Part shown: piece by piece, positions 1 through 64,000 of the stretch
Layout of the letters: each line of letters begins with the position of its first letter
Position numbering within the stretch: the stretch's first letter is position 1
NCBI RefSeq assembly: GCF_000577275.2
Contig: NZ_HG916852.1
Location: 2,669,001 to 2,733,000 of the forward strand
Length of the DNA stretch: 64,000 bases
From: Rhizobium favelukesii
GTDB lineage: Bacteria > Pseudomonadota > Alphaproteobacteria > Rhizobiales > Rhizobiaceae
Direction of reading: 5' to 3'
Notes under the pieces: generated by a model
Database searches by the model: none
Seen by the model: the letters and a program-made list of their open reading frames with translations, nothing else
What the model was told of the DNA's origin: nothing
Position numbers and translations under genes: made by a program

Positions 1-1139
1 TCTTCCCAAACAGCGACCCGACGACCGCGCTGCTTGCGTCCTTCGCAACCTTCTCGATCGCCTTCTTTGCCCGTCCGCTTGGCGCCGTCGTCTTCGGCCA
101 TTTCGGCGACAGGATTGGCCGCAAGACGACGCTGGTTGCCGCCCTGCTCACCATGGGTATCTCGACGGTGGTAATCGGCCTTCTGCCCTCCTATGAATCG
201 ATCGGCGTCATCGCACCGCTGCTGCTCGCGCTTTGCCGTTTCGGCCAGGGCTTCGGTCTCGGCGGGGAATGGGGTGGCGCCGTGCTGCTCGCGACGGAGA
301 ACGCGCCGGAAGGCAAGCGCAGCTGGTATGGCATGTTTCCGCAGCTTGGCGCTCCGGTCGGCCTGTTCCTCTCCTCAGGCATTTTCTGGCTGCTTCTACA
401 GGTCATGTCTCAGGACGCCTTGCTGAGCTGGGGCTGGCGTGTGCCGTTCATCTCTTCCATTCTGCTGATCGTCATCGGTCTCTGGGTCCGCCTCTCGATC
501 ACCGAAACGCCGGCCTTCCAGAAGGCGATCGACAAGCAGGAGCGCGTTGCCGTCCCGGTTGCCGAACTTTTCCGCAAGTACAAGCGCAGCCTATTCCTCG
601 GCACCTTCGTGGCGCTCGCCACCTTCGTGCTGTTCTACATCGGCTCGGCTTACCTGCTGTCCTACAACGTCAAGGTCCTGAAGATACCGTTCCTTGACGC
701 GCTCGAAATCCAGATCGTCGGTTCGGTCGCCTTCGGTATCTTCATCCCGATCGTTGGTAAACTCGCCGAGCGGTTCGGACGTCGCGAAATGCTGATCCTC
801 ACCACCGTACTGATCGGTATCTTCTCGTTCTTCCTGCCGGGCCTGATGACGGGCGGCGAAGGCAGCATCGTGGTGTTTGCGATCGTCGCCATGGCGCTGA
901 TGGGCATGACCTACGGCCTGATCGGCACCGCGCTTGCCGCCCCCTTCCCAACGGCTGTTCGCTACACCGGCTCGTCGATCACCTTCAACCTTGCTGGCAT
1001 CTTCGGCGCTTCGCTGGCGCCCTATATCGCCACCTGGCTGCAGGCAAACCATGGCATGCAGTATGTCGGTTACTATCTCGGTCTGTCTGCCGTGATCACG
1101 CTGATCTGCATCCTGGCCTCCGGCCGCGACGAAGTCTGA
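1..1139 (+). CDS. MFS transporter, MHS (metabolite:H+ symporter) family, 5'-truncated by window edge
   Basis: The reading frame is open from base 3, so the gene begins left of the window; 378 codons are visible, and about 50-60 N-terminal residues are missing compared with the usual 430-450. The residues FGHFGDRIGRK, encoded near bases 100-125, are the loop 2-3 signature of the major facilitator superfamily. GQGFGLGGEWGGAVLLA follows and is typical of the MHS group (proline/betaine, shikimate, alpha-ketoglutarate and citrate carriers). Several hydrophobic segments follow. It should be a proton-coupled inner-membrane importer of a small organic acid or zwitterion; the substrate cannot be read from sequence. 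A strong terminator follows it, so it is the last gene of its transcript. It belongs to the same family as the gene at 56392-57726. Confidence 0.9.
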   Translation, partial: FPNSDPTTALLASFATFSIAFFARPLGAVVFGHFGDRIGRKTTLVAALLTMGISTVVIGLLPSYESIGVIAPLLLALCRFGQGFGLGGEWGGAVLLATENAPEGKRSWYGMFPQLGAPVGLFLSSGIFWLLLQVMSQDALLSWGWRVPFISSILLIVIGLWVRLSITETPAFQKAIDKQERVAVPVAELFRKYKRSLFLGTFVALATFVLFYIGSAYLLSYNVKVLKIPFLDALEIQIVGSVAFGIFIPIVGKLAERFGRREMLILTTVLIGIFSFFLPGLMTGGEGSIVVFAIVAMALMGMTYGLIGTALAAPFPTAVRYTGSSITFNLAGIFGASLAPYIATWLQANHGMQYVGYYLGLSAVITLICILASGRDEV

Positions 1140-1161
1140 TCCCGGAAATCCAATTTGAAGG

Positions 1162-1192
1162 GCCGCGACAGGCAACTGTCGCGGCTTTTTTT
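1162..1192 (+). terminator. Rho-independent terminator after the MFS gene
   Basis: A perfect 10-bp stem (GCCGCGACAG paired with CTGTCGCGGC) closes a GCAA tetraloop and is followed by seven T residues. It starts 23 bases after the MFS stop codon. Confidence 0.9.
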
Positions 1193-1248
1193 GTTGTTGT
1201 TGTCTGATCGCGCCTTGCTCCTAGATTTTCAGAAACAGGGGAAGCCAG

Positions 1249-2346
1249 ATGCTGACAAGACGATCACTGCTGACGCAAGGGCTCGGTGCCGGGATTTCGC
1301 TGACACTGCCGTCAATTGCGAAAGCAGCCAGCCTTCCGCCCACCGATGTCACCTTCCTTGTCATCAACGACGTCCACGCATGCCGCTTCGGAGACGGGCA
1401 AAGCCCGAACTGCCAGGATGAAGGCAAGACCGACGCAAACCTGTTACGCCACATTCTTGCATTGAACAGCATTCACCATCAAACTTGGCCTATGGAGATC
1501 GCCCGGAGACCGAGCGGCCTGCCGCTCGCCGGACAGCCCATTGCAAGGCCGCAGGGCATCATCGTCTGCGGCGATGTGACGGACGATGGTGGTGGTCAGA
1601 CGGCAGAGGTCGCGGAAGGGTCGCAGCTGCTGCAGTTTTCCCATCGCTACCAGCAAGGGCTCGGTGCCGATCATGTGCACTTTCCAGTCTATGTCGGCCT
1701 CGGCAATCACGACCTCGATCAGGATGGGCGCCCGCCGCAGGTCGACTGGTATCGCGATGAGCTGCGCGATTACGTGCAGATGAACCACAAGCCGAGCGTC
1801 TTCTTCAAGCCGCTGGTGCCCGTCGACAACTACGACGAAGCCTCGGACAACTATTCCTGGAACTGGGGCGGACTGCATCTGATCCAGGCGCAACGCTACG
1901 GTGGAGACAATACGAAAGGCGCCGCAAGCAGCCTCGATTGGATGAAGCGCGATCTCCAGACCTATGCATCAGATGGACGCCCGGTAGTCATCTTCCAGCA
2001 CTACGGGTGGGATCCGTTCTCATTGGAGCGCTGGGATCGCGAAAAGAAAACGTTCAATGCCAGCGGCACCGGCGCACCCCATTGGTGGGGTGAATCAGAA
2101 CGTCAGGAACTTCTCGCAATCCTCGAAGGCTACAATGTAATCGGCATTTTTCACGGACACGAGCACAACACGCCCATGGCCTACACCGTCGGCAAACTGG
2201 ATGTCTTCAAAGCGAAAGCCGCCTTCATGGGCGGCTTCTGCCTTGTCCGGGTGACAAGCAACACGATGGATGTAGCGATCGGCGAAGCCAGCGACAACAG
2301 AGGCGGAGTGACCTTTTCCACCGCTTTCACCAAGCGCTTCGCCTAA
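1249..2346 (+). CDS. Tat-exported calcineurin-like metallophosphoesterase
   Basis: A 365-residue protein with a twin-arginine signal (TRRSLL at residues 3-8, hydrophobic stretch, cleavage likely after AKA near residue 26), so it is probably exported folded to the periplasm. The metallophosphoesterase motifs are in order: NDVH at 40-43, GD at 108-109 (GDVTDD), GNHD at 152-155, a lone His at 251 (FQHYGWD) and GHEH at 303-306. These are the ligands of the usual dinuclear metal centre. An AGGGGA ribosome-binding site lies upstream of the ATG. The substrate is unknown; a phosphomonoester, phosphodiester or nucleotide are all possible. It ends 3 bases from the convergent murB stop with no terminator between them. 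Confidence 0.85.
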   Translation: MLTRRSLLTQGLGAGISLTLPSIAKAASLPPTDVTFLVINDVHACRFGDGQSPNCQDEGKTDANLLRHILALNSIHHQTWPMEIARRPSGLPLAGQPIARPQGIIVCGDVTDDGGGQTAEVAEGSQLLQFSHRYQQGLGADHVHFPVYVGLGNHDLDQDGRPPQVDWYRDELRDYVQMNHKPSVFFKPLVPVDNYDEASDNYSWNWGGLHLIQAQRYGGDNTKGAASSLDWMKRDLQTYASDGRPVVIFQHYGWDPFSLERWDREKKTFNASGTGAPHWWGESERQELLAILEGYNVIGIFHGHEHNTPMAYTVGKLDVFKAKAAFMGGFCLVRVTSNTMDVAIGEASDNRGGVTFSTAFTKRFA

Positions 2347-2349
2347 GGA

Positions 2350-3324
2350 TTACTCGCTGGTCACGCCCTGAAAGGGACGTACCTCGCGCCCGGGCATGAA
2401 GACGCCGAGACGCTTGATCTCCCACTCGAGCTTGATGCCGGAATTCTCGAAGACTTCGCGGCGGACCTGTTCGCCGAGATACTCGAGATCGTATCCCGTC
2501 GCCTGCCCCATGTTGATCATGAAGTTGCAGTGAAGCGAGGACATCTGCGCGCCGCCGATCACCAGGCCCCGGCATCCGGCCTCGTCGACGAGCTTCCAGG
2601 CGGAATGCCCTTCCGGGTTTTTGAAGGTCGAGCCGCCGGTCTTTTCGCGGATCGGCTGTACCGTCTCGCGATGGCTGCGCACAGCGTCCATCTCAGCGCG
2701 GATCTTAGCGCGATCCTCGCCATACCCTTCGAAGAGCACCGACGTAAAAATCAAATCGTTCGGTACCGACGAATGACGGTAGGAATAGCCCATATCTGCG
2801 TTCGACAGGACATGCTTGTTCCCCTTGCGATCAACGGCGTTCACCTCGACAAGCCGTTCGCGCGTCTCGGCGCCGTTGGCGCCGGCGTTCATGCGTACCG
2901 CACCGCCAATGCTCCCCGGAATGCCGTAGTAGAAATGGAAGCCGCCTATGCCGTTATCCATTGCCATGGCTGCGACATGCTTGTCCGGGCAGATTGAACC
3001 GGCAAGGATGCGATTTTCGCCCGCGAGCTCGACCGCCCCAAAGCCCTTCGCCGAAAGCCGCAGAACGACGCCAGGAATTCCACCATCGCGCACGAGAATG
3101 TTGGAGCCGACGCCCACGACAGTGACCGGCACCTCCTCCGGCAGAATCTTGAGGAAGGCGATAAGGTCGTCCTCGTCGTGCGGCTGGAACATCAGCTCGG
3201 CCAGACCGCCGGCGTGGAACCAGGTGACGCGGTCCATCGGCGCATCCGGTGTGATCCTCCCACGGATGTCCTTTACGCCGTCGCCAAGCGACGCAAGAAG
3301 CTTTTCCCCATTCACCTGTTTCAT
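2350..3324 (-). CDS. murB: UDP-N-acetylenolpyruvoylglucosamine reductase
   Basis: A 324-residue FAD enzyme that reduces UDP-GlcNAc-enolpyruvate to UDP-MurNAc in the cytoplasm, the second committed step of peptidoglycan precursor synthesis. [13 protein letters not shown] and [19 protein letters not shown] form the FAD-binding domain, and [10 protein letters not shown] near the C-terminus carries the catalytic Ser region. The [13 protein letters not shown] helix is as in family members. The ATG overlaps the murC stop by 4 bases (ATGA), so translation is probably coupled. It is the last gene of the dcw run here. In many alphaproteobacteria ddl, ftsQ, ftsA and ftsZ follow closely; here a convergent metallophosphoesterase gene follows. 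Confidence 0.97.
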
Positions 3325-4736
3325 GCAGATATTCCCGAAAGGCTTTCCAATTGCTTGGGCAACGCTGCCGCCCAGTATGTGATACTCCCAGCCCCTAACA
3401 GAACCACAAAATCCCCCGGCTTTGCAATCTCTGCGACCATTTCAGGCAAAAGCTCTGGGGACGACAGGAAGCGGGCATCGCGGTGACCGCCCGATTTGAT
3501 CAGCGACACAAGTGCCTCGGAGGTCGCTCCTTCGATGGGATCCTCACCCGCGGCGTACACAGGCGCGAGGAAAATACTATCCGCATCGTTGAAGCAGGAT
3601 GCAAACTCTTCGAAAAGGCTGGACAGCCGCGAATAGCGATGCGGCTGATGAACCGCGATCACACGACCCTTGCAGGCCTCGCGCGCAGCCCGCAGCACGG
3701 CCTTGATCTCGACCGGGTGGTGGCCGTAATCATCGAAGATCTGAACGCCGTTCCATTCGCCGGTCAGCGTGAAGCGGCGCTTGACGCCGCCAAAGGACGC
3801 GAGCCCCTTGGCAATGTCCTCGCTCGACATGCCGAGGCGGTTGGCAACCGCGATCGCGGCTGTGGCGTTGGAGATGTTGTGGCGACCCGGCATGGGCATG
3901 ACCAGATTGTCGAGCCTGATAACCTGCCCCGTCCGGCGGCGGCGGATCTCCACGTCGAAGATCGAACGCGCACCATCGATGCGCACATTCATGAAGCGCA
4001 CGTCGGCCTGCGGGTTTTCACCATAGGTGATGACCTTGCGATCCTCGATCCGACCGACCAGCGCCTGCACCTCCGGGTGGTCGAGGCACATGACGCCGAA
4101 GCCATAGAACGGCACGTTCTCGACGAACTGCCGGAAAGCCGCACGAACGGCATCGAAGTTGCCGTAGTGGTCGAGGTGTTCCGGGTCGATGTTGGTGATA
4201 ACAGCAACATCGGCGGGAAGCTTCAGGAACGTGCCGTCGGATTCGTCGGCCTCTACCACCATCCACTCGCCTTCGCCCATTCGGGCATTGGTGCCGTAGG
4301 CATTGATGATGCCGCCATTGATGACCGTGGGATCGAGGCCACCCGCTTCCAACAACGTCGCCACCAGCGACGTCGTCGTGGTTTTTCCATGCGTACCGCC
4401 GATTGCAATCGCATTGCGGAACCGCATCAATTCGGCAAGCATCTCCGCCCGGCGCACGACCGGCAGCAGCTTTTCGCGCGCCGCCACGAGCTCCGGGTTG
4501 TTTTTCTTGATCGCGGTCGAGACGACCACCACTTCGGCGTCACCGAGGTTCTCTGCTTTGTGGCCGACGAAGACTTCGATGCCCTTGTCGCGCAGGCGTT
4601 GCACATTGGCGCTGTCGGCCTGATCCGATCCCTGCACACGATGGCCGAGATTATGGAGCACTTCGGCAATGCCGCTCATGCCGATGCCACCGATGCCGAT
4701 GAAATGAACGAGGCCGATGGCCTTCGGCATTTTCAT
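3321..4736 (-). CDS. murC: UDP-N-acetylmuramate--L-alanine ligase
   Basis: A 471-residue Mur ligase that adds L-Ala to UDP-MurNAc using ATP. The N-terminal Rossmann-like motif is [17 protein letters not shown]. The ATP P-loop is [11 protein letters not shown] near residue 115, and [11 protein letters not shown] is the Mur ligase C-terminal signature with HQPHRYSR downstream. Length matches the family. The ATG overlaps the murG stop by 4 bases, and murB starts inside its own stop, giving a tightly coupled murG-murC-murB unit. A second ATG two codons downstream is also possible. Confidence 0.97.
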
Positions 4737-5857
4737 GCGCGTTTCCCCTTGAACTCTGCAATTGTCCGTCGTGCCGCAATAGCCTCTACCATGTCGGCAA
4801 GCAAGTTCGCAGCGTCGGGTTTACCCGCTTGCTTGGCGGCGGCGGCCATCCGGGCGAGCTTTTCCGGGTCGTTCATCACATGGGTGAGGATCGAAGCGAT
4901 CTTCTCGGGCGAAAGCTCGGCCTGAGGAATGACTTTGGCGCCGCCTGTCGCCGCAAGCGCTGCCGCATTCGCCGCCTGATCGTGATCCAAAGCATGCGGA
5001 TAGGGCACGAGCACGGCCGGTCGCCCGATGACGGAAATCTCCGAAACAGTCGATGCGCCGGAGCGGCAGATAACGAGATGTGCCGCGGCAAGTCGTTCGG
5101 CCATATCGGTGAAGAACGGTGCTGTGTCAGCCGCCATCTTCAATTGGGCGACGCAAACGCTCATCATCTCCATGTCTTCTGGTCGAACCTGCTGGGTAAT
5201 GCGCAGGCGGTCGCGAAGCCCGTCATCGAGCAAGCTGATGGCCGTCGGCATTGCCTTGGAGAAATACTGTGCACCCTGGCTGCCGCCAAAGACGACCAGA
5301 TTGAAAGGCTCACCTGGTTTCGAAGGAGAATATGGCACGTTGGCAGCGGCGATAATGGCCGGGCGCACCGGATTGCCTGTCGTCACCGTCTTGTCGGGAA
5401 ACTGGCCACCGCCTTCAGGCAGGAACCCGCCGGCAATCGCCTGCACGCGGCTCGCCAGCGCCTTGTTGGCGCGTCCCATCACCGCATTCTGCTCATGGAT
5501 CATGGCAGGCACGCCGAGGCGCGTTGCGGCGAGCAACGGCGGCACGGTCGGATATCCGCCGAAGCCGACGACAACAGCGGGCTTCAGGCGCGCGATCAGC
5601 TTCTTGGCGGCCCGCATGCCGCTCCAGAGCGTCCACAGGGAGCGCGCAACGGCAACTGGATTTTTCGAACCGATCGTCGCCGATGGCACGACATGAATCT
5701 CATCGGCAGGGAATTTGCCGGCATAGCGCTCAGCGCGGCTGTCGGTGACCAGATGCACGGAATAGCCGCGTTCCTTCAGCTTATAGGCCAAAGCCTCCGC
5801 GGGAAACACATGACCGCCGGTTCCCCCGGCGGCAAGCAGGACGATGCCTTTACTCAT
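4733..5857 (-). CDS. murG: UDP-N-acetylglucosamine--N-acetylmuramyl-(pentapeptide) pyrophosphoryl-undecaprenol N-acetylglucosamine transferase
   Basis: A GT28 glycosyltransferase that converts lipid I to lipid II at the inner face of the membrane. [14 protein letters not shown] at the N-terminus is the acceptor-site G-loop, [10 protein letters not shown] the second G-loop, and [10 protein letters not shown] with [11 protein letters not shown] the UDP-GlcNAc site. I chose the ATG at 5857 (MSKGIVLL), because the GGAG within the end of ftsW sits about 9 bases upstream. A GTG at 5863, directly abutting the ftsW stop, would add two residues. The product is 374 residues. Confidence 0.96.
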
Positions 5858-5863
5858 AAGCAC

Positions 5864-7018
5864 TCACTCCGCCGGCATACCATGCGCGACGCGAAAGAGG
5901 CTCCGCTCTTGCGCGCGCTTTTCCGGCCTATGACGCGTCAGCGCGAGAATAAACCCGGCGGTGACGCAGATGGCGACCATGGACGAACCGCCGTAGGAAA
6001 TCAGCGGCAGGGTCATGCCTTTTGCCGGCAGCAGTTCGAGATTGACGCCCACGTTGATGATCGACTGTATGCCGATCTGCAGCACGAGACCAGCGACAGC
6101 AAAGCGGTTGAAGTCGTTCCGCTCCTTGTAGGCATGCGAGAGACCGCGCAGCACGAGGACGGAAAACAGCGCGACAAGCGCCATGCAGAAGACGATGCCG
6201 AACTCCTCGGCAGCGACCGAGAAGATGAAGTCGGTATGGGCGTCCGGAATGATGCGCTTGACGATGCCCTCGCCCGGTCCCTGGCCAAACCAGTCGCCGC
6301 GGATGATGGCTTCGCGCGCCGTATCGATCTGGAAGGTATCGCCCTCGCCAGTCAGGAACTTGTCGATACGCAGTGCCACGTGCGGGAACACGTAGTAGGC
6401 GCCAAAAAGTCCTCCGACGCCGCCGGCGCCAAGAAGAATGATCCATATCCACGGCATGCCTGCCATGAAAAACATTCCGCCCCAGACGGCCGTCGTGAGG
6501 ATCGTCTGCCCAAGGTCGGGCTGGGCGACCAGTAGCGCGGCAACGATGCCGAAGAGGATGATGGCGAACAGGTTGCCCGGAATCTCCGGCTGCCTCGCAT
6601 GCTCGGCAAAGAGCCACGCACAGACGACGACGAAAGCCGGTTTCATGAACTCGGAGGGCTGGATCGAAATGCCGGCCAAGGTGACCCAGCGGCGGGAGCC
6701 CTTGACCTCGACACCGAAGAACAGCGCCAACAGCATCATGCCGAGGGCGACAATCAGCAGGATGATCGCCGTGCGCCGCACTTGGCGCGGCGTCAGGAAG
6801 GAGAGACCAATCATGACACAGAGCGAGGGGATCATGAAGGCCGCGTGTCGCTTGACGAAGTGGAACGGCTCCAGCCCGATACGCTCGGCGACCGCTGGCG
6901 ACGCAGCGAACGACAGCATGAAGCCGATGCCCATCAGGAAGATGAACATCGCCAGGAAAAAGCGGTCGATGGTCCAAAACCAATCGGCCAGAGGCCCACG
7001 TTCCGCACGGCTTACCAT
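5864..7018 (-). CDS. ftsW: Cell division lipid II polymerase / SEDS protein FtsW
   Basis: A 384-residue polytopic membrane protein of the SEDS family, the septal peptidoglycan glycosyltransferase that works with the class B PBP encoded by ftsI. About ten hydrophobic segments are visible. The conserved SEDS stretches GSRRWVTLAGISIQPSEFMK, PDLGQTI, FIFSVAAEEFG and the C-terminal GMTLPLISYGGSS are all intact. AGGAG inside the end of murD provides the ribosome-binding site, and the start is 1 base after the murD stop. The C-terminus is short and basic (RHRPEKRAQE). Confidence 0.97.
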   Translation of the reverse strand: MVSRAERGPLADWFWTIDRFFLAMFIFLMGIGFMLSFAASPAVAERIGLEPFHFVKRHAAFMIPSLCVMIGLSFLTPRQVRRTAIILLIVALGMMLLALFFGVEVKGSRRWVTLAGISIQPSEFMKPAFVVVCAWLFAEHARQPEIPGNLFAIILFGIVAALLVAQPDLGQTILTTAVWGGMFFMAGMPWIWIILLGAGGVGGLFGAYYVFPHVALRIDKFLTGEGDTFQIDTAREAIIRGDWFGQGPGEGIVKRIIPDAHTDFIFSVAAEEFGIVFCMALVALFSVLVLRGLSHAYKERNDFNRFAVAGLVLQIGIQSIINVGVNLELLPAKGMTLPLISYGGSSMVAICVTAGFILALTRHRPEKRAQERSLFRVAHGMPAE

Positions 7019-7019
7019 G

Positions 7020-8432
7020 TCATTTATCTCCTGTTGCCGAATCGATCAGCATGGTGATCTCGTCGAGCGCTGCCACATGGCTGACAAATGCATCGCCCCT
7101 GACTTCGAAGTTCTTATATTGGTCGAAACTTGCGCAAGCCGGAGATAACATCACGGCCAGCGGGCCACTTTCATCTTTGTCGGCATCCGCAGCAGCATGC
7201 GCTACGGCGCGCTCCAGCGTTCCAGAAATCTCATATGGCACGGCTTCGCCGAGCGTCGCGGCAAATTCCGCCGCAGCTTCGCCGATCAGATAAGCCTTGG
7301 CGATCCGCGGGAAGAAGCCCGTCAGCGACGTGATGCCCCCAGCTTTTGGCAGCCCACCGGCGATCCAGTAGATGCGGTCGTAACTCGACAGCGCCGGAGC
7401 GGCCGCATCCGCGTTGGTGGCCTTCGAGTCGTTGACGAAAACGACGTTGCCGCGACACCCGACCGGCTGCATCCGATGCTTGAGCCCGGGGAAGGACGTC
7501 AAGCCCGCGCGAATTTCCTCTTCCGAGACACCGACTGCAAGGCATGCGGCAACTGCCGCAGCGGCATTCTGCGCATTGTGGCCGCCCCGCAGTGTCTGGA
7601 TCCCTTCAAGATCGGCAATCGACTTTGTTGCGCCTCCCGAGGCTTCGATAAGCTTGGTTCCTTCCGCATAGATGCCATAGGGAAGCGCATGACGCCGGGA
7701 AATCCGCGTGACCTTGCCACCTGCTCGTTCGATACGATCTGCGATCATCTCGCAATGGCTGTCGTCCACGCCGATGACGGCAACGTCGCTACCTGCAACG
7801 AGCCGCTCCTTGATGTCGGCATAGTGCTGCATCGTCCCGTGGCGATCGAGATGATCGGGCGTCAGGTTGAGCAGGATGCCAGCGGAGGGATTGAGCGTCG
7901 GTGCAAGGTCGATCTGGTAGGACGAGCACTCGACGACGTAGAAGCGTCCATCCTTCGGCGGATCGAGCGTCAGGACCGCCGTCCCGATGTTGCCGCCGAG
8001 CTGTGTGTCGCGCCCACTCGAGGTCAGGATATGCGCGATCAGCGCCGTCGTCGTCGACTTGCCGTTGGTGCCGGTGATGGCGATGAACGGGCAACCCGGC
8101 GCATGCGCCCGGCGTTCGCGTACGAAAAGCTCGACGTCGCCGACGATATCAACCCCGGCCGCACGAGCGAGATCGACTGTCCAGTGTGGCTTCGGATGGG
8201 TCAACGGCACGCCTGGCGAAAGCACGAAGAGCGACTGCGCGCTCCAGTCAATGGAGCGCAGATCGACCGTACGAATGCCTTCAGCGGCGGCCTTGGAGAC
8301 GCTGTCTGGGTTATCGTCCCATGCAGTGACCTCGGCCCCCCCCAATTTGAGCGCACGCGCCGTGGCAAAGCCCGAGCCGCCGAGCCCAAAGAGCGCGACC
8401 TTCTTGCCTGCAAGTGTCGTAATCGGGATCAT
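7020..8432 (-). CDS. murD: UDP-N-acetylmuramoylalanine--D-glutamate ligase
   Basis: A 470-residue Mur ligase adding D-Glu to UDP-MurNAc-L-Ala. It has a Rossmann-like N-terminus ([17 protein letters not shown]), the P-loop [15 protein letters not shown] near residue 118, the [14 protein letters not shown]ur signature, [15 protein letters not shown] and [18 protein letters not shown] near the C-terminus. All are standard for MurD. It sits between mraY (7 bases upstream) and ftsW (1 base downstream) in the canonical dcw order. Confidence 0.97.
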
Positions 8433-8439
8433 CGCCGCC

Positions 8440-9540
8440 TTACCGCAGCTTCAGGGTGGAGAGACCAAGCAGGGCGAGACCGACGGCGACGATCCAGAAG
8501 CGGATCACCACCTGGCTTTCCGTCCAGCCCTTCTTTTCGAAATGGTGATGGATCGGCGCCATCAGAAAGACGCGCCGACCGGTCATCTTGAAGAAGCCGA
8601 CCTGAATGATGACAGAGAGCGTTTCCATTACGAACAGACCGCCAATGATCGCCATGACGATCTCGTGCTTGGTCGCAACGGCAACCGTGCCGATCGTGCC
8701 GCCGAGTGCCAGCGAGCCGGTGTCGCCCATGAAGATCGCAGCGGGCGGTGCATTGAACCAGAGGAAGCCAAGGCCGGCGCCGATAACGGCACCGAGGACA
8801 ACCGAGAGTTCGCCCGTGCCCGGTACGAAATTGATCTGTAGGTAATTTGCGAAGACGACGTTACCCGCCAGGTAGGCGATGACGCCAAAGGACGCAGCGG
8901 CGATCATCACGGGGACGATGGCAAGGCCATCAAGACCATCGGTAAGGTTCACGGCATTGCCGGCGCCAACGATGACGAAGCCGCCGAAGACAACGAACAT
9001 GATGCCGAGATTGATCATGAAATCCTTGAAGAAGGGAAAGGCAACCGACGACCCGAAGGTCGAACCTGCCGTACCCGACGCCAGCGCCGTGCGCATCATG
9101 AAGTAGACGGCAATGCCGGCGATCACGAACTCGATACCGAGACGAGCCTTGCCGGAGAATCCCTTATGGCTTTGCTTGGTGACTTTCAGGTAGTCGTCGT
9201 AAAAGCCGATCGCACCGAAACCGAGGGTCACGAGCAGCGTGGCAACCACATAGAGGTTCGAAAGGTCGGCCCAAAGCAGCGACGAACCGACAATACCGGC
9301 GAGGATCATTAGGCCGCCCATGGTCGGCGTACCGGCTTTCTTGAAGTGCGTTTGCGGACCGTCGGCGCGGATCGGCTGCCCCTTGCCCTGGCGGATCCGC
9401 AGCGAATTGATGATCATCGGACCAAAGAGGAACACGATGAAGGCGGACGTAAACAGGGAGGCGCCCGTGCGGAAGGTAATGTACCTGAACAGATTCAAGA
9501 ATTTCAGATGTTCCGACAGTTCGACAAGCCAAATCAGCAT
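8440..9540 (-). CDS. mraY: Phospho-N-acetylmuramoyl-pentapeptide transferase
   Basis: A 366-residue polytopic integral membrane enzyme that transfers phospho-MurNAc-pentapeptide to undecaprenyl phosphate, giving lipid I. Diagnostic motifs are [19 protein letters not shown] (the DD pair), [25 protein letters not shown] and the HHH of [12 protein letters not shown]. The length matches alphaproteobacterial MraY. It is in canonical position between murF and murD; the 22-base gap to murF has no promoter or terminator that I can see. Confidence 0.97.
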
Positions 9541-9562
9541 TCAGGGCCCCTTGTTTACCCGC

Positions 9563-10996
9563 TCAAAAATCGCGTTGCGTGTCGGCAAATGGCGGGAACT
9601 TGTCAAGGAGCACGGCGACGATCTTGCCGAAACCGATGCCCAGTGACGATTTTACCATCAGCACGTCGCCAGCCGCGACAGCGTTCAATATGTACTCTGC
9701 TAGTTCTTCGGTCTTCTCGTAGTGGACGACCTGCACGCTCTCGGGGAGCGATTCCTTCAGCGCAACCATTTCAGGGCCGGCAAGCCAGACGTGCTCAATA
9801 CCGGCAGCGAGCAATGGCCCTGCCAGATCCGAATGGACCTTCTCCGCGTAGTCGCCCATCTCCAGCATGTCGCCAAGCACGGCGATGCGGCGTCCCGTGC
9901 CCGTCGGCACGGAACTCGCAAGCACAGCGATTGCCGCTCGCATCGAAGCAGGATTGGCGTTGTAGCTCTCGTCGACGACTGTGAAGGAGCTGCGCTCGAT
10001 CGCCAAGCGATGACGACGGCCCCTGCCCTTTTCCGGCTGGAGGGTCGCGAGGGCGGCGATTGCCTGCCGCATATCAGCTCCGACGATCTTCACGACGCCG
10101 AGGGCGGCCAGCGCATTCTCGGCGATGTGCCGGCCCGGCGCGCCGATCGCAACTTCCTTCGTCTCGCCGTCAATGGTGATCCACAACGTCGAACTCTGAT
10201 CAGAGCCGTTGAATTCTGCCAGGCGAAACTCGGCCTTCGCATGCTGACCGAAGGAATGGATGTGCTGGATGCCGTGTGTCTCTGCGGTGCGCTCCAGGAA
10301 ATTGAACTGATCGTTGTCGCGATTAAGCACGACCTGCCCGCCCGGCACTACGCCTTCGAAGACCTCGGCCTTTGCCGTCGCGATCTCCCTTATGCTCTTG
10401 AAATTGCCGAGGTGAGCGGGCGCGATCGTCGTGATCACCGCAACATGCGGCTGGATCATCTTGACCAGCGGACGGATCTCGTCCGGATGGTTCATGCCCA
10501 CTTCGAAGACGCCGAAATAGGTATCGAGCGGCATGCGGGCGAGCGTCAAAGGTACGCCCCAGTGATTGTTAAAAGAAGCAACGGAGGCATGCACCTTGCC
10601 CGATGGAGACAAGACCCGCCGCAGCATCTCCTTGGTCGTCGTCTTTCCGACCGAGCCGGTCACGGCAATGATCTGGGCGCGCGAACGCGCGCGAGAGGCT
10701 TGCCCGAGTTTGCCGAGCGCCGCCAACACATCCTCCACGACGATCACCGGAACCGTCAGCCGCCCCATGGCGGGAAGGCGCGCTTCGCTGACGACGAGAA
10801 GAGCTGCACCGTTTGCCATCGCCATCGAGGCGTAGTCGTGGCCGTCGACGCGGTCGCCCTTGATGGCAAAGAAGGCTTCGCCGGACGCGATGGAACGGCT
10901 GTCGATGGAAATCCCGGTAATGCCCTCAGGCAAAGTGCCGAACGGCCGCCCGGCCATGGCGGCAATCAAGTCTTCCGTCGTCCAAAGCCAGTTCAC
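9563..10996 (-). CDS. murF: UDP-N-acetylmuramoyl-tripeptide--D-alanyl-D-alanine ligase
   Basis: A 477-residue Mur ligase that adds D-Ala-D-Ala to the UDP-MurNAc-tripeptide, completing the cytoplasmic precursor. The ATP P-loop is [14 protein letters not shown] near residue 112, followed by [13 protein letters not shown] and GMNHPDEI, and [11 protein letters not shown] in the C-terminal half. The start is a GTG that overlaps the murE stop (GTGA), with GGAGGAG 8 bases upstream. An ATG-only start search would miss this start. Confidence 0.96.
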
Positions 10997-12450
10997 GGTT
11001 TCAGCTCCTCCAAAGCCTTACGCAATTCGGCATGATCCGAAAACGGCAGGGTAACGCTCCCGATCGTCTGCCCTTCCTCGTGTCCCTTGCCGGCAACGAT
11101 CAGCGTGTCGCCGGACGTCAGCATCTCAACCGCCATGCGGATCGCCTCGGCGCGGTCGCCGATTTCGGTTGCGCAGCCTGCGGCCGCCATGATCTCGGCG
11201 CGGATGGCCGCCGGCTCTTCTGAGCGCGGATTGTCATCGGTGACGATCACCACATCGGCCAGACGGCAGGCGATCTCGCCCATGATCGGGCGCTTGCCGC
11301 GATCGCGATCGCCGCCGCAGCCAAATACGACAATCACACGGCCTGTGGTAAACGGCCGGACGGATTCCAAAACATTGGCGAGCGCGTCCGGCTTGTGCGC
11401 GTAATCGACATAAGCGAGCGCGCCATCCCTGGTATGGCCTACCAATTCCAGACGCCCGGACGCGCCCTGCAGCTTCTCGAGCGCGGCCATGGCGACCTTC
11501 GCCGGCACGCCCGTCGACATGGCAAGACCTGCCGCCACAAGTGCATTGGCCACCTGGAAGTCGCCGGCAAGCGGAATGTCGACCTCAAAGATCTCGCCGT
11601 CAGCATGAATTTCAGCCACCTGCTTATGACGGAAATGTTCGACGCGCTTCAGCGCCAGGTAATCGCCCTTGCGGCCGACCGTGCGAACATCGTGCCCCGC
11701 ACGGCGAGCTGCCTCGACCGCTTGTTCCGACCAGGCATCGTCGGCAAAGATCACCGCCGGTGCGCCCTTCGGCAGCAGCGTGTCGAACAGGCGCGTCTTT
11801 GCGGCCATGTAGCTTTCGACCGTCGGATGGTAGTCCATGTGATCACGGCCGAGATTGGTAAAGGCGGCGGCAGCGAGCTTGACACCGTCCAGGCGGCACT
11901 GATCGAGGCCATGGCTGGACGCCTCCATTGAGGCATGTGTGACGCCCTCGTCCGCGAGTTCTGCCAGCAGCTTGTGGAGTGAAACCGGATCAGGTGTTGT
12001 CAGTGAGCCGTATTCGTTGCGTGTCGGCGAGACGACGCCAGTCGTGCCGATCATCGCGGCCGCATGGCCGGCATGGGCCCATATCTGCCGGGTGAAGGAG
12101 GCAACCGACGTCTTGCCGGCTGTGCCGGTCACGGCCACCATCGTTTCCGGCTGCTTGCCATAGAAACGCGAGGCCGCGATCGACAGGAAGCGTCGCGGGT
12201 CGCTGACGACAAGAACGGGGACGGAAGCGTCAATGCTGTGGGAGGCAACTGCTGCGACGGCACCACGTGTTGCCGCATCGGCGATAAAGCCTGCGCCGTC
12301 CGCCTTCGTCCCGGCGACAGCCACAAACACCATTCCGGGTTCGATCTTGCGGCTGTCGGACGAGATGCCGGAAACCGCCAGCGCCCCGACAGACCCGGCC
12401 AATTGATCAAGTTCCGGAAATGCATCTCCGGCGATGTCTCGCAAGTTCAT
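10993..12450 (-). CDS. murE: UDP-N-acetylmuramoyl-L-alanyl-D-glutamate--2,6-diaminopimelate ligase
   Basis: A 485-residue Mur ligase adding the third stem amino acid. The P-loop is [13 protein letters not shown] near residue 108, and [15 protein letters not shown] is the N-terminal UDP-binding domain. [11 protein letters not shown] in the C-terminal domain contains the DNPR tetrad found in meso-diaminopimelate-adding enzymes (lysine-adding enzymes differ here), so the peptidoglycan is meso-DAP type. The SD before the ATG is weak. There is a 66-base gap from ftsI, one of the largest gaps inside this cluster. Confidence 0.97.
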
Positions 12451-12516
12451 CGAATGTACTTTTCTCTTTCAAGCCGCCGCGCCCCGTGGCGAATCGGCTC
12501 CGACATTCATTCAGAC

Positions 12517-14268
12517 TCAATAAGACACCAACATGGCCGATCCGTCGTCACCGAACTTGGGTTCCACACCGAGAATTGGCGCTGCGCGGGCAATGATGTT
12601 CTTCACCATCGGCGCTGCAGTGTACGCGGCGATGTTCTGGCCCTTCTCACCATTGTGCGGTTCATCGCAGAAAGTAAGAACGACATATTTCGGGTCATCG
12701 ATCGGGAACGCCGCAAGGAACGCATTGAAGTTGAGGTTCGTCGCATAGCGGCCGTTGACGACCTTGTCGGCCGTTCCGGTCTTTCCGCCGACGTTGAAGC
12801 CGGGAACGTCCGCATTGCGGCCCGAGCCCTTGATGCCGTTCAGCTTGAAGAGATAGCGCACGTCGTCGCTGGTGCTCTTCTTGACGACCACTTCAGCGAC
12901 TTCATCTGCCTGCTCACGGTTGCGCGGCAGGAAGGTCGGCTCGATGAGCTTGCCGCCATTGACGAGCGCGGCACCGGCGACGGCAGTCTGCAGCGGGGTG
13001 GTCGACACCCCGTGGCCAAAGGAAATCGTGATGGAATTGATTTTCTTCCAAACCTTCGGTTGGCTCGGCATTTTCACTTCGGGCAGTTCGGTCTGCATCT
13101 TGGTCAAAAGGCCGAGCTTCGTCAGGTAGTCTTTCTGAGCATCCATGCCGACGATGTCGATGATGCGGGCGGTACCGACGTTCGACGAGTACTGGAACAC
13201 TTCGGGCAGCGTTAGCCAACGGCGCTGACCGTGGAAGTCATGGATAGTGAAGCCGCCGATGCGGATCGGCTGTGTCGCATCGAAGCTGTCGTTGAGGCTG
13301 ACCTTGCCCGTGTCGAGCGCCATGGCGAGCGAGAAGGTCTTGAAGGTCGACCCCATCTCGAACGTGCCATTCGACATGCGGTTGAGCCAGCCCTCCTTGG
13401 CGCCTTCCAGCGGATTGTTGGGATCGAAATCCGGCGCCGATGCCATCCCAAGCACCTCACCGGTATGAATATCGAGGATGACGGCGCCGGCGCCCTTTGC
13501 CTCGTAATTCTTGACTGCGTTGACGACGACATCACGCACGATGTTCTGGACACGAACGTCGATCGACAAGCGCACCGGTTCAAGCGGCTGATCGCTTGTC
13601 ATGCCAACTGAAGCAAGGTCGGCAAGTCCCTGATCATCGATGTATTTTTCCATGCCGGCAACGCCGCGGTTGTCGATGTTGACGTAACCGAGGATATGCG
13701 CAGCAGTCGCGCCACCGGGATAGAAGCGGCGTTTTTCAGGCCGGAAACCGATGCCGGGAATGCCGAGCGCAAGGATCTGGCTCTGCTGCTTCGGTGTCAA
13801 CTGGCGCCGCAACCAGGCAAAATGGGATGTGCGGTTCGCGAGCTTCTTGTAGGTGCCTTTCATGTCGAGGTCAGGCAAAACCGTGGCAAGCTTCTCGACG
13901 GCCTCGTCCGCATCGACGACCTTGTTCGGCTCGGCAAAGAGCGAGACGGTGCGGATATCGGTTGCCAGCACTTCGCCGTTTCGATCCAGAATATCAGGGC
14001 GCGACGCCATCAGACGATCCGGCGGCAGTATGCTGGACACAACTTCCGGATCGCGAATCGCGTATTCGACGAGACGCCCACCGATCACGCAATAGACCCC
14101 GAGGAATCCGACGATCAGCAGACCGACGCGGCTCTTGGCCTGTACTGCCTTCTTCTTTCTCGATCCCTCGATCTGCACGTTGCCGGACGCCCCGCCAAGA
14201 CGGTTGTATACGCCAGCGGAAAAATGCGCCTGGCTCTTCAAGACCATGATGCGTGAAAGAAAGGACAT
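12517..14268 (-). CDS. ftsI: Class B penicillin-binding protein, septal transpeptidase FtsI (PBP3)
   Basis: A 583-residue D,D-transpeptidase that cross-links septal peptidoglycan with FtsW. A short basic cytoplasmic tail and one transmembrane segment (GLLIVGFLGVYCVIGGRLVEY) precede the PBP dimerisation domain. The active-site motifs are complete: STFK (nucleophile Ser), SSN and KTGT (in GGKTGTADK). The start is an ATG 2 bases after the ftsL stop, with GGAG about 5 bases upstream. Confidence 0.96.
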   Translation of the reverse strand: MSFLSRIMVLKSQAHFSAGVYNRLGGASGNVQIEGSRKKKAVQAKSRVGLLIVGFLGVYCVIGGRLVEYAIRDPEVVSSILPPDRLMASRPDILDRNGEVLATDIRTVSLFAEPNKVVDADEAVEKLATVLPDLDMKGTYKKLANRTSHFAWLRRQLTPKQQSQILALGIPGIGFRPEKRRFYPGGATAAHILGYVNIDNRGVAGMEKYIDDQGLADLASVGMTSDQPLEPVRLSIDVRVQNIVRDVVVNAVKNYEAKGAGAVILDIHTGEVLGMASAPDFDPNNPLEGAKEGWLNRMSNGTFEMGSTFKTFSLAMALDTGKVSLNDSFDATQPIRIGGFTIHDFHGQRRWLTLPEVFQYSSNVGTARIIDIVGMDAQKDYLTKLGLLTKMQTELPEVKMPSQPKVWKKINSITISFGHGVSTTPLQTAVAGAALVNGGKLIEPTFLPRNREQADEVAEVVVKKSTSDDVRYLFKLNGIKGSGRNADVPGFNVGGKTGTADKVVNGRYATNLNFNAFLAAFPIDDPKYVVLTFCDEPHNGEKGQNIAAYTAAPMVKNIIARAAPILGVEPKFGDDGSAMLVSY

Positions 14269-14270
14269 CT

Positions 14271-14678
14271 CTACTCCACCGATCCGGTTGCCATCAGGTC
14301 TTCTTCTTCGGGTTGCGGCACCACTGCCTTAGGCTTCGCTTTGGCGCCTGAACCAGCCTTCGCCTCGGTAACGTCGGGAACCGCAACCTGCGACTTCAGC
14401 ATCGGCAACTCGCTGGCATGAACGAGAGAGGTGGACGCCGTCGGCTGCAGCTGAAGTTCGCCATTGTAGTTGTTGACGAGACGCTCGAGCCTGTTCGGCT
14501 GGGACAGCAACGCCCAATCGGCCTTCAACAGGTCGATCGTGTCCTTCTCGAGCTTGATCTCCGCTTCAAGGCGATGAACTTCCTCGAGCTTGAGTTCTGC
14601 GTGATGCTTGATCGTGTAGGTGACGGCAGCCGCGGCTGTCATGACACCGACCAGGATGAGGTCCAACGTTCTCAGCAT
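14271..14678 (-). CDS. ftsL: Cell division protein FtsL-like bitopic protein
   Basis: A 135-residue small protein: short cytoplasmic N-terminus, one transmembrane helix (LDLILVGVMTAAAAVTYTI, residues about 5-23), then a charged helical stretch (KLEEVHRLEAEIKLEKDTI) likely to form a coiled coil with FtsB, and the LERLVNNYNGELQLQP motif of alphaproteobacterial FtsL. The C-terminal 40 residues are Ala/Lys/Pro-rich and probably disordered. The ATG at 14678 lies 1 base after the rsmH stop. The assignment rests mainly on position between rsmH and ftsI plus topology, since FtsL sequence is poorly conserved. Confidence 0.9.
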   Translation of the reverse strand: MLRTLDLILVGVMTAAAAVTYTIKHHAELKLEEVHRLEAEIKLEKDTIDLLKADWALLSQPNRLERLVNNYNGELQLQPTASTSLVHASELPMLKSQVAVPDVTEAKAGSGAKAKPKAVVPQPEEEDLMATGSVE

Positions 14679-14679
14679 A

Positions 14680-15705
14680 TCAAGCTCCGAGCTTTCCGAG
14701 ACTTGCCAGGTTCGGCAGCCCGAAGATGGAAACATCAGCCGCTTCGGCGGGGGCTGCGGTGCGCAGCCCTGCACGCAGCTTGGCGGAGCGCGCCCGCGGG
14801 TTGACCTCGGCTTCCGCCTCGCTTGCAGCCACCATCGGCTTGCCGATCCGCTCAAAGGTCGCCGCGCGCTCATGCGCGACGGGCAGATGACGCGAGCCCG
14901 ACGCCTTGCCGGCACGATCTGAGAAGAACGTCTTGACGATCCGATCCTCAAGCGAATGGAAGGTGACGACAACCAGACGCCCGCCGGGCTTCAGCGCCCG
15001 CTCGGCACCAAAGAGCGCCTGCGCCAGTTCGCCGAGCTCATCGTTGACGAAAATCCTGAGCGCCTGAAAAACGCGCGTCGCCGGATGAATCTTGTCCTTC
15101 ATCTTGCGCGGCGTAACGAGCTCGATCAGCCCAGCCAGATCGCGCGTCGTCTCGAAGGGCTTTTCGGCACGCCGCTTTTCGATCGCGTGGGCAATGCGCG
15201 GCGACTGACTTTCTTCTCCGAGAAAATGGAAGATACGAATCAGATCGGCCACCTTGGCGCGATTGACCACATCGGCCGCAGAAACGCCTGCAGCCGACAT
15301 GCGCATGTCCAGAGGGCCGTTCTTCTGAAAGGAGAAACCGCGCTCCGCTTCGTCAATCTGCATCGACGACACGCCGATATCGAGCACGACCCCGTCGAGC
15401 CCGTCGTGGGGAGCACACTCGGCCAAATGAGAGAACTGAGAATGAACGAGTTTCAAACGACCTTGACTGTTTGCCACAAGCGCCTGGCCGGCTTCGATAG
15501 CGGTCGGATCGCGATCCAGCGCAATCACATCGGCGCCAGCATCGAGAATGGCTGACGCATAGCCGCCCGCGCCGAATGTGCCATCCAGAATGAGCTTGCC
15601 AGGGGAAGGTTCGAGCGCACCCAGAACCTCGTCGAGAAGAACCGGAATGTGGCGAACCGGTCCGCCACCGGCATCAGTTGAATCTCCGCCAGGATTCGCC
15701 GCCAT
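14680..15705 (-). CDS. rsmH: 16S rRNA (cytosine(1402)-N4)-methyltransferase
   Basis: A 341-residue SAM-dependent methyltransferase (formerly MraW) that methylates C1402 in the ribosomal P site. The SAM motif is [15 protein letters not shown] followed by [48 protein letters not shown] and [15 protein letters not shown] are family hallmarks. I placed the start at the ATG at 15705 (MAANPGGDS), 14 bases downstream of mraZ. The frame remains open further upstream through mraZ, but that extension has no homology-like features. Confidence 0.96.
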
Positions 15706-15719
15706 TCCGTTCCCTCGTA

Positions 15720-16160
15720 TTATTCGAAACGCCTGCCCGCCAGCCGACGCCCTCCTCGTGCCTGCATCTGCGCAGCCTGAAATGCCTGCGGCTGCCACAG
15801 CTGAAAATGATCCGCCCGACCGACGAAGGTCACCTCGTCGGAGACGCCGGTGAAGTCGCGAATGAAATCCGTGACCATCAGCCGACCTTCCGCATCGAGC
15901 TTCATGAAGATACCGCCCCCGTGGATCAGAAGCGACATCTCGTTCGCATCCGGCGAAAACGGATCCTCCGCAGCGATCTGACGCTCGAACCTTTCCAGAA
16001 GGTCCGGACCGCCGACGCTGATTGCCGGAAACACAAAGTCCTGGAAGCAATAGAGCTCCTGAACATTGCGCTGCGCCAGCACGGATCGAAACGCTGCCGG
16101 CACGGAGACCCTGCCCTTGGAATCGATTCTGTTGGTCGCATTTGAAAGGAAGCGGCTCAT
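15720..16160 (-). CDS. mraZ: Transcriptional regulator MraZ
   Basis: A 146-residue protein with the two SpoVT/AbrB-like half-domains of Mra[16 protein letters not shown] near the N-terminus and [15 protein letters not shown] in the second half. In E. coli MraZ is a dodecameric DNA-binding repressor of its own dcw operon. I used the ATG at 16160 ([13 protein letters not shown]), which looks like the usual N-terminus. An ATG four codons upstream (16172) has a slightly better-placed GGGA and cannot be excluded. It is the first gene of the cluster. Candidate MraZ boxes lie about 175 bases upstream. Confidence 0.95.
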
Positions 16161-16336
16161 GACACGAAACATCCGTTCCCAAAAGAGCCCGGACTGAACT
16201 CACAAGCCCGGAACCCCGAAATTCAGGCACAGCCTCGCGAGCCGAATGGGCACAATCCCATCCGGCGCTTCCGGAAAGGAAGACGCCTTGGCTTTGCGAT
16301 TGATGGGCACCTACCTGCCCGTGCGCAGTGCATAAA

Positions 16337-16374
16337 TGGGATAACATGGGACCATATGGGCGTCAATGGGAAAC
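16337..16374. promoter_or_regulatory. Four tandem MraZ-type TGGG boxes upstream of mraZ
   Basis: On the plus strand TGGG occurs at 16337, 16347, 16357 and 16367, exactly every 10 bp. The intervals are TGGGATAACA, TGGGACCATA, TGGGCGTCAA and TGGGAAACGC. E. coli MraZ binds TGGGN repeats separated by 5-nt spacers, which is the same 10-bp period. The boxes lie about 180 bp upstream of the mraZ start. They read TGGG on the strand opposite to the gene. Confidence 0.75.
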
Positions 16375-16433
16375 GCCCGTCTCACGATGAGCGCAGTATC
16401 GAAAATTTATAAGCTGTTAAGTTTAACAAAGGG

Positions 16434-16553
16434 TTAGGATCGCGCATCTGCAGGCTGAATAGCGGCGCGCTCGCCACCCTTTCGACGGCGGCAGATGACC
16501 CAAATAGCGACAGGCAAATAGGCAATTTCATACAGCGTCTTAGCGCGGCGCAT
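16434..16553 (-). CDS. Possible 39-residue membrane microprotein upstream of mraZ
   Basis: An ATG-to-TAA frame encodes 39 residues with one hydrophobic segment (LYEIAYLPVAIWVI) followed by a strongly basic stretch (CRRRKGGER), the pattern of a single-pass protein with a cytoplasmic tail. There is no clear Shine-Dalgarno sequence, so this is only a candidate. It ends about 60 bases before the TGGG boxes. The rest of the 16161-16736 gap shows no gene I can support. Confidence 0.22.
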   Translation of the reverse strand: MRRAKTLYEIAYLPVAIWVICRRRKGGERAAIQPADARS

Positions 16554-16736
16554 TCATGGACGAGGCGAATTGTCGCGACGCCACATGAAGAGGTAGGCCG
16601 CGGCTATCCACTTTGAAGTAGGCGACCAACCCCTTCGGATAGAACCACGTGCAAAATAATGAAGTGCCGGAGAATTGAACTAGTTGGAGGCTGCCGCATA
16701 TTATGCAGTGCTAAATAAATAACGTGGAGTACTGCT

Positions 16737-16931
16737 ATGACAAACTTCACATTAAAGGGGCTTCTTTACGGGCGTTTTGAGCCGGAAAAGCGTATTCCGC
16801 TGTCGCAGACTGGCATGACGACCGATATAAAATGCGATTCCTGCGGCAAGATATTCAAGCGTTGGTCTATTCTTGCTCGCAGCAGCACCACCTGCGAGGA
16901 ATGTCTGGCGAAGGCGCCGACCGCTCATTAG
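16737..16931 (+). CDS. Small hypothetical protein with a CxxC/CxxC zinc-ribbon-like motif
   Basis: A 64-residue protein. Residues about 33-36 (CDSC) and 53-56 (CEEC) form two CxxC knuckles about 16 residues apart, which could bind one zinc ion. The N-terminal 27 residues carry no recognised feature. A GTGGAG sequence 7-12 bases before the ATG is a reasonable ribosome-binding site. It stands alone, pointing toward the 3' end of rnpB. I do not recognise a family and make no functional claim. A shorter product starting at the internal Met before TTDIKC is possible. Confidence 0.5.
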   Translation: MTNFTLKGLLYGRFEPEKRIPLSQTGMTTDIKCDSCGKIFKRWSILARSSTTCEECLAKAPTAH

Positions 16932-16974
16932 CAACCGACGGCAATCACACGGAAGGCACGCTCCTGCAAAGGTA

Positions 16975-17390
16975 GTTCGCCAGCTGGCCTGTAAGCCGGG
17001 TTCTGTATGGCCCCGGCCGAAGCCGGAACGTGGCAGCCATTCCTCTGGGACAGCGTTCGCACGCTGCCTCACGCAACCCACCCGGATGACTGACCTGGAA
17101 ACCGGCCGGAAGGCTTGCGCCCCCCACGTCATCCCTATTCGGTCTTGCTCCCGGTGGGGTTTACCTTGCCATCGCCGTTACCGGAGATGCGGTGGGCTCT
17201 TACCCCACCCTTTCACCCTTACCTGCCGAGGCAGGCGGTTTGCTTTCTGTGGCACTTTCCCTGAGGTCGCCCTCGCCGGACGTTATCCGGCACCGTGTTT
17301 CCGTGGAGCCCGGACTTTCCTCACCCTACCGCCTTTCGGCATTGGTAAAGCGCGGCTGCCCGGCCAACTGGCACGGCTCCCTTAGCGGAG
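16975..17390 (-). ncRNA. rnpB: RNase P RNA (class A)
   Basis: Read on the minus strand, this contains the RNase P core signature GAGGAAAGTCCGGGCTCC, then the conserved AGGGTGAAAGGGTGGGGTAA and GAGCCCACCGC stretch, and ACAGAACCCGGCTTACAG near the 3' end. The closing helix P1 is visible: GCCAGTTGGCC at 17362-17372 pairs with GGCCAGCTGGC at 16979-16989. It is the catalytic subunit that cleaves tRNA 5' leaders. Ends are set from P1 and are good to about 10-15 bases. Confidence 0.95.
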
Positions 17391-17411
17391 ACTTGGGCCG
17401 AATTCCACTGA

Positions 17412-17441
17412 AATATCGCCAATCTCCACGCAATAGTGCAA
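17412..17441 (-). promoter_or_regulatory. Candidate sigma-70-type promoter of rnpB
   Basis: On the minus strand TTGCAC (17436-17441) and GATATT (17412-17417) are separated by 18 bases, matching -35 and -10 elements, and lie just upstream of the RNase P RNA 5' end. This would place the transcript start near 17400-17405. Confidence 0.4.
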
Positions 17442-17481
17442 GGGTTAGCCGAAGCGCCTCCTCGCCACCAGGCGCGCGTGC

Positions 17482-18669
17482 CTAGCGGAAGACGGGCGTC
17501 AGTTCCCTGCCGAAGTCCTCGGCCCCGAGCCAGCCTTGCGTCATGATGACAGCGCCCAGTCGACCGAGCTCATCCGATGATTTCGCGGCAACGAAATTGC
17601 CACCGGTCAGCACCGCGATCCGCGGCGAATCCGTATATCCCACGTAGGGATATGCACTTGTCGTGAAGGTCGCCACACATGGCGCGGAGGTCGTTGGGCA
17701 GCCGGCCAATGCTGGCATGAGCCGCAAAGCCGTTGACACCAGATGATCGCGCTCGAGCGAATCTCCGTCAGAGCGAAACCATGCTCCGATATCCTCCAGC
17801 GTGTCGAATGAGCGCGTTTCCAGATCGCCGCCGAGCTTGAGATAGGTCTTGCCGTCGGGATAGCCGACCGGCGGAAGGATATAGACACGGTCCTCGTCGC
17901 GGTCACCAAAGACGATCGTCGAAGGCATTTCGGAGAAGATCGTCATTTCCCGCTCACTAAGCTCGAAGAAGGCGACGGTGCGTGCCGCAACGCGAACATC
18001 GATGGCATCAGGCAGAAGATCATTGAAATTGCTGAACCCGCCGGCGGCGACCAGCACACGTTCCGCGGTGCAGCGCTTGCCATCCGCATGGATCTCTACG
18101 AACGTGCCTTCGTCACGAACCGCACCAACAGTTGCATCGATGACCGTCACACCGGCCTGCTCGGCAAGTTTGGTTTGAGCCCGAACCAACGCGCGCGGAT
18201 TGATGTGGCCTGCACGCCGCGCCTCGAGATAGCCGTTGAACGAAGGATTGAGCGCAAACTGAGGAAAGCGGTCGCGCAATGCCGCAGGCGGCAATGTTTC
18301 GACGTCGAGATCGAGCGCTTCGGTTACCTGCAGCGCCCCCCCAAGGAATCCCTGGCCCGGCCGGGCGGGCGGTCCGGCAAACAGACAACCCGCCTCCGAG
18401 AAAAAGGAAATGCCGCTCTTCGCTTCGATTTCCCGGTAGCGGTCGAGCGAGCGTGCCGCCAGCATCGCCCAGACCATATTGTCGTCGAAGGACCGGGTGA
18501 TGCGGGCCTCGTCGTAATGACTGGCAAAAACACCGTGATGGCTCTTGCGCTCGGCTGGCTCACCGGGGCCGATGAGCGCAACACCGTCGATCATGCCGGA
18601 AAGATGGCGGGCCGCAGCCGCGCCCATCATCCCGCGTCCGACGATGATCACCTTGAAATCAACTGCCAT
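17482..18669 (-). CDS. FAD-dependent oxidoreductase, DAO (glycine/sarcosine oxidase-like) family
   Basis: A 395-residue flavoprotein. The N-terminal dinucleotide-binding fold VIIVGRGMMGAAAARHL is a GxGxxG-type motif for FAD, followed by the DAO superfamily layout with a substrate domain. The middle section GHINPRALVRAQTKLAEQAGV and VLVAAGGFSN are typical of monomeric sarcosine oxidase-like enzymes. CVATFTTSAYPYVGYT and LTGGNFVAAKSSDELGRLGA near the C-terminus are the region contacting the flavin. It should oxidise a secondary or primary amine, but the substrate cannot be inferred. It is monocistronic, between rnpB and a transglycosylase gene. Confidence 0.8.
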   Translation of the reverse strand: MAVDFKVIIVGRGMMGAAAARHLSGMIDGVALIGPGEPAERKSHHGVFASHYDEARITRSFDDNMVWAMLAARSLDRYREIEAKSGISFFSEAGCLFAGPPARPGQGFLGGALQVTEALDLDVETLPPAALRDRFPQFALNPSFNGYLEARRAGHINPRALVRAQTKLAEQAGVTVIDATVGAVRDEGTFVEIHADGKRCTAERVLVAAGGFSNFNDLLPDAIDVRVAARTVAFFELSEREMTIFSEMPSTIVFGDRDEDRVYILPPVGYPDGKTYLKLGGDLETRSFDTLEDIGAWFRSDGDSLERDHLVSTALRLMPALAGCPTTSAPCVATFTTSAYPYVGYTDSPRIAVLTGGNFVAAKSSDELGRLGAVIMTQGWLGAEDFGRELTPVFR

Positions 18670-18768
18670 ATGTCACCTCATTCAGAGGCGAGATAACACA
18701 GGCGCCAAGTTGAATCATATTCTTACTTGCCCGGCCGAAGCGATTCTCGAACAAGCGGTTTTAGATGA

Positions 18769-19287
18769 TCAGTCGAGCATCGCCAGGACCTTGCCGCAAT
18801 AGGCCTTGGAGACCGGATTCATGCGGGTGGCACCGTGGCCGGCATTGTACTTCAGGATCGTGTCGCAGGTTTCGCCACCGCCGAGCTGATGCGCTGTAGC
18901 CAAGTATTTCATGCCGAACTTGATGTTTGTCTCGGGATCGAACAGGCCCTTCCTCGTACCCGAGTAACCCATCATCCTTGCCGTGGCCGGCTTGATCTGC
19001 ATGAGGCCGACTTCACCCGCGCTACCACGTGCATCGGGATTGAAATTGCTCTCGACGCGCACGACCGCCTGAGCAAGCTCGACAGGGACGTTGTATTGGT
19101 TTGCGTATTTGATGATGAGAGCTGAATAGTTGTTGGCGGTGAAGTCCGGCATCGCATAGCCGCTAGTCCGATCGACAGTCTTCAAAGGAAGTGTCTGGAT
19201 CCTTCCACCCCACTCGCCCGCGAAGGCGCAATTGATGCCCATCAACAGTGTACTGACGCACACTGCAGCAGAAATAATCTTATTCAT
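18769..19287 (-). CDS. Secreted lytic transglycosylase, SLT (family 1) domain
   Basis: A 172-residue exported protein with a Sec signal peptide (NKIISAAVCVSTLLMGINCAFA, about residues 2-23). The SLT fold follows: VVRVESNFNPDARG contains the catalytic Glu, GLMQIKPATARMMGY is the second hallmark, then NIKFGMKYLA and ILKYNAGHGAT. It should cleave the MurNAc-GlcNAc bond to form 1,6-anhydro ends in the periplasm. The product is small, essentially only the catalytic domain. Similar free-standing enzymes often assist secretion or conjugation machines, but no such genes are nearby. Confidence 0.88.
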   Translation of the reverse strand: MNKIISAAVCVSTLLMGINCAFAGEWGGRIQTLPLKTVDRTSGYAMPDFTANNYSALIIKYANQYNVPVELAQAVVRVESNFNPDARGSAGEVGLMQIKPATARMMGYSGTRKGLFDPETNIKFGMKYLATAHQLGGGETCDTILKYNAGHGATRMNPVSKAYCGKVLAMLD

Positions 19288-19547
19288 TCAGTCTAATTAC
19301 TCCGACCCAAAGAAATTCCGGATCATGATTAAATAATAATCCGGCTACATGCGGCAGATATACATTAGCTATTCTGCAGCATTTCTTTTTGTTTCAATTG
19401 ACAACCGCCTGAAACCCCAAAACAAACCAGGCGGCGCCGTTCGACGATGGCGTTAGACCATCGCAATGAGGAGATAATAGGGAAATCATGTGGCGGCGCA
19501 GCAGACTCCCGAATTCTTGGGAGTCGGTGCCGTCATAAAAGTACGAC

Positions 19548-20312
19548 TTATGAGACGTAATGTGAAAGCGACGCCAGCAAACGGTGCAGCGTGTCTATCG
19601 TCGAAAAATCTGCGATTCCATCGATCCGAGCAGGCCGGAAGTGGCGCTGGAAGGCCTCGACATCGCCTGCCGTCCTGTCGGAGAATTCGCCTGTGATTTC
19701 TGTCGCATAACCGTAAAGCGAGAGCATCGACTGCAGGGCCTCGACCGGCTGGCCGCGGTCACCGCGTTGGAAAAATCTTCCACCAGCAATCGGGGCAGGC
19801 TCGACCCAGTGCCCGACACCGGCTCTGTGGAGGTCTTTCCAGGGAAATTTTTCCCCCGGATCAACCTTCCGAATCGGTGCGACATCGGAGTGCCCAAGCA
19901 CCCGTTCGGGCACGATGGACCAACGTTGGCCGCAATCGCGACACAATTCAACGAGCGCCTGAATTTGTTCTTGCGGATACTCGGGAAGACCGCCGGGATG
20001 CCCTGCATTGGCGATCTCGATCCCGATCGACAGAGAGTTGATATCGGTCTCGCCCTGCCAATAACTTTTGCCGGCGTGCCAGGCGCGGCGCTCCTCAGGC
20101 ACGAGCTGAAGAACCTCGCCGTCTTCACTTACGAAGTAGTGACTCGAGACCTGGCTCTCGTCACGACAGAGCCATTCCAACGCTCCATCCCGCGTTGGCA
20201 TGCCTGTATAGTGCAGAAGGATCATGTCGGGCTTGCGCCCGCCTGCGCGCTCGCCGTGATTGGGCGAAGGACGAACGCTCGCCTTCCGGTAGTCGGCCTC
20301 GAACGAGGTCAT
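19548..20312 (-). CDS. N-acetylmuramoyl-L-alanine amidase, AmpD/AmiD type, with C-terminal peptidoglycan-binding domain
   Basis: A 254-residue protein. An Amidase_2 domain spans residues about 20-165, with zinc-ligand contexts LHYTGM and VLGHSDVAP and the substrate-side SIGIEIAN. The DPGEKFPWKDL segment is typical of the AmpD branch. A PG_binding_1 domain follows (GDRGQPVEALQSMLSLYGY to near the end). There is no obvious signal peptide, so a cytoplasmic role in muropeptide recycling is possible, although the wall-binding domain argues for export. The ATG overlaps the stop of the upstream DnaJ-like gene (ATGA), so the two are translationally coupled. Confidence 0.88.
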   Translation of the reverse strand: MTSFEADYRKASVRPSPNHGERAGGRKPDMILLHYTGMPTRDGALEWLCRDESQVSSHYFVSEDGEVLQLVPEERRAWHAGKSYWQGETDINSLSIGIEIANAGHPGGLPEYPQEQIQALVELCRDCGQRWSIVPERVLGHSDVAPIRKVDPGEKFPWKDLHRAGVGHWVEPAPIAGGRFFQRGDRGQPVEALQSMLSLYGYATEITGEFSDRTAGDVEAFQRHFRPARIDGIADFSTIDTLHRLLASLSHYVS

Positions 20313-21016
20313 GCGGCGCGGCGTTCCTTTTCGATCGCCTCGTAGGCTGCGTTCAGAGCGGCCATTCGCTCATTGGCGATGGCGTGGAACTCGGCCGGTA
20401 CGCCGCGGGAAATCAGCCGATCCGGATGATGTTCGCTGACAAGGCCATGATAGCGGCGGCGAATCGTCGTGAAGTCATCGGAGGGCGACACCCCGAGCAC
20501 CTTGTAGGGATCACGTCCCATTGAGACATGGCGCGCGGCAATCCTTTCGAAATGCTCTTCGTTCATATGGAAAATCTCGCCCACATGCCGCAGGAACGCC
20601 AGCTCCTTCTCGTGGACGAGCCCATCCGCCTTGGCGATATGGAAGAGACCGTCTAGAACCTCTTCCAGCACCGGGCAGTTGGCGGCGCATGTCACGCACA
20701 AAGACGACAAACGCTCCGCGTAGGCCTCGTAACCAGCGACGTCCTGACGCGCCAGATTGTAGAGACGTGCGACGTTCTTCGCCTGCTCGGGCGGGAACTC
20801 GAAGATCTCACGGAAGGCATCCACCTCCTTCTCGCTGACGATTCCATCGGCCTTGGCCATTTTTGCCGACAAAGCGATGATCGCGACCGAGAAGGCGACC
20901 TTCCGGCGCGTCTCGGGGTCGCCCTCGAAAACCGTCCGAATGGCCTCGACCACCGCCGAAAGGACATTGCCCGCAGTGTTGCCAATGGCATTCAGCAGTT
21001 TTTCCCAGAAGGACAT
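20309..21016 (-). CDS. DjlA-like protein: TerB-type N-terminal domain and C-terminal J domain
   Basis: A 235-residue protein. Residues about 35-140 form a TerB/DjlA-type all-helical domain (AFSVAIIALSAKMAKADGIVS, with a second acidic repeat HIAKADGLVHEKEL). The last 65 residues are a J domain (DPYKVLGVSPSDDFTTIRRRY) with the HPD tripeptide (SEHHPDRL) that stimulates DnaK ATPase. E. coli DjlA has a membrane anchor; none is clear here, only a mildly hydrophobic N-terminus. I chose the ATG at 21016 (MSFWEKLL) because GAGAG lies 8 bases upstream; the frame extends 15 codons further without support. It is first gene of a two-gene unit with the amidase. Confidence 0.87.
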   Translation of the reverse strand: MSFWEKLLNAIGNTAGNVLSAVVEAIRTVFEGDPETRRKVAFSVAIIALSAKMAKADGIVSEKEVDAFREIFEFPPEQAKNVARLYNLARQDVAGYEAYAERLSSLCVTCAANCPVLEEVLDGLFHIAKADGLVHEKELAFLRHVGEIFHMNEEHFERIAARHVSMGRDPYKVLGVSPSDDFTTIRRRYHGLVSEHHPDRLISRGVPAEFHAIANERMAALNAAYEAIEKERRAA

Positions 21017-21376
21017 AAAAAGTCTCTCGCCGTGCAAACAGGTGTAAAACACCTTGACCAAATAATGGTTGCCTTTGCAAGGCGGCGATTGGTCGTAGGG
21101 CGGAATACACTTTTCACAATTCGTTCATGGTTGCACTGGGATCATCCCCGCATCGCACCCAAGTTCCAATTGCTGCCGGCCGGGTGACGCGATTTCCACA
21201 ACCCTTCGGCACGGGGCATCTCGAGCTTGAAACGATTATATCAGCGCTTCTGTCCGCCTTCGCCGTTCAGGGCATGATTTTCATAATAACGACACTTTAC
21301 ATGCCCCTTTCCCTGTCGCATCCATGCGTTAGGTAAGCAGCACGCAACTGCGCTGATACGTGACAATGGAGGGATC
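21017..21376. other. Divergent intergenic region between the djlA-like gene and pfp
   Basis: These 360 bases separate two divergently transcribed genes and must hold both promoters. I see no RNA gene, terminator or convincing small gene. A plus-strand frame at 21127-21336 exists but lacks a ribosome-binding site and looks non-coding. Confidence 0.5.
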
Positions 21377-22588
21377 ATGGCCAAACAGAAAGTCGCAATG
21401 CTCACGGCTGGAGGCCTGGCACCCTGTCTGTCGTCCGCGGTCGGCGGACTTATCGAACGCTATAGCGACGTGGCGCCTGACATCGAGCTCGTCGCCTACC
21501 GCTCCGGATACCAGGGCGTGCTCCTCGGCGACAGCATCAAGATCACCGCCGATATGCGGGAGAAGGCGCCGCTTCTGCATCGCTACGGTGGCTCGCCGAT
21601 CGGCAATAGCCGCGTCAAGCTCACCAACGCGGCCGATTGCGTGAAGCGCGGTCTCGTCAAGGAAGGTGAAAACCCGTTGCGCGTCGCAGCCGAACGCCTC
21701 GCCAACGACGGGATCACGATCCTTCATACGATCGGCGGCGACGACACCAACACCACGGCGGCCGACCTCGCGGCATATCTGGCCGCCAATGGCTACAATC
21801 TGACGGTCGTCGGCCTGCCTAAAACCGTCGACAACGACGTCGTCCCCATCCGCCAGTCACTCGGTGCATGGACGGCTGCCGAAGTCGGAGCCCACTTCTT
21901 CGACAACGTCAGCAACGAGCAGACGGCAGCACCGCGCACCTTGATCATCCACGAAGTCATGGGACGCCACTGCGGCTGGCTGACGGCGGCAACCGCCCGC
22001 GCCTATCTACAGCGGACGAAGAATTACGAATATGTCGATGGCTTCATGACGAACGCCAAGATGAAGAGCATCGACGCGGTCTATCTGCCCGAGATGGCGT
22101 TTGATCTCGATGCGGAAGCGGCCCGGCTGAGGGAAGTCATGGACCGCACCGGCCATGCGACCGTGTTCGTGTCGGAAGGCGCCTGCCTCGACGCCATCGT
22201 CGCGGAACGTGAAGCGGCGGGCGAAACCATCAAGCGCGACGCCTTCGGACACGTGAAGATCGACACGATCAACGTCGGCGGCTGGTTCCAGAAGCAGTTC
22301 GCTGGCCTCATCAACGCCGAGCGTTCGCTGGTGCAGAAGTCCGGCTACTTTGCCCGTTCTGCCCCCGCCAACAACGACGACCTTCGTCTCATCCAGAGCA
22401 TGACCGACCTTGCCGTCGAAAGCGCCCTCAACAAGATTTCCGGCGTCACCGGTCATGACGAAGCGCAGAACGGCAAGTTGCGAACGATCGAGTTCCCGCG
22501 CATCAAGGGTGGCAAGGCCTTCGACACCTCGACCAGATGGTTCGCGCAGGTCATGGAGACGATTGGACAGAAATACCAGGCAGCATGA
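21377..22588 (+). CDS. pfp: Pyrophosphate--fructose 6-phosphate 1-phosphotransferase
   Basis: A 403-residue phosphofructokinase that interconverts fructose 6-phosphate and fructose 1,6-bisphosphate, reversibly, with PPi as phosphoryl donor. TIGGDDTNTTAADLA near residue 120 carries the GGDD sequence diagnostic of PPi-dependent enzymes; ATP-dependent ones have GGDG. PKTVDNDV is the catalytic loop, and IHEVMGRHCGWLTA binds the sugar phosphate. A GGAGGG ribosome-binding site lies 6 bases upstream. It is monocistronic. In organisms relying on the Entner-Doudoroff and pentose phosphate routes this enzyme supplies a reversible glycolytic step. Confidence 0.93.
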   Translation: MAKQKVAMLTAGGLAPCLSSAVGGLIERYSDVAPDIELVAYRSGYQGVLLGDSIKITADMREKAPLLHRYGGSPIGNSRVKLTNAADCVKRGLVKEGENPLRVAAERLANDGITILHTIGGDDTNTTAADLAAYLAANGYNLTVVGLPKTVDNDVVPIRQSLGAWTAAEVGAHFFDNVSNEQTAAPRTLIIHEVMGRHCGWLTAATARAYLQRTKNYEYVDGFMTNAKMKSIDAVYLPEMAFDLDAEAARLREVMDRTGHATVFVSEGACLDAIVAEREAAGETIKRDAFGHVKIDTINVGGWFQKQFAGLINAERSLVQKSGYFARSAPANNDDLRLIQSMTDLAVESALNKISGVTGHDEAQNGKLRTIEFPRIKGGKAFDTSTRWFAQVMETIGQKYQAA

Positions 22589-22646
22589 TTGACTGAGGGT
22601 TGATATGGTGTCTTTGCTTTTACCCTAGGGAATAGGAGGAGATTCC

Positions 22647-23282
22647 ATGTCGCTCGAAGCCTGGTTCGCTTTTGCCGCTGCGTCTGCAATCATGCTGGCC
22701 ATTCCGGGCCCGACAATTCTCCTCGTCGTTTCCTATGCCCTCGGCCATGGACGCAAGACGGCGCTCGCGACGGTAACTGGTGTTGCGCTCGGCGACTTCA
22801 CCGCGATGACCGCATCGCTATTCGGATTGGGGGCCGTACTCGCGGCCTCCGCAACCCTGTTCACGGTATTGAAGTGGGTCGGTGGCGCCTATCTGATCTG
22901 GCTCGGCATCAAACTCTGGCGAGCGCCGGTCATGTCCGAGCCGATGGCAGACAATGACAACCTGCCCGAAAAGAAATCGCTCAAGGTTTTCCTCCACGCT
23001 TATGTCGTCACGGCGCTCAATCCGAAGAGCATCGTGTTTTTCGTCGCATTCGTTCCGCAGTTCCTGAATCCGGCTCAGCCGTTTTTCGGCCAGATGCTGA
23101 TCATGGAAGCCACCTTCCTGGTTCTTGCAACCATCAACGCTTCCATCTATGCGCTCGCCGCAAACGCAGCGCGCGGCCTCATTCGCAAGGCAAGTGTCCA
23201 GCGCGCAGTCAACCGCACCGGCGGCACTTTGCTCATTGCTGCGGGCGCCGTCACAGCCGGCTATCGGCGCATCGCCGCGTAA
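22647..23282 (+). CDS. LysE/RhtB family translocator
   Basis: A 211-residue membrane protein with about six hydrophobic segments. MLAIPGPTILLVVSYALGHGRK near the N-terminus is the LysE/RhtB signature (the PGP loop). LNPKSIVFFVAFVPQFL in the middle matches the second conserved segment. Family members export amino acids or homoserine-lactone-like compounds by proton exchange; the substrate is not predictable. TAGGAGGAG provides a strong ribosome-binding site. It lies 58 bases after pfp and may be cotranscribed, though functions appear unrelated. Confidence 0.88.
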   Translation: MSLEAWFAFAAASAIMLAIPGPTILLVVSYALGHGRKTALATVTGVALGDFTAMTASLFGLGAVLAASATLFTVLKWVGGAYLIWLGIKLWRAPVMSEPMADNDNLPEKKSLKVFLHAYVVTALNPKSIVFFVAFVPQFLNPAQPFFGQMLIMEATFLVLATINASIYALAANAARGLIRKASVQRAVNRTGGTLLIAAGAVTAGYRRIAA

Positions 23283-23395
23283 ATAATTCCAGCGGGTTGC
23301 AGCAAAGCAACGAATACGTTAATGGCGAAATCCGGGCTTAAGGTTTTTGGTAACTTCTAACGCTGCCGGGGCGGCGCATTCACGAAAGTGAGAGT

Positions 23396-24331
23396 ATGGT
23401 AGCGATCGGTTTTTCCGGCCTGAAACGCAGTCTCATCGTTTCCACGATGCTCTGCGGCGTTGTCGCCGGATGCACGAGCGTCGAATACACGTCGCAGGCC
23501 GAATTGACCGCAGTCCAGACCGTTGTCCCGACGCCGAAGCCGGGCGAAGACGCTACGCTTGCAGCCGTGCCCGCCGGCGAAGGAACGACAGAAACGGCGA
23601 TGATCACCGCCGCTGACCAGACGGCGATCGCCCTCGCAGCGCCCGCCATGCCGGCAACCGATCCCTCTCAGTTAAACGGTCAAATCCAGACAGCGACGGC
23701 AACGGGTAATGCGCAGATCCCGCTGACGCCTGAGATGACGGCGATTCAGTCCGTCGTACCGACCCCGCGCCCGGGAACCCCCTCCCCGGCGACGCAGCTT
23801 GCCTTTGCAGCAACGCCTCAGAACGGCGGCGGTGCCATCGCCGCGCTTTCCGCGATCGACACCACACCGCATCCGATGATGGACTACGGTTTCGACACCT
23901 CGGGGCCCTCCGATCCGCCGGCTGCTCCACCCATGTTCAGTGATAGCGATGACGATGGCGCACCGACCGTCGAGAAAAGCGCGATCACCAAGATCATCGA
24001 CAAGTACTCGAAACTTTACCGGGTGCCCGCCTCGCTGCTTCACCGCGTCGTGCATCGCGAAAGCCGCTACAATGCCAAGGCCTATAACAAGCGCGGTTAT
24101 TTTGGCCTGATGCAGATCAAGTACAATACGGCCAAGTCGATGGGCTACGATGGCGAACCTGCGGGCCTGTTTGACGCCGAGACCAACATCAAATACGCCG
24201 CCAAGTATCTCCGCGGCGCCTGGCTTGTGTCCGACAGCAGTGAAGACGATGCTGTCCGCCTCTATGCCCGTGGCTACTATTACGACGCCAAGCGCAAGGG
24301 CATGGACGACGTCGCCCACGGGAACTACTGA
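23396..24331 (+). CDS. Lipoprotein lytic transglycosylase (SLT domain) with proline-rich repeat linker
   Basis: A 311-residue protein. A signal peptide ends in the lipobox VAGC (Cys near residue 26), so it should be a lipoprotein. A long low-complexity linker of about 170 residues follows, and it contains two copies of a related motif: AVQTVVPTPKPGED and AIQSVVPTPRPGTP. The C-terminal 110 residues form the SLT catalytic domain: HRVVHRESRYNAKAYNKRG with the catalytic Glu, GLMQIKYNTAKSMGY and NIKYAAKYLRGA. The C-terminus RLYARGYYYDAKRKG is shared by rhizobial members. Its stop codon directly abuts the stop of the convergent gene with no spacer. Confidence 0.87.
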   Translation: MVAIGFSGLKRSLIVSTMLCGVVAGCTSVEYTSQAELTAVQTVVPTPKPGEDATLAAVPAGEGTTETAMITAADQTAIALAAPAMPATDPSQLNGQIQTATATGNAQIPLTPEMTAIQSVVPTPRPGTPSPATQLAFAATPQNGGGAIAALSAIDTTPHPMMDYGFDTSGPSDPPAAPPMFSDSDDDGAPTVEKSAITKIIDKYSKLYRVPASLLHRVVHRESRYNAKAYNKRGYFGLMQIKYNTAKSMGYDGEPAGLFDAETNIKYAAKYLRGAWLVSDSSEDDAVRLYARGYYYDAKRKGMDDVAHGNY

Positions 24332-25711
24332 CTACTGCCGAGGAAGCGCCGCTAGAATCTCCTTCACGAGGATCTGCGGTCTATAGCCAAGCCAGCTTGG
24401 CGTCAGCCCGAGCCTGACGACGACAAGCTTCGCAGACGGCACGATCGCGACACTCTGTCCATCATGCCCTTCCATCCAGAACGTGTCTTCAGGAAGACCG
24501 GCAGTCGCGCTGCTATCGCCGCCCGGCGCGGCGAGCCAGGCCTGCGCCTGCGTATATTTGCCACCAGAGGCGGCAGTCGGCGTCCTCATTGCCGCCATGA
24601 ACCGTTCCGGCAACAGCCTCTGTCCATTCCAGACACCGTCCTGAAGAAGAAACTGGCCGAAACGAGCCCAATCCCGCGCTGTGGCGTAGAGATAAGAACT
24701 GCCGGCAAAGGTGCCGCGGGCATCGACCTCCAGAACGGCGCTCGACATGCCGAGCGGATCGAACAGCGCCATCTTGGGATAGGCAAGCGCTGCCTGCATG
24801 TTGCCGATCCGATCCATCCATATCTTCGAGATCAAGACCGATGTGCCGCTCGAATAGTTGAAGCGCACGCCCGGGCTCGCCTCCAAGGGGAGGCTCGCCG
24901 GCAGTGCCGTCATATCTGCATCGAGATAGAGCATTCGTGTGACATCGGCGACCGTGCCATAACTCTCGTTGAAGGCCAGGCCGCTCTCCATGCCCAGAAG
25001 ATCCCTGAGCTTGATTGCTGAATGATCGCCGCCCTGCCACTGCGGCAGGAGGGCTGCGTCACCAAACGCGATCCTGTTGTCGAGCATCAGCCGTCCGACG
25101 ATCGCTGCATTGACGGTCTTCGTCATCGACCAGCCCGTCAGCGGCGTTGTTGGATTGAAGCCGTCACCGTAGTGCTCGGCGATGATACGGCCGTTGTGAA
25201 CGACGACAACCGCGCGCGCTTCAGGACCGGTCAAATTGGTGTCTGAAAGCAGCGCGTCGACACGGCTGTCATCGACCTTTGCGACGGCGTTGCCCTCCGG
25301 CCATATCTCATCATTTTGCGGCTCTGGAGCGGCAGGGCGATCGGGCACTGCGCTCGCTGCCGCTTCAAAATCCCCGTCCGGCACGCTGCTGCAGCCGAGT
25401 GCGCCGCGATAGATCGCATAGCCCGGTGCGAAGACCCCGAGGATGCGCGCTGTAACTCGCTTCTCCTGCCTGTCGACAGCCACACGCACCAGCCGCAGCA
25501 ACGGATTTCCCGGCGCCTGAACGTCCTCGTAGAGCACCTGTTCAGGATCCCGCCCTGCGAGGAAGACGTTCGAGCAAACGATCTTGGCTGCATAGCCATC
25601 ACCCACCCGCAGCAATTCCGGTGGGCTGACGTAAAGCCAAGTCGCGCCCATAGCGACGATCACGACCAGCAGAAGGGCAAGTGACTTCACGACACGCAGC
25701 ACAAATCGCAT
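24332..25711 (-). CDS. Membrane-anchored serine hydrolase, beta-lactamase/class C PBP-like
   Basis: A 459-residue protein with an N-terminal hydrophobic anchor (VKSLALLLVVIVAMGATWLYV, residues about 8-28). The beta-lactamase-like domain (about 145-455) has the SxxK motif in GWSMTKTVNAAI and a Tyr-containing FNYSSGTSVLIS segment that resembles the YxN motif of this family. A HDGQSVAIVPS stretch near the C-terminus occupies the KTG-equivalent position. Such proteins are esterases, D-aminopeptidases or peptidases more often than true beta-lactamases. It is transcribed convergently with the preceding transglycosylase and apparently alone. Confidence 0.85.
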   Translation of the reverse strand: MRFVLRVVKSLALLLVVIVAMGATWLYVSPPELLRVGDGYAAKIVCSNVFLAGRDPEQVLYEDVQAPGNPLLRLVRVAVDRQEKRVTARILGVFAPGYAIYRGALGCSSVPDGDFEAAASAVPDRPAAPEPQNDEIWPEGNAVAKVDDSRVDALLSDTNLTGPEARAVVVVHNGRIIAEHYGDGFNPTTPLTGWSMTKTVNAAIVGRLMLDNRIAFGDAALLPQWQGGDHSAIKLRDLLGMESGLAFNESYGTVADVTRMLYLDADMTALPASLPLEASPGVRFNYSSGTSVLISKIWMDRIGNMQAALAYPKMALFDPLGMSSAVLEVDARGTFAGSSYLYATARDWARFGQFLLQDGVWNGQRLLPERFMAAMRTPTAASGGKYTQAQAWLAAPGGDSSATAGLPEDTFWMEGHDGQSVAIVPSAKLVVVRLGLTPSWLGYRPQILVKEILAALPRQ

Positions 25712-25819
25712 GTACGGTCCTCCATGCCTGCAAGAAAAGCAGGAAAGCCCGCGGCGCGAAAGACCCGAACGCCCGGATGCGTTTCTATTTGCAGCCGCGC
25801 AAAGCCCTGCCCACAGCCT

Positions 25820-25837
25820 GCGTCATCAAACTGTAGT
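25820..25837 (+). promoter_or_regulatory. Candidate Pho box upstream of btaAB
   Basis: GCGTCAT-CAAA-CTGTAGT has two 7-base half-sites with the 4-base spacer of the PhoB box. Each half matches 5 of 7 positions of CTGTCAT. It lies 46 bases upstream of the btaA ATG, a normal position for PhoB activation. In Sinorhizobium meliloti betaine-lipid synthesis is induced by phosphate starvation under PhoB. Confidence 0.6.
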
Positions 25838-25883
25838 GACGGCGCGCTAAACGCCCTGAACGCTAAAAGGGTGAAAGATTCAT

Positions 25884-27128
25884 ATGACGGAATTTGCACC
25901 GGATGCCGGCTTCCGCAAGAACCGGAAACTCAAGGCAGCCCTTCTCCGCCACAATGCCTTCTCCAAGGCAGGCTTTTCGGAACGGCTTTTCGGCCTATTG
26001 TTTTCCGGCTTGGTCTACCCGCAAATTTGGGAAGATCCCGACCTCGACATGCTGGCGATGGAGCTTCAGCCGCATCACCGCATCGTAACGATCGGCTCCG
26101 GCGGCTGCAACATGCTCGCCTATCTCTCCAGAAGCCCGGCGTCGATTGATGTGGTGGACCTTAATGCGCATCACATCGCCCTCAATCGGCTGAAACTCGC
26201 GGCGTTCCGTCACCTTCCCGGACACGCCGACCTCGTTCGCTTCCTCGCCACACCGCGCGAAACGTCGAACAGCCACGCCTTCGACCAGTTCCTCGCAGCA
26301 AATCTCGACGAGACAACTCGGAACTACTGGAATGGCCGGAAGTTCGGCCGTCGGCGCGTGACGGTTTTCGACCGCAACATCTACGAAACGGGCCTCCTCG
26401 GTCGGTTCATCGGTGCAGCCCACCTGCTTGCCCGCCTGCATGGCGTCGAGCTGACGGAGATGACAAAGGTACGTTCGCTGCGCGAGCAGCGCCAGTTCTT
26501 CGACGAGAGGATCGCACCGCTCTTCGACAAGCCGGTCGTACGCTGGATCACCGGCCGCAAGAGCTCGCTGTTCGGCCTCGGCATCCCGCCGCAGCAGTAT
26601 GACGAACTGGCAAGCCTCGCAGCCGACCAGTCGATCGCTCCCGTCCTGCGCCACCGTCTTGAAAAGCTCGCCTGCCACTTCCCCATGCAGGAAAACTATT
26701 TTGCCTGGCAGGCTTTCGCTCGCCGCTACGCACCGAAGGGTGACGGCCCGCTTCCGACCTATCTCGAACCGGCGAACTACGAGGCGATCCGTGCCAATGT
26801 GGATCGCGTCAACGTTCATCATGCAAGCTTCACCGAGCTTCTCGCCGGCGAGGCGGCCGCCTCGCGCGATCGTTATATCCTTCTGGACGCACAGGATTGG
26901 ATGACGGACCAGCAACTGAATGATCTATGGGCCGAGATCAGCCGCACCGCGCGTGAAGGCGCTCGGGTGATTTTCCGCACCGCGGCCGAAAAAAGCATCA
27001 TCGAAGGACGCCTGTCGCCTGCGATCGGCGATCAGTGGACCTACATGGAGGAACGCTCGATCGAACTGACGGCGCTCGATCGCTCGGCGATCTATGGCGG
27101 CTTCCATATCTACAGGAAGACCGCGTGA
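25884..27128 (+). CDS. btaA: S-adenosylmethionine:diacylglycerol 3-amino-3-carboxypropyltransferase
   Basis: A 414-residue BtaA (DUF3419) protein. It transfers the 3-amino-3-carboxypropyl group of SAM to diacylglycerol, giving diacylglyceryl homoserine, the first step to the phosphorus-free betaine lipid DGTS. LLFSGLVYPQIWEDPDLDM is the conserved N-terminal box. VTIGSGGCNMLAYLSRSPASI with VVDLNAHHIAL is the SAM-binding region, and LLDAQDWMTDQQLNDLW and RVIFRTAAE are C-terminal family motifs. The length fits. It overlaps btaB by 4 bases, so the two are translationally coupled. Confidence 0.94.
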   Translation: MTEFAPDAGFRKNRKLKAALLRHNAFSKAGFSERLFGLLFSGLVYPQIWEDPDLDMLAMELQPHHRIVTIGSGGCNMLAYLSRSPASIDVVDLNAHHIALNRLKLAAFRHLPGHADLVRFLATPRETSNSHAFDQFLAANLDETTRNYWNGRKFGRRRVTVFDRNIYETGLLGRFIGAAHLLARLHGVELTEMTKVRSLREQRQFFDERIAPLFDKPVVRWITGRKSSLFGLGIPPQQYDELASLAADQSIAPVLRHRLEKLACHFPMQENYFAWQAFARRYAPKGDGPLPTYLEPANYEAIRANVDRVNVHHASFTELLAGEAAASRDRYILLDAQDWMTDQQLNDLWAEISRTAREGARVIFRTAAEKSIIEGRLSPAIGDQWTYMEERSIELTALDRSAIYGGFHIYRKTA

Positions 27129-27796
27129 GAGGCGTCGACACCAACCCGGTCGTCAAGGACGACCGCCATGCCGCCCTGATGGATGGCATGTATCGCTATC
27201 AGCGCCACATCTATGACCTGACGCGTAAGTATTACCTGCTCGGTCGCGATCAGACGATCCGCAATCTGAATGTGCCGGCAGGCGGCACGCTGCTGGAGGT
27301 CGGTTGCGGAACCGGCCGCAACCTCGCGCTTGCCCATAGATATTATCCGCAGGCTAAGCTCTACGGCCTCGATATTTCGGCGGAGATGCTGATCTCCGCG
27401 CGCAAGACATTCGAGACCAAAGCCACGCTCCCGGATTTCCGTGTCGCGGACGCGACGGCCTTCACGCCGCGCGAATTCGGCGTCGGCGGCTTCGACCGCA
27501 TCCTCATTTCCTACGCGCTTTCCATGATCCCGGATTGGGAGTGCGCGATCGACTCGGCCTTGGCCGCCCTAGCCCACGGCGGCGAGTTGCACATCGTCGA
27601 TTTTGGCCAGCAGGAACGCCTGCCAGGCTGGTTTGCGCGTGTTCTCAAGGCGTGGCTGCAAAAATTTCACGTGTCGCCGCGTGCCAATCTGCGGCAGGTT
27701 CTGGAGTCTCAAGCCTCTGAAAACCAAGCACGACTTACGTTCGAGACCATCGGCGGCGGCTATGCCTGGCGGGCCGTCATTGTGACCAAACCTTGA
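27125..27796 (+). CDS. btaB: Diacylglyceryl-N,N,N-homoserine-forming N-methyltransferase
   Basis: A 223-residue SAM methyltransferase that adds three methyl groups to diacylglyceryl homoserine, completing DGTS. The SAM-binding motif I is LLEVGCGTGRNLALAH, with GLDISAEML as motif II and YALSMIPDWE in the active-site region. I chose the GTG at 27125, which overlaps the btaA stop as GTGA; the open frame upstream runs inside btaA in another phase. Pairing with btaA settles the function, because the methyltransferase domain alone would be generic. Confidence 0.93.
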   Translation: MRGVDTNPVVKDDRHAALMDGMYRYQRHIYDLTRKYYLLGRDQTIRNLNVPAGGTLLEVGCGTGRNLALAHRYYPQAKLYGLDISAEMLISARKTFETKATLPDFRVADATAFTPREFGVGGFDRILISYALSMIPDWECAIDSALAALAHGGELHIVDFGQQERLPGWFARVLKAWLQKFHVSPRANLRQVLESQASENQARLTFETIGGGYAWRAVIVTKP

Positions 27797-27927
27797 CATT
27801 TCGCTTGAAACTAACCGAATTTTTACGTTGATATGGCAAATAGAGGGGACATTCCTCTGCTGGACGCGTTTATCACGAAGGTCGAGCTGTGGGGCAAAAA
27901 TTCCATTCGTTTCGCGACGGAACATCT

Positions 27928-28725
27928 ATGCGCCGGCTTCTGTTTTGCGTTTTGCCGTTGGCTGTCATGCTCGCTGGATGCACGTCATCGGGCTATGACT
28001 ATCTCGAAACAGCGTCCGTAAAGCCAAAAACGCGCTTCAAGGACACCGATCCTCAGGACTTCGGAACAAAGCATCCGGAGAAGCAGCCGATCCACGGCAT
28101 CGACGTGTCGAAGTGGCAGGGCGATATCGACTGGCAGACGGTCAGGAACTCCGGCGTCGCCTTCGCATTCATCAAAGCGACCGAAGGCAAAGACCGCATC
28201 GATCCGCGTTTCAATGAGTACTGGCAGCGTGCCCGCTCCGTTGGCATTCCCCACGCGCCCTATCATTTCTACTATTTCTGCTCGACGCCTGATGAACAGG
28301 CCGACTGGTTCATCAGCAATGTGCCGAAGGATTCGATGCGCCTGCCGCCCGTCCTCGACGTCGAATGGAACTCGGAATCGAAGACCTGCCGCTATCGCCC
28401 TGATCCGGCAACGGTCCGCGCCCAACTGCAGCGCTTCCTGGACCGTCTCGAGGCCTACTACGGCAAGCGTCCGATCATCTACACGTCGGTCGACTTCCAT
28501 CGCGACAATCTCGTCGGCTACTTCCAGAATTATCACTTCTGGGTCCGCTCCGTCGCAAAGCATCCCGAAGTTACCTATGCCGACCGCCGTTGGGCCTTCT
28601 GGCAGTACACGTCGACGGGCGTCATCCCTGGTATCAAGGGCCCGACGGACATCAATGTTTTCGCCGGATCGAGCCAGAACTGGCACAATTGGGTAGCCGC
28701 AGTCTCTAAGGACACAAATTCTTAG
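27928..28725 (+). CDS. GH25 lysozyme-like lipoprotein
   Basis: A 265-residue protein with a signal peptide ending in the lipobox LAGC (MRRLLFCVLPLAVMLAGC at the N-terminus). The glycoside hydrolase 25 domain runs from about residue 60: HGIDVSKWQGDIDW carries the first catalytic-site Asp, FAFIKATEGKD and PPVLDVEWN the DxE pair, and FWQYTSTGVIPGI the C-terminal Trp-Gln-Tyr motif. It should hydrolyse the MurNAc-GlcNAc bond (muramidase). I used the ATG at 27928 rather than an upstream in-frame codon because only this start gives a proper signal peptide. Confidence 0.9.
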   Translation: MRRLLFCVLPLAVMLAGCTSSGYDYLETASVKPKTRFKDTDPQDFGTKHPEKQPIHGIDVSKWQGDIDWQTVRNSGVAFAFIKATEGKDRIDPRFNEYWQRARSVGIPHAPYHFYYFCSTPDEQADWFISNVPKDSMRLPPVLDVEWNSESKTCRYRPDPATVRAQLQRFLDRLEAYYGKRPIIYTSVDFHRDNLVGYFQNYHFWVRSVAKHPEVTYADRRWAFWQYTSTGVIPGIKGPTDINVFAGSSQNWHNWVAAVSKDTNS

Positions 28726-28806
28726 TAACGTCCCCTGGTCTTTCTTGCTTCCGTCACAATCATCTGGGAAATCGACGGAATTCCATTGACGACGAGGATC
28801 GAAACT

Positions 28807-30039
28807 ATGCACCGCTCGCCCGCAAGCCGCACGGCACTTGCACTCCTTTTTGCTGCCGGCCTCGCCACCGGCGCTGCCGCGCAGACGCCGGCACCGAGTG
28901 CACCGGCTTCGCAGGCGGCCGCCCCCGCGTGTGACGGCGATCTCTCTGAATTTCTGGCCGGCGTGAAGGCCGATGCGATTGCATCCGGCGCATCTGCTGA
29001 AGCCGCCGACAAGGCGCTGGAAGGCGCACAGATCGACCAGAAGGTTTTGAGCCGCGACCGCGCTCAGGGCGTGTTCAAGCAAACCTTCCTGGAATTCTCG
29101 CAGCGCACTGTCAGCCAGGCCCGCCTCGACATCGGCCGCCAGAAGATGAAGCAATATGCAGATGTCTTCGCCCGTGCCGAACAGGAATTTGGTGTGCCCG
29201 CTGGCGTCATCACCGCCTTCTGGGCCATGGAGACCGATTTCGGCGCCGTGCAGGGCGATTTCAACACCCGCAATGCCCTCGTGACGCTCGCTCATGATTG
29301 CCGGCGGCCCGAGTTGTTCCGCCCGCAGTTGATTGCCCTCATCGAAATGGTCCAGCACGGCGATCTCGACCCCGCGACCAACACCGGTGCCTGGGCCGGC
29401 GAGATCGGTCAGGTTCAGATGCTGCCTCGCGATATCATCGCCTACGGTATGGACGGCGACGGCGACGGCCATGTGCGCCTCAAGCAGAGCGCCCCCGATG
29501 CCATCCTGACGGCCGCCAAGTTCATCCAGCATCTCGGCTTCCAGAAGGGACAGCCGTGGATCCAGGAGGTTACTCTTCCAGACAACCTCCCTTGGGAAAA
29601 ATCCGGCATCGGCGGTCCGCTGACGGCCGGCGAGTGGTTTGCCCTTGGCGTCAAGCCGCGGGATGGCAACACGAGCTTCGGCAATCTGCACGGCGACCTG
29701 ATACTGCCGCAGGGTCGCCTTGGCCCGACCTTCATCGCTTACCCGAATTTCCAGATCTACCTCGAGTGGAACAAGTCGTTCATCTACACGACCTCGGCCG
29801 CTTATTTTGGGACCCGCCTTGCCAGTGCCGAGCCCTATCTCAGGGGCACGCCTGAACAGGGCCTTTCCAATGATCAGATGAAGGAATTGCAGACGAAGCT
29901 TGGAACCCTCGGCCATGACGTCGGCAAGGTCGACGGCATCCTGGGTTCGGGCACGCGCGTTGCCATCCAGAAGGAGCAGCAGCGCCTCGGCATGCCGGCC
30001 GACGGCTGGGCAACACCGACGCTCCTTAACTCCCTCTGA
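28807..30039 (+). CDS. Lytic murein transglycosylase, MltB family, with peptidoglycan-binding domain
   Basis: A 410-residue exported protein: signal peptide to about residue 26 (ending GAAAQ), then the SLT_2/MltB domain. AFWAMETDFGAVQGDFNT contains the catalytic Glu, and WAGEIGQVQMLPRDI and DAILTAAKFIQ are MltB hallmarks. The last 60 residues are a PG_binding_1 domain (LQTKLGTLGHDVGKVDGILG). I chose the ATG at 28807, with GAGG 9 bases upstream; the frame extends seven codons to a TTG. It lies 81 bases after the GH25 gene on the same strand and is closed by a terminator. Confidence 0.92.
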   Translation: MHRSPASRTALALLFAAGLATGAAAQTPAPSAPASQAAAPACDGDLSEFLAGVKADAIASGASAEAADKALEGAQIDQKVLSRDRAQGVFKQTFLEFSQRTVSQARLDIGRQKMKQYADVFARAEQEFGVPAGVITAFWAMETDFGAVQGDFNTRNALVTLAHDCRRPELFRPQLIALIEMVQHGDLDPATNTGAWAGEIGQVQMLPRDIIAYGMDGDGDGHVRLKQSAPDAILTAAKFIQHLGFQKGQPWIQEVTLPDNLPWEKSGIGGPLTAGEWFALGVKPRDGNTSFGNLHGDLILPQGRLGPTFIAYPNFQIYLEWNKSFIYTTSAAYFGTRLASAEPYLRGTPEQGLSNDQMKELQTKLGTLGHDVGKVDGILGSGTRVAIQKEQQRLGMPADGWATPTLLNSL

Positions 30040-30065
30040 TCGCGCATCTTGAGCGCACGCTTTCG

Positions 30066-30090
30066 GGCCGGGTTTCAGACCCGGCCTTTT
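30066..30090 (+). terminator. Rho-independent terminator after the MltB-type gene
   Basis: GGCCGGGT pairs with ACCCGGCC around a 5-base loop, followed by TTTT. Confidence 0.85.
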
Positions 30091-30351
30091 CATTTCCGGA
30101 TTATTCCATTGTTTCAGACGCTTCAGGCAAAGCCTTCATCTTGCCGCAAGTGTGAAGGCCGGATCGCTGACTTTAACGCCAGGTTAAAATCTGTGAATAT
30201 TTTTCTCCGGCGATTTCTTTCGTAATTTCAGCGTGTTGATCGCAGGCTCGTGTCTGCGATGTGACATTTTCGCCGCAGTGCAGTATAAAATCCGCTTTCC
30301 AAGCGACACATTCACGACATATTATCGCACCGTTAACGCGAGGAGACAGAC

Positions 30352-30429
30352 ATGGGACTTACACAATCCTTGAATGTCCTTTTGGTCAGCGCGGCGTTTG
30401 CATTCGTATTGACAATGCTTTTCATCTGA
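30352..30429 (+). CDS. 25-residue hydrophobic microprotein
   Basis: An ATG-to-TGA frame encodes 25 residues, MGLTQSLNVLLVSAAFAFVL followed by TMLFI. Residues about 7-25 are almost all hydrophobic, so it would be a single-pass inner-membrane peptide. The ribosome-binding site is excellent: GAGGAGACAG ending 3 bases before the ATG. It has its own intergenic space (30091-30540) and a downstream hairpin terminator. Function unknown. The strong translation signal and the clean transmembrane pattern make it more credible than chance. Confidence 0.6.
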   Translation: MGLTQSLNVLLVSAAFAFVLTMLFI

Positions 30430-30484
30430 ACGTCGTGCCAATCGAACAGTGACTCCTGAGTAGCGAAACAGTTCAATGAATCGG

Positions 30485-30520
30485 AAAAGCGCATCCCACG
30501 AGGAGATGCGCTTTTCTTTT
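30485..30520. terminator. Bidirectional terminator between the microprotein gene and metF
   Basis: AAAAGCGCATC pairs with GATGCGCTTTT over 11 bases around a 9-base loop. There are A residues on the left and TTTTCTTTTTG on the right, so it can end transcripts from both sides. Confidence 0.85.
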
Positions 30521-30540
30521 TGTCTCCTGACGGGAGCGGT

Positions 30541-31440
30541 CTATGCGGCTGCACCGGCCTTCTTGGCGCCTTCCCGTGTGAAGCCGAGATGGGTCAGCAC
30601 GGCCGAGACGAGCGGCGCACGATTCATGGTGTACAGGTGGAAGTCGGTGAGCCCGCGACGGGCCAGATCTTCGATCTGTTCGGCTGCAACGTCAGCCGCA
30701 ACCTTGGCTCTCTCTTCCGGCTTGTCGTCGAAGCCCGCAAAGCGCTCATCCAAAAACGCCGGTATGATGGTGCCGCAGGCGCCGGCGAAGCGCTTCAGCT
30801 GCGTCAGGTTCTGGATCGGCATGATGCCCGGCACAACGGGAATATTGATACCGGCGGCCCGCACTTTCTCCAGGTAGCGCTCGAAACTGTCGTTATCGAA
30901 GAAGAACTGCGTCAGCGCCCGCGTCGCGCCGTTGTCCGCCTTCTGCTTCAGCATGTCGATGTCGGCAGCGGTATCGCGGCTCTCCGGATGCTTTTCGGGA
31001 TAGGCAGACACCGAAATCTCGAAATCGCCAATCTCGCGCAGTCCGGCAACCAATGCCGCCGCGTTCGCATAGCCGCCGGGATGCGGCTGGTAGGGCGCGC
31101 CGACGCCGCCCGGAGCATCGCCGCGAAGCGCTACGAAATGCTTGACGCCAACCTTGCGGAAGGTCTCGATGACGCTGTGCGTCTCATCCTTCGTCGCGCC
31201 GACGCAGGTGAGATGCGATGCGGTGGCGAGGGGAGTCTCGGCGAGAAAGCGCGAGACGGTCGCCAGCGTCGGTGCCTTGGTGGTGCCACCGGCGCCATAG
31301 GTTACCGATACGAAGTCGGGATCCCAGTCCTGCAGCTCGCTGACCGCGTTCCACAGCTGACCTTCCATCTCTTCCGACTTCGGCGGAAAGAACTCGAAGG
31401 AAATACCGATCTTGCGGCGCGCGTCGCTGTTCAAAGCCAT
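30541..31440 (-). CDS. metF: 5,10-methylenetetrahydrofolate reductase
   Basis: A 299-residue flavoprotein that reduces methylene-THF to methyl-THF, the methyl donor for methionine synthase. FEFFPPKSEEMEGQLW at the N-terminus, FVSVTYGAGGTT and ALRGDAPGG are diagnostic, and FFDNDSFERYLEKVRAAGI and PGIMPIQNL follow in the expected order. I set the start at the ATG at 31440 (MALNSDARRK), with GGGAG 8 bases upstream. The stop of the upstream ArsR-type gene is 4 bases away, so they form an operon. SAM-dependent enzymes nearby (btaA, btaB) share the methyl cycle but not the transcript. Confidence 0.95.
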   Translation of the reverse strand: MALNSDARRKIGISFEFFPPKSEEMEGQLWNAVSELQDWDPDFVSVTYGAGGTTKAPTLATVSRFLAETPLATASHLTCVGATKDETHSVIETFRKVGVKHFVALRGDAPGGVGAPYQPHPGGYANAAALVAGLREIGDFEISVSAYPEKHPESRDTAADIDMLKQKADNGATRALTQFFFDNDSFERYLEKVRAAGINIPVVPGIMPIQNLTQLKRFAGACGTIIPAFLDERFAGFDDKPEERAKVAADVAAEQIEDLARRGLTDFHLYTMNRAPLVSAVLTHLGFTREGAKKAGAAA

Positions 31441-31444
31441 ATCA

Positions 31445-32467
31445 TTATCTCCCGGCAAATATGGGTTCGGCGCCTTCGCTCGCTGAGGAGGCCATGAGAC
31501 GCCGGGGGTCGCGCGCAAGCCAGACGGTGACGGTGAGCCCCTGCCCGCTTTGATGACCCGGATGAAGGTCGACGACCTGCTCGACATCCAGCCCCACCTT
31601 GCGCAGCCAGTCCGATATCGACTGATGCGAGAAGCCGAGGCGAACATGCGCATGCTCGTCACGAAGGTATTCCAGCCCATGCGGCGCCAGATCGATGATG
31701 ACCAACCGCCCGCCCGGCCGCAGCATGCGCGCTGCCTCGCCGATCGCGATCTCGGGCTGATCGAAAAAATGCAGCACCTGATGGATCGTCACCACGTCGA
31801 AATCCTGCGCCTCGAACGGCAGGTTCAGGATATCGGCGTGGCGAACGGATGCCTTGGTGATCCCTGATTTGTCGAGATTGGCGCGCGCCACGCTCAGCAT
31901 ATCGCGGCTGGCGTCCACACCAATCGCGCGGCGATAGAGGCCGGACAGGAGTTCAAGGATGCGCCCCGTGCCGGTGCCGAGATCGAGAAGCGAGTCAATC
32001 GGCTGGCTGCCAAGCAGCCGAATGACCGCGGCATCGACTTCTTCGTCCGCGGCATGCAGCCGGCGAAGCTCATCCCATTCGGCAGCGTTGCGACTGAAAT
32101 AGGCCTGTGCGCGCTCGGCCCGTTGGCGCTTGACCGCAGCCAACCGTTCGCTGTCGCGAAGGACTACAGGATCATTCTCGGAAGCATGCGCAAGCAGGCT
32201 GCGTGCGAAAATGGCTGCCTTGCCATCCTGGCGCAGCCGGAAATAGGCCCACGCGCCCTCCTGGTAGCGGTCGATGAGATCCGCTTCGCCGAGCAGCTTC
32301 AGGTGACGAGAGATGCGCGGTTGGGATTGGCCGAGGATTTCAGTAAGATCGGTGACCGTCAGATCCCCTGCCGCCAGCAGAGCCAGCAGGCGCAGACGCG
32401 TCGGCTCGCCGGCCGCCCTGAGGACGTCCACCAACGCATCCAATCCGAGTCTGATAGGCTCACTCAT
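31445..32467 (-). CDS. ArsR-family regulator fused to a SAM-dependent methyltransferase domain
   Basis: A 340-residue two-domain protein. Residues about 5-90 form an ArsR-type winged helix (AAGEPTRLRLLALLAAGDLTV with QPRISRHLKLL as the recognition helix). Residues about 130-300 form a class I methyltransferase (LLDLGTGTGRILELLS, GVDASRDML, ADILNLPFEAQDFDVV). The methyltransferase fold probably senses SAM or SAH, which fits control of metF directly downstream. I preferred the ATG at 32467 (MSEPIRL) over 32485, which lacks a ribosome-binding site. A perfect palindrome just upstream suggests autoregulation. Confidence 0.88.
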   Translation of the reverse strand: MSEPIRLGLDALVDVLRAAGEPTRLRLLALLAAGDLTVTDLTEILGQSQPRISRHLKLLGEADLIDRYQEGAWAYFRLRQDGKAAIFARSLLAHASENDPVVLRDSERLAAVKRQRAERAQAYFSRNAAEWDELRRLHAADEEVDAAVIRLLGSQPIDSLLDLGTGTGRILELLSGLYRRAIGVDASRDMLSVARANLDKSGITKASVRHADILNLPFEAQDFDVVTIHQVLHFFDQPEIAIGEAARMLRPGGRLVIIDLAPHGLEYLRDEHAHVRLGFSHQSISDWLRKVGLDVEQVVDLHPGHQSGQGLTVTVWLARDPRRLMASSASEGAEPIFAGR

Positions 32468-32485
32468 ACCCAATCCAATCAACAT

Positions 32486-32501
32486 ATAAAGATATCTTTA
32501 T
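32486..32501. promoter_or_regulatory. Perfect 16-bp palindrome, candidate ArsR operator
   Basis: ATAAAGATATCTTTAT is its own reverse complement. With one mismatched pair it extends by two more pairs on each side to CATATAAAG...CTTTATGTG. It lies 18 bases upstream of the chosen start of the ArsR-methyltransferase gene. AT-rich dyads of this kind are typical of ArsR-family operators. Confidence 0.75.
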
Positions 32502-32580
32502 GTGAATCGAGCGAGTGTGGCAAGCCGCAATTCCATCCGTTCACGAAATTAGCTGCTCGGATCGCGACATCGATGCGCGC

Positions 32581-32606
32581 AAAAAAGCCCCGGCGCGAAC
32601 CGGGGC
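32581..32606 (-). terminator. Rho-independent terminator of ettA
   Basis: On the minus strand GCCCCGG and CCGGGGC pair over 7 bases around a 6-base loop, followed by six T residues. It starts 30 bases past the ettA stop. Confidence 0.88.
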
Positions 32607-32636
32607 CTCCATGTCTCTAAACCCGGCTTCTGGCGG

Positions 32637-34286
<1,650 letters not shown>

Positions 34287-34512
34287 TGATAATTCGCTCC
34301 GCGGGGGATTTTAAGTTTTGCCGCTATGTAGGCGAATTGGGACCAAGGAGCAACGCGCGACGGCCAAAAACCAGAGGCTTTTGTGAGCATCGCGGAGAAT
34401 GGAACTCGGTGTGATCGTCTACATCAGCTTCGTACGCTCTATAGAGATCGGGTGAACTCGTGCCGATCGAGGCGTGTCGACCGGCTGGCCTCCGTTCTCG
34501 GTGAGAGGCGGT

Positions 34513-35256
34513 TCAAAACCCTGCCGCATCCACGACGCCCTCATCACAGCCGAACGACGTCCGCCCTGCCCCTTGAATGAGGTCGCGCAGGCTTGCTTTG
34601 TCATCCGATGTCGCGTTCTCCGACAGGCCGATCGTGAGCTCGCTGATGACGCGGTCCCCTCCGCCGGCGCGCCGGCAACTCATCTTGACGCGATCGCCGG
34701 CGCCAGGGCCGAAGCTCTTGTCGAATGCAGCCTTGATCACCTCCGCCGTCAGCGCCTTGCCGATACTGGCCGCGAACAAATCGCGGACCGCCGAGGCGTT
34801 CAGCTCATCGATCAGACGGACCGACGTGGCAAAATAGTCGTCGGCACTCATCTTGGTGCAGGAGCCGTGCTTGATCCACTCGTGTCGCTCCAGGCCGGAT
34901 TGCGTTCCAGGCATTATTTTCTCGAGCGCGGCCCTGGTCGCAGTAGACAACTCCACCTCGGGCAGCTCACGCCAATCGCCGTCCTTGTCCGCGGTCCGCA
35001 GACTGCCGGAGACGTCGCAGTAGTCCTTCCGCATCGACCAGAGCCCGTGCAGCGAGAAATTGGTCGCATCGAATCTGTCCTTGGTCTGCGTGCGGCATTC
35101 CGGCTTGCGCTGGTTGGTTTCACAGAAGGCGGGCTGCCAGCTGGCCGCCAGAATCAAGCGCGTCTTTCCGCCCGCATCCTGGGCCTCCCCAACACCGGCA
35201 GCCGCCATTGCAATCAAGAATACAGCCGTGCGCAAAAATGGATTGCTCATCCTCAT
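34513..35256 (-). CDS. Secreted ribonuclease T2 family protein
   Basis: About 247 residues with an N-terminal signal peptide (FLRTAVFLIAMAAAGVGEA). Both catalytic motifs of RNase T2 are present: CAS1 NFSLHGLW, with the first catalytic His, and CAS2 HEWIKHGSC, with Glu, Lys and the second His. FCETNQRKPEC supplies paired Cys residues. It should cleave single-stranded RNA outside the cytoplasm to 3'-phosphates through cyclic intermediates, perhaps to scavenge phosphate or nucleotides. The start is uncertain among ATG 35256, ATG 35250 and an upstream TTG. Confidence 0.9.
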   Translation of the reverse strand: MRMSNPFLRTAVFLIAMAAAGVGEAQDAGGKTRLILAASWQPAFCETNQRKPECRTQTKDRFDATNFSLHGLWSMRKDYCDVSGSLRTADKDGDWRELPEVELSTATRAALEKIMPGTQSGLERHEWIKHGSCTKMSADDYFATSVRLIDELNASAVRDLFAASIGKALTAEVIKAAFDKSFGPGAGDRVKMSCRRAGGGDRVISELTIGLSENATSDDKASLRDLIQGAGRTSFGCDEGVVDAAGF

Positions 35257-35403
35257 CCCACAGAACAATTCATGAACAAGAGATCATGGCGCGTTAATTT
35301 TCGCAACCCTCAATTCGCAGGTGCGAAAATCCTGTGGCATAAATGTTGGGATGTGTTGCTTTTTACGGCCGATCTGGTCTCCTCCCGGCAATGGGAGAAT
35401 AAG

Positions 35404-36333
35404 ATGTTCGCACAAACGCAACGCCTTGACGCGGCGAATGCCTCGCTTGGCTTTCATCATGAGCGGGCACAATCGCAGGCACGCGGAATTATCCTTGTGT
35501 CTCATGGACTGGCCGAGCATTCCAAGCGTTATTCCCGTTTCGCAGCAGCCATGGCGGCCCGTGGATACCATGTCTTCGCGTTCGATCACCGAGGGCATGG
35601 CGAAACGACTGCACCCGATGCGCCAATCGGACGGTTCGCCCGTCGCGATGGCGTTCGGCAGGTAATCGACGACGTCTCGTCGGTCCGCGAGCATGTTGTG
35701 AGGCAATATCCCGGCTTGCCGGTCATCCTTTTCGGACATTCGATGGGAGGCCTCATCGCGCTGAATGCGGCAGTCACGCATCCAGAGAAATACGATGCCG
35801 TCGCAGTCTGGAACTCGAACTTCAACCCCGGTATCGCCGGGCGCGCTGCGCAGGCGATCCTGCTCGCCGAACGTGCGCTGAAGGGCTCCGATGTCCCAAG
35901 CGGCATCCTGCCGAAACTCACCTTCGGCACCTGGGGCAAGTCCATCTCCGGCCGTCGAACAGAGTTTGATTGGTTAAGCCGCGATCCTGCCGAAGTCGAC
36001 AAGTATATCGCGGACCCGCTGTGCGGCTTCGATGCCTCGGTGTCACTCTGGCTCGATATTTTCGAACTGACGTTTCGCGCCCCGCAGATGACGCATCTGG
36101 AACGGCTGCCGAAGCAGATACCGATCCACCTTGTCGGCGGCGGGCAGGACCCGGCGACAGATGGCGGAAAAGCAGTGATCTGGCTATCAAACCATTTGAA
36201 AGCCCATGGCTTCTCCCTTATCACGACCCAGATATATCAGGACATGCGCCACGAAACGCTGAATGAGATTGGAGCGGACGCGGCTATCGCTGCATTCGCC
36301 GACTGGTGCGACGAAGCGATCGCAAGATCCTGA
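35404..36333 (+). CDS. Alpha/beta hydrolase, monoacylglycerol lipase/lysophospholipase-like
   Basis: A 309-residue alpha/beta-hydrolase. VSHGLAEHSKRYSRFA is the oxyanion-hole HG region characteristic of monoglyceride lipase/lysophospholipase L2 relatives, and FAFDHRGHGET follows. The nucleophile elbow is FGHSMGG, with the catalytic Ser near residue 115. HLVGGGQDPAT supplies the catalytic Asp and DMRHETLNE the His. The ATG at 35404 has GGGAG 7 bases upstream; the much longer open frame upstream has no support. It lies 16 bases before the transporter gene, so it may lead an operon up to 40182. Confidence 0.88.
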   Translation: MFAQTQRLDAANASLGFHHERAQSQARGIILVSHGLAEHSKRYSRFAAAMAARGYHVFAFDHRGHGETTAPDAPIGRFARRDGVRQVIDDVSSVREHVVRQYPGLPVILFGHSMGGLIALNAAVTHPEKYDAVAVWNSNFNPGIAGRAAQAILLAERALKGSDVPSGILPKLTFGTWGKSISGRRTEFDWLSRDPAEVDKYIADPLCGFDASVSLWLDIFELTFRAPQMTHLERLPKQIPIHLVGGGQDPATDGGKAVIWLSNHLKAHGFSLITTQIYQDMRHETLNEIGADAAIAAFADWCDEAIARS

Positions 36334-36349
36334 ACTGAAGGATTTCGCG

Positions 36350-37306
36350 ATGAGTAACAGTGTTTATTTTCGCCCCGCCGCCGCTTCGGAGGTGTCGACC
36401 GGCATTCTGCTGATGTTTCTGTCGGTGCTTGTCTCGCCGATCATCGACATCTTTTCCAAGCTCGCGATAGCCACGATTCCCGCGGCAGAAATCACAGCCG
36501 CACGCTTTGTTGTACAGGCCCTCTGCATGCTGCCGATCGTCATCTGGCGCGGAAGCTGGAAGACCTTCTCCTGGCGCGCCAACGTCTTCCATGCCATCCG
36601 GGGCGCCATCATAACCATCTCCATGGTTTCCTTTGTCACGACGCTGAAGTACATGCCGGTTGCCGATGCCATCGCGATTTTCTTCGTCGAGCCCATCATA
36701 TTGACGATCCTGAGCAGCATCTTCCTCAAGGAGACAATCGGTTGGCGCCGCTACACCGCCTGCGGCGTCGGCTTTTTCGGCGCGATGCTGATCATCCAGC
36801 CGAGCTTCCAAGAGGTGGGCTACGTCGCGCTCCTGCCTGTCGTCAGCGCCCTCTGCATTGCCATCTTCGCCTTGATGACCCGCGTGCTTTCGCACCGGGA
36901 AGACCCGTGGGCGATGCAGCTTCAGATGGGCATCTGGGGTCTGCTGTTCTGCGCCATCGTGCTTGCGTTCGGCAGCGGCACGGGTTCTGACGTCTTTGAC
37001 GCGGTGATGCCGGATGGCCGTGGCTATCTCTACCTGCTCGGCGTCGGTGTCACGGCAGCCATTGCCGGCATCTTCGGCGTCTATGCCTACCGCGCAGCAC
37101 CCGCCTCGACATTGGCACCGCTGCAGTATTTCGAGATCGTGTCGGCAACCTTTTTCGCCTGGCTCGTGTTCGGCGACTTTCCGGATGCGGTCAAGTGGCT
37201 TGGCATCCTGATCATCATCGCATCGGGCTTGTACATCATCTGGCGAGAGCGGCGCTTTGCATCGAAGCCGGTATCCGATACACCTCAATCGGCGCTGGCG
37301 CCCTGA
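36350..37306 (+). CDS. EamA/DMT-superfamily transporter
   Basis: A 318-residue membrane protein with about ten hydrophobic segments in two EamA repeats (residues about 17-150 and 160-300). ALKYMPVADAIAIFFVEPI in the first and YRAAPASTLAPLQYFEIV in the second are repeat-end motifs. Members export or import small metabolites. AAGGA lies 8 bases before the ATG. The gene is followed 18 bases later by the CoA-transferase, so it may carry the substrate or product of that enzyme pair; this is inference from position only. Confidence 0.87.
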   Translation: MSNSVYFRPAAASEVSTGILLMFLSVLVSPIIDIFSKLAIATIPAAEITAARFVVQALCMLPIVIWRGSWKTFSWRANVFHAIRGAIITISMVSFVTTLKYMPVADAIAIFFVEPIILTILSSIFLKETIGWRRYTACGVGFFGAMLIIQPSFQEVGYVALLPVVSALCIAIFALMTRVLSHREDPWAMQLQMGIWGLLFCAIVLAFGSGTGSDVFDAVMPDGRGYLYLLGVGVTAAIAGIFGVYAYRAAPASTLAPLQYFEIVSATFFAWLVFGDFPDAVKWLGILIIIASGLYIIWRERRFASKPVSDTPQSALAP

Positions 37307-37324
37307 TCTGCTCGTGGGAGGAAC

Positions 37325-38527
37325 ATGACGGACCATCAGCCCAAGAAACCACCGCTCTCCGGCATCCGCGTCATCGAGCTCGCACGCGTGCTCGCTGGCC
37401 CATGGGCGGGCCAGATGCTGGCCGATCTCGGCGCCGATGTGATCAAGATCGAAAACCCGGATGGAGGCGATGACACCCGCCACTGGGGACCACCCTTCGT
37501 CGAGGGCGCCGACGGCGAAAACCTGTCCGCCGCCTACTACCACGCTGCCAACCGCGGCAAGCGCTCGATCACCGCCGACCTGAAGCGCGAAGAAGATCAG
37601 GCGCTCGTCCGCCGTCTTGTCGCTACGGCCGACGTCGTCATCGAGAACTTCAAGCTCGGCGGGCTGGTGAAATACGGTCTCGATTACGAAAGCCTGAAGA
37701 AGATCAATCCGAAGCTCGTCTATTGCTCGATCACGGGTTTTGGTCAGAACGGCCCGTATGCTAGCCTCGCTGGCTACGACTATATCGTGCAAGGCATGTC
37801 CGGCTTCATGTCGATCACCGGCGAGCCGGACGGACAACCGATGAAGGCAGGCGTCGCGATCGCCGACATTTTTACCGGAATCTATGCGGTCGCAGCCATC
37901 GAGGCGGCGCTCATCCACGCGCAGAAAACCGGCGAAGGGCAGCTGGTCGACATGGCGCTGCTCGACGTTCAATCGGCAGTGCTTGCCAACCAGAACATGA
38001 ACTATCTTGTCTCCGGCCGTCCCCCGACCCGGCTTGGAAACGCACATCCGAATATCTCGCCCTATGAAGTTGTTCCGGCCGCTGATGGCTATCTGATCCT
38101 GGCCGTGGGGAACGACGGCCAATTCCGCCGTTTGTGCACGATCCTCAGCCTCGAGGGTATTGCTGACGATCCACGCTTTTCGACAAACAAAGCGCGCGTT
38201 GCAAACCGCGACGAAGTTCGCAGGCTGGTTTCGACGGAAACGCTGCAATGGCAGAAGGCCGACCTGCTGAGGGCTTGCGAGGCGGACGCCGTTCCGGCCG
38301 GTGCGATCAACACGATCGAGGAAATGTTCGACGATCCACAAGTCCAGGCGCGCGGGCTGCGGGTCGATCTGGCCGACGCAAAGGGTACCGTCATTCCCGG
38401 CGTGAGGACGCCGGTCGTGCTGTCGCAAACGCCCTTGCGTTACGAGAGCCCGAGTCCGCGGCTGGGAGAGCATCAGCAGGAGGTTCTGGCGGAACTCGCC
38501 GAACTGGAGGGGAAGAGACCATCATGA
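37325..38527 (+). CDS. CaiB/BaiF (class III) CoA-transferase
   Basis: A 400-residue family III CoA-transferase, as in formyl-CoA:oxalate and carnitine CoA-transferases. ELARVLAGPWAGQMLADLGADVIKIE at the N-terminus is the family fingerprint. GVAIADIFTG near residue 175-185 contains the conserved Asp that forms the acyl-CoA anhydride intermediate, and ITGFGQNGPYA precedes it. It has GTGGGAGGAAC before the ATG. Its stop overlaps the start of the ThDP enzyme by 4 bases, so the two proteins are made together and probably act in sequence. Confidence 0.92.
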   Translation: MTDHQPKKPPLSGIRVIELARVLAGPWAGQMLADLGADVIKIENPDGGDDTRHWGPPFVEGADGENLSAAYYHAANRGKRSITADLKREEDQALVRRLVATADVVIENFKLGGLVKYGLDYESLKKINPKLVYCSITGFGQNGPYASLAGYDYIVQGMSGFMSITGEPDGQPMKAGVAIADIFTGIYAVAAIEAALIHAQKTGEGQLVDMALLDVQSAVLANQNMNYLVSGRPPTRLGNAHPNISPYEVVPAADGYLILAVGNDGQFRRLCTILSLEGIADDPRFSTNKARVANRDEVRRLVSTETLQWQKADLLRACEADAVPAGAINTIEEMFDDPQVQARGLRVDLADAKGTVIPGVRTPVVLSQTPLRYESPSPRLGEHQQEVLAELAELEGKRPS

Positions 38528-40182
38528 AGAAAACCGGCGGGGAACTAATCGTCGAGGCCTTGAAAGCCAATGGGGTGAAACGCCTCTCCTGCGTGCCCGG
38601 CGAGAGTTTCCTTGCTGTTCTCGATGCGCTCTACGACAGCGATATCGACGTCGTGGTCTGCCGTCAGGAGGGTGGCGCGGCCATGATGGCCGATGCATGG
38701 GGCAGGCTCACCGGCGAGCCTGGCATCTGCATGGTTACGCGCGGCCCGGGCGCCACAAACGCCACGGCGGGCCTGCACATCGCCAGGCAGGATTCCATTC
38801 CGATGATCCTCTTCATTGGACAGGTGCAGCGCGACGCCCGCGAGCGGGAGGCCTTCCAGGAGGTCGAGTTCCGCCGCGCCTTGACCGAATTCAGCAAATG
38901 GGTTGGGGAGATCGACGATGCTGCTCGCATTCCGGAGTTCGTCACCCGCGCCTTTGCGATCGCCACATCCGGTCGTCCCGGTCCCGTTGTATTGTCACTG
39001 CCCGAAGACATGCTGCGTGATGAAGTGGAGGCGCCCCGCGCCAAGCAATACTCGCGCGTTGAAGCGCATCCCGGTCGTCGCCAAATTGACGACTTTTACC
39101 TGCGACTGCTGAAGGCGGAGCGACCGATGGTCATCGTCGGCGGCACGCGCTGGGATGCGGATGCAGTGGCCGACCTGAAAACCTTCTCGGAACGCTTCGC
39201 CCTGCCTGTCGGCTGCTCGTTCCGTCGGCAGATGCTGTTCGACCATCTCCACTCGAACTATGCCGGGGATGTCGGCATCGGCATCAATCCTGCGCTCGCG
39301 AATGAGATCAAGGAGAGCGACCTGCTGATCCTACTAGGTGGCCGGATGTCGGAAATGCCCTCCTCCGGCTATACGCTGATCGACATCCCCTATCCGCAGC
39401 AGTCGCTCGTCCACATTCATCCCGATCCTTCGGAGCTCGGCCGTGTATACAGGCCCGACCTCGCAATCTGCGCGAGCCCGAGTGACTTCGTTGCAGATCT
39501 TATTGATCTCGAGGCACCAAGCGAACTCAGATGGGCGGAACGCACCGAACGGATGCATCAGGCCTACATTGCGTGGTCTACGCCACCGCAGAGCGGTCCC
39601 GGTCCAGTGCACATGGGGCCGATCATGGAGTGGATCGAGGCAAACACGCGCCCGGATGCAATATTTACCAACGGCGCGGGAAACTATGCCACCTGGCTGC
39701 ATCGGTTCCATCGTTTCCGTCAATTCAACACCCAGGCCGCCCCGACATCAGGCTCCATGGGCTACGGCCCACCGGCTGCGGTTGCGGCCAAGCGGCTCTT
39801 TCCCGAACGCGAGGTCATCTGTTTTGCCGGAGACGGCTGTTTCCTGATGCACGGCCAGGAATTTGCGACTGCCGTTCGCTATAGCCTGCCGATCATCGCC
39901 ATCGTCATCAACAACGGCATCTACGGCACCATCCGCATGCATCAGGAGCGGGAATATCCGGGTCGCGTCAGCGGCACTGACCTCACCAACCCAGACTTTG
40001 CCTCGCTTGCGCGCGCTTATGGCGGCCACGGCGAAACGGTCGAGGCGACCGAGAGCTTCGCAGCCGCCTTCGAGCGCGCCCGCGCAAGCGGCAAGCCGTC
40101 GATCATCGAAGTAAAACTCGATCCGGAGGCGATTACGCCAACGCGCACGCTTTCCGAAATTGCCCAAACAAAAAGCCGGTGA
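38524..40182 (+). CDS. Thiamine-diphosphate-dependent enzyme (acetolactate synthase/2-hydroxyacyl-CoA lyase/oxalyl-CoA decarboxylase superfamily)
   Basis: A 552-residue ThDP enzyme. The N-terminal pyrimidine-binding domain has the activating Glu in VCRQEGGAAMMADAWGRLTG near residue 50, followed by VTRGPGATNATAGLHIA. A central TPP_enzyme_M domain follows (about 195-325). The C-terminal domain has GDGCFLMHGQEFATAVRY with the GDG and distal NN (VINNGIYG) metal/diphosphate motif. It is not clearly acetolactate synthase, since no ilv genes are near. Coupling with a class III CoA-transferase points to a thioester substrate, as with oxalyl-CoA decarboxylase or 2-hydroxyacyl-CoA lyase. I chose the ATG at 38524 that overlaps the previous stop. 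Confidence 0.85.
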   Translation: MKKTGGELIVEALKANGVKRLSCVPGESFLAVLDALYDSDIDVVVCRQEGGAAMMADAWGRLTGEPGICMVTRGPGATNATAGLHIARQDSIPMILFIGQVQRDAREREAFQEVEFRRALTEFSKWVGEIDDAARIPEFVTRAFAIATSGRPGPVVLSLPEDMLRDEVEAPRAKQYSRVEAHPGRRQIDDFYLRLLKAERPMVIVGGTRWDADAVADLKTFSERFALPVGCSFRRQMLFDHLHSNYAGDVGIGINPALANEIKESDLLILLGGRMSEMPSSGYTLIDIPYPQQSLVHIHPDPSELGRVYRPDLAICASPSDFVADLIDLEAPSELRWAERTERMHQAYIAWSTPPQSGPGPVHMGPIMEWIEANTRPDAIFTNGAGNYATWLHRFHRFRQFNTQAAPTSGSMGYGPPAAVAAKRLFPEREVICFAGDGCFLMHGQEFATAVRYSLPIIAIVINNGIYGTIRMHQEREYPGRVSGTDLTNPDFASLARAYGGHGETVEATESFAAAFERARASGKPSIIEVKLDPEAITPTRTLSEIAQTKSR

Positions 40183-40200
40183 GCGAAACCCACCGGCCTT
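40169..40200 (-). terminator. Terminator of the ridA-containing minus-strand transcript
   Basis: GCCGGTG (40175-40181) pairs with CACCGGC (40191-40197) around a 9-base loop. On the minus strand it is followed by TTTTTGTTTG. The structure overlaps the last codons of the ThDP-enzyme gene, so the two convergent units share sequence. Confidence 0.75.
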
Positions 40201-40222
40201 GGAAATCGCGATGCTGTCGACC

Positions 40223-40567
40223 TTAGTCGATTGCGGCCGTAACCGTGAACTCGACCTTGTACTTCGGCGCAGCGAGCTTGGCTTCGCTGGTGGCGCGAGC
40301 CGGCGTGTTTGCCGGATCGACCCAGGCTTCCCAGGCAGCGTTCATTTCCGCGAAGTAGGACATGTCGGAGAGATAGATCAGCGTCTGCAGGATCTTGGAC
40401 TTGTTCGAGCCGGCAGCGGCGAGCAGGCGATCAACTTCGGCCAGTGCCGACTTGCACTGTTCGGTGACGCTTTCGCCTTCACCGACCTGGCCAGCGAGGT
40501 AGACGGTGTTGCCGTGGACGACTGCGCCGCTCATGCGGGCGCCGGCGTCGATGCGCTTGATGCTCAT
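40223..40567 (-). CDS. RidA/YjgF family protein
   Basis: A 114-residue protein of the Rid family, which hydrolyses reactive enamine/imine intermediates released by PLP enzymes. SGAVVHGNTVYLAGQVG is the N-terminal family signature, and VEFTVTAAID the C-terminus. The canonical RidA Arg (in a ...RxxV... context) is replaced in the region PANTPARATSEAKLAAPKYKVE, where PARATSEA carries an Arg, consistent with a Rid4-7 type rather than archetypal RidA. The exact activity is therefore uncertain. Confidence 0.85.
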   Translation of the reverse strand: MSIKRIDAGARMSGAVVHGNTVYLAGQVGEGESVTEQCKSALAEVDRLLAAAGSNKSKILQTLIYLSDMSYFAEMNAAWEAWVDPANTPARATSEAKLAAPKYKVEFTVTAAID

Positions 40568-40640
40568 GGTGTTCTCCTGTTTGCGAAACGAAAGACGCCG
40601 CTGAGATCAAGCCGCGCCGGACTTGGTTCAGTGACCGACA

Positions 40641-40979
40641 CTAGGCGCGAATATGATGCGTCTTTTGGTAGATCGCGGTGGAGCGGGCGCCGGAGCGGCA
40701 GTAGCCGAGCATCGGGCGCGGGAATTCATCGAGCGCGTCGACCATACCGGCAATTGCCTCTTCGGTGACCCCCATGGAGCCGACCGGCACATGCGCGATA
40801 TCGAGGCCAAGTTCCTTTGCGCGCGCTTCGACCAGGGCATACGGCGTCTGATCCGGGCCCTCATCGTCGGGGCGATGGCAAACGATCGATTTGAAGCCCA
40901 TGGCCTTGATTTGATCGAGATCCTCGACCGCAATCTGCCCGGAAACCGAATATTCGTCGTCGATCTGGCGAATGTCCAT
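40641..40979 (-). CDS. TIGR01244 family (DUF442) phosphatase/sulfurtransferase-like protein
   Basis: A 112-residue protein. IVCHRPDDEGPDQ near residues 33-45 and GYCRSGARSTAIYQ near 91-104 are the two motifs of the family. The CRSGARS loop is a Cys-X5-Arg phosphatase/rhodanese-like active site. In other bacteria this domain is fused to persulfide dioxygenase (Blh), where it handles sulfide or persulfide. Here it stands alone, 74 bases upstream of ridA on the same strand. The physiological substrate is not known. Confidence 0.85.
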   Translation of the reverse strand: MDIRQIDDEYSVSGQIAVEDLDQIKAMGFKSIVCHRPDDEGPDQTPYALVEARAKELGLDIAHVPVGSMGVTEEAIAGMVDALDEFPRPMLGYCRSGARSTAIYQKTHHIRA

Positions 40980-41048
40980 CGCTAATCCTCCTGAAATCGT
41001 GGGCTGAATGACTACGCCGCCCCATGCCCAGCGTCAACCGCAGATCAC

Positions 41049-41888
41049 TCAAACGAAGGCGAAGCTGAGCGCATAATTTCGGCTCTCGCCGGGCTTCAGC
41101 ATGATGAATTCGCCGGCGGTCTCCAACTCAAAACGCGATAGCCAACGATGCGACACCGGCTCGATGCCGAGCACGTCGGCAGGCGCCTTTTGATTGCGCC
41201 AGACCTGCAGGTGCGGCAACGTCTCGGCAAGGACACGTACTCTCAGGGCCTTGCCGGCGATCGCGGCAATCGGACCAAGGCGCACCTCGGCAAAACCGCC
41301 TTCCGTTGCCGGTGCCTCAACGCAGAAGATACCACCCGGTTCCTCGCCGAAATTCCAGGGAAAGCCGCCGCCGTCGAGCATCTTGCCTTCAAGGCGCGTG
41401 CCGGCATCGAACCATTTGCCGCCGATATTCATATGATACATGAGGAAGGCAGGCACGATCTCGTCGCTCGTATTGACGACCTTGTCCTTGAGGCTCACCT
41501 CGCCCGTGCCGCCATCGATGAGCCAATGACGCTCGATGCGGGCCGGCAATCCCTCGACCGTCACGACGTCGATATCCGCCCGGCACTCCGCATTCCCATT
41601 CTCGAACTTCGTCCAGAGAATTTTGGCTACGTGGCCAGGCGCGGACCCATGCAGCGGATAGACCTTGCCGTCAGCACGGCCCGGAATTGGTTCGCGGTGC
41701 CTGATATGGTCCGGCCCGCACGTAAAGAGGAAGCCTTGGACGGAATGCGAGATGCGTGCATCACCATCATCGGGAACCGCCTCCTTGGGAGCGATGTCGA
41801 CGCCGTTGATGACACATGCGCCGATGTCCATCAATGAGGTTTCGTCGAGCATCAACTTCGGCCCTGCTGCGGCGGCAAACTCGATCAT
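41049..41888 (-). CDS. DUF4432/aldose 1-epimerase-like protein
   Basis: A 279-residue protein with the galactose-mutarotase-like beta-sandwich pattern. PLHGSAPGHVAKIL contains the His typical of the family, and HYxNIGG-like LMYHMNIGGKWFDAGTRLEG and CVEAPATEGG follow. HRWLSRFELETAGEFIMLKPGESRNYAL at the C-terminus matches DUF4432. Members are probably sugar epimerases or sugar-binding regulators. No carbohydrate gene is adjacent. There is an intact start with CAAGAGGAAGTTGAACG upstream (GGAGGAAG-like). Confidence 0.8.
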   Translation of the reverse strand: MIEFAAAAGPKLMLDETSLMDIGACVINGVDIAPKEAVPDDGDARISHSVQGFLFTCGPDHIRHREPIPGRADGKVYPLHGSAPGHVAKILWTKFENGNAECRADIDVVTVEGLPARIERHWLIDGGTGEVSLKDKVVNTSDEIVPAFLMYHMNIGGKWFDAGTRLEGKMLDGGGFPWNFGEEPGGIFCVEAPATEGGFAEVRLGPIAAIAGKALRVRVLAETLPHLQVWRNQKAPADVLGIEPVSHRWLSRFELETAGEFIMLKPGESRNYALSFAFV

Positions 41889-42119
41889 CGTTCAACTTCC
41901 TCCCGGTTCTGACCACTTATGCAGCGTTATGTCTCGCGGCCAAATTCGTCAATCGCGACCACGTGCGCAGCGCGCCGGAACCGGTTCGCGCCCCAAATGT
42001 TTACGACCAAAGGAAAAATCACGGAGTTTTTATCTTTTGTTCAGCACGATTTCATAAATTCCACACTAGCGTCAAAATTCGCAGGTGTGTGTCGGCCAGT
42101 CACTAAAGGGTATGAAGAC

Positions 42120-43472
42120 GTGAATCGCTTTGTAATATCGGGATTATCCGCCGCCGCTGCCCTGCTCGCCATTGCTACCGCAGCGCCCTCTGCCGATGCG
42201 CAGCAGTTTTTCAACGGACGCCAGGGCGACGTCGTCTTCGTCGCGCCGAACGGCGATATCCTCGACTATGTCCCATCGGGCGCTGCCTACGCGCGCGACC
42301 GAAGGGGCAATCGCGTGCTGGTCGATCCCTATGGCAATGTGATCGCGACTGAAATGCGTGCCCGCGGCTACTACCCACGCCCACCGGTACGCGATGCCTA
42401 TAATAACGATGTTTATAACGGCGACGATCCCTACGGCGATGCTCGCTATTCCGAGCGCGGCGCCGTGACTGGCTCCATCCCACGCAACGCGCCGATCGAC
42501 CGCCAGCCGCTCAACGACCAACCCTACCCACAAAGCGACGACTATGCGTCTATCGAGCCTGACCAGCAAACGCCTGATGTGATGCAGCCGAAGCCCTCCC
42601 AAGAGCCGGTCATCACGCTGAAGAACAAGTCGAAGTCCGAGATCGTCGCCCTGCAGGTGTTTCTCGACCGCGCTGGTGTGTCGCCGGGCGCGATCGACGG
42701 CCACATGGGCGCAAACGTCACCAAGGCGATCTACGCCTACCAGCAGATGACGGGCGAGACGCTCGATCCGAACAACACCGACGCCATTCTCGAGCAGTTG
42801 CGCATGTCCGGCGGTCTGCCGCTCGTCGGCTACACCATTACGCCTGCCGACGCTGCCGGTCCGTACGTTGCGGAAATCCCGGAGGACTACGCGCATAAGG
42901 CTGCCCTGTCATCACTCGGCTACACCTCGACGACGGAAATGCTCGCGGAGCGTTTCCACATGGACGAAGGCTTCCTGAAGGAAATCAACCCGGGTGTGGA
43001 TTTCACGGTCCCCGGCACGATCGTAAAGGTCGTCAATCCCGGTGAAGTGAAGGCCGGTTCGGTCGCGCGCATCATTGCCGACAAGGGCCGCAAGCAGGTA
43101 TTTGCCTATGATAATGCCGGCAATCTGATTGCCGCCTATCCCGCCTCGATTGGCTCCACCGATACGCCCTCGCCCACCGGCACGGTGACCGTCGAGCGCG
43201 TCGCATTCAATCCGGGCTACACCTACAATCCGAAGATCAACTTCCAGCAGGGCGCCAACGACAGGATCCTGAACATTCCGCCGGGTCCGAACGGCCCGGT
43301 CGGTACGGTCTGGATGGCGCTTTCCAAGCCGACTTACGGCATCCACGGAACGCCAGAGCCATCGAAGATCGGCCGCACCCAGAGCCACGGCTGCATCCGC
43401 CTGACAAACTGGGATGCCACCGAACTGGCGAAGATGGTCAAGCCGGGCGTGACAGTCGAATTCGTCGACTGA
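42120..43472 (+). CDS. Exported L,D-transpeptidase (YkuD domain) with peptidoglycan-binding domain
   Basis: A 450-residue exported protein. The start is a GTG at 42120, giving a proper signal peptide (NRFVISGLSAAAALLAIATAA...ADA). Residues about 60-165 are a Tyr/Pro/Asp-rich linker (YYPRPPVRDAYNNDVYNGDD and onward). A PG_binding_1 domain follows near residues 175-230 (LQVFLDRAGVSPGAIDGHMG). The YkuD catalytic domain spans about 320-450, with HGTPEP and the nucleophile in SHGCIRLTNWDA. It forms 3-3 crosslinks or attaches proteins to peptidoglycan; rhizobia have many such enzymes. Confidence 0.92.
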   Translation: MNRFVISGLSAAAALLAIATAAPSADAQQFFNGRQGDVVFVAPNGDILDYVPSGAAYARDRRGNRVLVDPYGNVIATEMRARGYYPRPPVRDAYNNDVYNGDDPYGDARYSERGAVTGSIPRNAPIDRQPLNDQPYPQSDDYASIEPDQQTPDVMQPKPSQEPVITLKNKSKSEIVALQVFLDRAGVSPGAIDGHMGANVTKAIYAYQQMTGETLDPNNTDAILEQLRMSGGLPLVGYTITPADAAGPYVAEIPEDYAHKAALSSLGYTSTTEMLAERFHMDEGFLKEINPGVDFTVPGTIVKVVNPGEVKAGSVARIIADKGRKQVFAYDNAGNLIAAYPASIGSTDTPSPTGTVTVERVAFNPGYTYNPKINFQQGANDRILNIPPGPNGPVGTVWMALSKPTYGIHGTPEPSKIGRTQSHGCIRLTNWDATELAKMVKPGVTVEFVD

Positions 43473-43497
43473 TCCATCCTGCCTGTTCCCAAAAAAA

Positions 43498-43540
43498 TGC
43501 GCCTCAGAGGGCGACCTCAGAGGGCGCATTCTTTCTTTTG
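43498..43540. terminator. Bidirectional terminator between the L,D-transpeptidase and ParA-like genes
   Basis: ATGCGCC pairs with GGCGCAT, and TC/GA adds further pairing with a one-base bulge. The hairpin is followed by TCTTTCTTTT and preceded by seven A residues. The loop contains a 12-bp direct repeat (CCTCAGAGGGCG twice). Confidence 0.78.
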
Positions 43541-43550
43541 GTAGTTTCGT

Positions 43551-44264
43551 CTAGGCCGCTGAGCGGATCAGTGGACCGGTGCTGTGCGTTGGCTCAGCAA
43601 GCTTCACCGGCAGCTTGCCCATGATCTCTTCAGCAAAACAGCGAGCGTTCTCACGCGCCTTTTCGAGGTTGCTTACACGAGCCGGATCCAGCGAGTGCAG
43701 CGTGCCGCCACAGTCAAAAATATCGCGGAACGCCGAGCGTTCGATGATCGCGGTGTCGAGAACCGGGACCTGGCGCTCACTCAGCAACGACTTGACGAGA
43801 CAGAGTGCCCGCGTCGTCACCATCGAGTTCACGCGGGTCAGCACGACCGAGTGCCCGATACGAATGCCCGCCTTCTCATCCAGATATTGCAGCAGCTCGA
43901 GGACCTGCGCACCACCACGGGCGTCCATGGCGCATCCCTGGATCGGGATCAGCACGTGGTCGGAGAGCCCGATTGCCGTCGCAAGCAGCGGATTGCGCGC
44001 TCCCGGAAGGTCGATGATGAAGTAGTCTGTGTTGTGCTTGTTTTCGGCTATGTGCAGCGGCAAGGAAGCCGACGTGACGAAATCGATGACCGAGATATTC
44101 GTCACATGCCCGGAGACTTCATGCCATCGCGTGATCCAATGTTGTGGATCGGCGTCGAGGATCGTCACCCGATAGCCCTTCTGGGCAAGCTCGGTGGCGA
44201 GAAGAAGTACGGCTGTGGTCTTACCAGCGCCGCCCTTGGTGTTTGCGAAAGTGATGACTGGCAT
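43551..44264 (-). CDS. Orphan ParA/MinD-type ATPase
   Basis: A 237-residue ParA-family ATPase. The deviant Walker A is FANTKGGAGKTTAVLLLATEL near residues 6-24, with TILDADPQHWITRWHE as switch I (Walker A') and YFIIDLPGARNPL as Walker B. VLTRVNSMVTTRALCLVKSLL follows. No ParB or parS-like site is adjacent, so it is not a chromosome partition pair. Orphan ParA proteins position protein clusters, chemoreceptors, carboxysome-like bodies or poles. Nothing in the neighbourhood identifies the cargo. It is monocistronic, with terminators on both sides. Confidence 0.88.
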   Translation of the reverse strand: MPVITFANTKGGAGKTTAVLLLATELAQKGYRVTILDADPQHWITRWHEVSGHVTNISVIDFVTSASLPLHIAENKHNTDYFIIDLPGARNPLLATAIGLSDHVLIPIQGCAMDARGGAQVLELLQYLDEKAGIRIGHSVVLTRVNSMVTTRALCLVKSLLSERQVPVLDTAIIERSAFRDIFDCGGTLHSLDPARVSNLEKARENARCFAEEIMGKLPVKLAEPTHSTGPLIRSAA

Positions 44265-44439
44265 ATTCGGTCCTCGAAGGGAGAATGCGAGCCCTCTATG
44301 GCTCTGCCGCGCACTCTTGGAAGCATCGTGCGGTTAATGCATCCTTTCTAATTATGGTTAACAACTTCTAAACACGACACCTGAAATTGCGGTCAGCATT
44401 TCTTGCACCCGCGAAAAACACCACGATCGCGAACAAGAA

Positions 44440-44467
44440 AGCCCGGAAAGCCTAGGCTTTCCGGGCT
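44440..44467 (-). terminator. Terminator of the amine/alcohol operon
   Basis: A perfect 28-base palindrome whose arms pair AGCCCGGAAAGCCT with AGGCTTTCCGGGCT. On the minus strand it is followed by TTCTTGTTC. It begins 24 bases past the alcohol dehydrogenase stop. Confidence 0.85.
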
Positions 44468-44491
44468 AGCTCAGGTCCGCCGTCTCTATGT

Positions 44492-45643
44492 TCAGAAGCA
44501 ATCTTTAAAGAGCACCTTGGTATTTTCGAGCGTCATCTTGACTGGATTGCCGCCAGCGCTTGGATCTTCGATCGCCATCTCCGAAAGTTCGTCGATTCGA
44601 TCCGGCTTGATTCCCATCGCAGACAGGCTGTCCGGAACGCCGAGCTCCGAGCGAAGCTGCAGCACGTAGCTATAAAAGCCGTCGAAGCCGCCGGAGATGC
44701 CGAGATAGGCCGCGGCGCGCGCAATCTTCTCCTCAATCGCCGAACGATTGAAGCGCAACACCGCCGGCATCACGACAGCATTCGTCATGCCGTGATGCGT
44801 GTTGTAGACAGCCCCGATCGGATGCGACAGCGCATGGATGGCGCCGAGCCCCTTCTGGAATGCGACTGCGCCCATCGCAGCCGCCGACATCATGTTGACG
44901 CGGGCTTCGAGGTCTGTGCCTTCCTTGTAGGCGCGCGGCAGGAACTCCTTGACGAGCCGCATGCCCTCCAGCGCGATGCCGGCCGACATCGGGTGGTAAA
45001 AGGGCGAGGAATAGGCTTCCAGGCAGTGCGCGAAGGCATCCATGCCGGTGCCGGCAGTGATGATCTTCGGCATGCCGACCGTCAGTTCCGGATCGGCGAT
45101 GACGACGCCCGGCAGGAACTTTGGATGGAAGATGATCTTCTTCACATGCGTTTCGGAATTGGTGATGACGCTGGCGCGGCCGACTTCCGAACCGGTGCCG
45201 GCCGTCGTCGGGACGGCCACGATCGGAGCGATGCCTTCGACGCTCGCACGCGTCCACCAGTCGCCAATATCCTCGAAGTCCCAGACCGGCAGTGTCTGAC
45301 CGGCCATGAACGCGACGCACTTGCCGAGGTCAAGGCCCGAGCCTCCACCAAAGGCGACGACGCCGTCATGGCCACCGTCCTTGAACGCCTTGACGCCAGC
45401 GTCGAGGTTCTTGTCGTTCGGGTTTGGATCGACATCGGCAAAGATCGCCCGGCCGAGGCCGGCGTCTTCAAGAATGTCGAGCGCGGTCCTGGTGATCGCC
45501 ATCGAGGCCAGGCCGCGATCGGTGATCAGCAACGGCTTCTTCATCCCGAGGCTCTTGCAAGCGTCCGCCAGTTCCTTGATGCGGCCCCGGCCAAGCTTGA
45601 AAGCGGTCGGGTAGCTCCAGTTGGCTGTGATGTTGCTGCTCAT
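44492..45643 (-). CDS. Iron-containing (group III) alcohol dehydrogenase
   Basis: A 383-residue NAD(P)-dependent dehydrogenase. VAFGGGSGLDLGKCVA near residue 96 is the GGGS nucleotide-binding motif, and VPTTAGTGSEVGRAS follows. The metal site is the DAFAHCLEAYSSPFYHP and ALSHPIGAVYNTHHGMTNA pair, each with ligand His residues. The ATG overlaps the aldehyde dehydrogenase stop by 4 bases. Paired with an aldehyde dehydrogenase, it probably oxidises an alcohol to an aldehyde that the partner converts to an acid. It is the last gene of the five-gene operon. Confidence 0.92.
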   Translation of the reverse strand: MSSNITANWSYPTAFKLGRGRIKELADACKSLGMKKPLLITDRGLASMAITRTALDILEDAGLGRAIFADVDPNPNDKNLDAGVKAFKDGGHDGVVAFGGGSGLDLGKCVAFMAGQTLPVWDFEDIGDWWTRASVEGIAPIVAVPTTAGTGSEVGRASVITNSETHVKKIIFHPKFLPGVVIADPELTVGMPKIITAGTGMDAFAHCLEAYSSPFYHPMSAGIALEGMRLVKEFLPRAYKEGTDLEARVNMMSAAAMGAVAFQKGLGAIHALSHPIGAVYNTHHGMTNAVVMPAVLRFNRSAIEEKIARAAAYLGISGGFDGFYSYVLQLRSELGVPDSLSAMGIKPDRIDELSEMAIEDPSAGGNPVKMTLENTKVLFKDCF

Positions 45644-47025
45644 GCTGTGACTTTCTTCAGATGGAAGGATTTCGGACGCGTCAGGTTGTGGAAGCCGATG
45701 ATCGACAGCGAGCCACCTCGGCCGGTTTCCTTGACGCCGGTCCAGCACAGAGCCGGATCGAGATAGTCGGCGCGGTTCATGAAGACGGTGCCGGTCTCGA
45801 TCTCGCGGCCGAGCCGCCCTGCCCGCTCAGGATCCTTCGTCCAGAGCGAAGCCGTCAGGCCGTACTGGCTGTCGTTCATCAGGGCAACGGCTTCGTCGTC
45901 GCTCTTCACCTTCATGATGCCGACGGCAGGACCAAAGGTCTCCTCGCGCATGAAGGCCATCGAATGATCGACATTGACGAGGATCTGCGGTGCCAGATAG
46001 GCGCCGCCGTCGTCGGCCGAAAAAAGCTTCGGATCGACCAGTGCCTTGGCGCCCTTGGAAACGGCATCGGCGATCTGCTCGCGCACGACCCTGGCGAAGC
46101 GCTTGTTGGCCATCGGGCCAAGCGAGGTTTCAGGATCGAGCGGATTGCCGAGCTTGTAGTTCGAGACCCAGGCGACCGACTTCTCGACAAAGCTGTCATA
46201 GAGCGATTCATGCACATAGATACGCTCGATGCCGCAACAGCACTGGCCGGAATTGTAAGTCGCGCCGTCCATCAGCGTGTCGACGGCCGCGTCGAGGTCG
46301 GCATCGTCCATGACATAGCCCGGATCCTTGCCGCCGAGCTCAAGCCCGAGCCCTGTGAATGTTCCGGCCGCCGCCCGCTCCATCGAGCGGCCGCCTTCGA
46401 CCGAACCGGTGAAGTTGACGAAGTTGAAGCTGCCCGCAGCAATCAGCGCCGAGGTCGTTTCGTGATCAAGGAACACGTTCTGGAACACGTCCTCAGGAAC
46501 GCCGGCCTCGACGAAAGCCTGCACCAGCCGCTCTCCAACCAGCAGCGTCTGTGACGCATGCTTGAGGACGACCGTGTTGCCCGCCATCAGCGCCGGCGCG
46601 ATGGTGTTGATCGCCGTCATGTAGGGGTAGTTCCATGGCGCCACCACGAATACGACGCCATGCGCCTCGCGCTCGATGCGGCGCTCGAACTTGTCGCTCT
46701 CCTCGACAACCAAAGGCGCGAGCGCATCGGCGGCGATCGAAGCGACATAGTTGGAGCGCTCGTTGAAGCCCTTGTACTCGCCGCCGTAGCGGATCGGGCG
46801 GCCCATCTGCCAGGCAAGCTCGGGCACGACCACGTCGGACATTTCATTGAGCCGTGCGACACCCTTCAGCACCAGCTGAACGCGCTCCTCCAACGGCCGC
46901 TTCGCCCATGCCTTCTGCGCCTTGCGCGCACGCCCCACGGCCTCCTTCGCCGCCTCCAGCGAAAGCGCCGGACGCTCGGCGTAAACCGATCCGTCGACCG
47001 GTGAAATGCATTGGATCATTCCCAT
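45640..47025 (-). CDS. Aldehyde dehydrogenase (NAD(P)+)
   Basis: About 461 residues of the ALDH superfamily. APWNYPYMTAINTIAPALMAGNTV is the cofactor loop, VNFTGSVEGGRSM the NAD-binding turn, and LELGGKDPGYV carries the general-base Glu. NSGQCCCGIERIYV has the catalytic Cys. AFMREETFGPAVGIMK is the C-terminal family motif. The start is uncertain: ATGs at 47034, 47025 and 47019 are in frame; AGGA lies 8 bases before the one at 47025. It is translationally coupled to the alcohol dehydrogenase downstream and lies 104 bases after the glutamine synthetase-like gene. Confidence 0.92.
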   Translation of the reverse strand: MGMIQCISPVDGSVYAERPALSLEAAKEAVGRARKAQKAWAKRPLEERVQLVLKGVARLNEMSDVVVPELAWQMGRPIRYGGEYKGFNERSNYVASIAADALAPLVVEESDKFERRIEREAHGVVFVVAPWNYPYMTAINTIAPALMAGNTVVLKHASQTLLVGERLVQAFVEAGVPEDVFQNVFLDHETTSALIAAGSFNFVNFTGSVEGGRSMERAAAGTFTGLGLELGGKDPGYVMDDADLDAAVDTLMDGATYNSGQCCCGIERIYVHESLYDSFVEKSVAWVSNYKLGNPLDPETSLGPMANKRFARVVREQIADAVSKGAKALVDPKLFSADDGGAYLAPQILVNVDHSMAFMREETFGPAVGIMKVKSDDEAVALMNDSQYGLTASLWTKDPERAGRLGREIETGTVFMNRADYLDPALCWTGVKETGRGGSLSIIGFHNLTRPKSFHLKKVTA

Positions 47026-47129
47026 GATCTTCATCCTATGTTTTCACGTGCCGAAACCGGCAAACCCCAACAATCTCCTCAGGTATGGAGATCATACGAC
47101 AGGGCGCCGTGCGGCCTTGGCTACGCCTA

Positions 47130-48497
47130 TTATGCTCTTTCGAAACCGCGCGCCACTTCCCAGTCGGTGATGCGACGATCGTATTCTTCCTGCTCCCACT
47201 CGGCAGCACGGGTGTAGTGGTCGACGACATCATCGCCGAAAGCATTGCGCAGCATCTTCGATTCCGTCATGGCGACTGTTGCCGCGCGCAGCGTACGCGG
47301 GATCTCGCGGACGCTGCGAGCTCCATAGGCGTCGCCGACGAACGGCGCCTCGAGCACCATCTTCTTCTCTATGCCATCGATGCCGGCGGCAAGCAGCGCG
47401 GCAAAGGCGAGATAGGGATTGAGGTCGGAGCCGCCGACACGGCACTCGATGCGGATCGCTTTGGTGTCGTCGCCGCAGAGGCGATAGCCGGCGGTGCGGT
47501 TGTCCTTGCTCCAGATTGCCTTCGTCGGCGCAAAGGTGCCCGCCATGAAGCGCTTGTACGAGTTGATGTAAGGTGCGAGGAAGTAGGTGATCTCGCTCGC
47601 GTGGGCGAGAAGACCGGCCACGTAGTTGTTCATCAGCGGCGACATGCCGTACTTGCCACCCTCATCGTAGAAGAGCGGCGTCTTGCCGTCAGCGCTCCAC
47701 AGCGACTGATGAATATGCGACGAACTGCCGGCGGCATTGTAGTGCCACTTCGCCAGGAAGGTGATTGCCTTGCCCTTTGACCAGGCGATTTCCTTGCAGC
47801 CGTTCTTGATAATCGAGTGGCGATCGGCCATCGTCAGCGCCTCGGCATAGCGGACGTTGATTTCTTCCTGGCCCGCGGACGCCTCGCCCTTGGAATTTTC
47901 GACCGGAATGCCGGCGCCGTGAAGGCCGGTGCGGATTGCCCGCATGACCTCTTCTTCCTTGGTCGTCTGGAAGATGTGGTAGTCCTCGTTGTAGGCGCTG
48001 GCGAGCTTCAGATTGCGATAGCCGGACGCGTGCGCGGACTCATAGGTCTGGTCGAACAGGAAGAATTCGAGCTCCGAGGCCATGAACGCCTTCATGCCCA
48101 TGTCTTCCAACCGCTTGACCTGTTTCTTCAGGATCGCGCGCGGTGAGTGCGACACCTCTTCATGCGTGTGGTGGTCGAGGAGATCGCAGAGCACGAGCGC
48201 CGTGCCTTCGAGCCACGGAATACGGCGCAGCGTCGAAAGATCAGGCTTCATCGTGTAGTCGCCATAGCCCTTTTCCCAGCTCGTCGCCTTGTAGCCGGAG
48301 ACGGTTTCCATCTCCATGTCGGTGGCAACGAGATAGTTGCAGCTATGCGTTTCCTTCCATGCGCTTTCGAGGAAGTATTCAGCCTGAAAGCGCTTGCCCA
48401 TCAAGCGGCCCTGCATGTCCACCTGGCACGCCAGAACCGTGTCGATGCGCCCGTCGGCAACATCCTGCTTGAGATCGTCGAGGGTATAGATGCTCAT
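47130..48497 (-). CDS. Glutamine synthetase-like gamma-glutamyl ligase (PuuA/GlnA-like class)
   Basis: A 455-residue protein of the glutamine synthetase fold. ASELEFFLFDQ is the first metal-binding Glu box, KWHYNAAGSSSHIHQSLW holds the conserved His/Glu region, and IRIECRVGGSDLNPYLAFAALLAAG follows. The C-terminal APFVGDAYGARSVREIPRTLRAA matches gamma-glutamylamine ligases such as PuuA, and the NLY adenylylation site of true GlnA is absent. It likely ligates glutamate to an amine rather than ammonia. The start chosen is ATG 48497 (MSIYTLDDL). It is the middle gene of the operon with a permease upstream and two dehydrogenases downstream. Confidence 0.9.
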   Translation of the reverse strand: MSIYTLDDLKQDVADGRIDTVLACQVDMQGRLMGKRFQAEYFLESAWKETHSCNYLVATDMEMETVSGYKATSWEKGYGDYTMKPDLSTLRRIPWLEGTALVLCDLLDHHTHEEVSHSPRAILKKQVKRLEDMGMKAFMASELEFFLFDQTYESAHASGYRNLKLASAYNEDYHIFQTTKEEEVMRAIRTGLHGAGIPVENSKGEASAGQEEINVRYAEALTMADRHSIIKNGCKEIAWSKGKAITFLAKWHYNAAGSSSHIHQSLWSADGKTPLFYDEGGKYGMSPLMNNYVAGLLAHASEITYFLAPYINSYKRFMAGTFAPTKAIWSKDNRTAGYRLCGDDTKAIRIECRVGGSDLNPYLAFAALLAAGIDGIEKKMVLEAPFVGDAYGARSVREIPRTLRAATVAMTESKMLRNAFGDDVVDHYTRAAEWEQEEYDRRITDWEVARGFERA

Positions 48498-48594
48498 ATT
48501 GAATCCGCCTGACCTTGAACTGAAATCGGGGCACCGAAAGAGCATAGAGTGAAGCGGGCCTGCCGCCTTTGATGCCTTTTCGTTGATCCGGGAA

Positions 48595-48618
48595 GCGGGG
48601 CCGCCATCGCGGCCCCGC
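48595..48618 (-). promoter_or_regulatory. Strong intercistronic hairpin between permease and glutamyl-ligase genes
   Basis: GCGGGGCCGC pairs perfectly with GCGGCCCCGC over 10 bases around CATC, with no T-run on either side. It sits between the permease stop and the ligase start on the minus strand. It could stabilise or modulate the operon mRNA. Confidence 0.6.
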
Positions 48619-48641
48619 CGTTGGAGAGGGAAGCCGAAACC

Positions 48642-50189
48642 TCAGGCTTCGCCGACGGCCTTTTCGGCAGCCGCGATCTCCACCTGACGGCGCGCAACCT
48701 CGTCGCCGATCGGCGGGCCTTTGAAGCGGCGGCTTTCGAAGCCGAACCAGACGATGCCGGTAAGGACCAGGAAGCCGACGGTGATGTAAAGCGCCCACTG
48801 GTTCGGCGGCTGGATCCCGAGGACGAAGATCAGCATCATCGCAAGGATCGACAGGACCGCGAACAGCTTGAATATGCCTTCGCCGAGGTTCCATGGACCC
48901 ATCTTGTCCCACTTCGACGTTCCCCACGCGAAGAGACCGAGGGTGATCGGGATCGCGAAGGAGAAGAACAGGAAGATGACCGTGCACGAGACGACGATCG
49001 TGTAAACGGGCGTCTCGCCGATCGAAACAAGCGACGAGCCCCAGACGAACAGTACGGAGAGGATCGAACCCGTCCAGATGGCGGCAACCGGCGTGCGGTG
49101 CTGCGGGCTGACCTTGGCGAGAGCCTTGGATGCCGGCAGACCGCCGTCACGCGAGAAGGCGAAGATCATGCGGGAGACCGAGGTCACCGTCGCCAGACCG
49201 CACAGCCACTGGCTGACGAAGATGGCGAGATAGAGCAGATCCTTGACGGCAGGGTTTACCTGGCTGTCCATGGCCCAGAAGAAGACGTTCCAGCCCTGCT
49301 TGGCCGCGTCGTCCATGTTCGGGAGCATCAGCACGAATGCGCAAAGCATGATGTAGCCGAAGAGAGCCGACCAAAGAACGGAGGCAACCATGCCACGCGG
49401 AACGGAGTGGGCGGCCTTCACCGTTTCCTCCGAGGTATGCGCCGAAGCGTCATAGCCGGTGATCGTATAGATCGGCAGCAGCAGACCAAGTAGGAATACC
49501 CAGGCACCCGAAGTCGACGGCCATACGTTGCCACCCGCTTCGCCGGAATAGTTCGCGAAGGTGAACAGGCGGGCAATGTCGTAGGACGGCGCCGCCAGCA
49601 AGCAAACTGCAGCCAGGGCAATTGCCGTTGCGAAGATCAGGTAGCCCGAAAAATCGGTGAGCTTCGCCGTCAGCCCGATCCCCATGTGGTTCACGAGCGC
49701 CTGCGCGCCGGTGATAACAACCAGGAACAGGATACGCACGACAGTGGTATCAGTCAGGCCGAAGTAGCTCGTTCCAAACGATCCCATGAAGAAGTAGTAG
49801 GTGCCGACGTTGATCGCGCCGAGCACCGTAACGAGGCCGAGGAGGTTGAACCAGGCGGTTAACCAGCCGGTGAAGCGGTTGCCGAGGATCGAACCCCAGT
49901 GGTAGAGACCGCCCGCGGTCGGATAGGCCGAGCTGATCTGCGCCATCGCCACAGCGAACACCAGCGAAACGAAGCAACCGAGCGGCCAGCCGATGCCGAT
50001 GGCCGCACCGCCGGCGCCCGCCGTCGCTTGCGCCAGCGAGTTGATGCCGCCGGAAAGGATGCAGATGATAGAGAATGAGACCGCAAAGTTCGAGAACGAG
50101 CTCATTCGCCGTTCCAGCTCCTGGGCATAGCCCATGGAATGCAGGACATGCATATCCTGTTTCTTGTCGTGATCCGTGTAGTCGGACAT
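48642..50189 (-). CDS. APC-superfamily amino acid/amine permease
   Basis: A 515-residue polytopic membrane protein with about 12 hydrophobic segments. SSFSNFAVSFSIICILSGGI and AQISSAYPTAGGLYHWGSILG match the N-terminal APC family box, and GYDASAHTSEETVKAAHSVPRG is the characteristic loop of the amino acid/GABA/choline-type branch. SRMIFAFSRDGGLP is the later loop. It should import an amino acid or amine by H+ or Na+ symport. The next gene encodes the glutamyl ligase, so the imported amine may be the ligase substrate. The start ATG is 50189, and the SD is GGGGGAAG. Confidence 0.92.
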   Translation of the reverse strand: MSDYTDHDKKQDMHVLHSMGYAQELERRMSSFSNFAVSFSIICILSGGINSLAQATAGAGGAAIGIGWPLGCFVSLVFAVAMAQISSAYPTAGGLYHWGSILGNRFTGWLTAWFNLLGLVTVLGAINVGTYYFFMGSFGTSYFGLTDTTVVRILFLVVITGAQALVNHMGIGLTAKLTDFSGYLIFATAIALAAVCLLAAPSYDIARLFTFANYSGEAGGNVWPSTSGAWVFLLGLLLPIYTITGYDASAHTSEETVKAAHSVPRGMVASVLWSALFGYIMLCAFVLMLPNMDDAAKQGWNVFFWAMDSQVNPAVKDLLYLAIFVSQWLCGLATVTSVSRMIFAFSRDGGLPASKALAKVSPQHRTPVAAIWTGSILSVLFVWGSSLVSIGETPVYTIVVSCTVIFLFFSFAIPITLGLFAWGTSKWDKMGPWNLGEGIFKLFAVLSILAMMLIFVLGIQPPNQWALYITVGFLVLTGIVWFGFESRRFKGPPIGDEVARRQVEIAAAEKAVGEA

Positions 50190-50314
50190 GACTTCCCCCT
50201 GTTTAGCGATCAGCCGCGGGATTGCGGGTGATCATCCAGTGCCAAAGTGCCCGTGACGTTTTCGCCTACGGGCGGACCGCAGTTAGACTGCTCCCCGGGG
50301 TCTTTTCTTCGTTG

Positions 50315-51088
50315 TCAGGCGTCCAGGCTTTGCTGGAGAAGCCCCGTCAGATAGTCGGCCATGACCCCTTGACCGTCTTCGTCTGAGATGAGGTCGTTGC
50401 GGACCTCGATCATTACATTGCGGAACCCGTTGGACAGCCCATGCAAGATCAGCGTGTGGGTCACGCCATCCGCAGGGCCATAGGGCTCGTTGCGTTCGAT
50501 TTTGTAGAGAGGCGAGCCGGTCGATGCGGCGTTCAAAACGCTGTCGGCAAAGCGGCTGTCTTCGTCGTGCAGTATGCCAATTTCCACGGCGCGCGTCCTG
50601 TCGTGGTACACCGGAGTGAAGCTGTGGACCGTCGCAATCACCGTCTCCTGCCCCCTCGCCTTGCGATCGCGAATCAGTGCGCGAATGGCGTCGTGGAAAG
50701 GAATATACAATGCTTCGGCGCGCGCGAGGCGTTCTTCCGCGCTGAGATCGGCATTGCCGGGAATCTCGTAGATTTCGCTTCTCGCGGGCATCGCCCCCGG
50801 AGACTCCGGCGGCCTGTTGCAATCGTAGATCAATCGCGAAAATCGCTGGTAAATGAGCGTGGCATCGAGCGCTTCGGAAATCCCGCGGGCAACTGCCAAT
50901 GCGCCAGGATCCCATGCGATATGACTTTCCAGGGCCTCAGCGGAGAGACCGAGTGTGCCGTACCGCTCCGGCAGCAATCGGGATGCATGCTCGCAGATCA
51001 CCAGCAACGGGCTCTTGCCGTCCGGCCGCTCGACCGAAACGCATTCGCCTTCCGCTTCGCTTAGAACCTTGAAATGAGCAGGCACCAC
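50315..51088 (-). CDS. N-formylglutamate amidohydrolase-like protein
   Basis: A 257-residue protein of the N-formylglutamate amidohydrolase/DUF (FGase) family. LLVICEHASRLLPERYGTLGL near the N-terminus has the metal-binding Glu-His pair, YDCNRPPESP follows, and FTPVYHDRTRAVEIGILHDED matches the family. There is no hut gene nearby, so histidine degradation is unlikely. Its first position in an operon with a glutamyl ligase suggests it hydrolyses a gamma-glutamyl amide. The start is one of two adjacent GTG codons (51088, 51085); the exact start is unclear. Confidence 0.85.
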   Translation of the reverse strand: MVPAHFKVLSEAEGECVSVERPDGKSPLLVICEHASRLLPERYGTLGLSAEALESHIAWDPGALAVARGISEALDATLIYQRFSRLIYDCNRPPESPGAMPARSEIYEIPGNADLSAEERLARAEALYIPFHDAIRALIRDRKARGQETVIATVHSFTPVYHDRTRAVEIGILHDEDSRFADSVLNAASTGSPLYKIERNEPYGPADGVTHTLILHGLSNGFRNVMIEVRNDLISDEDGQGVMADYLTGLLQQSLDA

Positions 51089-51163
51089 AGCCGCATCCCG
51101 AGCATTAATAAAGAATGTATAAGAAAAGAATTCTTCAGGTTTCGGCGACTGTCAAGCGCACTC

Positions 51164-51194
51164 TGAAAATTTCTTTTCATGACAGCAGTTGACA
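51164..51194. promoter_or_regulatory. Candidate RpiR operator and -35 box in the divergent promoter
   Basis: TGAAAA and TTTTCA form an exact inverted repeat around TTTC (51164-51179). A perfect TTGACA -35 box on the plus strand follows at 51189-51194, and a weak -10 candidate lies 17 bases further. The site is in the only promoter-bearing gap between the divergent rpiR-type gene and the operon, so it could control both. Confidence 0.5.
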
Positions 51195-51263
51195 TGGATT
51201 ATGACAGCGTTGTTAACTTTCAGTGGGAAAGTGGCACAAGACCAATCCCGGGGAGCAAGTCGC

Positions 51264-52136
51264 GTGACCGCTGCGTCGAAGACAGTTTCGGACGTAATCC
51301 ATTCGCATTTTGGCACGCTCACGCGGGCTGAAAAGCAATTGGCTGAAAGCCTGTTGGACAACTACCCTGTCTCCGGACTGGGGAGCATAACGACGATTGC
51401 GGAAAACGCAGGCGTATCGACGCCGACGGTCGTACGCATGGTTCAGAAGCTGGGCTTCAAAGGCTATCCCGACTTCCAGGCGCACCTCCATCAAGAGGTG
51501 GAAGCGACGATTTCAAACCCCATCGCCAAGCATGACCGATGGGCCTCCAACGCGCCGGGCACGCACATTCTGAACCGGTTTGCCGACGCAATCATGGGCA
51601 ACCTGCGCCAGACACTGAGCGCTCTCGACACGGCGACCTTCAACGACGTCGCCTCGCTGTTGTCCGATCGTAAGCGCGGCCTTTACTTTGTCGGCGGGCG
51701 CATCACCGGCGCCCTGGCCGAGTACTTTTTCACGCATATGCAGGTCATTCGCCCGAACACCGCGCTGTTGTCGTCGAATTCGAGCAGCTGGCCGCAATAT
51801 GTTCTCAATATGAATCCCGGCGACCTCCTGGTGATTTTCGATATCCGCCGCTACGAGCAGGAAATGGTTAGCCTTGCGACCGCTGCCCGCAAGAGCGGCG
51901 CCGAGATTGTCGTCTTCACCGATCAATGGGTCTCGCCGGCCGCCAAGCTCGCGCGTCATACCTTTCGCGTGCAGATCGAGGCGCCGTCGGCCTGGGACTC
52001 TTCCGTCGTCACTCTCTTCATCGTCGAAGCGCTGATCGAGGCCGTCCAGAGCTCGACGTGGGACGAGACGAAAGAACGCATGAAAACCTTGGAGGGTCTG
52101 TTCGAACAAACCAGGCTCTTCCGCAAACTCGGCTAG
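51264..52136 (+). CDS. RpiR/MurR-family transcriptional regulator
   Basis: A 290-residue regulator. Residues about 10-85 form the RpiR winged helix (LTRAEKQLAESLLDNYPVSG, then TIAENAGVSTPTVVRMVQKLGFKGYPDFQ). Residues about 120-260 form a SIS domain (GLYFVGGRITGALAEYFF), which normally senses a phosphosugar or related metabolite. I chose the GTG at 51264, because GGGGAG lies 8 bases upstream; the longer frame begins with a TTG inside the -35 box. It is divergent from the amine operon and 180 bases before the ABC importer, so it may regulate either. Confidence 0.88.
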   Translation: MTAASKTVSDVIHSHFGTLTRAEKQLAESLLDNYPVSGLGSITTIAENAGVSTPTVVRMVQKLGFKGYPDFQAHLHQEVEATISNPIAKHDRWASNAPGTHILNRFADAIMGNLRQTLSALDTATFNDVASLLSDRKRGLYFVGGRITGALAEYFFTHMQVIRPNTALLSSNSSSWPQYVLNMNPGDLLVIFDIRRYEQEMVSLATAARKSGAEIVVFTDQWVSPAAKLARHTFRVQIEAPSAWDSSVVTLFIVEALIEAVQSSTWDETKERMKTLEGLFEQTRLFRKLG

Positions 52137-52316
52137 GAGGAAAAATACAACAGAGAGATGACGCAAGTCGTGCATGCAAGCAACGTGTCGTAAATAAAAC
52201 ATCGCGGCCAACTGTCTGCTATACAAAGAAAAAATAACGTCGTCGAGCTGTCACGAAAGCTTCACGTAACGTCAGTAACAGCATCGTCAGACACTGAACC
52301 CTGAAGGAGAACAACA

Positions 52317-53420
52317 GTGATCTCTAATATCTCGAAAATGCTTTCGCTTTCTACTGCTATTGTTGTTGCTTCGACGGCAATTGCAGCTGCCGAACCAAGC
52401 GCTGAACTTATCGCCGCTGCCAAGAAGGAAGGCACGCTGACGACGATCGCGCTTCCACACGACTGGTGCGGCTACGGCGACGTCATTGCCGGTTTCAAGG
52501 CCAAGTACGGCCTCGAAGTCAACGAACTGAACCCGGATGCAGGTTCGGGCGACGAAATCGAAGCCATCAAGGCCAACAAGGGCAACAGCGGCCCGCAGGC
52601 GCCCGACGTGATCGACGTTGGTCTCTCCTTCGGTCCGTCGGCAAAGGCCGAAGGCCTGATCCAGCCCTACAAGGTTTCGACCTGGGATTCCATTCCTGAC
52701 AGCGCCAAGGATGCCGATGGCTTCTGGTACGGCGATTACTACGGCGTTCTCTCCTTCGTCGTGAACACCGATATCGTCAAGGAAGTTCCGAAGGACTGGG
52801 CCGACCTGAAGAAGTCGGACTACGCCAACAGCATCGCTCTCGCTGGCGACCCGCGCGCTTCCAACCAGGCTGTTCAGGCTGTCTACGCTGCCGGCGTCGC
52901 TGCTGGTGAAAAGGATGCGACCAAGGCTGGTGAAGCCGGTCTCGCTTACTTTGCCGAACTCAACAAGGCCGGCAATCTCGTTCCTGTCATCGGCAAGTCC
53001 GCCTCGCTCGCTCAGGGCTCGACCCCGATCGTCGTCGCTTGGGACTACAACGGCTTGTCCTGGCGCGATACGCTGAAGGGCAACCCGCCGGCTGACGTCG
53101 TCGTTCCGGCATCGGGCGTTGTCGCTGGCGTTTACGTCCAGGCGATCTCCGCCTTTGCTCCGCATCCGAACGCTGCCAAGCTCTGGATGGAATACCTCTA
53201 TTCGGACGAAGGTCAGCTTGGCTGGCTGAAGGGCTATTGCCACCCGATCCGCTTCAACGATCTGGCGAAGAACAAGAAGGTCCCGCAGGCACTTCTCGAC
53301 AAGCTGCCGCCGGCCGCTGCGTATGAAAAGGCCGTATTCCCGACCCTCGACGAGCAGGCTGCTGGCAAGACCGCCATCACCACCAAGTGGGACAGCGTCG
53401 TCGGCGCCAACGTCAAGTAA
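52317..53420 (+). CDS. ABC transporter substrate-binding protein (type 2 PBP, family 1-like)
   Basis: A 367-residue periplasmic binding protein with a signal peptide (SKMLSLSTAIVVASTAIAAA, about residues 5-24). LIAAAKKEGTLTTIALPHDWCGYGDV and GSGDEIEAIKANKG fit the iron/thiamine/polyamine-type extracellular solute-binding family. VDVGLSFGPSAKAEGLI is the ligand-loop region, and GVVAGVYVQAISAFAPHPNAAKLWMEYL matches the late family motif. The start is a GTG with AAGGAG 7 bases upstream. The ligand is not obvious: polyamine, phosphonate or another small amine are possible. The hairpin after it fits higher expression than the permeases. Confidence 0.88.
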   Translation: MISNISKMLSLSTAIVVASTAIAAAEPSAELIAAAKKEGTLTTIALPHDWCGYGDVIAGFKAKYGLEVNELNPDAGSGDEIEAIKANKGNSGPQAPDVIDVGLSFGPSAKAEGLIQPYKVSTWDSIPDSAKDADGFWYGDYYGVLSFVVNTDIVKEVPKDWADLKKSDYANSIALAGDPRASNQAVQAVYAAGVAAGEKDATKAGEAGLAYFAELNKAGNLVPVIGKSASLAQGSTPIVVAWDYNGLSWRDTLKGNPPADVVVPASGVVAGVYVQAISAFAPHPNAAKLWMEYLYSDEGQLGWLKGYCHPIRFNDLAKNKKVPQALLDKLPPAAAYEKAVFPTLDEQAAGKTAITTKWDSVVGANVK

Positions 53421-53433
53421 TCTCTGACGCAGG

Positions 53434-53460
53434 ACCTCTCCGCCCGCGTGGCGGAGAGGT
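53434..53460 (+). terminator. Hairpin after the binding-protein gene
   Basis: ACCTCTCCGCC pairs with GGCGGAGAGGT over 11 bases around CGCGT, followed by TTCGTTCTTC. It is probably a partial terminator or mRNA stabiliser separating the abundant binding protein from the permease genes. Confidence 0.75.
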
Positions 53461-53494
53461 TTCGTTCTTCATTGCCCCGATAAGGCTGTCGTCT

Positions 53495-54388
53495 ATGACC
53501 ACTGTTTCAACATCCGCGGCCCCGGCCACGCCCATGATAAACCGCGACAGGATCGTAGACTGGCTCGGCATCGCGCCGTTCATGATCTTCGCTGCGATGT
53601 TCCTTATCATACCGACGCTTTATCTGGTCGCAGGTGCATTTCTGACGCCGGAAGGCGACCTGACCCTCAAGAACATTGCCGACCTGTTCACGCCGTCGAT
53701 TCTCAGCGCCTACTGGATCAGTATCAAGGTGTCCGTGGCATCTGCCCTCGGTGGCGCACTGATCGGCTTCTTCCTCGCCTGGGCAGTCGTGCTCGGCGGC
53801 CTGCCGAACTGGATTCGTTCGGGCCTGCTGACCTTCTCCGGTGTTGCCTCCAATTTCGCAGGCGTACCGCTTGCCTTCGCCTTCCTCGCCACCCTCGGAC
53901 GCACCGGCCTCGTGACCGTTTTGATGCGCGACTGGTTTGGCTTCAATCTCTATTCCACCGGTTTCAACCTGCTGAGCTTCTTCGGGCTCACCATCACCTA
54001 CATGTACTTCCAGATCCCGCTGATGGTCCTGATCCTGACGCCGGCGCTCGACGGCATGAAGAAGGAGTGGAAGGAAGCCGCGCTGATCCTCGGCGCCACC
54101 AATGGCCAGTATTGGCGCATGGTCGCCTTCCCGATCCTCTGGCCCAGCCTGATGGGCACGACGCTGCTCCTCTTTGCGAACGCCTTCGGCGCCATTGCCA
54201 CTGCCTACGCGCTGACCGGCAGCTCCCTCAACATCGTGCCGATCCTGCTCTATGCGCAGATCCGCGGCGACGTGCTTCACAACGCCAACCTCGGCTACGC
54301 GCTGGCGCTTGGTATGATCGTCATCACCGGCCTGTCCAACCTTGTTTACATCCTGCTGCGCATGCGCGCTGAACGGTGGCAAAAATGA
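53495..54388 (+). CDS. ABC transporter permease (first)
   Basis: A 297-residue inner-membrane permease of the BPD type with six hydrophobic segments. EWKEAALILGATNGQYWRMVAFPILWPSLM contains the EAA loop (EAA...G) that contacts the ATPase. The start is the ATG at 53495 (MTTVSTSA), 74 bases past the binding-protein stop. Its stop overlaps the next permease start (ATGA). It should work as a heterodimer with the 54385-55173 product. Confidence 0.88.
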   Translation: MTTVSTSAAPATPMINRDRIVDWLGIAPFMIFAAMFLIIPTLYLVAGAFLTPEGDLTLKNIADLFTPSILSAYWISIKVSVASALGGALIGFFLAWAVVLGGLPNWIRSGLLTFSGVASNFAGVPLAFAFLATLGRTGLVTVLMRDWFGFNLYSTGFNLLSFFGLTITYMYFQIPLMVLILTPALDGMKKEWKEAALILGATNGQYWRMVAFPILWPSLMGTTLLLFANAFGAIATAYALTGSSLNIVPILLYAQIRGDVLHNANLGYALALGMIVITGLSNLVYILLRMRAERWQK

Positions 54389-55173
54389 AGACATCACGCC
54401 TTGGAGCCTGGATATCCATCGCATTCGGCGCGATCTACTTCGTCCTGCCGCTCATCGCCACAATCGAATTTTCGCTGCGTATGCGCCGTGGCGCCTACAG
54501 TTTTGATGCCTACGCCTCGGTTTTTTCCGAAGCGCAGTTCCGCGAGACCTTCGGTTATTCGATGCTGATGGCGCTGCTGACGATCGTCTTCGGTATGCTG
54601 CTTGTTGTGCCGACAGCCTATTGGGTGCGCCTGCGCTTGCCGCAGATCCGCCCGATCGTCGAGTTCATCACGCTGCTGCCGCTCGTCATCCCGGCAATCG
54701 TGATCGTCTTCGGCTACCTCAGAATGTACAACTCATCGTCGATCCTGCCGCTGACGGGCTCGACGACGGGCACGAACATCCTGCTGGTCCTCTCCTACAT
54801 GACGCTCTCGCTGCCATACATGTACCGCGCCGTCGACACCGCCATGCGGGCAATCGACGTCCGCACCCTGACGGAAGCGGCCGAAAGCCTCGGCGCAAGC
54901 TGGACGACGATCTTGTTCAAGTGCATTTTCCCGAACGTCATGAGCGGCGTGCTTTCCGGCGCCTTCATCACGCTTGCGATCGTTATGGGCGAATTCACCA
55001 TGGCCGCGCTGCTCAACCGTCCGGCCTTTGGCCCCTACCTGCAGCTGGTGGGCGCCAACCGCGCCTACGAGCCGTCGGCACTGGCCGTCATTGCCTTCTC
55101 GATCACCTGGCTCAGCATGGGCCTGCTGCAACTCGTCTCCCGCTTCCACAAAGCCGCCCCGGCTAAGTCGTAA
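54385..55173 (+). CDS. ABC transporter permease (second)
   Basis: A 262-residue permease of the same transporter, with six hydrophobic segments and the EAA loop TLTEAAESLGASWTTILFKCIFPNV. The start ATG at 54385 overlaps the stop of the first permease (ATGA); a GTG at 54376 is in frame but less likely. The ATPase gene starts 14 bases after its stop. Confidence 0.88.
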   Translation: MKTSRLGAWISIAFGAIYFVLPLIATIEFSLRMRRGAYSFDAYASVFSEAQFRETFGYSMLMALLTIVFGMLLVVPTAYWVRLRLPQIRPIVEFITLLPLVIPAIVIVFGYLRMYNSSSILPLTGSTTGTNILLVLSYMTLSLPYMYRAVDTAMRAIDVRTLTEAAESLGASWTTILFKCIFPNVMSGVLSGAFITLAIVMGEFTMAALLNRPAFGPYLQLVGANRAYEPSALAVIAFSITWLSMGLLQLVSRFHKAAPAKS

Positions 55174-55186
55174 GGTATCTGGTTTC

Positions 55187-56248
55187 ATGGCTTTTCTCGA
55201 ACTCGCAAACCTCAAGAAATCCTTCGGCAACACGCAGGTCGTGCATGACTTCAACATGCAGATAGAGAAGGGTGAATTCATTTCCTTCCTTGGCCCCTCA
55301 GGCTGCGGCAAGACGACCGTCCTGCGCATGATCGCCGGCTTCGAAACGCCTTCCGCCGGTCGCATCGCCATCGGCGGCAAGGAGCAGAACAGCCTGAAGC
55401 CCAACAAGCGCAATATCGGCATGGTTTTTCAGGCTTATGCGCTGTTTCCCAACATGACCGTTCACGACAACGTCGCCTTTGGCCTGAAGGTCGCCGGTGC
55501 GCAGCCGACGGAGATCGATCAGCGCGTCAAGGAAATGCTCGCGCTGATCAAGCTCGACCATCTTGCCGACCGCTATCCCTATCAGCTCTCCGGCGGCCAG
55601 CAGCAGCGCGTGGCGCTTGCCCGTGCGCTTGCAGTACGCCCGCAGGTACTGCTGCTCGATGAGCCGCTGTCTGCCCTCGACGCCAAAATCCGCGTGTCGC
55701 TGCGCGAGGAAATCCGCGCGATCCAGCAGACGCTCGGTATCACCACCGTCTTCGTGACGCACGACCAGGAAGAAGCCCTTTCAATCTCCGACCGCATCGT
55801 CGTGATGAACGCCGGCCGCGCCGATCAGATCGGCACGCCGTTCGAAATCTACAACACCCCGGCGACCCGCTTCGTCGCCTCCTTCGTCGGCACACTCAAC
55901 ATGATCGAAGCGAAGGTCGTCGATCCCGCTGCCAACCGTATCCAGATCGGCGACCAGGGCGTGACGCTGAAGCAATCGGTTGCCGCCTTCAAAGCGGGCG
56001 ATACTGTCTCGCTGGCGCTGCGTCCGGAAGCCGGATCGCTGACCGAAGGCACGCCAAGCGACACGAAACTGACGGGGCAGGTCGTATCGGCCCACTTCCT
56101 TGGCTCGGTCATCCGCACGCGTATGAACGTCGGCGGCAACGTCATTTCATTCGACATGTTCAACAGCCCCGGCGTGACCCCGCCGGCCGCCGGCGAGACC
56201 GTCACGCTCCGCTTCATGGCGGCTGACCTTCTCGTCATCCGCGACTGA
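55187..56248 (+). CDS. ABC transporter ATP-binding protein, PotA/FbpC-like
   Basis: A 353-residue ATPase. Walker A is GPSGCGKTTVLRMIAG, the signature LSGGQQQRVALARAL, and Walker B LLLDEPLSALDA, followed by the H-loop VTHDQEEAL. The C-terminal about 110 residues form a TOBE-type domain (ALRPEAGSLTEG and following), as in the polyamine and iron importers. The start ATG at 55187 (MAFLELANL) is supported by the family N-terminus. It completes the importer of the region. Confidence 0.9.
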   Translation: MAFLELANLKKSFGNTQVVHDFNMQIEKGEFISFLGPSGCGKTTVLRMIAGFETPSAGRIAIGGKEQNSLKPNKRNIGMVFQAYALFPNMTVHDNVAFGLKVAGAQPTEIDQRVKEMLALIKLDHLADRYPYQLSGGQQQRVALARALAVRPQVLLLDEPLSALDAKIRVSLREEIRAIQQTLGITTVFVTHDQEEALSISDRIVVMNAGRADQIGTPFEIYNTPATRFVASFVGTLNMIEAKVVDPAANRIQIGDQGVTLKQSVAAFKAGDTVSLALRPEAGSLTEGTPSDTKLTGQVVSAHFLGSVIRTRMNVGGNVISFDMFNSPGVTPPAAGETVTLRFMAADLLVIRD

Positions 56249-56391
56249 CCGCCAAAGCGCTCCCTTTGCGGCTTTGCCACACCCGCTTCCGCATTTCCGG
56301 CGCTGTATTGCGCGGCGCCGGAAATTGCTTGAAATGGCGACCTTGATGCGCAACGACGGCTGAAACGTTTTTGTTAGGCAAGATCAGCATC

Positions 56392-57726
56392 ATGTCCCCT
56401 ACCACGACCGCCACAGCGCCCCGCCGCCTCACTTCGCAGGACTTCCGCACACTTGGCCTCTCGGCCCTCGGAGGTGCGCTTGAGTTCTACGACTTCATCA
56501 TCTTCGTCTTCTTTGCGGCGGTCATCGGCAAGCTGTTCTTTCCGGCCGACATGCCGGAATGGCTCGTGACGATCCAGACCTTCGGGATCTTTGCCGCCGG
56601 CTACCTCGTGCGCCCACTCGGCGGCATCATCCTGGCGCATTTCGGCGATCTTTTCGGCCGCAAGCGTGTCTTCGCCTTCTCGATCCTGCTGATGGCGCTT
56701 TCGACGCTCGGCATGGCGGCGATGCCGACCTATGCCACGATCGGGGTTGCCGCTCCGGTTCTGCTGGTGCTCATGCGCATCCTGCAGGGTGCGGCAATCG
56801 GCGGCGAAGTGCCTGGCGCCTGGACCTTCGTGGCGGAGCACGTCCCCTTCCGTCGCGTCGGCTTTGCCTGCGGCTTCCTCTGCTCCGGCCTGACGCTCGG
56901 CATCCTGCTCGGATCATTCATCGCAACGATCATCAACTCCGTCTTCACGCCGGCGGACGTCGAAGCCTATGCCTGGCGCATCCCATTCTTCCTCGGCGGC
57001 ATCTTCGGCCTCGTTGCCGTCTATCTGCGCCGCTGGCTGCAGGAAACTCCTGTCTTCTCGGAGATGAAACAGGCCCGCTCGCTCGCTCCCGAGTTGCCGT
57101 TGAAGGCGGTGCTGCGCGACTATCCGCGCGGCGTGATCATCTCGATGCTGCTGGCCTGGATCCTGTCGGCCGGCATCGTCGTGACAACACTCATGACGGC
57201 GACCTTGCTGCAGAAACTTTACGGCTACACTGCGCAGCAATCGCTTGCAGCCACCAGCTTCGGCACCCTCTTCCTGATCGTCGGCACCGCCGCCGCCGGC
57301 GCGATCGTCGACCGGGTTGGCTCAGGCCGCTTCTTCGTTGTGTCGAGCATCTTCTTCGGCGCAGCGACCTTCGCCTTCTATACCTACGCGGCCGTTTCAC
57401 TGACCGTCCTCTTCGTACTCTACGCGATTATGGGACTCTCGGTCGGCATGGTGGGCGCCGTGCCTTACGTTATGGTCCGCGCCTTCCCGGCTCGTGTCCG
57501 CTTCAGCGGCCTCTCCTTCTCCTACAACGTCTCCTACGCCATCTTCGGCGGCCTGACGCCTCTGGCGGTGGCATCGCTGCTGCCGCTGAACCCGATGGCG
57601 CATGCCTACTACCTTCTCTTCATCGCAGTGTTGGCATTCGTCCTCGGCCTCTATCTGATTGCCAAAGGCGACAGCATCGAATCCGAAGTCGGTATCGAAG
57701 AGCCAACGGATCGCCTTGCCGCCTAG
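56392..57726 (+). CDS. MFS transporter, MHS family
   Basis: A 444-residue proton symporter-like protein with 12 hydrophobic segments. AHFGDLFGRKRVF is the family loop 2-3 motif, and RILQGAAIGGEVPGAW and AEHVPFRRVGFACG are typical of the MHS branch. The start is the ATG at 56392 (MSPTTTAT). It follows the ABC ATPase by 143 bases, so it might be cotranscribed. It is related to the partial transporter at the left window edge, but the substrate is unknown. Confidence 0.88.
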   Translation: MSPTTTATAPRRLTSQDFRTLGLSALGGALEFYDFIIFVFFAAVIGKLFFPADMPEWLVTIQTFGIFAAGYLVRPLGGIILAHFGDLFGRKRVFAFSILLMALSTLGMAAMPTYATIGVAAPVLLVLMRILQGAAIGGEVPGAWTFVAEHVPFRRVGFACGFLCSGLTLGILLGSFIATIINSVFTPADVEAYAWRIPFFLGGIFGLVAVYLRRWLQETPVFSEMKQARSLAPELPLKAVLRDYPRGVIISMLLAWILSAGIVVTTLMTATLLQKLYGYTAQQSLAATSFGTLFLIVGTAAAGAIVDRVGSGRFFVVSSIFFGAATFAFYTYAAVSLTVLFVLYAIMGLSVGMVGAVPYVMVRAFPARVRFSGLSFSYNVSYAIFGGLTPLAVASLLPLNPMAHAYYLLFIAVLAFVLGLYLIAKGDSIESEVGIEEPTDRLAA

Positions 57727-57791
57727 CTTAAATACAAGCCTTCGTCCGCGCGGCTAACCCTCGCGGCGTTTTCCCTAAGACGAGATTCTCA

Positions 57792-58097
57792 ATGATTACT
57801 TGCTATTTGCGTTATACAATCGACCCACACAAGATGGTCGAATTCGAGCAGTATGCTCGCCTCTGGATCCCGATCGTCAATCGGATGGGCGGCACACATC
57901 ACGGCTATTTCCTACCATCCGAGGGCGCCAACAACATTGCCATCGCGCTGTTTTCCTTCCCGAGCCTTGCGGCTTACGAGGACTACCGTACCCGCATGGC
58001 AAGTGATCCGGAATGCCAGGCCGCGTTCGACCTTGATAAGCGTAACCGCAGCATCATCAGCTACGAGCGCAGTTTCATGCGGCCCGTGCTTGGCTGA
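57792..58097 (+). CDS. NIPSNAP family protein
   Basis: A 101-residue protein of the NIPSNAP alpha+beta fold. ITCYLRYTIDPHKMVEFEQYARLWIPIVNRMGGTHHGYF and FSFPSLAAYEDYRTRMASDPE are the family pattern. Bacterial NIPSNAPs are small dimeric proteins of unknown role. It lies 65 bases after the MFS gene and is followed by a terminator, so it ends the transcript. Confidence 0.85.
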   Translation: MITCYLRYTIDPHKMVEFEQYARLWIPIVNRMGGTHHGYFLPSEGANNIAIALFSFPSLAAYEDYRTRMASDPECQAAFDLDKRNRSIISYERSFMRPVLG

Positions 58098-58112
58098 TCG
58101 GTAGAAATGGAA

Positions 58113-58142
58113 AGCCCCGCTCAATGGCGGGGCTTATGTTTT
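58113..58142 (+). terminator. Rho-independent terminator after the NIPSNAP gene
   Basis: AGCCCCGC pairs with GCGGGGCT over 8 bases around TCAATG and is followed by TATGTTTTG. It lies 16 bases past the stop and 12 bases from the convergent ATPase gene. Confidence 0.75.
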
Positions 58143-58153
58143 GTGGCGGGCGT

Positions 58154-59155
58154 CTAGCGGATTGCCTGGTCATCTGCATCGAAGCGATGCATGTGGCCCG
58201 TATCCGGCGTCGCATAGACGATGTCATCCGGCTCGTACTTGTGCTCGCCGAAAAGGCGCGCAGTGATAAGGCCACACTGCTCGGATTCCAGATAGATGAT
58301 GGTATCCGCCCCAAGATGCTCGACGTGGACGACTTTCGCCCGCCAAGTGCCCTGCTCGCGCGAAAGGGCCAGATGCTCCGGGCGGACGCCGACGGTCTTT
58401 GCGCCGGCATCGGCGACCTTGTCGCCCGGAATGAAGTTCATCATCGGCGAACCGATGAAGCCCGCGACGAAGACGTTTGCGGGGCGGTTGTAGAGCTCCA
58501 TCGGTGAGCCGACTTGCTCGATCGCACCGGCATTCAACACCACGATCTTGTCGGCAAGCGTCATCGCCTCGACCTGGTCGTGGGTGACGTAGATCATCGT
58601 TGCCTTGAGGCTGCGGTGAAGGCGCGCGATCTCGAGACGAGTCTGAACACGAAGCGCAGCATCGAGGTTTGACAGTGGCTCGTCGAAGAGAAAGAGCGCC
58701 GGCTCGCGCACGATCGCACGGCCAATAGCGACGCGCTGGCGCTGACCACCGGAAAGCTCTGCCGGGCGCCGCGCGAGGTAGGGTTCCAGCGACAGCATCG
58801 AGGATGCCTTGCTCACCCGCTTGTCGATCTCGTCCTTTTGCGTGCCGGCCTGCTTGAGGCCGAGGCCCATGTTGTCCTTGACCGTCAGGTGCGGATAGAG
58901 CGCGTAGGACTGGAACACCATCGCGATGCCGCGCTTGGCGGGAGGCGTCAGCGTCTCATCCTTGCCGTTGATGAGAACGGCGCCCGAGGTGACATCCTCC
59001 AACCCCGCAATGCTGCGCAGAAGCGTCGATTTCCCGCAGCCCGAAGGCCCGACGAAAATGACGAACTCGCCGTCCTTGACCTCCAGGTCTATACCCTTCA
59101 GCACCTCGTGGATGCCGTAGGTCTTGCGGATGGATTTGAGTTGAAGCGATCCCAC
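58154..59155 (-). CDS. Carbohydrate ABC transporter ATP-binding protein, UgpC/MalK type
   Basis: A 333-residue ATPase. Walker A is [16 protein letters not shown], the signature [15 protein letters not shown], Walker [14 protein letters not shown] and the H-loop [14 protein letters not shown]. The C-terminal TOBE domain holds the [14 protein letters not shown] motif. [18 protein letters not shown] is the MalK-type linker to it. It is the last gene of the sugar operon, after the dehydrogenase and the permeases. Confidence 0.92.
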
Positions 59156-59167
59156 TAGTCGTATTCC

Positions 59168-60250
59168 TTACAGTTTGACCGGCTCTTGGAGCTTGACGGC
59201 TTGGCCGGTACGCACGCTTTCGTCGGCGGCGAGGCAGATGCGCAACGACGCGACGGCGTCTGCCATGTGACGGTTAAGGTCGATGTCCTCGCGAATAGCC
59301 TTCAGCATGAAGGCCTGCTCGCGGTCGCAGAGTTCCTGATGGCCAGGTTCTCCCGCCATCGTCATGTCCTGGTCCGGCCTGGTGAACTTGCCGTCGGGTC
59401 CCGTGTCTGCCGTGTGCAGACGAATGACCGAGGTCTTGGTGTGAGCGTCGATGTCGTCAGACTTGGCGTTCGGGTCCATGACGATCGAGACGGACCCCTT
59501 CGGCGAGATGATGTCCTTCACGAAGAACGCCGTTTCCGAGATCATGGGGCCCCAGCCAGCCTCGTACCAGCCGACGGAACCATCCTCGAAAAGCACCTGA
59601 AGCTGGCCGTAATTGCACATATCGGGCGCGATTTCGTCCGAAAGGCGCAGTCCCATGCCGCGCACTTCCAGCGGCCTGGCGTCGGTGATCTGGCACATGA
59701 CGTCCACATAATGCACGCCGCAATCGACGATCGGCGACGTCGTCTGCATCAGTGACTTATGGGTCTCCCAGGTCGGACCGCTGGACTGCTGATTGAGATT
59801 CATGCGGAAGACATACGGCCCGCCGAGCTTGCGCGCCTCCTCGATCAGCCGCATCCAGGACGGATGGTGGCGAAGGATATAGCCGATCACCAGCTTCCGC
59901 CCGGCCTTCTTTGCCGCCGCCACGACGCGCTCCGCATCGGCAACCGTTGTCGCCAGCGGTTTCTCGACGAAGACGTCGCAACCGGCTTCGAAAGCCGCGA
60001 CGGCATAGTCGGCGTGAGTGTCCGAATAGGTGCAGACGGCGCAGAGATCGGGCTTCAGCTTAATAAGCGCCGCCTCGAAATCCGAATGGATCTTGTAGCC
60101 CCGCAGTTCCTCCGGCAGATCAGGCGTCGAGCGATTGACCAACCCGACAATCTCGAAGCCGGGATTGTTGTGATAGGCCAGCGCATGGCTACGTCCCATG
60201 TTGCCGAGGCCGGCGACCAGAACGCGGATTGGCTTGTCGGACGCACTCAC
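59168..60250 (-). CDS. Gfo/Idh/MocA family NAD(P)-dependent oxidoreductase
   Basis: A 360-residue sugar dehydrogenase-like protein. VLVAGLGNMGRSHALAYHNNPGFEIVGLVNR near the N-terminus is the Rossmann motif. VFVEKPLATTVADAERVVAAA is the EKP signature of the family, whose Lys is catalytic, and CGVHYVDVMC contains the substrate-side His. The start is a GTG at 60250 that overlaps the permease stop (GTGA). Its presence between transporter genes suggests it oxidises the imported sugar or polyol (for example an inositol or sugar-acid-like compound), but this is inference. Confidence 0.9.
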   Translation of the reverse strand: MSASDKPIRVLVAGLGNMGRSHALAYHNNPGFEIVGLVNRSTPDLPEELRGYKIHSDFEAALIKLKPDLCAVCTYSDTHADYAVAAFEAGCDVFVEKPLATTVADAERVVAAAKKAGRKLVIGYILRHHPSWMRLIEEARKLGGPYVFRMNLNQQSSGPTWETHKSLMQTTSPIVDCGVHYVDVMCQITDARPLEVRGMGLRLSDEIAPDMCNYGQLQVLFEDGSVGWYEAGWGPMISETAFFVKDIISPKGSVSIVMDPNAKSDDIDAHTKTSVIRLHTADTGPDGKFTRPDQDMTMAGEPGHQELCDREQAFMLKAIREDIDLNRHMADAVASLRICLAADESVRTGQAVKLQEPVKL

Positions 60251-61089
60251 TTGACCGCTCCCGAGGTAATGCCGCGGATCAACTGCCGCGAGAAGATGAC
60301 ATAGAGGACGAGGATCGGCAGGATCGCCAGCGACAACGCGGCAAGCACGGCGTTCCAATTGGTCACGAACTGCCCGATGAAGATCTGCGAGCCGAGAGTA
60401 ACGGTCTTCGTTGCTTCGGATGGCGCCAGGATCAGCGGGAACCAGAGATCGTTCCATATCGGGATCATCGTGAAGACGGCAACCGTCGCCATGGCCGGGC
60501 GCACCAACGGCAGCACCAGCCGGAAGAAGATCGAATACTCCGAGAGCCCGTCGATGCGACCGGCGTTCTTCAGGTCATCGGAAACCGTGCGCATGAACTC
60601 CGACAGGATGAAGATCGCAAGCGGAATGCCCTGAGCCGTATAGACGAGGATCAGCGCTGTCAGCGTGTTGACGAGGCCCGCTGCCACCATCCCCTGCAGG
60701 ATGGCGACCGTGCCGAGGCGAATCGGGATCATGATGCCGATCGCCATGTAGAGACCGGTCAGCGTGTTGCCCTTGAACTTGTACTCCGAGAGCGCAAAGG
60801 CGGCCATCGCGCCGAACAACAGCACGAAGAAGATCGAAACGACCGTGACGATGAAGCTGTTCTGGAAATAGGCGGCGAAGTCCCCCTGCCCCAGCACGGT
60901 CTGATAGCCGACAAGGCTGAAGGTCGAGGGTGTCGGGACCTGCATTGGCGAACGGAAGATCGCGTTGCGGTCCTTGAACGAGTTGATGATCGTCAAAAAC
61001 ACCGGGAAAATGGCAACCAACGTATAGCCGATCAGTGCCAGGTGAACGAGGCCGGTGCGGATGGGGGATGTGCGTGCTCTGTTGGACAT
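60247..61089 (-). CDS. Carbohydrate ABC transporter permease, MalG type
   Basis: A 280-residue permease with six hydrophobic segments. DDLKNAGRIDGLSEYSIFFRLVLPLVRPAMATVAVF includes the EAA-like loop (NAGRIDG). The ATG at 61089 has GAGGAG 7 bases upstream. It overlaps the dehydrogenase start. Confidence 0.9.
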   Translation of the reverse strand: MSNRARTSPIRTGLVHLALIGYTLVAIFPVFLTIINSFKDRNAIFRSPMQVPTPSTFSLVGYQTVLGQGDFAAYFQNSFIVTVVSIFFVLLFGAMAAFALSEYKFKGNTLTGLYMAIGIMIPIRLGTVAILQGMVAAGLVNTLTALILVYTAQGIPLAIFILSEFMRTVSDDLKNAGRIDGLSEYSIFFRLVLPLVRPAMATVAVFTMIPIWNDLWFPLILAPSEATKTVTLGSQIFIGQFVTNWNAVLAALSLAILPILVLYVIFSRQLIRGITSGAVK

Positions 61090-61099
61090 GACACACTCC

Positions 61100-62047
61100 T
61101 CAGAACTGGTACCGGCGCATGCGCCGCTGGATGGCAAAAAGATAGAACGACACGCCGGCGAGTATGATCAGGAACATGACCGTCGCGATCGTGGCGCCCA
61201 TCGAGCGGTCGCCGAGCTGCAGCTGGAACCCGAAGAAAGTGCGGTAGAGCAGCGTACCCAGAATGTCCGTCGACATGTCAGGCCCGGCAAGCGCACCCTG
61301 CACTGTATAAATCAGGTCGAACGCATTGAAATTGCCCACAAAAGTCAGGATCGAAATGATACCGATCGCGGGAAGGATCAAGGGCAGCTTGATCTTCCAG
61401 AATTGCGCCCAGCCGGTGATGCCGTCGCACTCGGCGGCCTCGATCACCTCCTCCGGGATGCTGAGTAGCGCAGCATAGATCAGCATCATCGGAATGCCGA
61501 TATATTGCCAGTTGGAGATCAGCGACACGGCGACGAGCGCCGGCCCGGACTGCCCGAGCCATGGGGCAAAGAACGACTTCATGCCGACGAGGCTCATCAG
61601 CCACGGAGCAACGCCCCAGATCGGCGACAGGATGAGCTTCCAGATGAAACCGACGATCACGAAGGAAAGTAGCGTCGGCAGGAACATGGCCGTGCGGTAG
61701 AACGCCACGAAGCGAAGTCGTGGCGTCGAAAGCAGCGCCGCCAACGCGACACCGATCGGGTTTTGCACGCACATATGAATGACGAAGAAAATGAAGTTGT
61801 TGACCAGCGCGTTCCAGAAATCGTGCGCCCAGCGCGCATCGCCCAACAACACCTTGTAGTTCGCGAGCCCGACGAAGGCAGGCGCGCCATCGACGGTGTT
61901 GTAGAACGAAAGCCTGAGCGTTTCGATCAGCGGCAGGACCATGATCGCCGAGTAGACGACAAATGCCGGGAAAAGAAAGACGCCGATGTGCCAACGCACG
62001 GGGCGCCTGATGGGAACGACATCGATAGCGGATTCGGCTTCGCTCAT
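61100..62047 (-). CDS. Carbohydrate ABC transporter permease, MalF type
   Basis: A 315-residue permease with six hydrophobic segments. EEVIEAAECDGITGWAQFWKIKLPLILPAIGIISI holds the EAA loop (EAAECDG). The start is the ATG at 62047 (MSEAESAID); the frame extends 63 codons further with no supported start. It lies 10 bases before the MalG-type gene. Confidence 0.9.
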   Translation of the reverse strand: MSEAESAIDVVPIRRPVRWHIGVFLFPAFVVYSAIMVLPLIETLRLSFYNTVDGAPAFVGLANYKVLLGDARWAHDFWNALVNNFIFFVIHMCVQNPIGVALAALLSTPRLRFVAFYRTAMFLPTLLSFVIVGFIWKLILSPIWGVAPWLMSLVGMKSFFAPWLGQSGPALVAVSLISNWQYIGIPMMLIYAALLSIPEEVIEAAECDGITGWAQFWKIKLPLILPAIGIISILTFVGNFNAFDLIYTVQGALAGPDMSTDILGTLLYRTFFGFQLQLGDRSMGATIATVMFLIILAGVSFYLFAIQRRMRRYQF

Positions 62048-62128
62048 GGCTTTTGCCTGTTCTTCTTGGCTGCACCGGTGGTGCAGCGCGTCTGACACAG
62101 CGGGCAGAACGCCCTTCCCACCAATCGT

Positions 62129-62224
62129 CTCCCCGTCTCTTCGGGTTTCGAAGGCGGCGGGGAGAGGAAAAGCGGACACGAAATGGCTTAAGGCCGAATG
62201 AGGGACGACGTCACGCCGTCCCTC
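62129..62224 (-). promoter_or_regulatory. Two intercistronic hairpins between sugar binding-protein and permease genes
   Basis: CTCCCCG/CGGGGAG (arms at 62129-62135 and 62158-62164) and GAGGGACG/CGTCCCTC (62200-62207 and 62217-62224) form stems without a T-run. They lie between the binding-protein stop and the MalF-type gene. Stabilisation of the binding-protein mRNA is the usual explanation. Confidence 0.6.
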
Positions 62225-62232
62225 ACCTTTCA

Positions 62233-63492
62233 TCACTTGGCGGGCTTGTACCAGCCGTCGAGGCCCTTCTGGAGCTTCTCGGCAGCAACCTGCGGCGTGT
62301 CGGTACCGTTGACGACGTTAGCCGATTCGACCCAGGTCTCGTTTTCGAGGTTCGGCGTGCCGCGCGACAGGACCTGGTAGGTAGAGCGGATGGTCGACTT
62401 GTACGGGCCACGCCAGGAAACGAATTCCTGAGCGAGCGGATCGGTCATCTTCACCGGGTTGGAGTTCAGGCTGAAGAAGCCCGGCAGCGAGTTCGCGTAG
62501 ATGTCGGCGAATTCGCTTGAGGCAACCCAGCTCAGGAACTTCTTGGCTTCTTCGGGATGCGTGCTCTTGGCGTTCAGGCCGACGCCGATATCCGGATGGT
62601 CGGAGATGTAGCCGGTGTCACCAGCCTTGGGAACCGGCGGCGGGAAGGCGCCCATCTTGAACTGAGCCTGGCTGTTGAACAGCGAGATTTCCCAGGAACC
62701 GGCCGGGTAGATGGCGGCACGGCCGAGCGTGAAGAGGTTCTGGCTGTCCGAGTAGGTCTGAGCTTCGAAGCCGTCGCCGAGGTATGGCTTCCACTTGGCA
62801 AGCTCTTCGTACGGCTTGACCCAGTCGGCGTCCGTCAGCTTCTGCTTGCCGGAAATCAGCGCAAGGCGGCCGTCCTCGCCCTTCCAGTAGTTCGGGCCGA
62901 TATTCTGGTAGCCCATGGTTGCCGCTTCCCAGAGGTCCTTCGTGCCCATGGCGAGCGGAATGTACGTACCGTCGGCCTTGATCTTGTCCAGCGCTGCATA
63001 GAACTCGTCCTGCGTCTTTGGAACAGCGATGCCGAGCTTGTCGAAGGCATCCTTGTTGTAGATGAAGCCATGGATGACCGAGGCCATCGGCACGCAGAAG
63101 GTGGTCTTGCCGTCATCAGTTGTCCAGGCGGCCTTGGCGACGGGCGAGAAGTTCTCCATGCCCGGCAGGCTCGTCAGATCGGTGAGCTGCTTCTTGTCGA
63201 AGAGTCCGAGCGAGGGGTCGAACGGCCGGCAGGTGATGATGTCGCCGGCGGAGCCGGCATCGAGTTTGGCGTTCAGCGAGGCGTTGTATTCGGTCGGCGC
63301 CGTCGGCGAGAAAACGAGCTTGATGCCCGGGTTCTTGGCTTCGAAGGCCGGGATGATCTTCTCCTGCCAGATCTGCAGGTCGTCGTTCCGCCAACTTTCA
63401 ATCGTCAGCGTGACGTCGGCGGCATGAGCAAAGCCTACGGATGTCAGCAGGCTGGAGGCCAGCAGGAAGCCTTTCAGTGCAGTGTTCTTCAT
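62233..63492 (-). CDS. Carbohydrate ABC transporter substrate-binding protein (family 1)
   Basis: A 419-residue periplasmic binding protein with a signal peptide (LLASSLLTSVGFAHAAD, about residues 10-26). LTIESWRNDDLQIWQEKIIPAFEAKNPGI, YNASLNAKLDAGSAGDI and RAAIYPAGSWEISLF are type 1 sugar-binding protein motifs, and VASSEFADIYANSLPGFFSL follows. The ATG has GGAGAGGGAA upstream. It heads the operon with the permeases, dehydrogenase and ATPase. Confidence 0.93.
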   Translation of the reverse strand: MKNTALKGFLLASSLLTSVGFAHAADVTLTIESWRNDDLQIWQEKIIPAFEAKNPGIKLVFSPTAPTEYNASLNAKLDAGSAGDIITCRPFDPSLGLFDKKQLTDLTSLPGMENFSPVAKAAWTTDDGKTTFCVPMASVIHGFIYNKDAFDKLGIAVPKTQDEFYAALDKIKADGTYIPLAMGTKDLWEAATMGYQNIGPNYWKGEDGRLALISGKQKLTDADWVKPYEELAKWKPYLGDGFEAQTYSDSQNLFTLGRAAIYPAGSWEISLFNSQAQFKMGAFPPPVPKAGDTGYISDHPDIGVGLNAKSTHPEEAKKFLSWVASSEFADIYANSLPGFFSLNSNPVKMTDPLAQEFVSWRGPYKSTIRSTYQVLSRGTPNLENETWVESANVVNGTDTPQVAAEKLQKGLDGWYKPAK

Positions 63493-64000
63493 TTCCCTCT
63501 CCTGTTTTGAGCGCCGATGGGGCGCCGTTCTTGACCTGAAACGAGCGGTTGCGTGCATGAGATGGCACCCAACGCCCCTTGGGGCCGTCAGCAACTGCCG
63601 GCCCGAAAGCTCAAATCGGTTCGACAGGTACGACACCCGTCGACCAGACGGCGTGCCCGAACAAGAAACCGATCCGGCACAGCCGTGAAGGGAAACCCGA
63701 TGGCGAGAAACGGCTGAAGAGCGACAAAGCCGCCACGGCCAATCCACATTTCATCGAGTGGCCCGGCTTATCTCTGTCCTGCCGGTTTGTTGCTGCCCGA
63801 TGCGCTGTTCCCTTTGATGGAATTAAGTCCAAAAAAATACCAATTGTCCAGCCAATTTTAACATCTGAGCGACAGAAAAGTCGCTTCGAAAATTTTATGA
63901 TGGAAAATCAAATAGATAAAAAGACGATTTTTGCAGCGCTTTGCACTTGGTAAATGGTATTTTTTGGTATTGTAGTGAAAACAAGGGGGGCAAGCGGATT
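63493..64000. promoter_or_regulatory. Upstream region of the sugar operon with three TGGTATT motifs
   Basis: This 508-base region holds no gene I can support and must contain the sugar operon promoter. AATACCA at 63836-63842 and TGGTATT at 63955-63961 and 63965-63971 are copies of the same motif; the last two are 10 bp apart. The two outer copies extend to an 11-base inverted match (AAAAAATACCA with TGGTATTTTTT). They might be operators of a regulator beyond the right edge. The stretch 63830-63990 is AT-rich compared with its surroundings. Confidence 0.45.

Follow-up and report, generated by a model that had tools for sequence, protein, structure and literature searches.

A probable gamma-glutamylation-type operon for ethanolamine utilisation in Rhizobium favelukesii

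Genes and promoter of the cluster

Examination of the window, i.e., the complete 64-kb stretch of Rhizobium favelukesii DNA considered here, revealed six ORFs at positions 44492-52136, comprising five minus-strand genes and a divergent RpiR-family regulator (Table 1). A preliminary description of this DNA had listed the same six genes in the same order, and every family label was confirmed by Pfam and NCBIfam profile scans. The range it gave did, however, omit the ABC transporter encoded immediately alongside, at 52317-56248. Among the matches listed, no operon protein met an NCBIfam equivalog cut-off; for the aldehyde dehydrogenase (ALDH), the matches listed represent 25 of 44 families and none reached its cut-off, and the family nearest to the iron-containing alcohol dehydrogenase (ADH), 4-hydroxybutyrate dehydrogenase, likewise scored under its cut-off. 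In Rhizobiaceae annotations, such genes carry the labels glutamine synthetase family, amino acid permease, and N-formylglutamate amidohydrolase.

The mechanically defined ADH ORF, beginning at 45748, is over-long. When codons were checked, the ATG at 45643 was considered the likely start; there the ADH gene overlaps the stop codon of ALDH by four bases (ATGA), as it also does in the annotated Rhizobium leguminosarum homologue. The true start of the RpiR gene probably lies 3' of the TTG, and the annotated homologue is shorter (290 residues).

Table 1. Genes and candidate regulatory elements of the cluster, in window coordinates
Feature	Position	Strand	Basis or remark
Iron-containing alcohol dehydrogenase (ADH); proposed gamma-glutamylethanolamide dehydrogenase	44492..45643	-	PF00465/PF25137
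Aldehyde dehydrogenase (ALDH); proposed gamma-glutamyl-aminoacetaldehyde dehydrogenase	45640..47034	-	PF00171
Glutamine-synthetase-like ligase; proposed gamma-glutamylethanolamide synthetase	47130..48545	-	PF00120
APC-family permease; proposed ethanolamine importer	48642..50189	-	PF13520; slot of TRAP/Eat in relatives
FGase-family hydrolase; proposed gamma-glutamylglycine amidohydrolase	50315..51088	-	PF05013
Candidate RpiR operator 2 (TGAAGAATTCTTTTCT read on - strand)	51122..51137	.	Alignment of 78 loci plus the window
TTGACA, likely -35 box of the FGase-to-ADH operon	51150..51155	-	Conserved between the two palindromes
Candidate RpiR operator 1 (TGAAAAGAAATTTTCA read on - strand)	51164..51179	.	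Alignment of 78 loci plus the window
RpiR-family regulator, divergent	51189..52136	+	PF01418 (HTH_6) and PF01380 (SIS)
ABC importer solute-binding protein (SBP_bac_6, PhnS-like)	52317..53420	+	PF13343
ABC importer permease A	53387..54388	+	Mechanical ORF, with translation more likely to begin from the ATG at 53495
ABC importer permease B	54376..55173	+	PF00528
ABC importer ATPase (PhnT2-like)	55181..56248	+	425.5 bits, cut-off 457.7

The promoter of the FGase gene is flanked by two conserved palindromes, seen in the alignment of 78 loci plus the window and examined with search expressions that were written after inspection of that alignment and compared with a shuffled control that preserves letter counts only. 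A scan of the window gave these two palindromes of the type and no others. These paired palindromes are likely to be RpiR operators and are offered as candidates for testing. The gap between the RpiR and solute-binding protein (SBP) genes was also considered, and no such palindrome precedes the ABC genes. Across the whole genome, the pattern gave 118 matches at up to three mismatches versus 58 for the reversed control, making it too loose for naming a regulon.

Identity of the ligase and hydrolase

In a PDB search, the ligase matched entries 11zs (676.8 bits) and 5dm3 (646.3 bits), the latter presumably being the ligase of Chromohalobacter salexigens, after which scores fell to 177 bits. At the same time, the protein remained below the NCBIfam cut-offs of GlnA, GS III, and PuuA. 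Of those residues checked, the ligase retains the metal (6/6), glutamate (4/5), and ATP (2/2) positions of glutamine synthetase, the one glutamate-site difference (N264 to A272) being shared with E. coli PuuA, yet the ammonia-site residues D50, Y179, and E327 are replaced by C69, D188, and F338, with the assignment of C69 being uncertain because the alignment column of D50 is gapped. Such a comparison of amine-site residues had been suggested earlier as a check, and the substitutions indeed resemble those of GlnA4, in which E327 corresponds to F331 and Y179 to V189 or D186 (PMC6529630).

A PuuA-type polyamine route or a histidine (Hut) side branch would be consistent with the 195.9 bits scored by the ligase on the gamma-glutamylputrescine synthetase model (NF045547) and with the FGase domain of the hydrolase. 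The cut-off of the former model, however, is 650 bits, while the hydrolase scored 18.6 bits on the HutG model (TIGR02017; cut-off 278.75), on which a separate gene of the same genome, HutG itself, scored 394.9 bits. Moreover, the E. coli puu region examined encodes the PuuB oxidase and the PuuD hydrolase and no alcohol dehydrogenase. Identity of the ligase with PuuA and of the hydrolase with HutG was thus rejected, and either of these routes is considered extremely improbable. Gamma-glutamylation of an amino alcohol, which the preliminary description had favoured over the PuuA route, is retained.

The hydrolase matched PDB entry 2odf (Atu2144) with 334 bits. The use of an FGase-like enzyme in the last step had been thought to be new; this does not hold, as a PF05013 enzyme is already called gamma-glutamylglycine amidohydrolase for C. 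salexigens and Streptomyces coelicolor (PMC9397018, Table 2; PMC6529630, Discussion). In Phaeobacter, the operon induced by phosphoethanolamine likewise includes a gamma-glutamylglycine amidohydrolase (PMC10132767, Table 2 and Fig. 5 legend).

Gene order and transporter replacement among relatives

To consider conservation of the cluster, the 80 best of at least 593 related loci were compared. RpiR, FGase, APC, GS, ALDH, and ADH genes, together with the four-gene ABC transporter, appeared in one order in 70 of these, seven more contained all of the genes except a match to the window APC permease, and the remaining three, with fewer genes, each ended at a contig end. Such sharing of the full set, or of all but the APC match, argues against a chance arrangement. 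The order seen in the window, with RpiR divergent from FGase-transporter-GS-ALDH-ADH, also occurs on the annotated Marinovum plasmid pMaD4 and, identically, in further alphaproteobacterial genomes. The ligase itself was detected in 110 of 151 sampled Rhizobiaceae genomes (E 1e-150), scored on the ligase with the whole operon checked in some of them, which would place the published ethanolamine route in many members of this family.

When the gene lying within 400 bp of the ligase was considered in these 110 genomes, an EtoX-type TRAP receptor was found in 61, the APC permease of the window in 22, and an Eat-type permease in eight; two kinds never shared one slot (0/110), and none of the three was present in 19. 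In 11 genomes containing both ligase and TRAP receptor, the two were not adjacent. One EtoX-type receptor from the slot (L070) matched PDB entry 4uab with 540 bits (next best, 77 bits), which we take to be the ethanolamine receptor Csal_0678. Csal_0678 is an ethanolamine binder (PMC10132767). The Eat-slot proteins of two loci scored 364.9 and 373.8 bits on the ethanolamine permease model TIGR00908, just under its cut-off of 381.75. A TRAP receptor or Eat permease was also sought elsewhere in the R. favelukesii genome, with none being found at E 1e-90.

Where the slot holds a TRAP receptor (four loci) or Eat (two loci), the ligase, ALDH, and ADH are 82-88% identical to those of the window, which falls inside the 78-100% of the 73 loci that remain once these six and L071 are set aside. 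These enzymes hardly change when the transporter does. With ethanolamine-type transporters occupying the slot beside such similar enzymes, the comparative evidence points to ethanolamine as the likely substrate, as had been suggested.

The APC permease is less readily assigned. At E 0.001, it matched three NCBIfam families, with TIGR00907 the best (199 bits, far under the cut-off of 598) and TIGR00908 not among them; no PDB relative was obtained at the same threshold, and its homologues carry only generic names among the 120 listed of 6309. Given this lack of family assignment, it may be argued that the same chemistry acts on another amino alcohol imported by the APC permease, such as 1-amino-2-propanol or 3-aminopropanol, the more so as slot replacement could alter the substrate too and as the hydrolase (60-64% identity) and regulator (67-77%) diverge more than do the other enzymes in the TRAP and Eat loci. 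Nonetheless, the near constancy of the ligase, ALDH, and ADH in those loci, as well as the presence of two independently recognised types of ethanolamine transporter in the slot, renders a substrate other than ethanolamine quite unlikely.

Occurrence of the ligase was next related to that of EutB. Both were present in six of the 151 Rhizobiaceae genomes, the ligase alone in 104, EutB alone in 20, and neither in 21, an anti-correlation (Fisher p 5e-9) assessed by a test that, like the others used here, disregards the kinship of these phylogenetically non-independent genomes. Exclusion is not strict, since 6 of 26 EutB genomes also contain the ligase, although two of these six hold only a divergent EutB (about 475 bits). 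Four genomes, all without the ligase, encode Eat no more than 3 kb from EutB, whereas none of the 151 encodes the APC permease at 20 kb or less from EutB. In ligase-negative genomes, APC permease occurred with EutB in 3/3 cases, an association that is not significant (p 0.11). EutB was also considered as a second route in R. favelukesii, and no such protein was found in its genome at E 0.001.

Of the 67 genomes containing both the ligase and the SBP of the ABC importer, 62 encode the two no more than 10 kb apart. In 32 of these, the SBP gene lies downstream of the ligase and is read in the same direction; in 27, it lies on the RpiR side in divergent orientation; and in three, it is otherwise placed. 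The SBP of the window scored 64.4 and 67.3 bits on the PhnS models TIGR03227 (cut-off 395.3) and NF011620 (cut-off 310), respectively. Its predicted fold best matched 5t1p, a Campylobacter SBP "putative" by title, followed by 2-aminoethylphosphonate-, polyamine-, citrate-, and sugar-binding proteins, a mixture that singles out no ligand. The importer could be an unrelated neighbour, for instance a phosphonate transporter, a possibility given somewhat less than an even chance. Several of its best models are indeed 2-aminoethylphosphonate transporters, none reaching cut-off, and in one ligase-negative genome the importer adjoins DUF1045 and amidohydrolase genes reminiscent of phosphonate genes. 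In several ligase-negative genomes it has no reference ethanolamine genes nearby, the RpiR-SBP gap contains no operator palindrome, and co-occurrence of SBP and ligase (both, 67; SBP only, 18; ligase only, 43; neither, 23) is not significant (p 0.07). Against this stand the linkage in 62 of 67 genomes and the finding that, in the 41 ligase-negative genomes, EutB accompanies the SBP in 16/18 cases versus 4/23 where the SBP is absent (p 6e-6, uncontrolled for genome size and kinship).

It is tentatively proposed, as something possible though a little short of probable, that Rhizobiaceae recruited to ethanolamine catabolism both a TIGR00907-like APC permease, in place of TRAP EtoVWX or Eat, and a PhnS-like ABC importer, the latter for ethanolamine or an ethanolamine-releasing compound and accompanying gamma-glutamyl and EutBC routes alike. 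Among the matches listed in a literature search, neither an APC or ABC importer with an ethanolamine gamma-glutamylation operon nor the operon in Rhizobium was found. The proposal provides testable substrate assignments for both transporters.

Proposed pathway and known systems

Taken together, the cluster is very probably an operon for ethanolamine utilisation by gamma-glutamylation. The APC permease, the adjacent ABC importer, or both would bring in ethanolamine, which the ligase would couple to glutamate using ATP. Oxidation of the hydroxyl by the ADH would then give an aldehyde, which the ALDH would oxidise further to gamma-glutamylglycine, and the FGase-like hydrolase would release glycine and regenerate glutamate. 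RpiR may repress through the two palindromes until relieved by a pathway compound. We infer each catalytic step, the APC permease substrate, the ABC ligand, and the repressor role of RpiR.

The ethanolamine pathway of C. salexigens and Agrobacterium tumefaciens C58 is reportedly the subject of work by Vetting in 2015, and it is to these species that the close PDB relatives of the ligase (5dm3) and hydrolase (2odf, Atu2144) point. The EutBC ammonia-lyase route addresses the same substrate and, in some relatives, shares the Eat permease, but proceeds without glutamylation; EutB is absent from the present genome. The E. coli Puu pathway shares the logic of gamma-glutamylation but relies on the amine oxidase PuuB and the PuuD hydrolase and serves putrescine.

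Gamma-glutamylation of ethanolamine has been reported for Chromohalobacter, Agrobacterium, Phaeobacter and, in part, Streptomyces (PMC10132767, PMC9397018, PMC6529630). These papers differ on how firmly the pathway is established: the genes of C. salexigens and A. tumefaciens C58 are presented as demonstrated in PMC10132767, whereas the C. salexigens pathway is termed predicted in silico in PMC6529630, under a different reference number, and proposed in PMC9397018. The S. coelicolor GlnA4 cluster (SCO1611-1615) resembles the present operon in its proposed steps, FGase-family last enzyme, and ammonia-site substitutions, but its figure includes a short-chain dehydrogenase and the regulator etuRI, and only the GlnA4 step is given as shown in vitro (PMC6529630). 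With C. salexigens, the window shares the co-occurrence of PF00120, PF00465, PF00171, and PF05013 (PMC9397018, Table 2), all four of which the Pfam scan detected in the window, and differs in containing an APC permease rather than the TRAP receptor Csal_0678 (PMC10132767). Phaeobacter sp. MED193 (MED193_10021-10056) contains, in the same locus-tag order, RpiR, gamma-glutamylglycine amidohydrolase, transporter, ethanolamine gamma-glutamylase, and aldehyde and alcohol dehydrogenases, yet imports by the TRAP system EtoVWX, in place of the APC permease and linked ABC importer of the window (PMC10132767). The operon described here belongs to this published pathway, from which mainly its transporter genes differ.

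Gene set and enzymes of the operon

ORF reading and family scans returned the coordinates and families assigned in the preliminary description to the six genes, which encode an RpiR regulator and, divergently on the minus strand, an FGase-family hydrolase (PF05013), an APC permease, a glutamine synthetase (GS)-like ligase, an aldehyde dehydrogenase (ALDH) and an alcohol dehydrogenase (ADH). Among the matches listed, the named relative whose ligase locus came closest was Rhizobium tibeticum (L007; 100% ligase identity). Examination of the best 80 of at least 593 homologous loci revealed the complete gene order, together with a four-gene ABC transporter beyond RpiR, in 70; in seven, a match to the window APC was the sole missing part, and the remaining three were truncated by contig ends. 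Of the genes flanking the operon, the ParA-like gene was found in 62 and the L,D-transpeptidase gene in 74 of these loci.

Coordinates of features in and around the operon and in compared loci
Feature	Sequence	Position	Remark
ParA-like and L,D-transpeptidase genes	window	41919-44264	operon flank
PhnS-like ABC importer	window	52317-56248	conserved next to the operon, beyond the range first described
Second ABC transporter set, sugar-type, with oxidoreductase-like gene	window	58154-63747	minus strand; ORF reading
Paralogue of the ABC solute-binding protein	source genome, G000:C62	854034-855101	56% identity
Small two-gene pair	L206	6760-7628	between ligase and ALDH
Small two-gene pair	L212	6449-7409	between ligase and ALDH

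The two PDB sequences nearest to the ligase were 11zs and 5dm3, the latter presumably the C. salexigens ligase. In an alignment using E. coli GlnA numbering, the ligase retains six of six metal, two of two ATP and four of five glutamate residues, and all three ammonia-site residues are replaced (the D50 column being gapped), with residue roles taken from PMC6529630. The hydrolase, closest in the PDB to Atu2144 (2odf), was also considered as HutG, the N-formylglutamate deformylase; this assignment was rejected, the protein being distinct from the HutG encoded elsewhere in the genome. In all, the genome (G000:C59 and C62) holds five FGase-family genes, namely, that of the operon, one HutG and three others scoring far under the HutG cut-off.

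Importers in the permease slot

In the seven loci lacking the window-type APC, the space between the hydrolase and ligase genes is taken up by a TRAP system in four (L060, L067, L070 and L084, assigned via the receptor protein, NF037995), an Eat-like permease in two (L072 and L075) and an APC permease of another type in one (L071). Relative to the window, the TRAP and Eat loci show 82-88% identity for ligase, ALDH and ADH, as opposed to 60-64% for the hydrolase and 67-77% for the regulator. The L070 receptor, the only one of the four compared with the PDB, matched 4uab (540 bits), which we take to be Csal_0678 with ethanolamine. Csal_0678 is described as an ethanolamine binder in PMC10132767.

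A distant sample of 32 loci comprised three loci on plasmids, one of them (L123) from R. leguminosarum, plus 29 stretches sampled across the class in other families (31 matching class genomes minus the source genome and G193). Eight contained the complete RpiR-FGase-TRAP-GS set, one the Eat version and L123 the window-type APC version; the others presented the ligase in partial or different contexts, as judged with the reference proteins used.

Across 151 Rhizobiaceae genomes, the ligase (threshold E 1e-150) was found in 110, EutB in 26, APC in 25, the TRAP receptor in 73, Eat in 15 and the ABC solute-binding protein in 85. Within 400 bp of the ligase, the TRAP receptor was found in 61 genomes, APC in 22 and Eat in eight, never two kinds together, and none of them in 19. 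Where APC and ligase co-occur, they are adjacent in 22/22 genomes; the TRAP receptor is non-adjacent in 11/72 and Eat in 1/9. Ten of the 19 genomes were inspected at the locus level. In five (L203-L206 and L209), ADH is followed directly and in the same orientation by the ABC solute-binding protein gene; L212 has TRAP genes somewhat more distant, and L207, L208, L210 and L211 offered no importer matching the reference proteins. The second protein of the two-gene pair in L206 and L212 is, by appearance, presumably a PIN-type toxin.

The ABC importer, the EutB route and candidate operators

Ligase and EutB, which represents the ammonia-lyase route, were anti-correlated (6 genomes with both, 104 with ligase only, 20 with EutB only, 21 with neither; p 5e-9), although this and the following p-values serve only as guides because the genomes counted are related. 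Eat lies within 3 kb of EutB in four genomes, all ligase-negative; APC or TRAP was found within 20 kb of EutB in 0 of 151.

Of the 67 genomes having both the ABC importer and the ligase, 62 have the two no more than 10 kb apart, with the importer co-directional downstream of ADH in 32, divergent beyond RpiR, as in the window, in 27 and otherwise placed in three. With neither genome size nor kinship controlled, EutB was present in 16/18 ligase-negative genomes with the solute-binding protein vs. 4/23 without (p 6e-6; n = 41), and either ethanolamine route in 83/85 vs. 47/66 genomes (p 4e-6). Counted against this link, the association with ligase presence alone was non-significant (p 0.07), several best ABC models were 2-aminoethylphosphonate transporters (all below cut-off), the L168 copy adjoins DUF1045 and amidohydrolase genes, and certain copies have no reference ethanolamine genes around them. 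At the site flanked by ParA and L,D-transpeptidase genes in EutB-positive genomes G395 and G297, only APC and ADH, or only Eat, stand beside the ABC importer (L161 and L167), as if the ligase route had been lost there and its permease kept.

When the region between the hydrolase and RpiR genes was aligned for the window and 78 loci, 75 of the 79 showed the order palindrome-TTGAC-palindrome (exceptions L060, L074, L077 and L081) vs. 0/79 in 200 rounds of letter-shuffled controls; the search expressions were, however, drawn up after inspection of the alignment, and the sequences are related. In nine loci outside the family, TTGAC was always present; L126 and L132 have both flanking palindromes at similar spacing, and the same expressions did not match the pair in the other seven. 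The paired palindromes are candidate operators that RpiR may bind.

Comparison with the published pathway

Use of an FGase-like enzyme for the last step had been proposed as new. This novelty was not borne out, since ethanolamine gamma-glutamylation including a PF05013 last step is already described in PMC10132767, PMC6529630, PMC9397018 and PMC5812351, which disagree on whether the C. salexigens version is demonstrated or predicted. No paper among the literature matches listed dealt with an APC or ABC importer serving this pathway. As predicted from its genes, the operon encodes the published pathway; the host is new, and the importers differ from those described for it.
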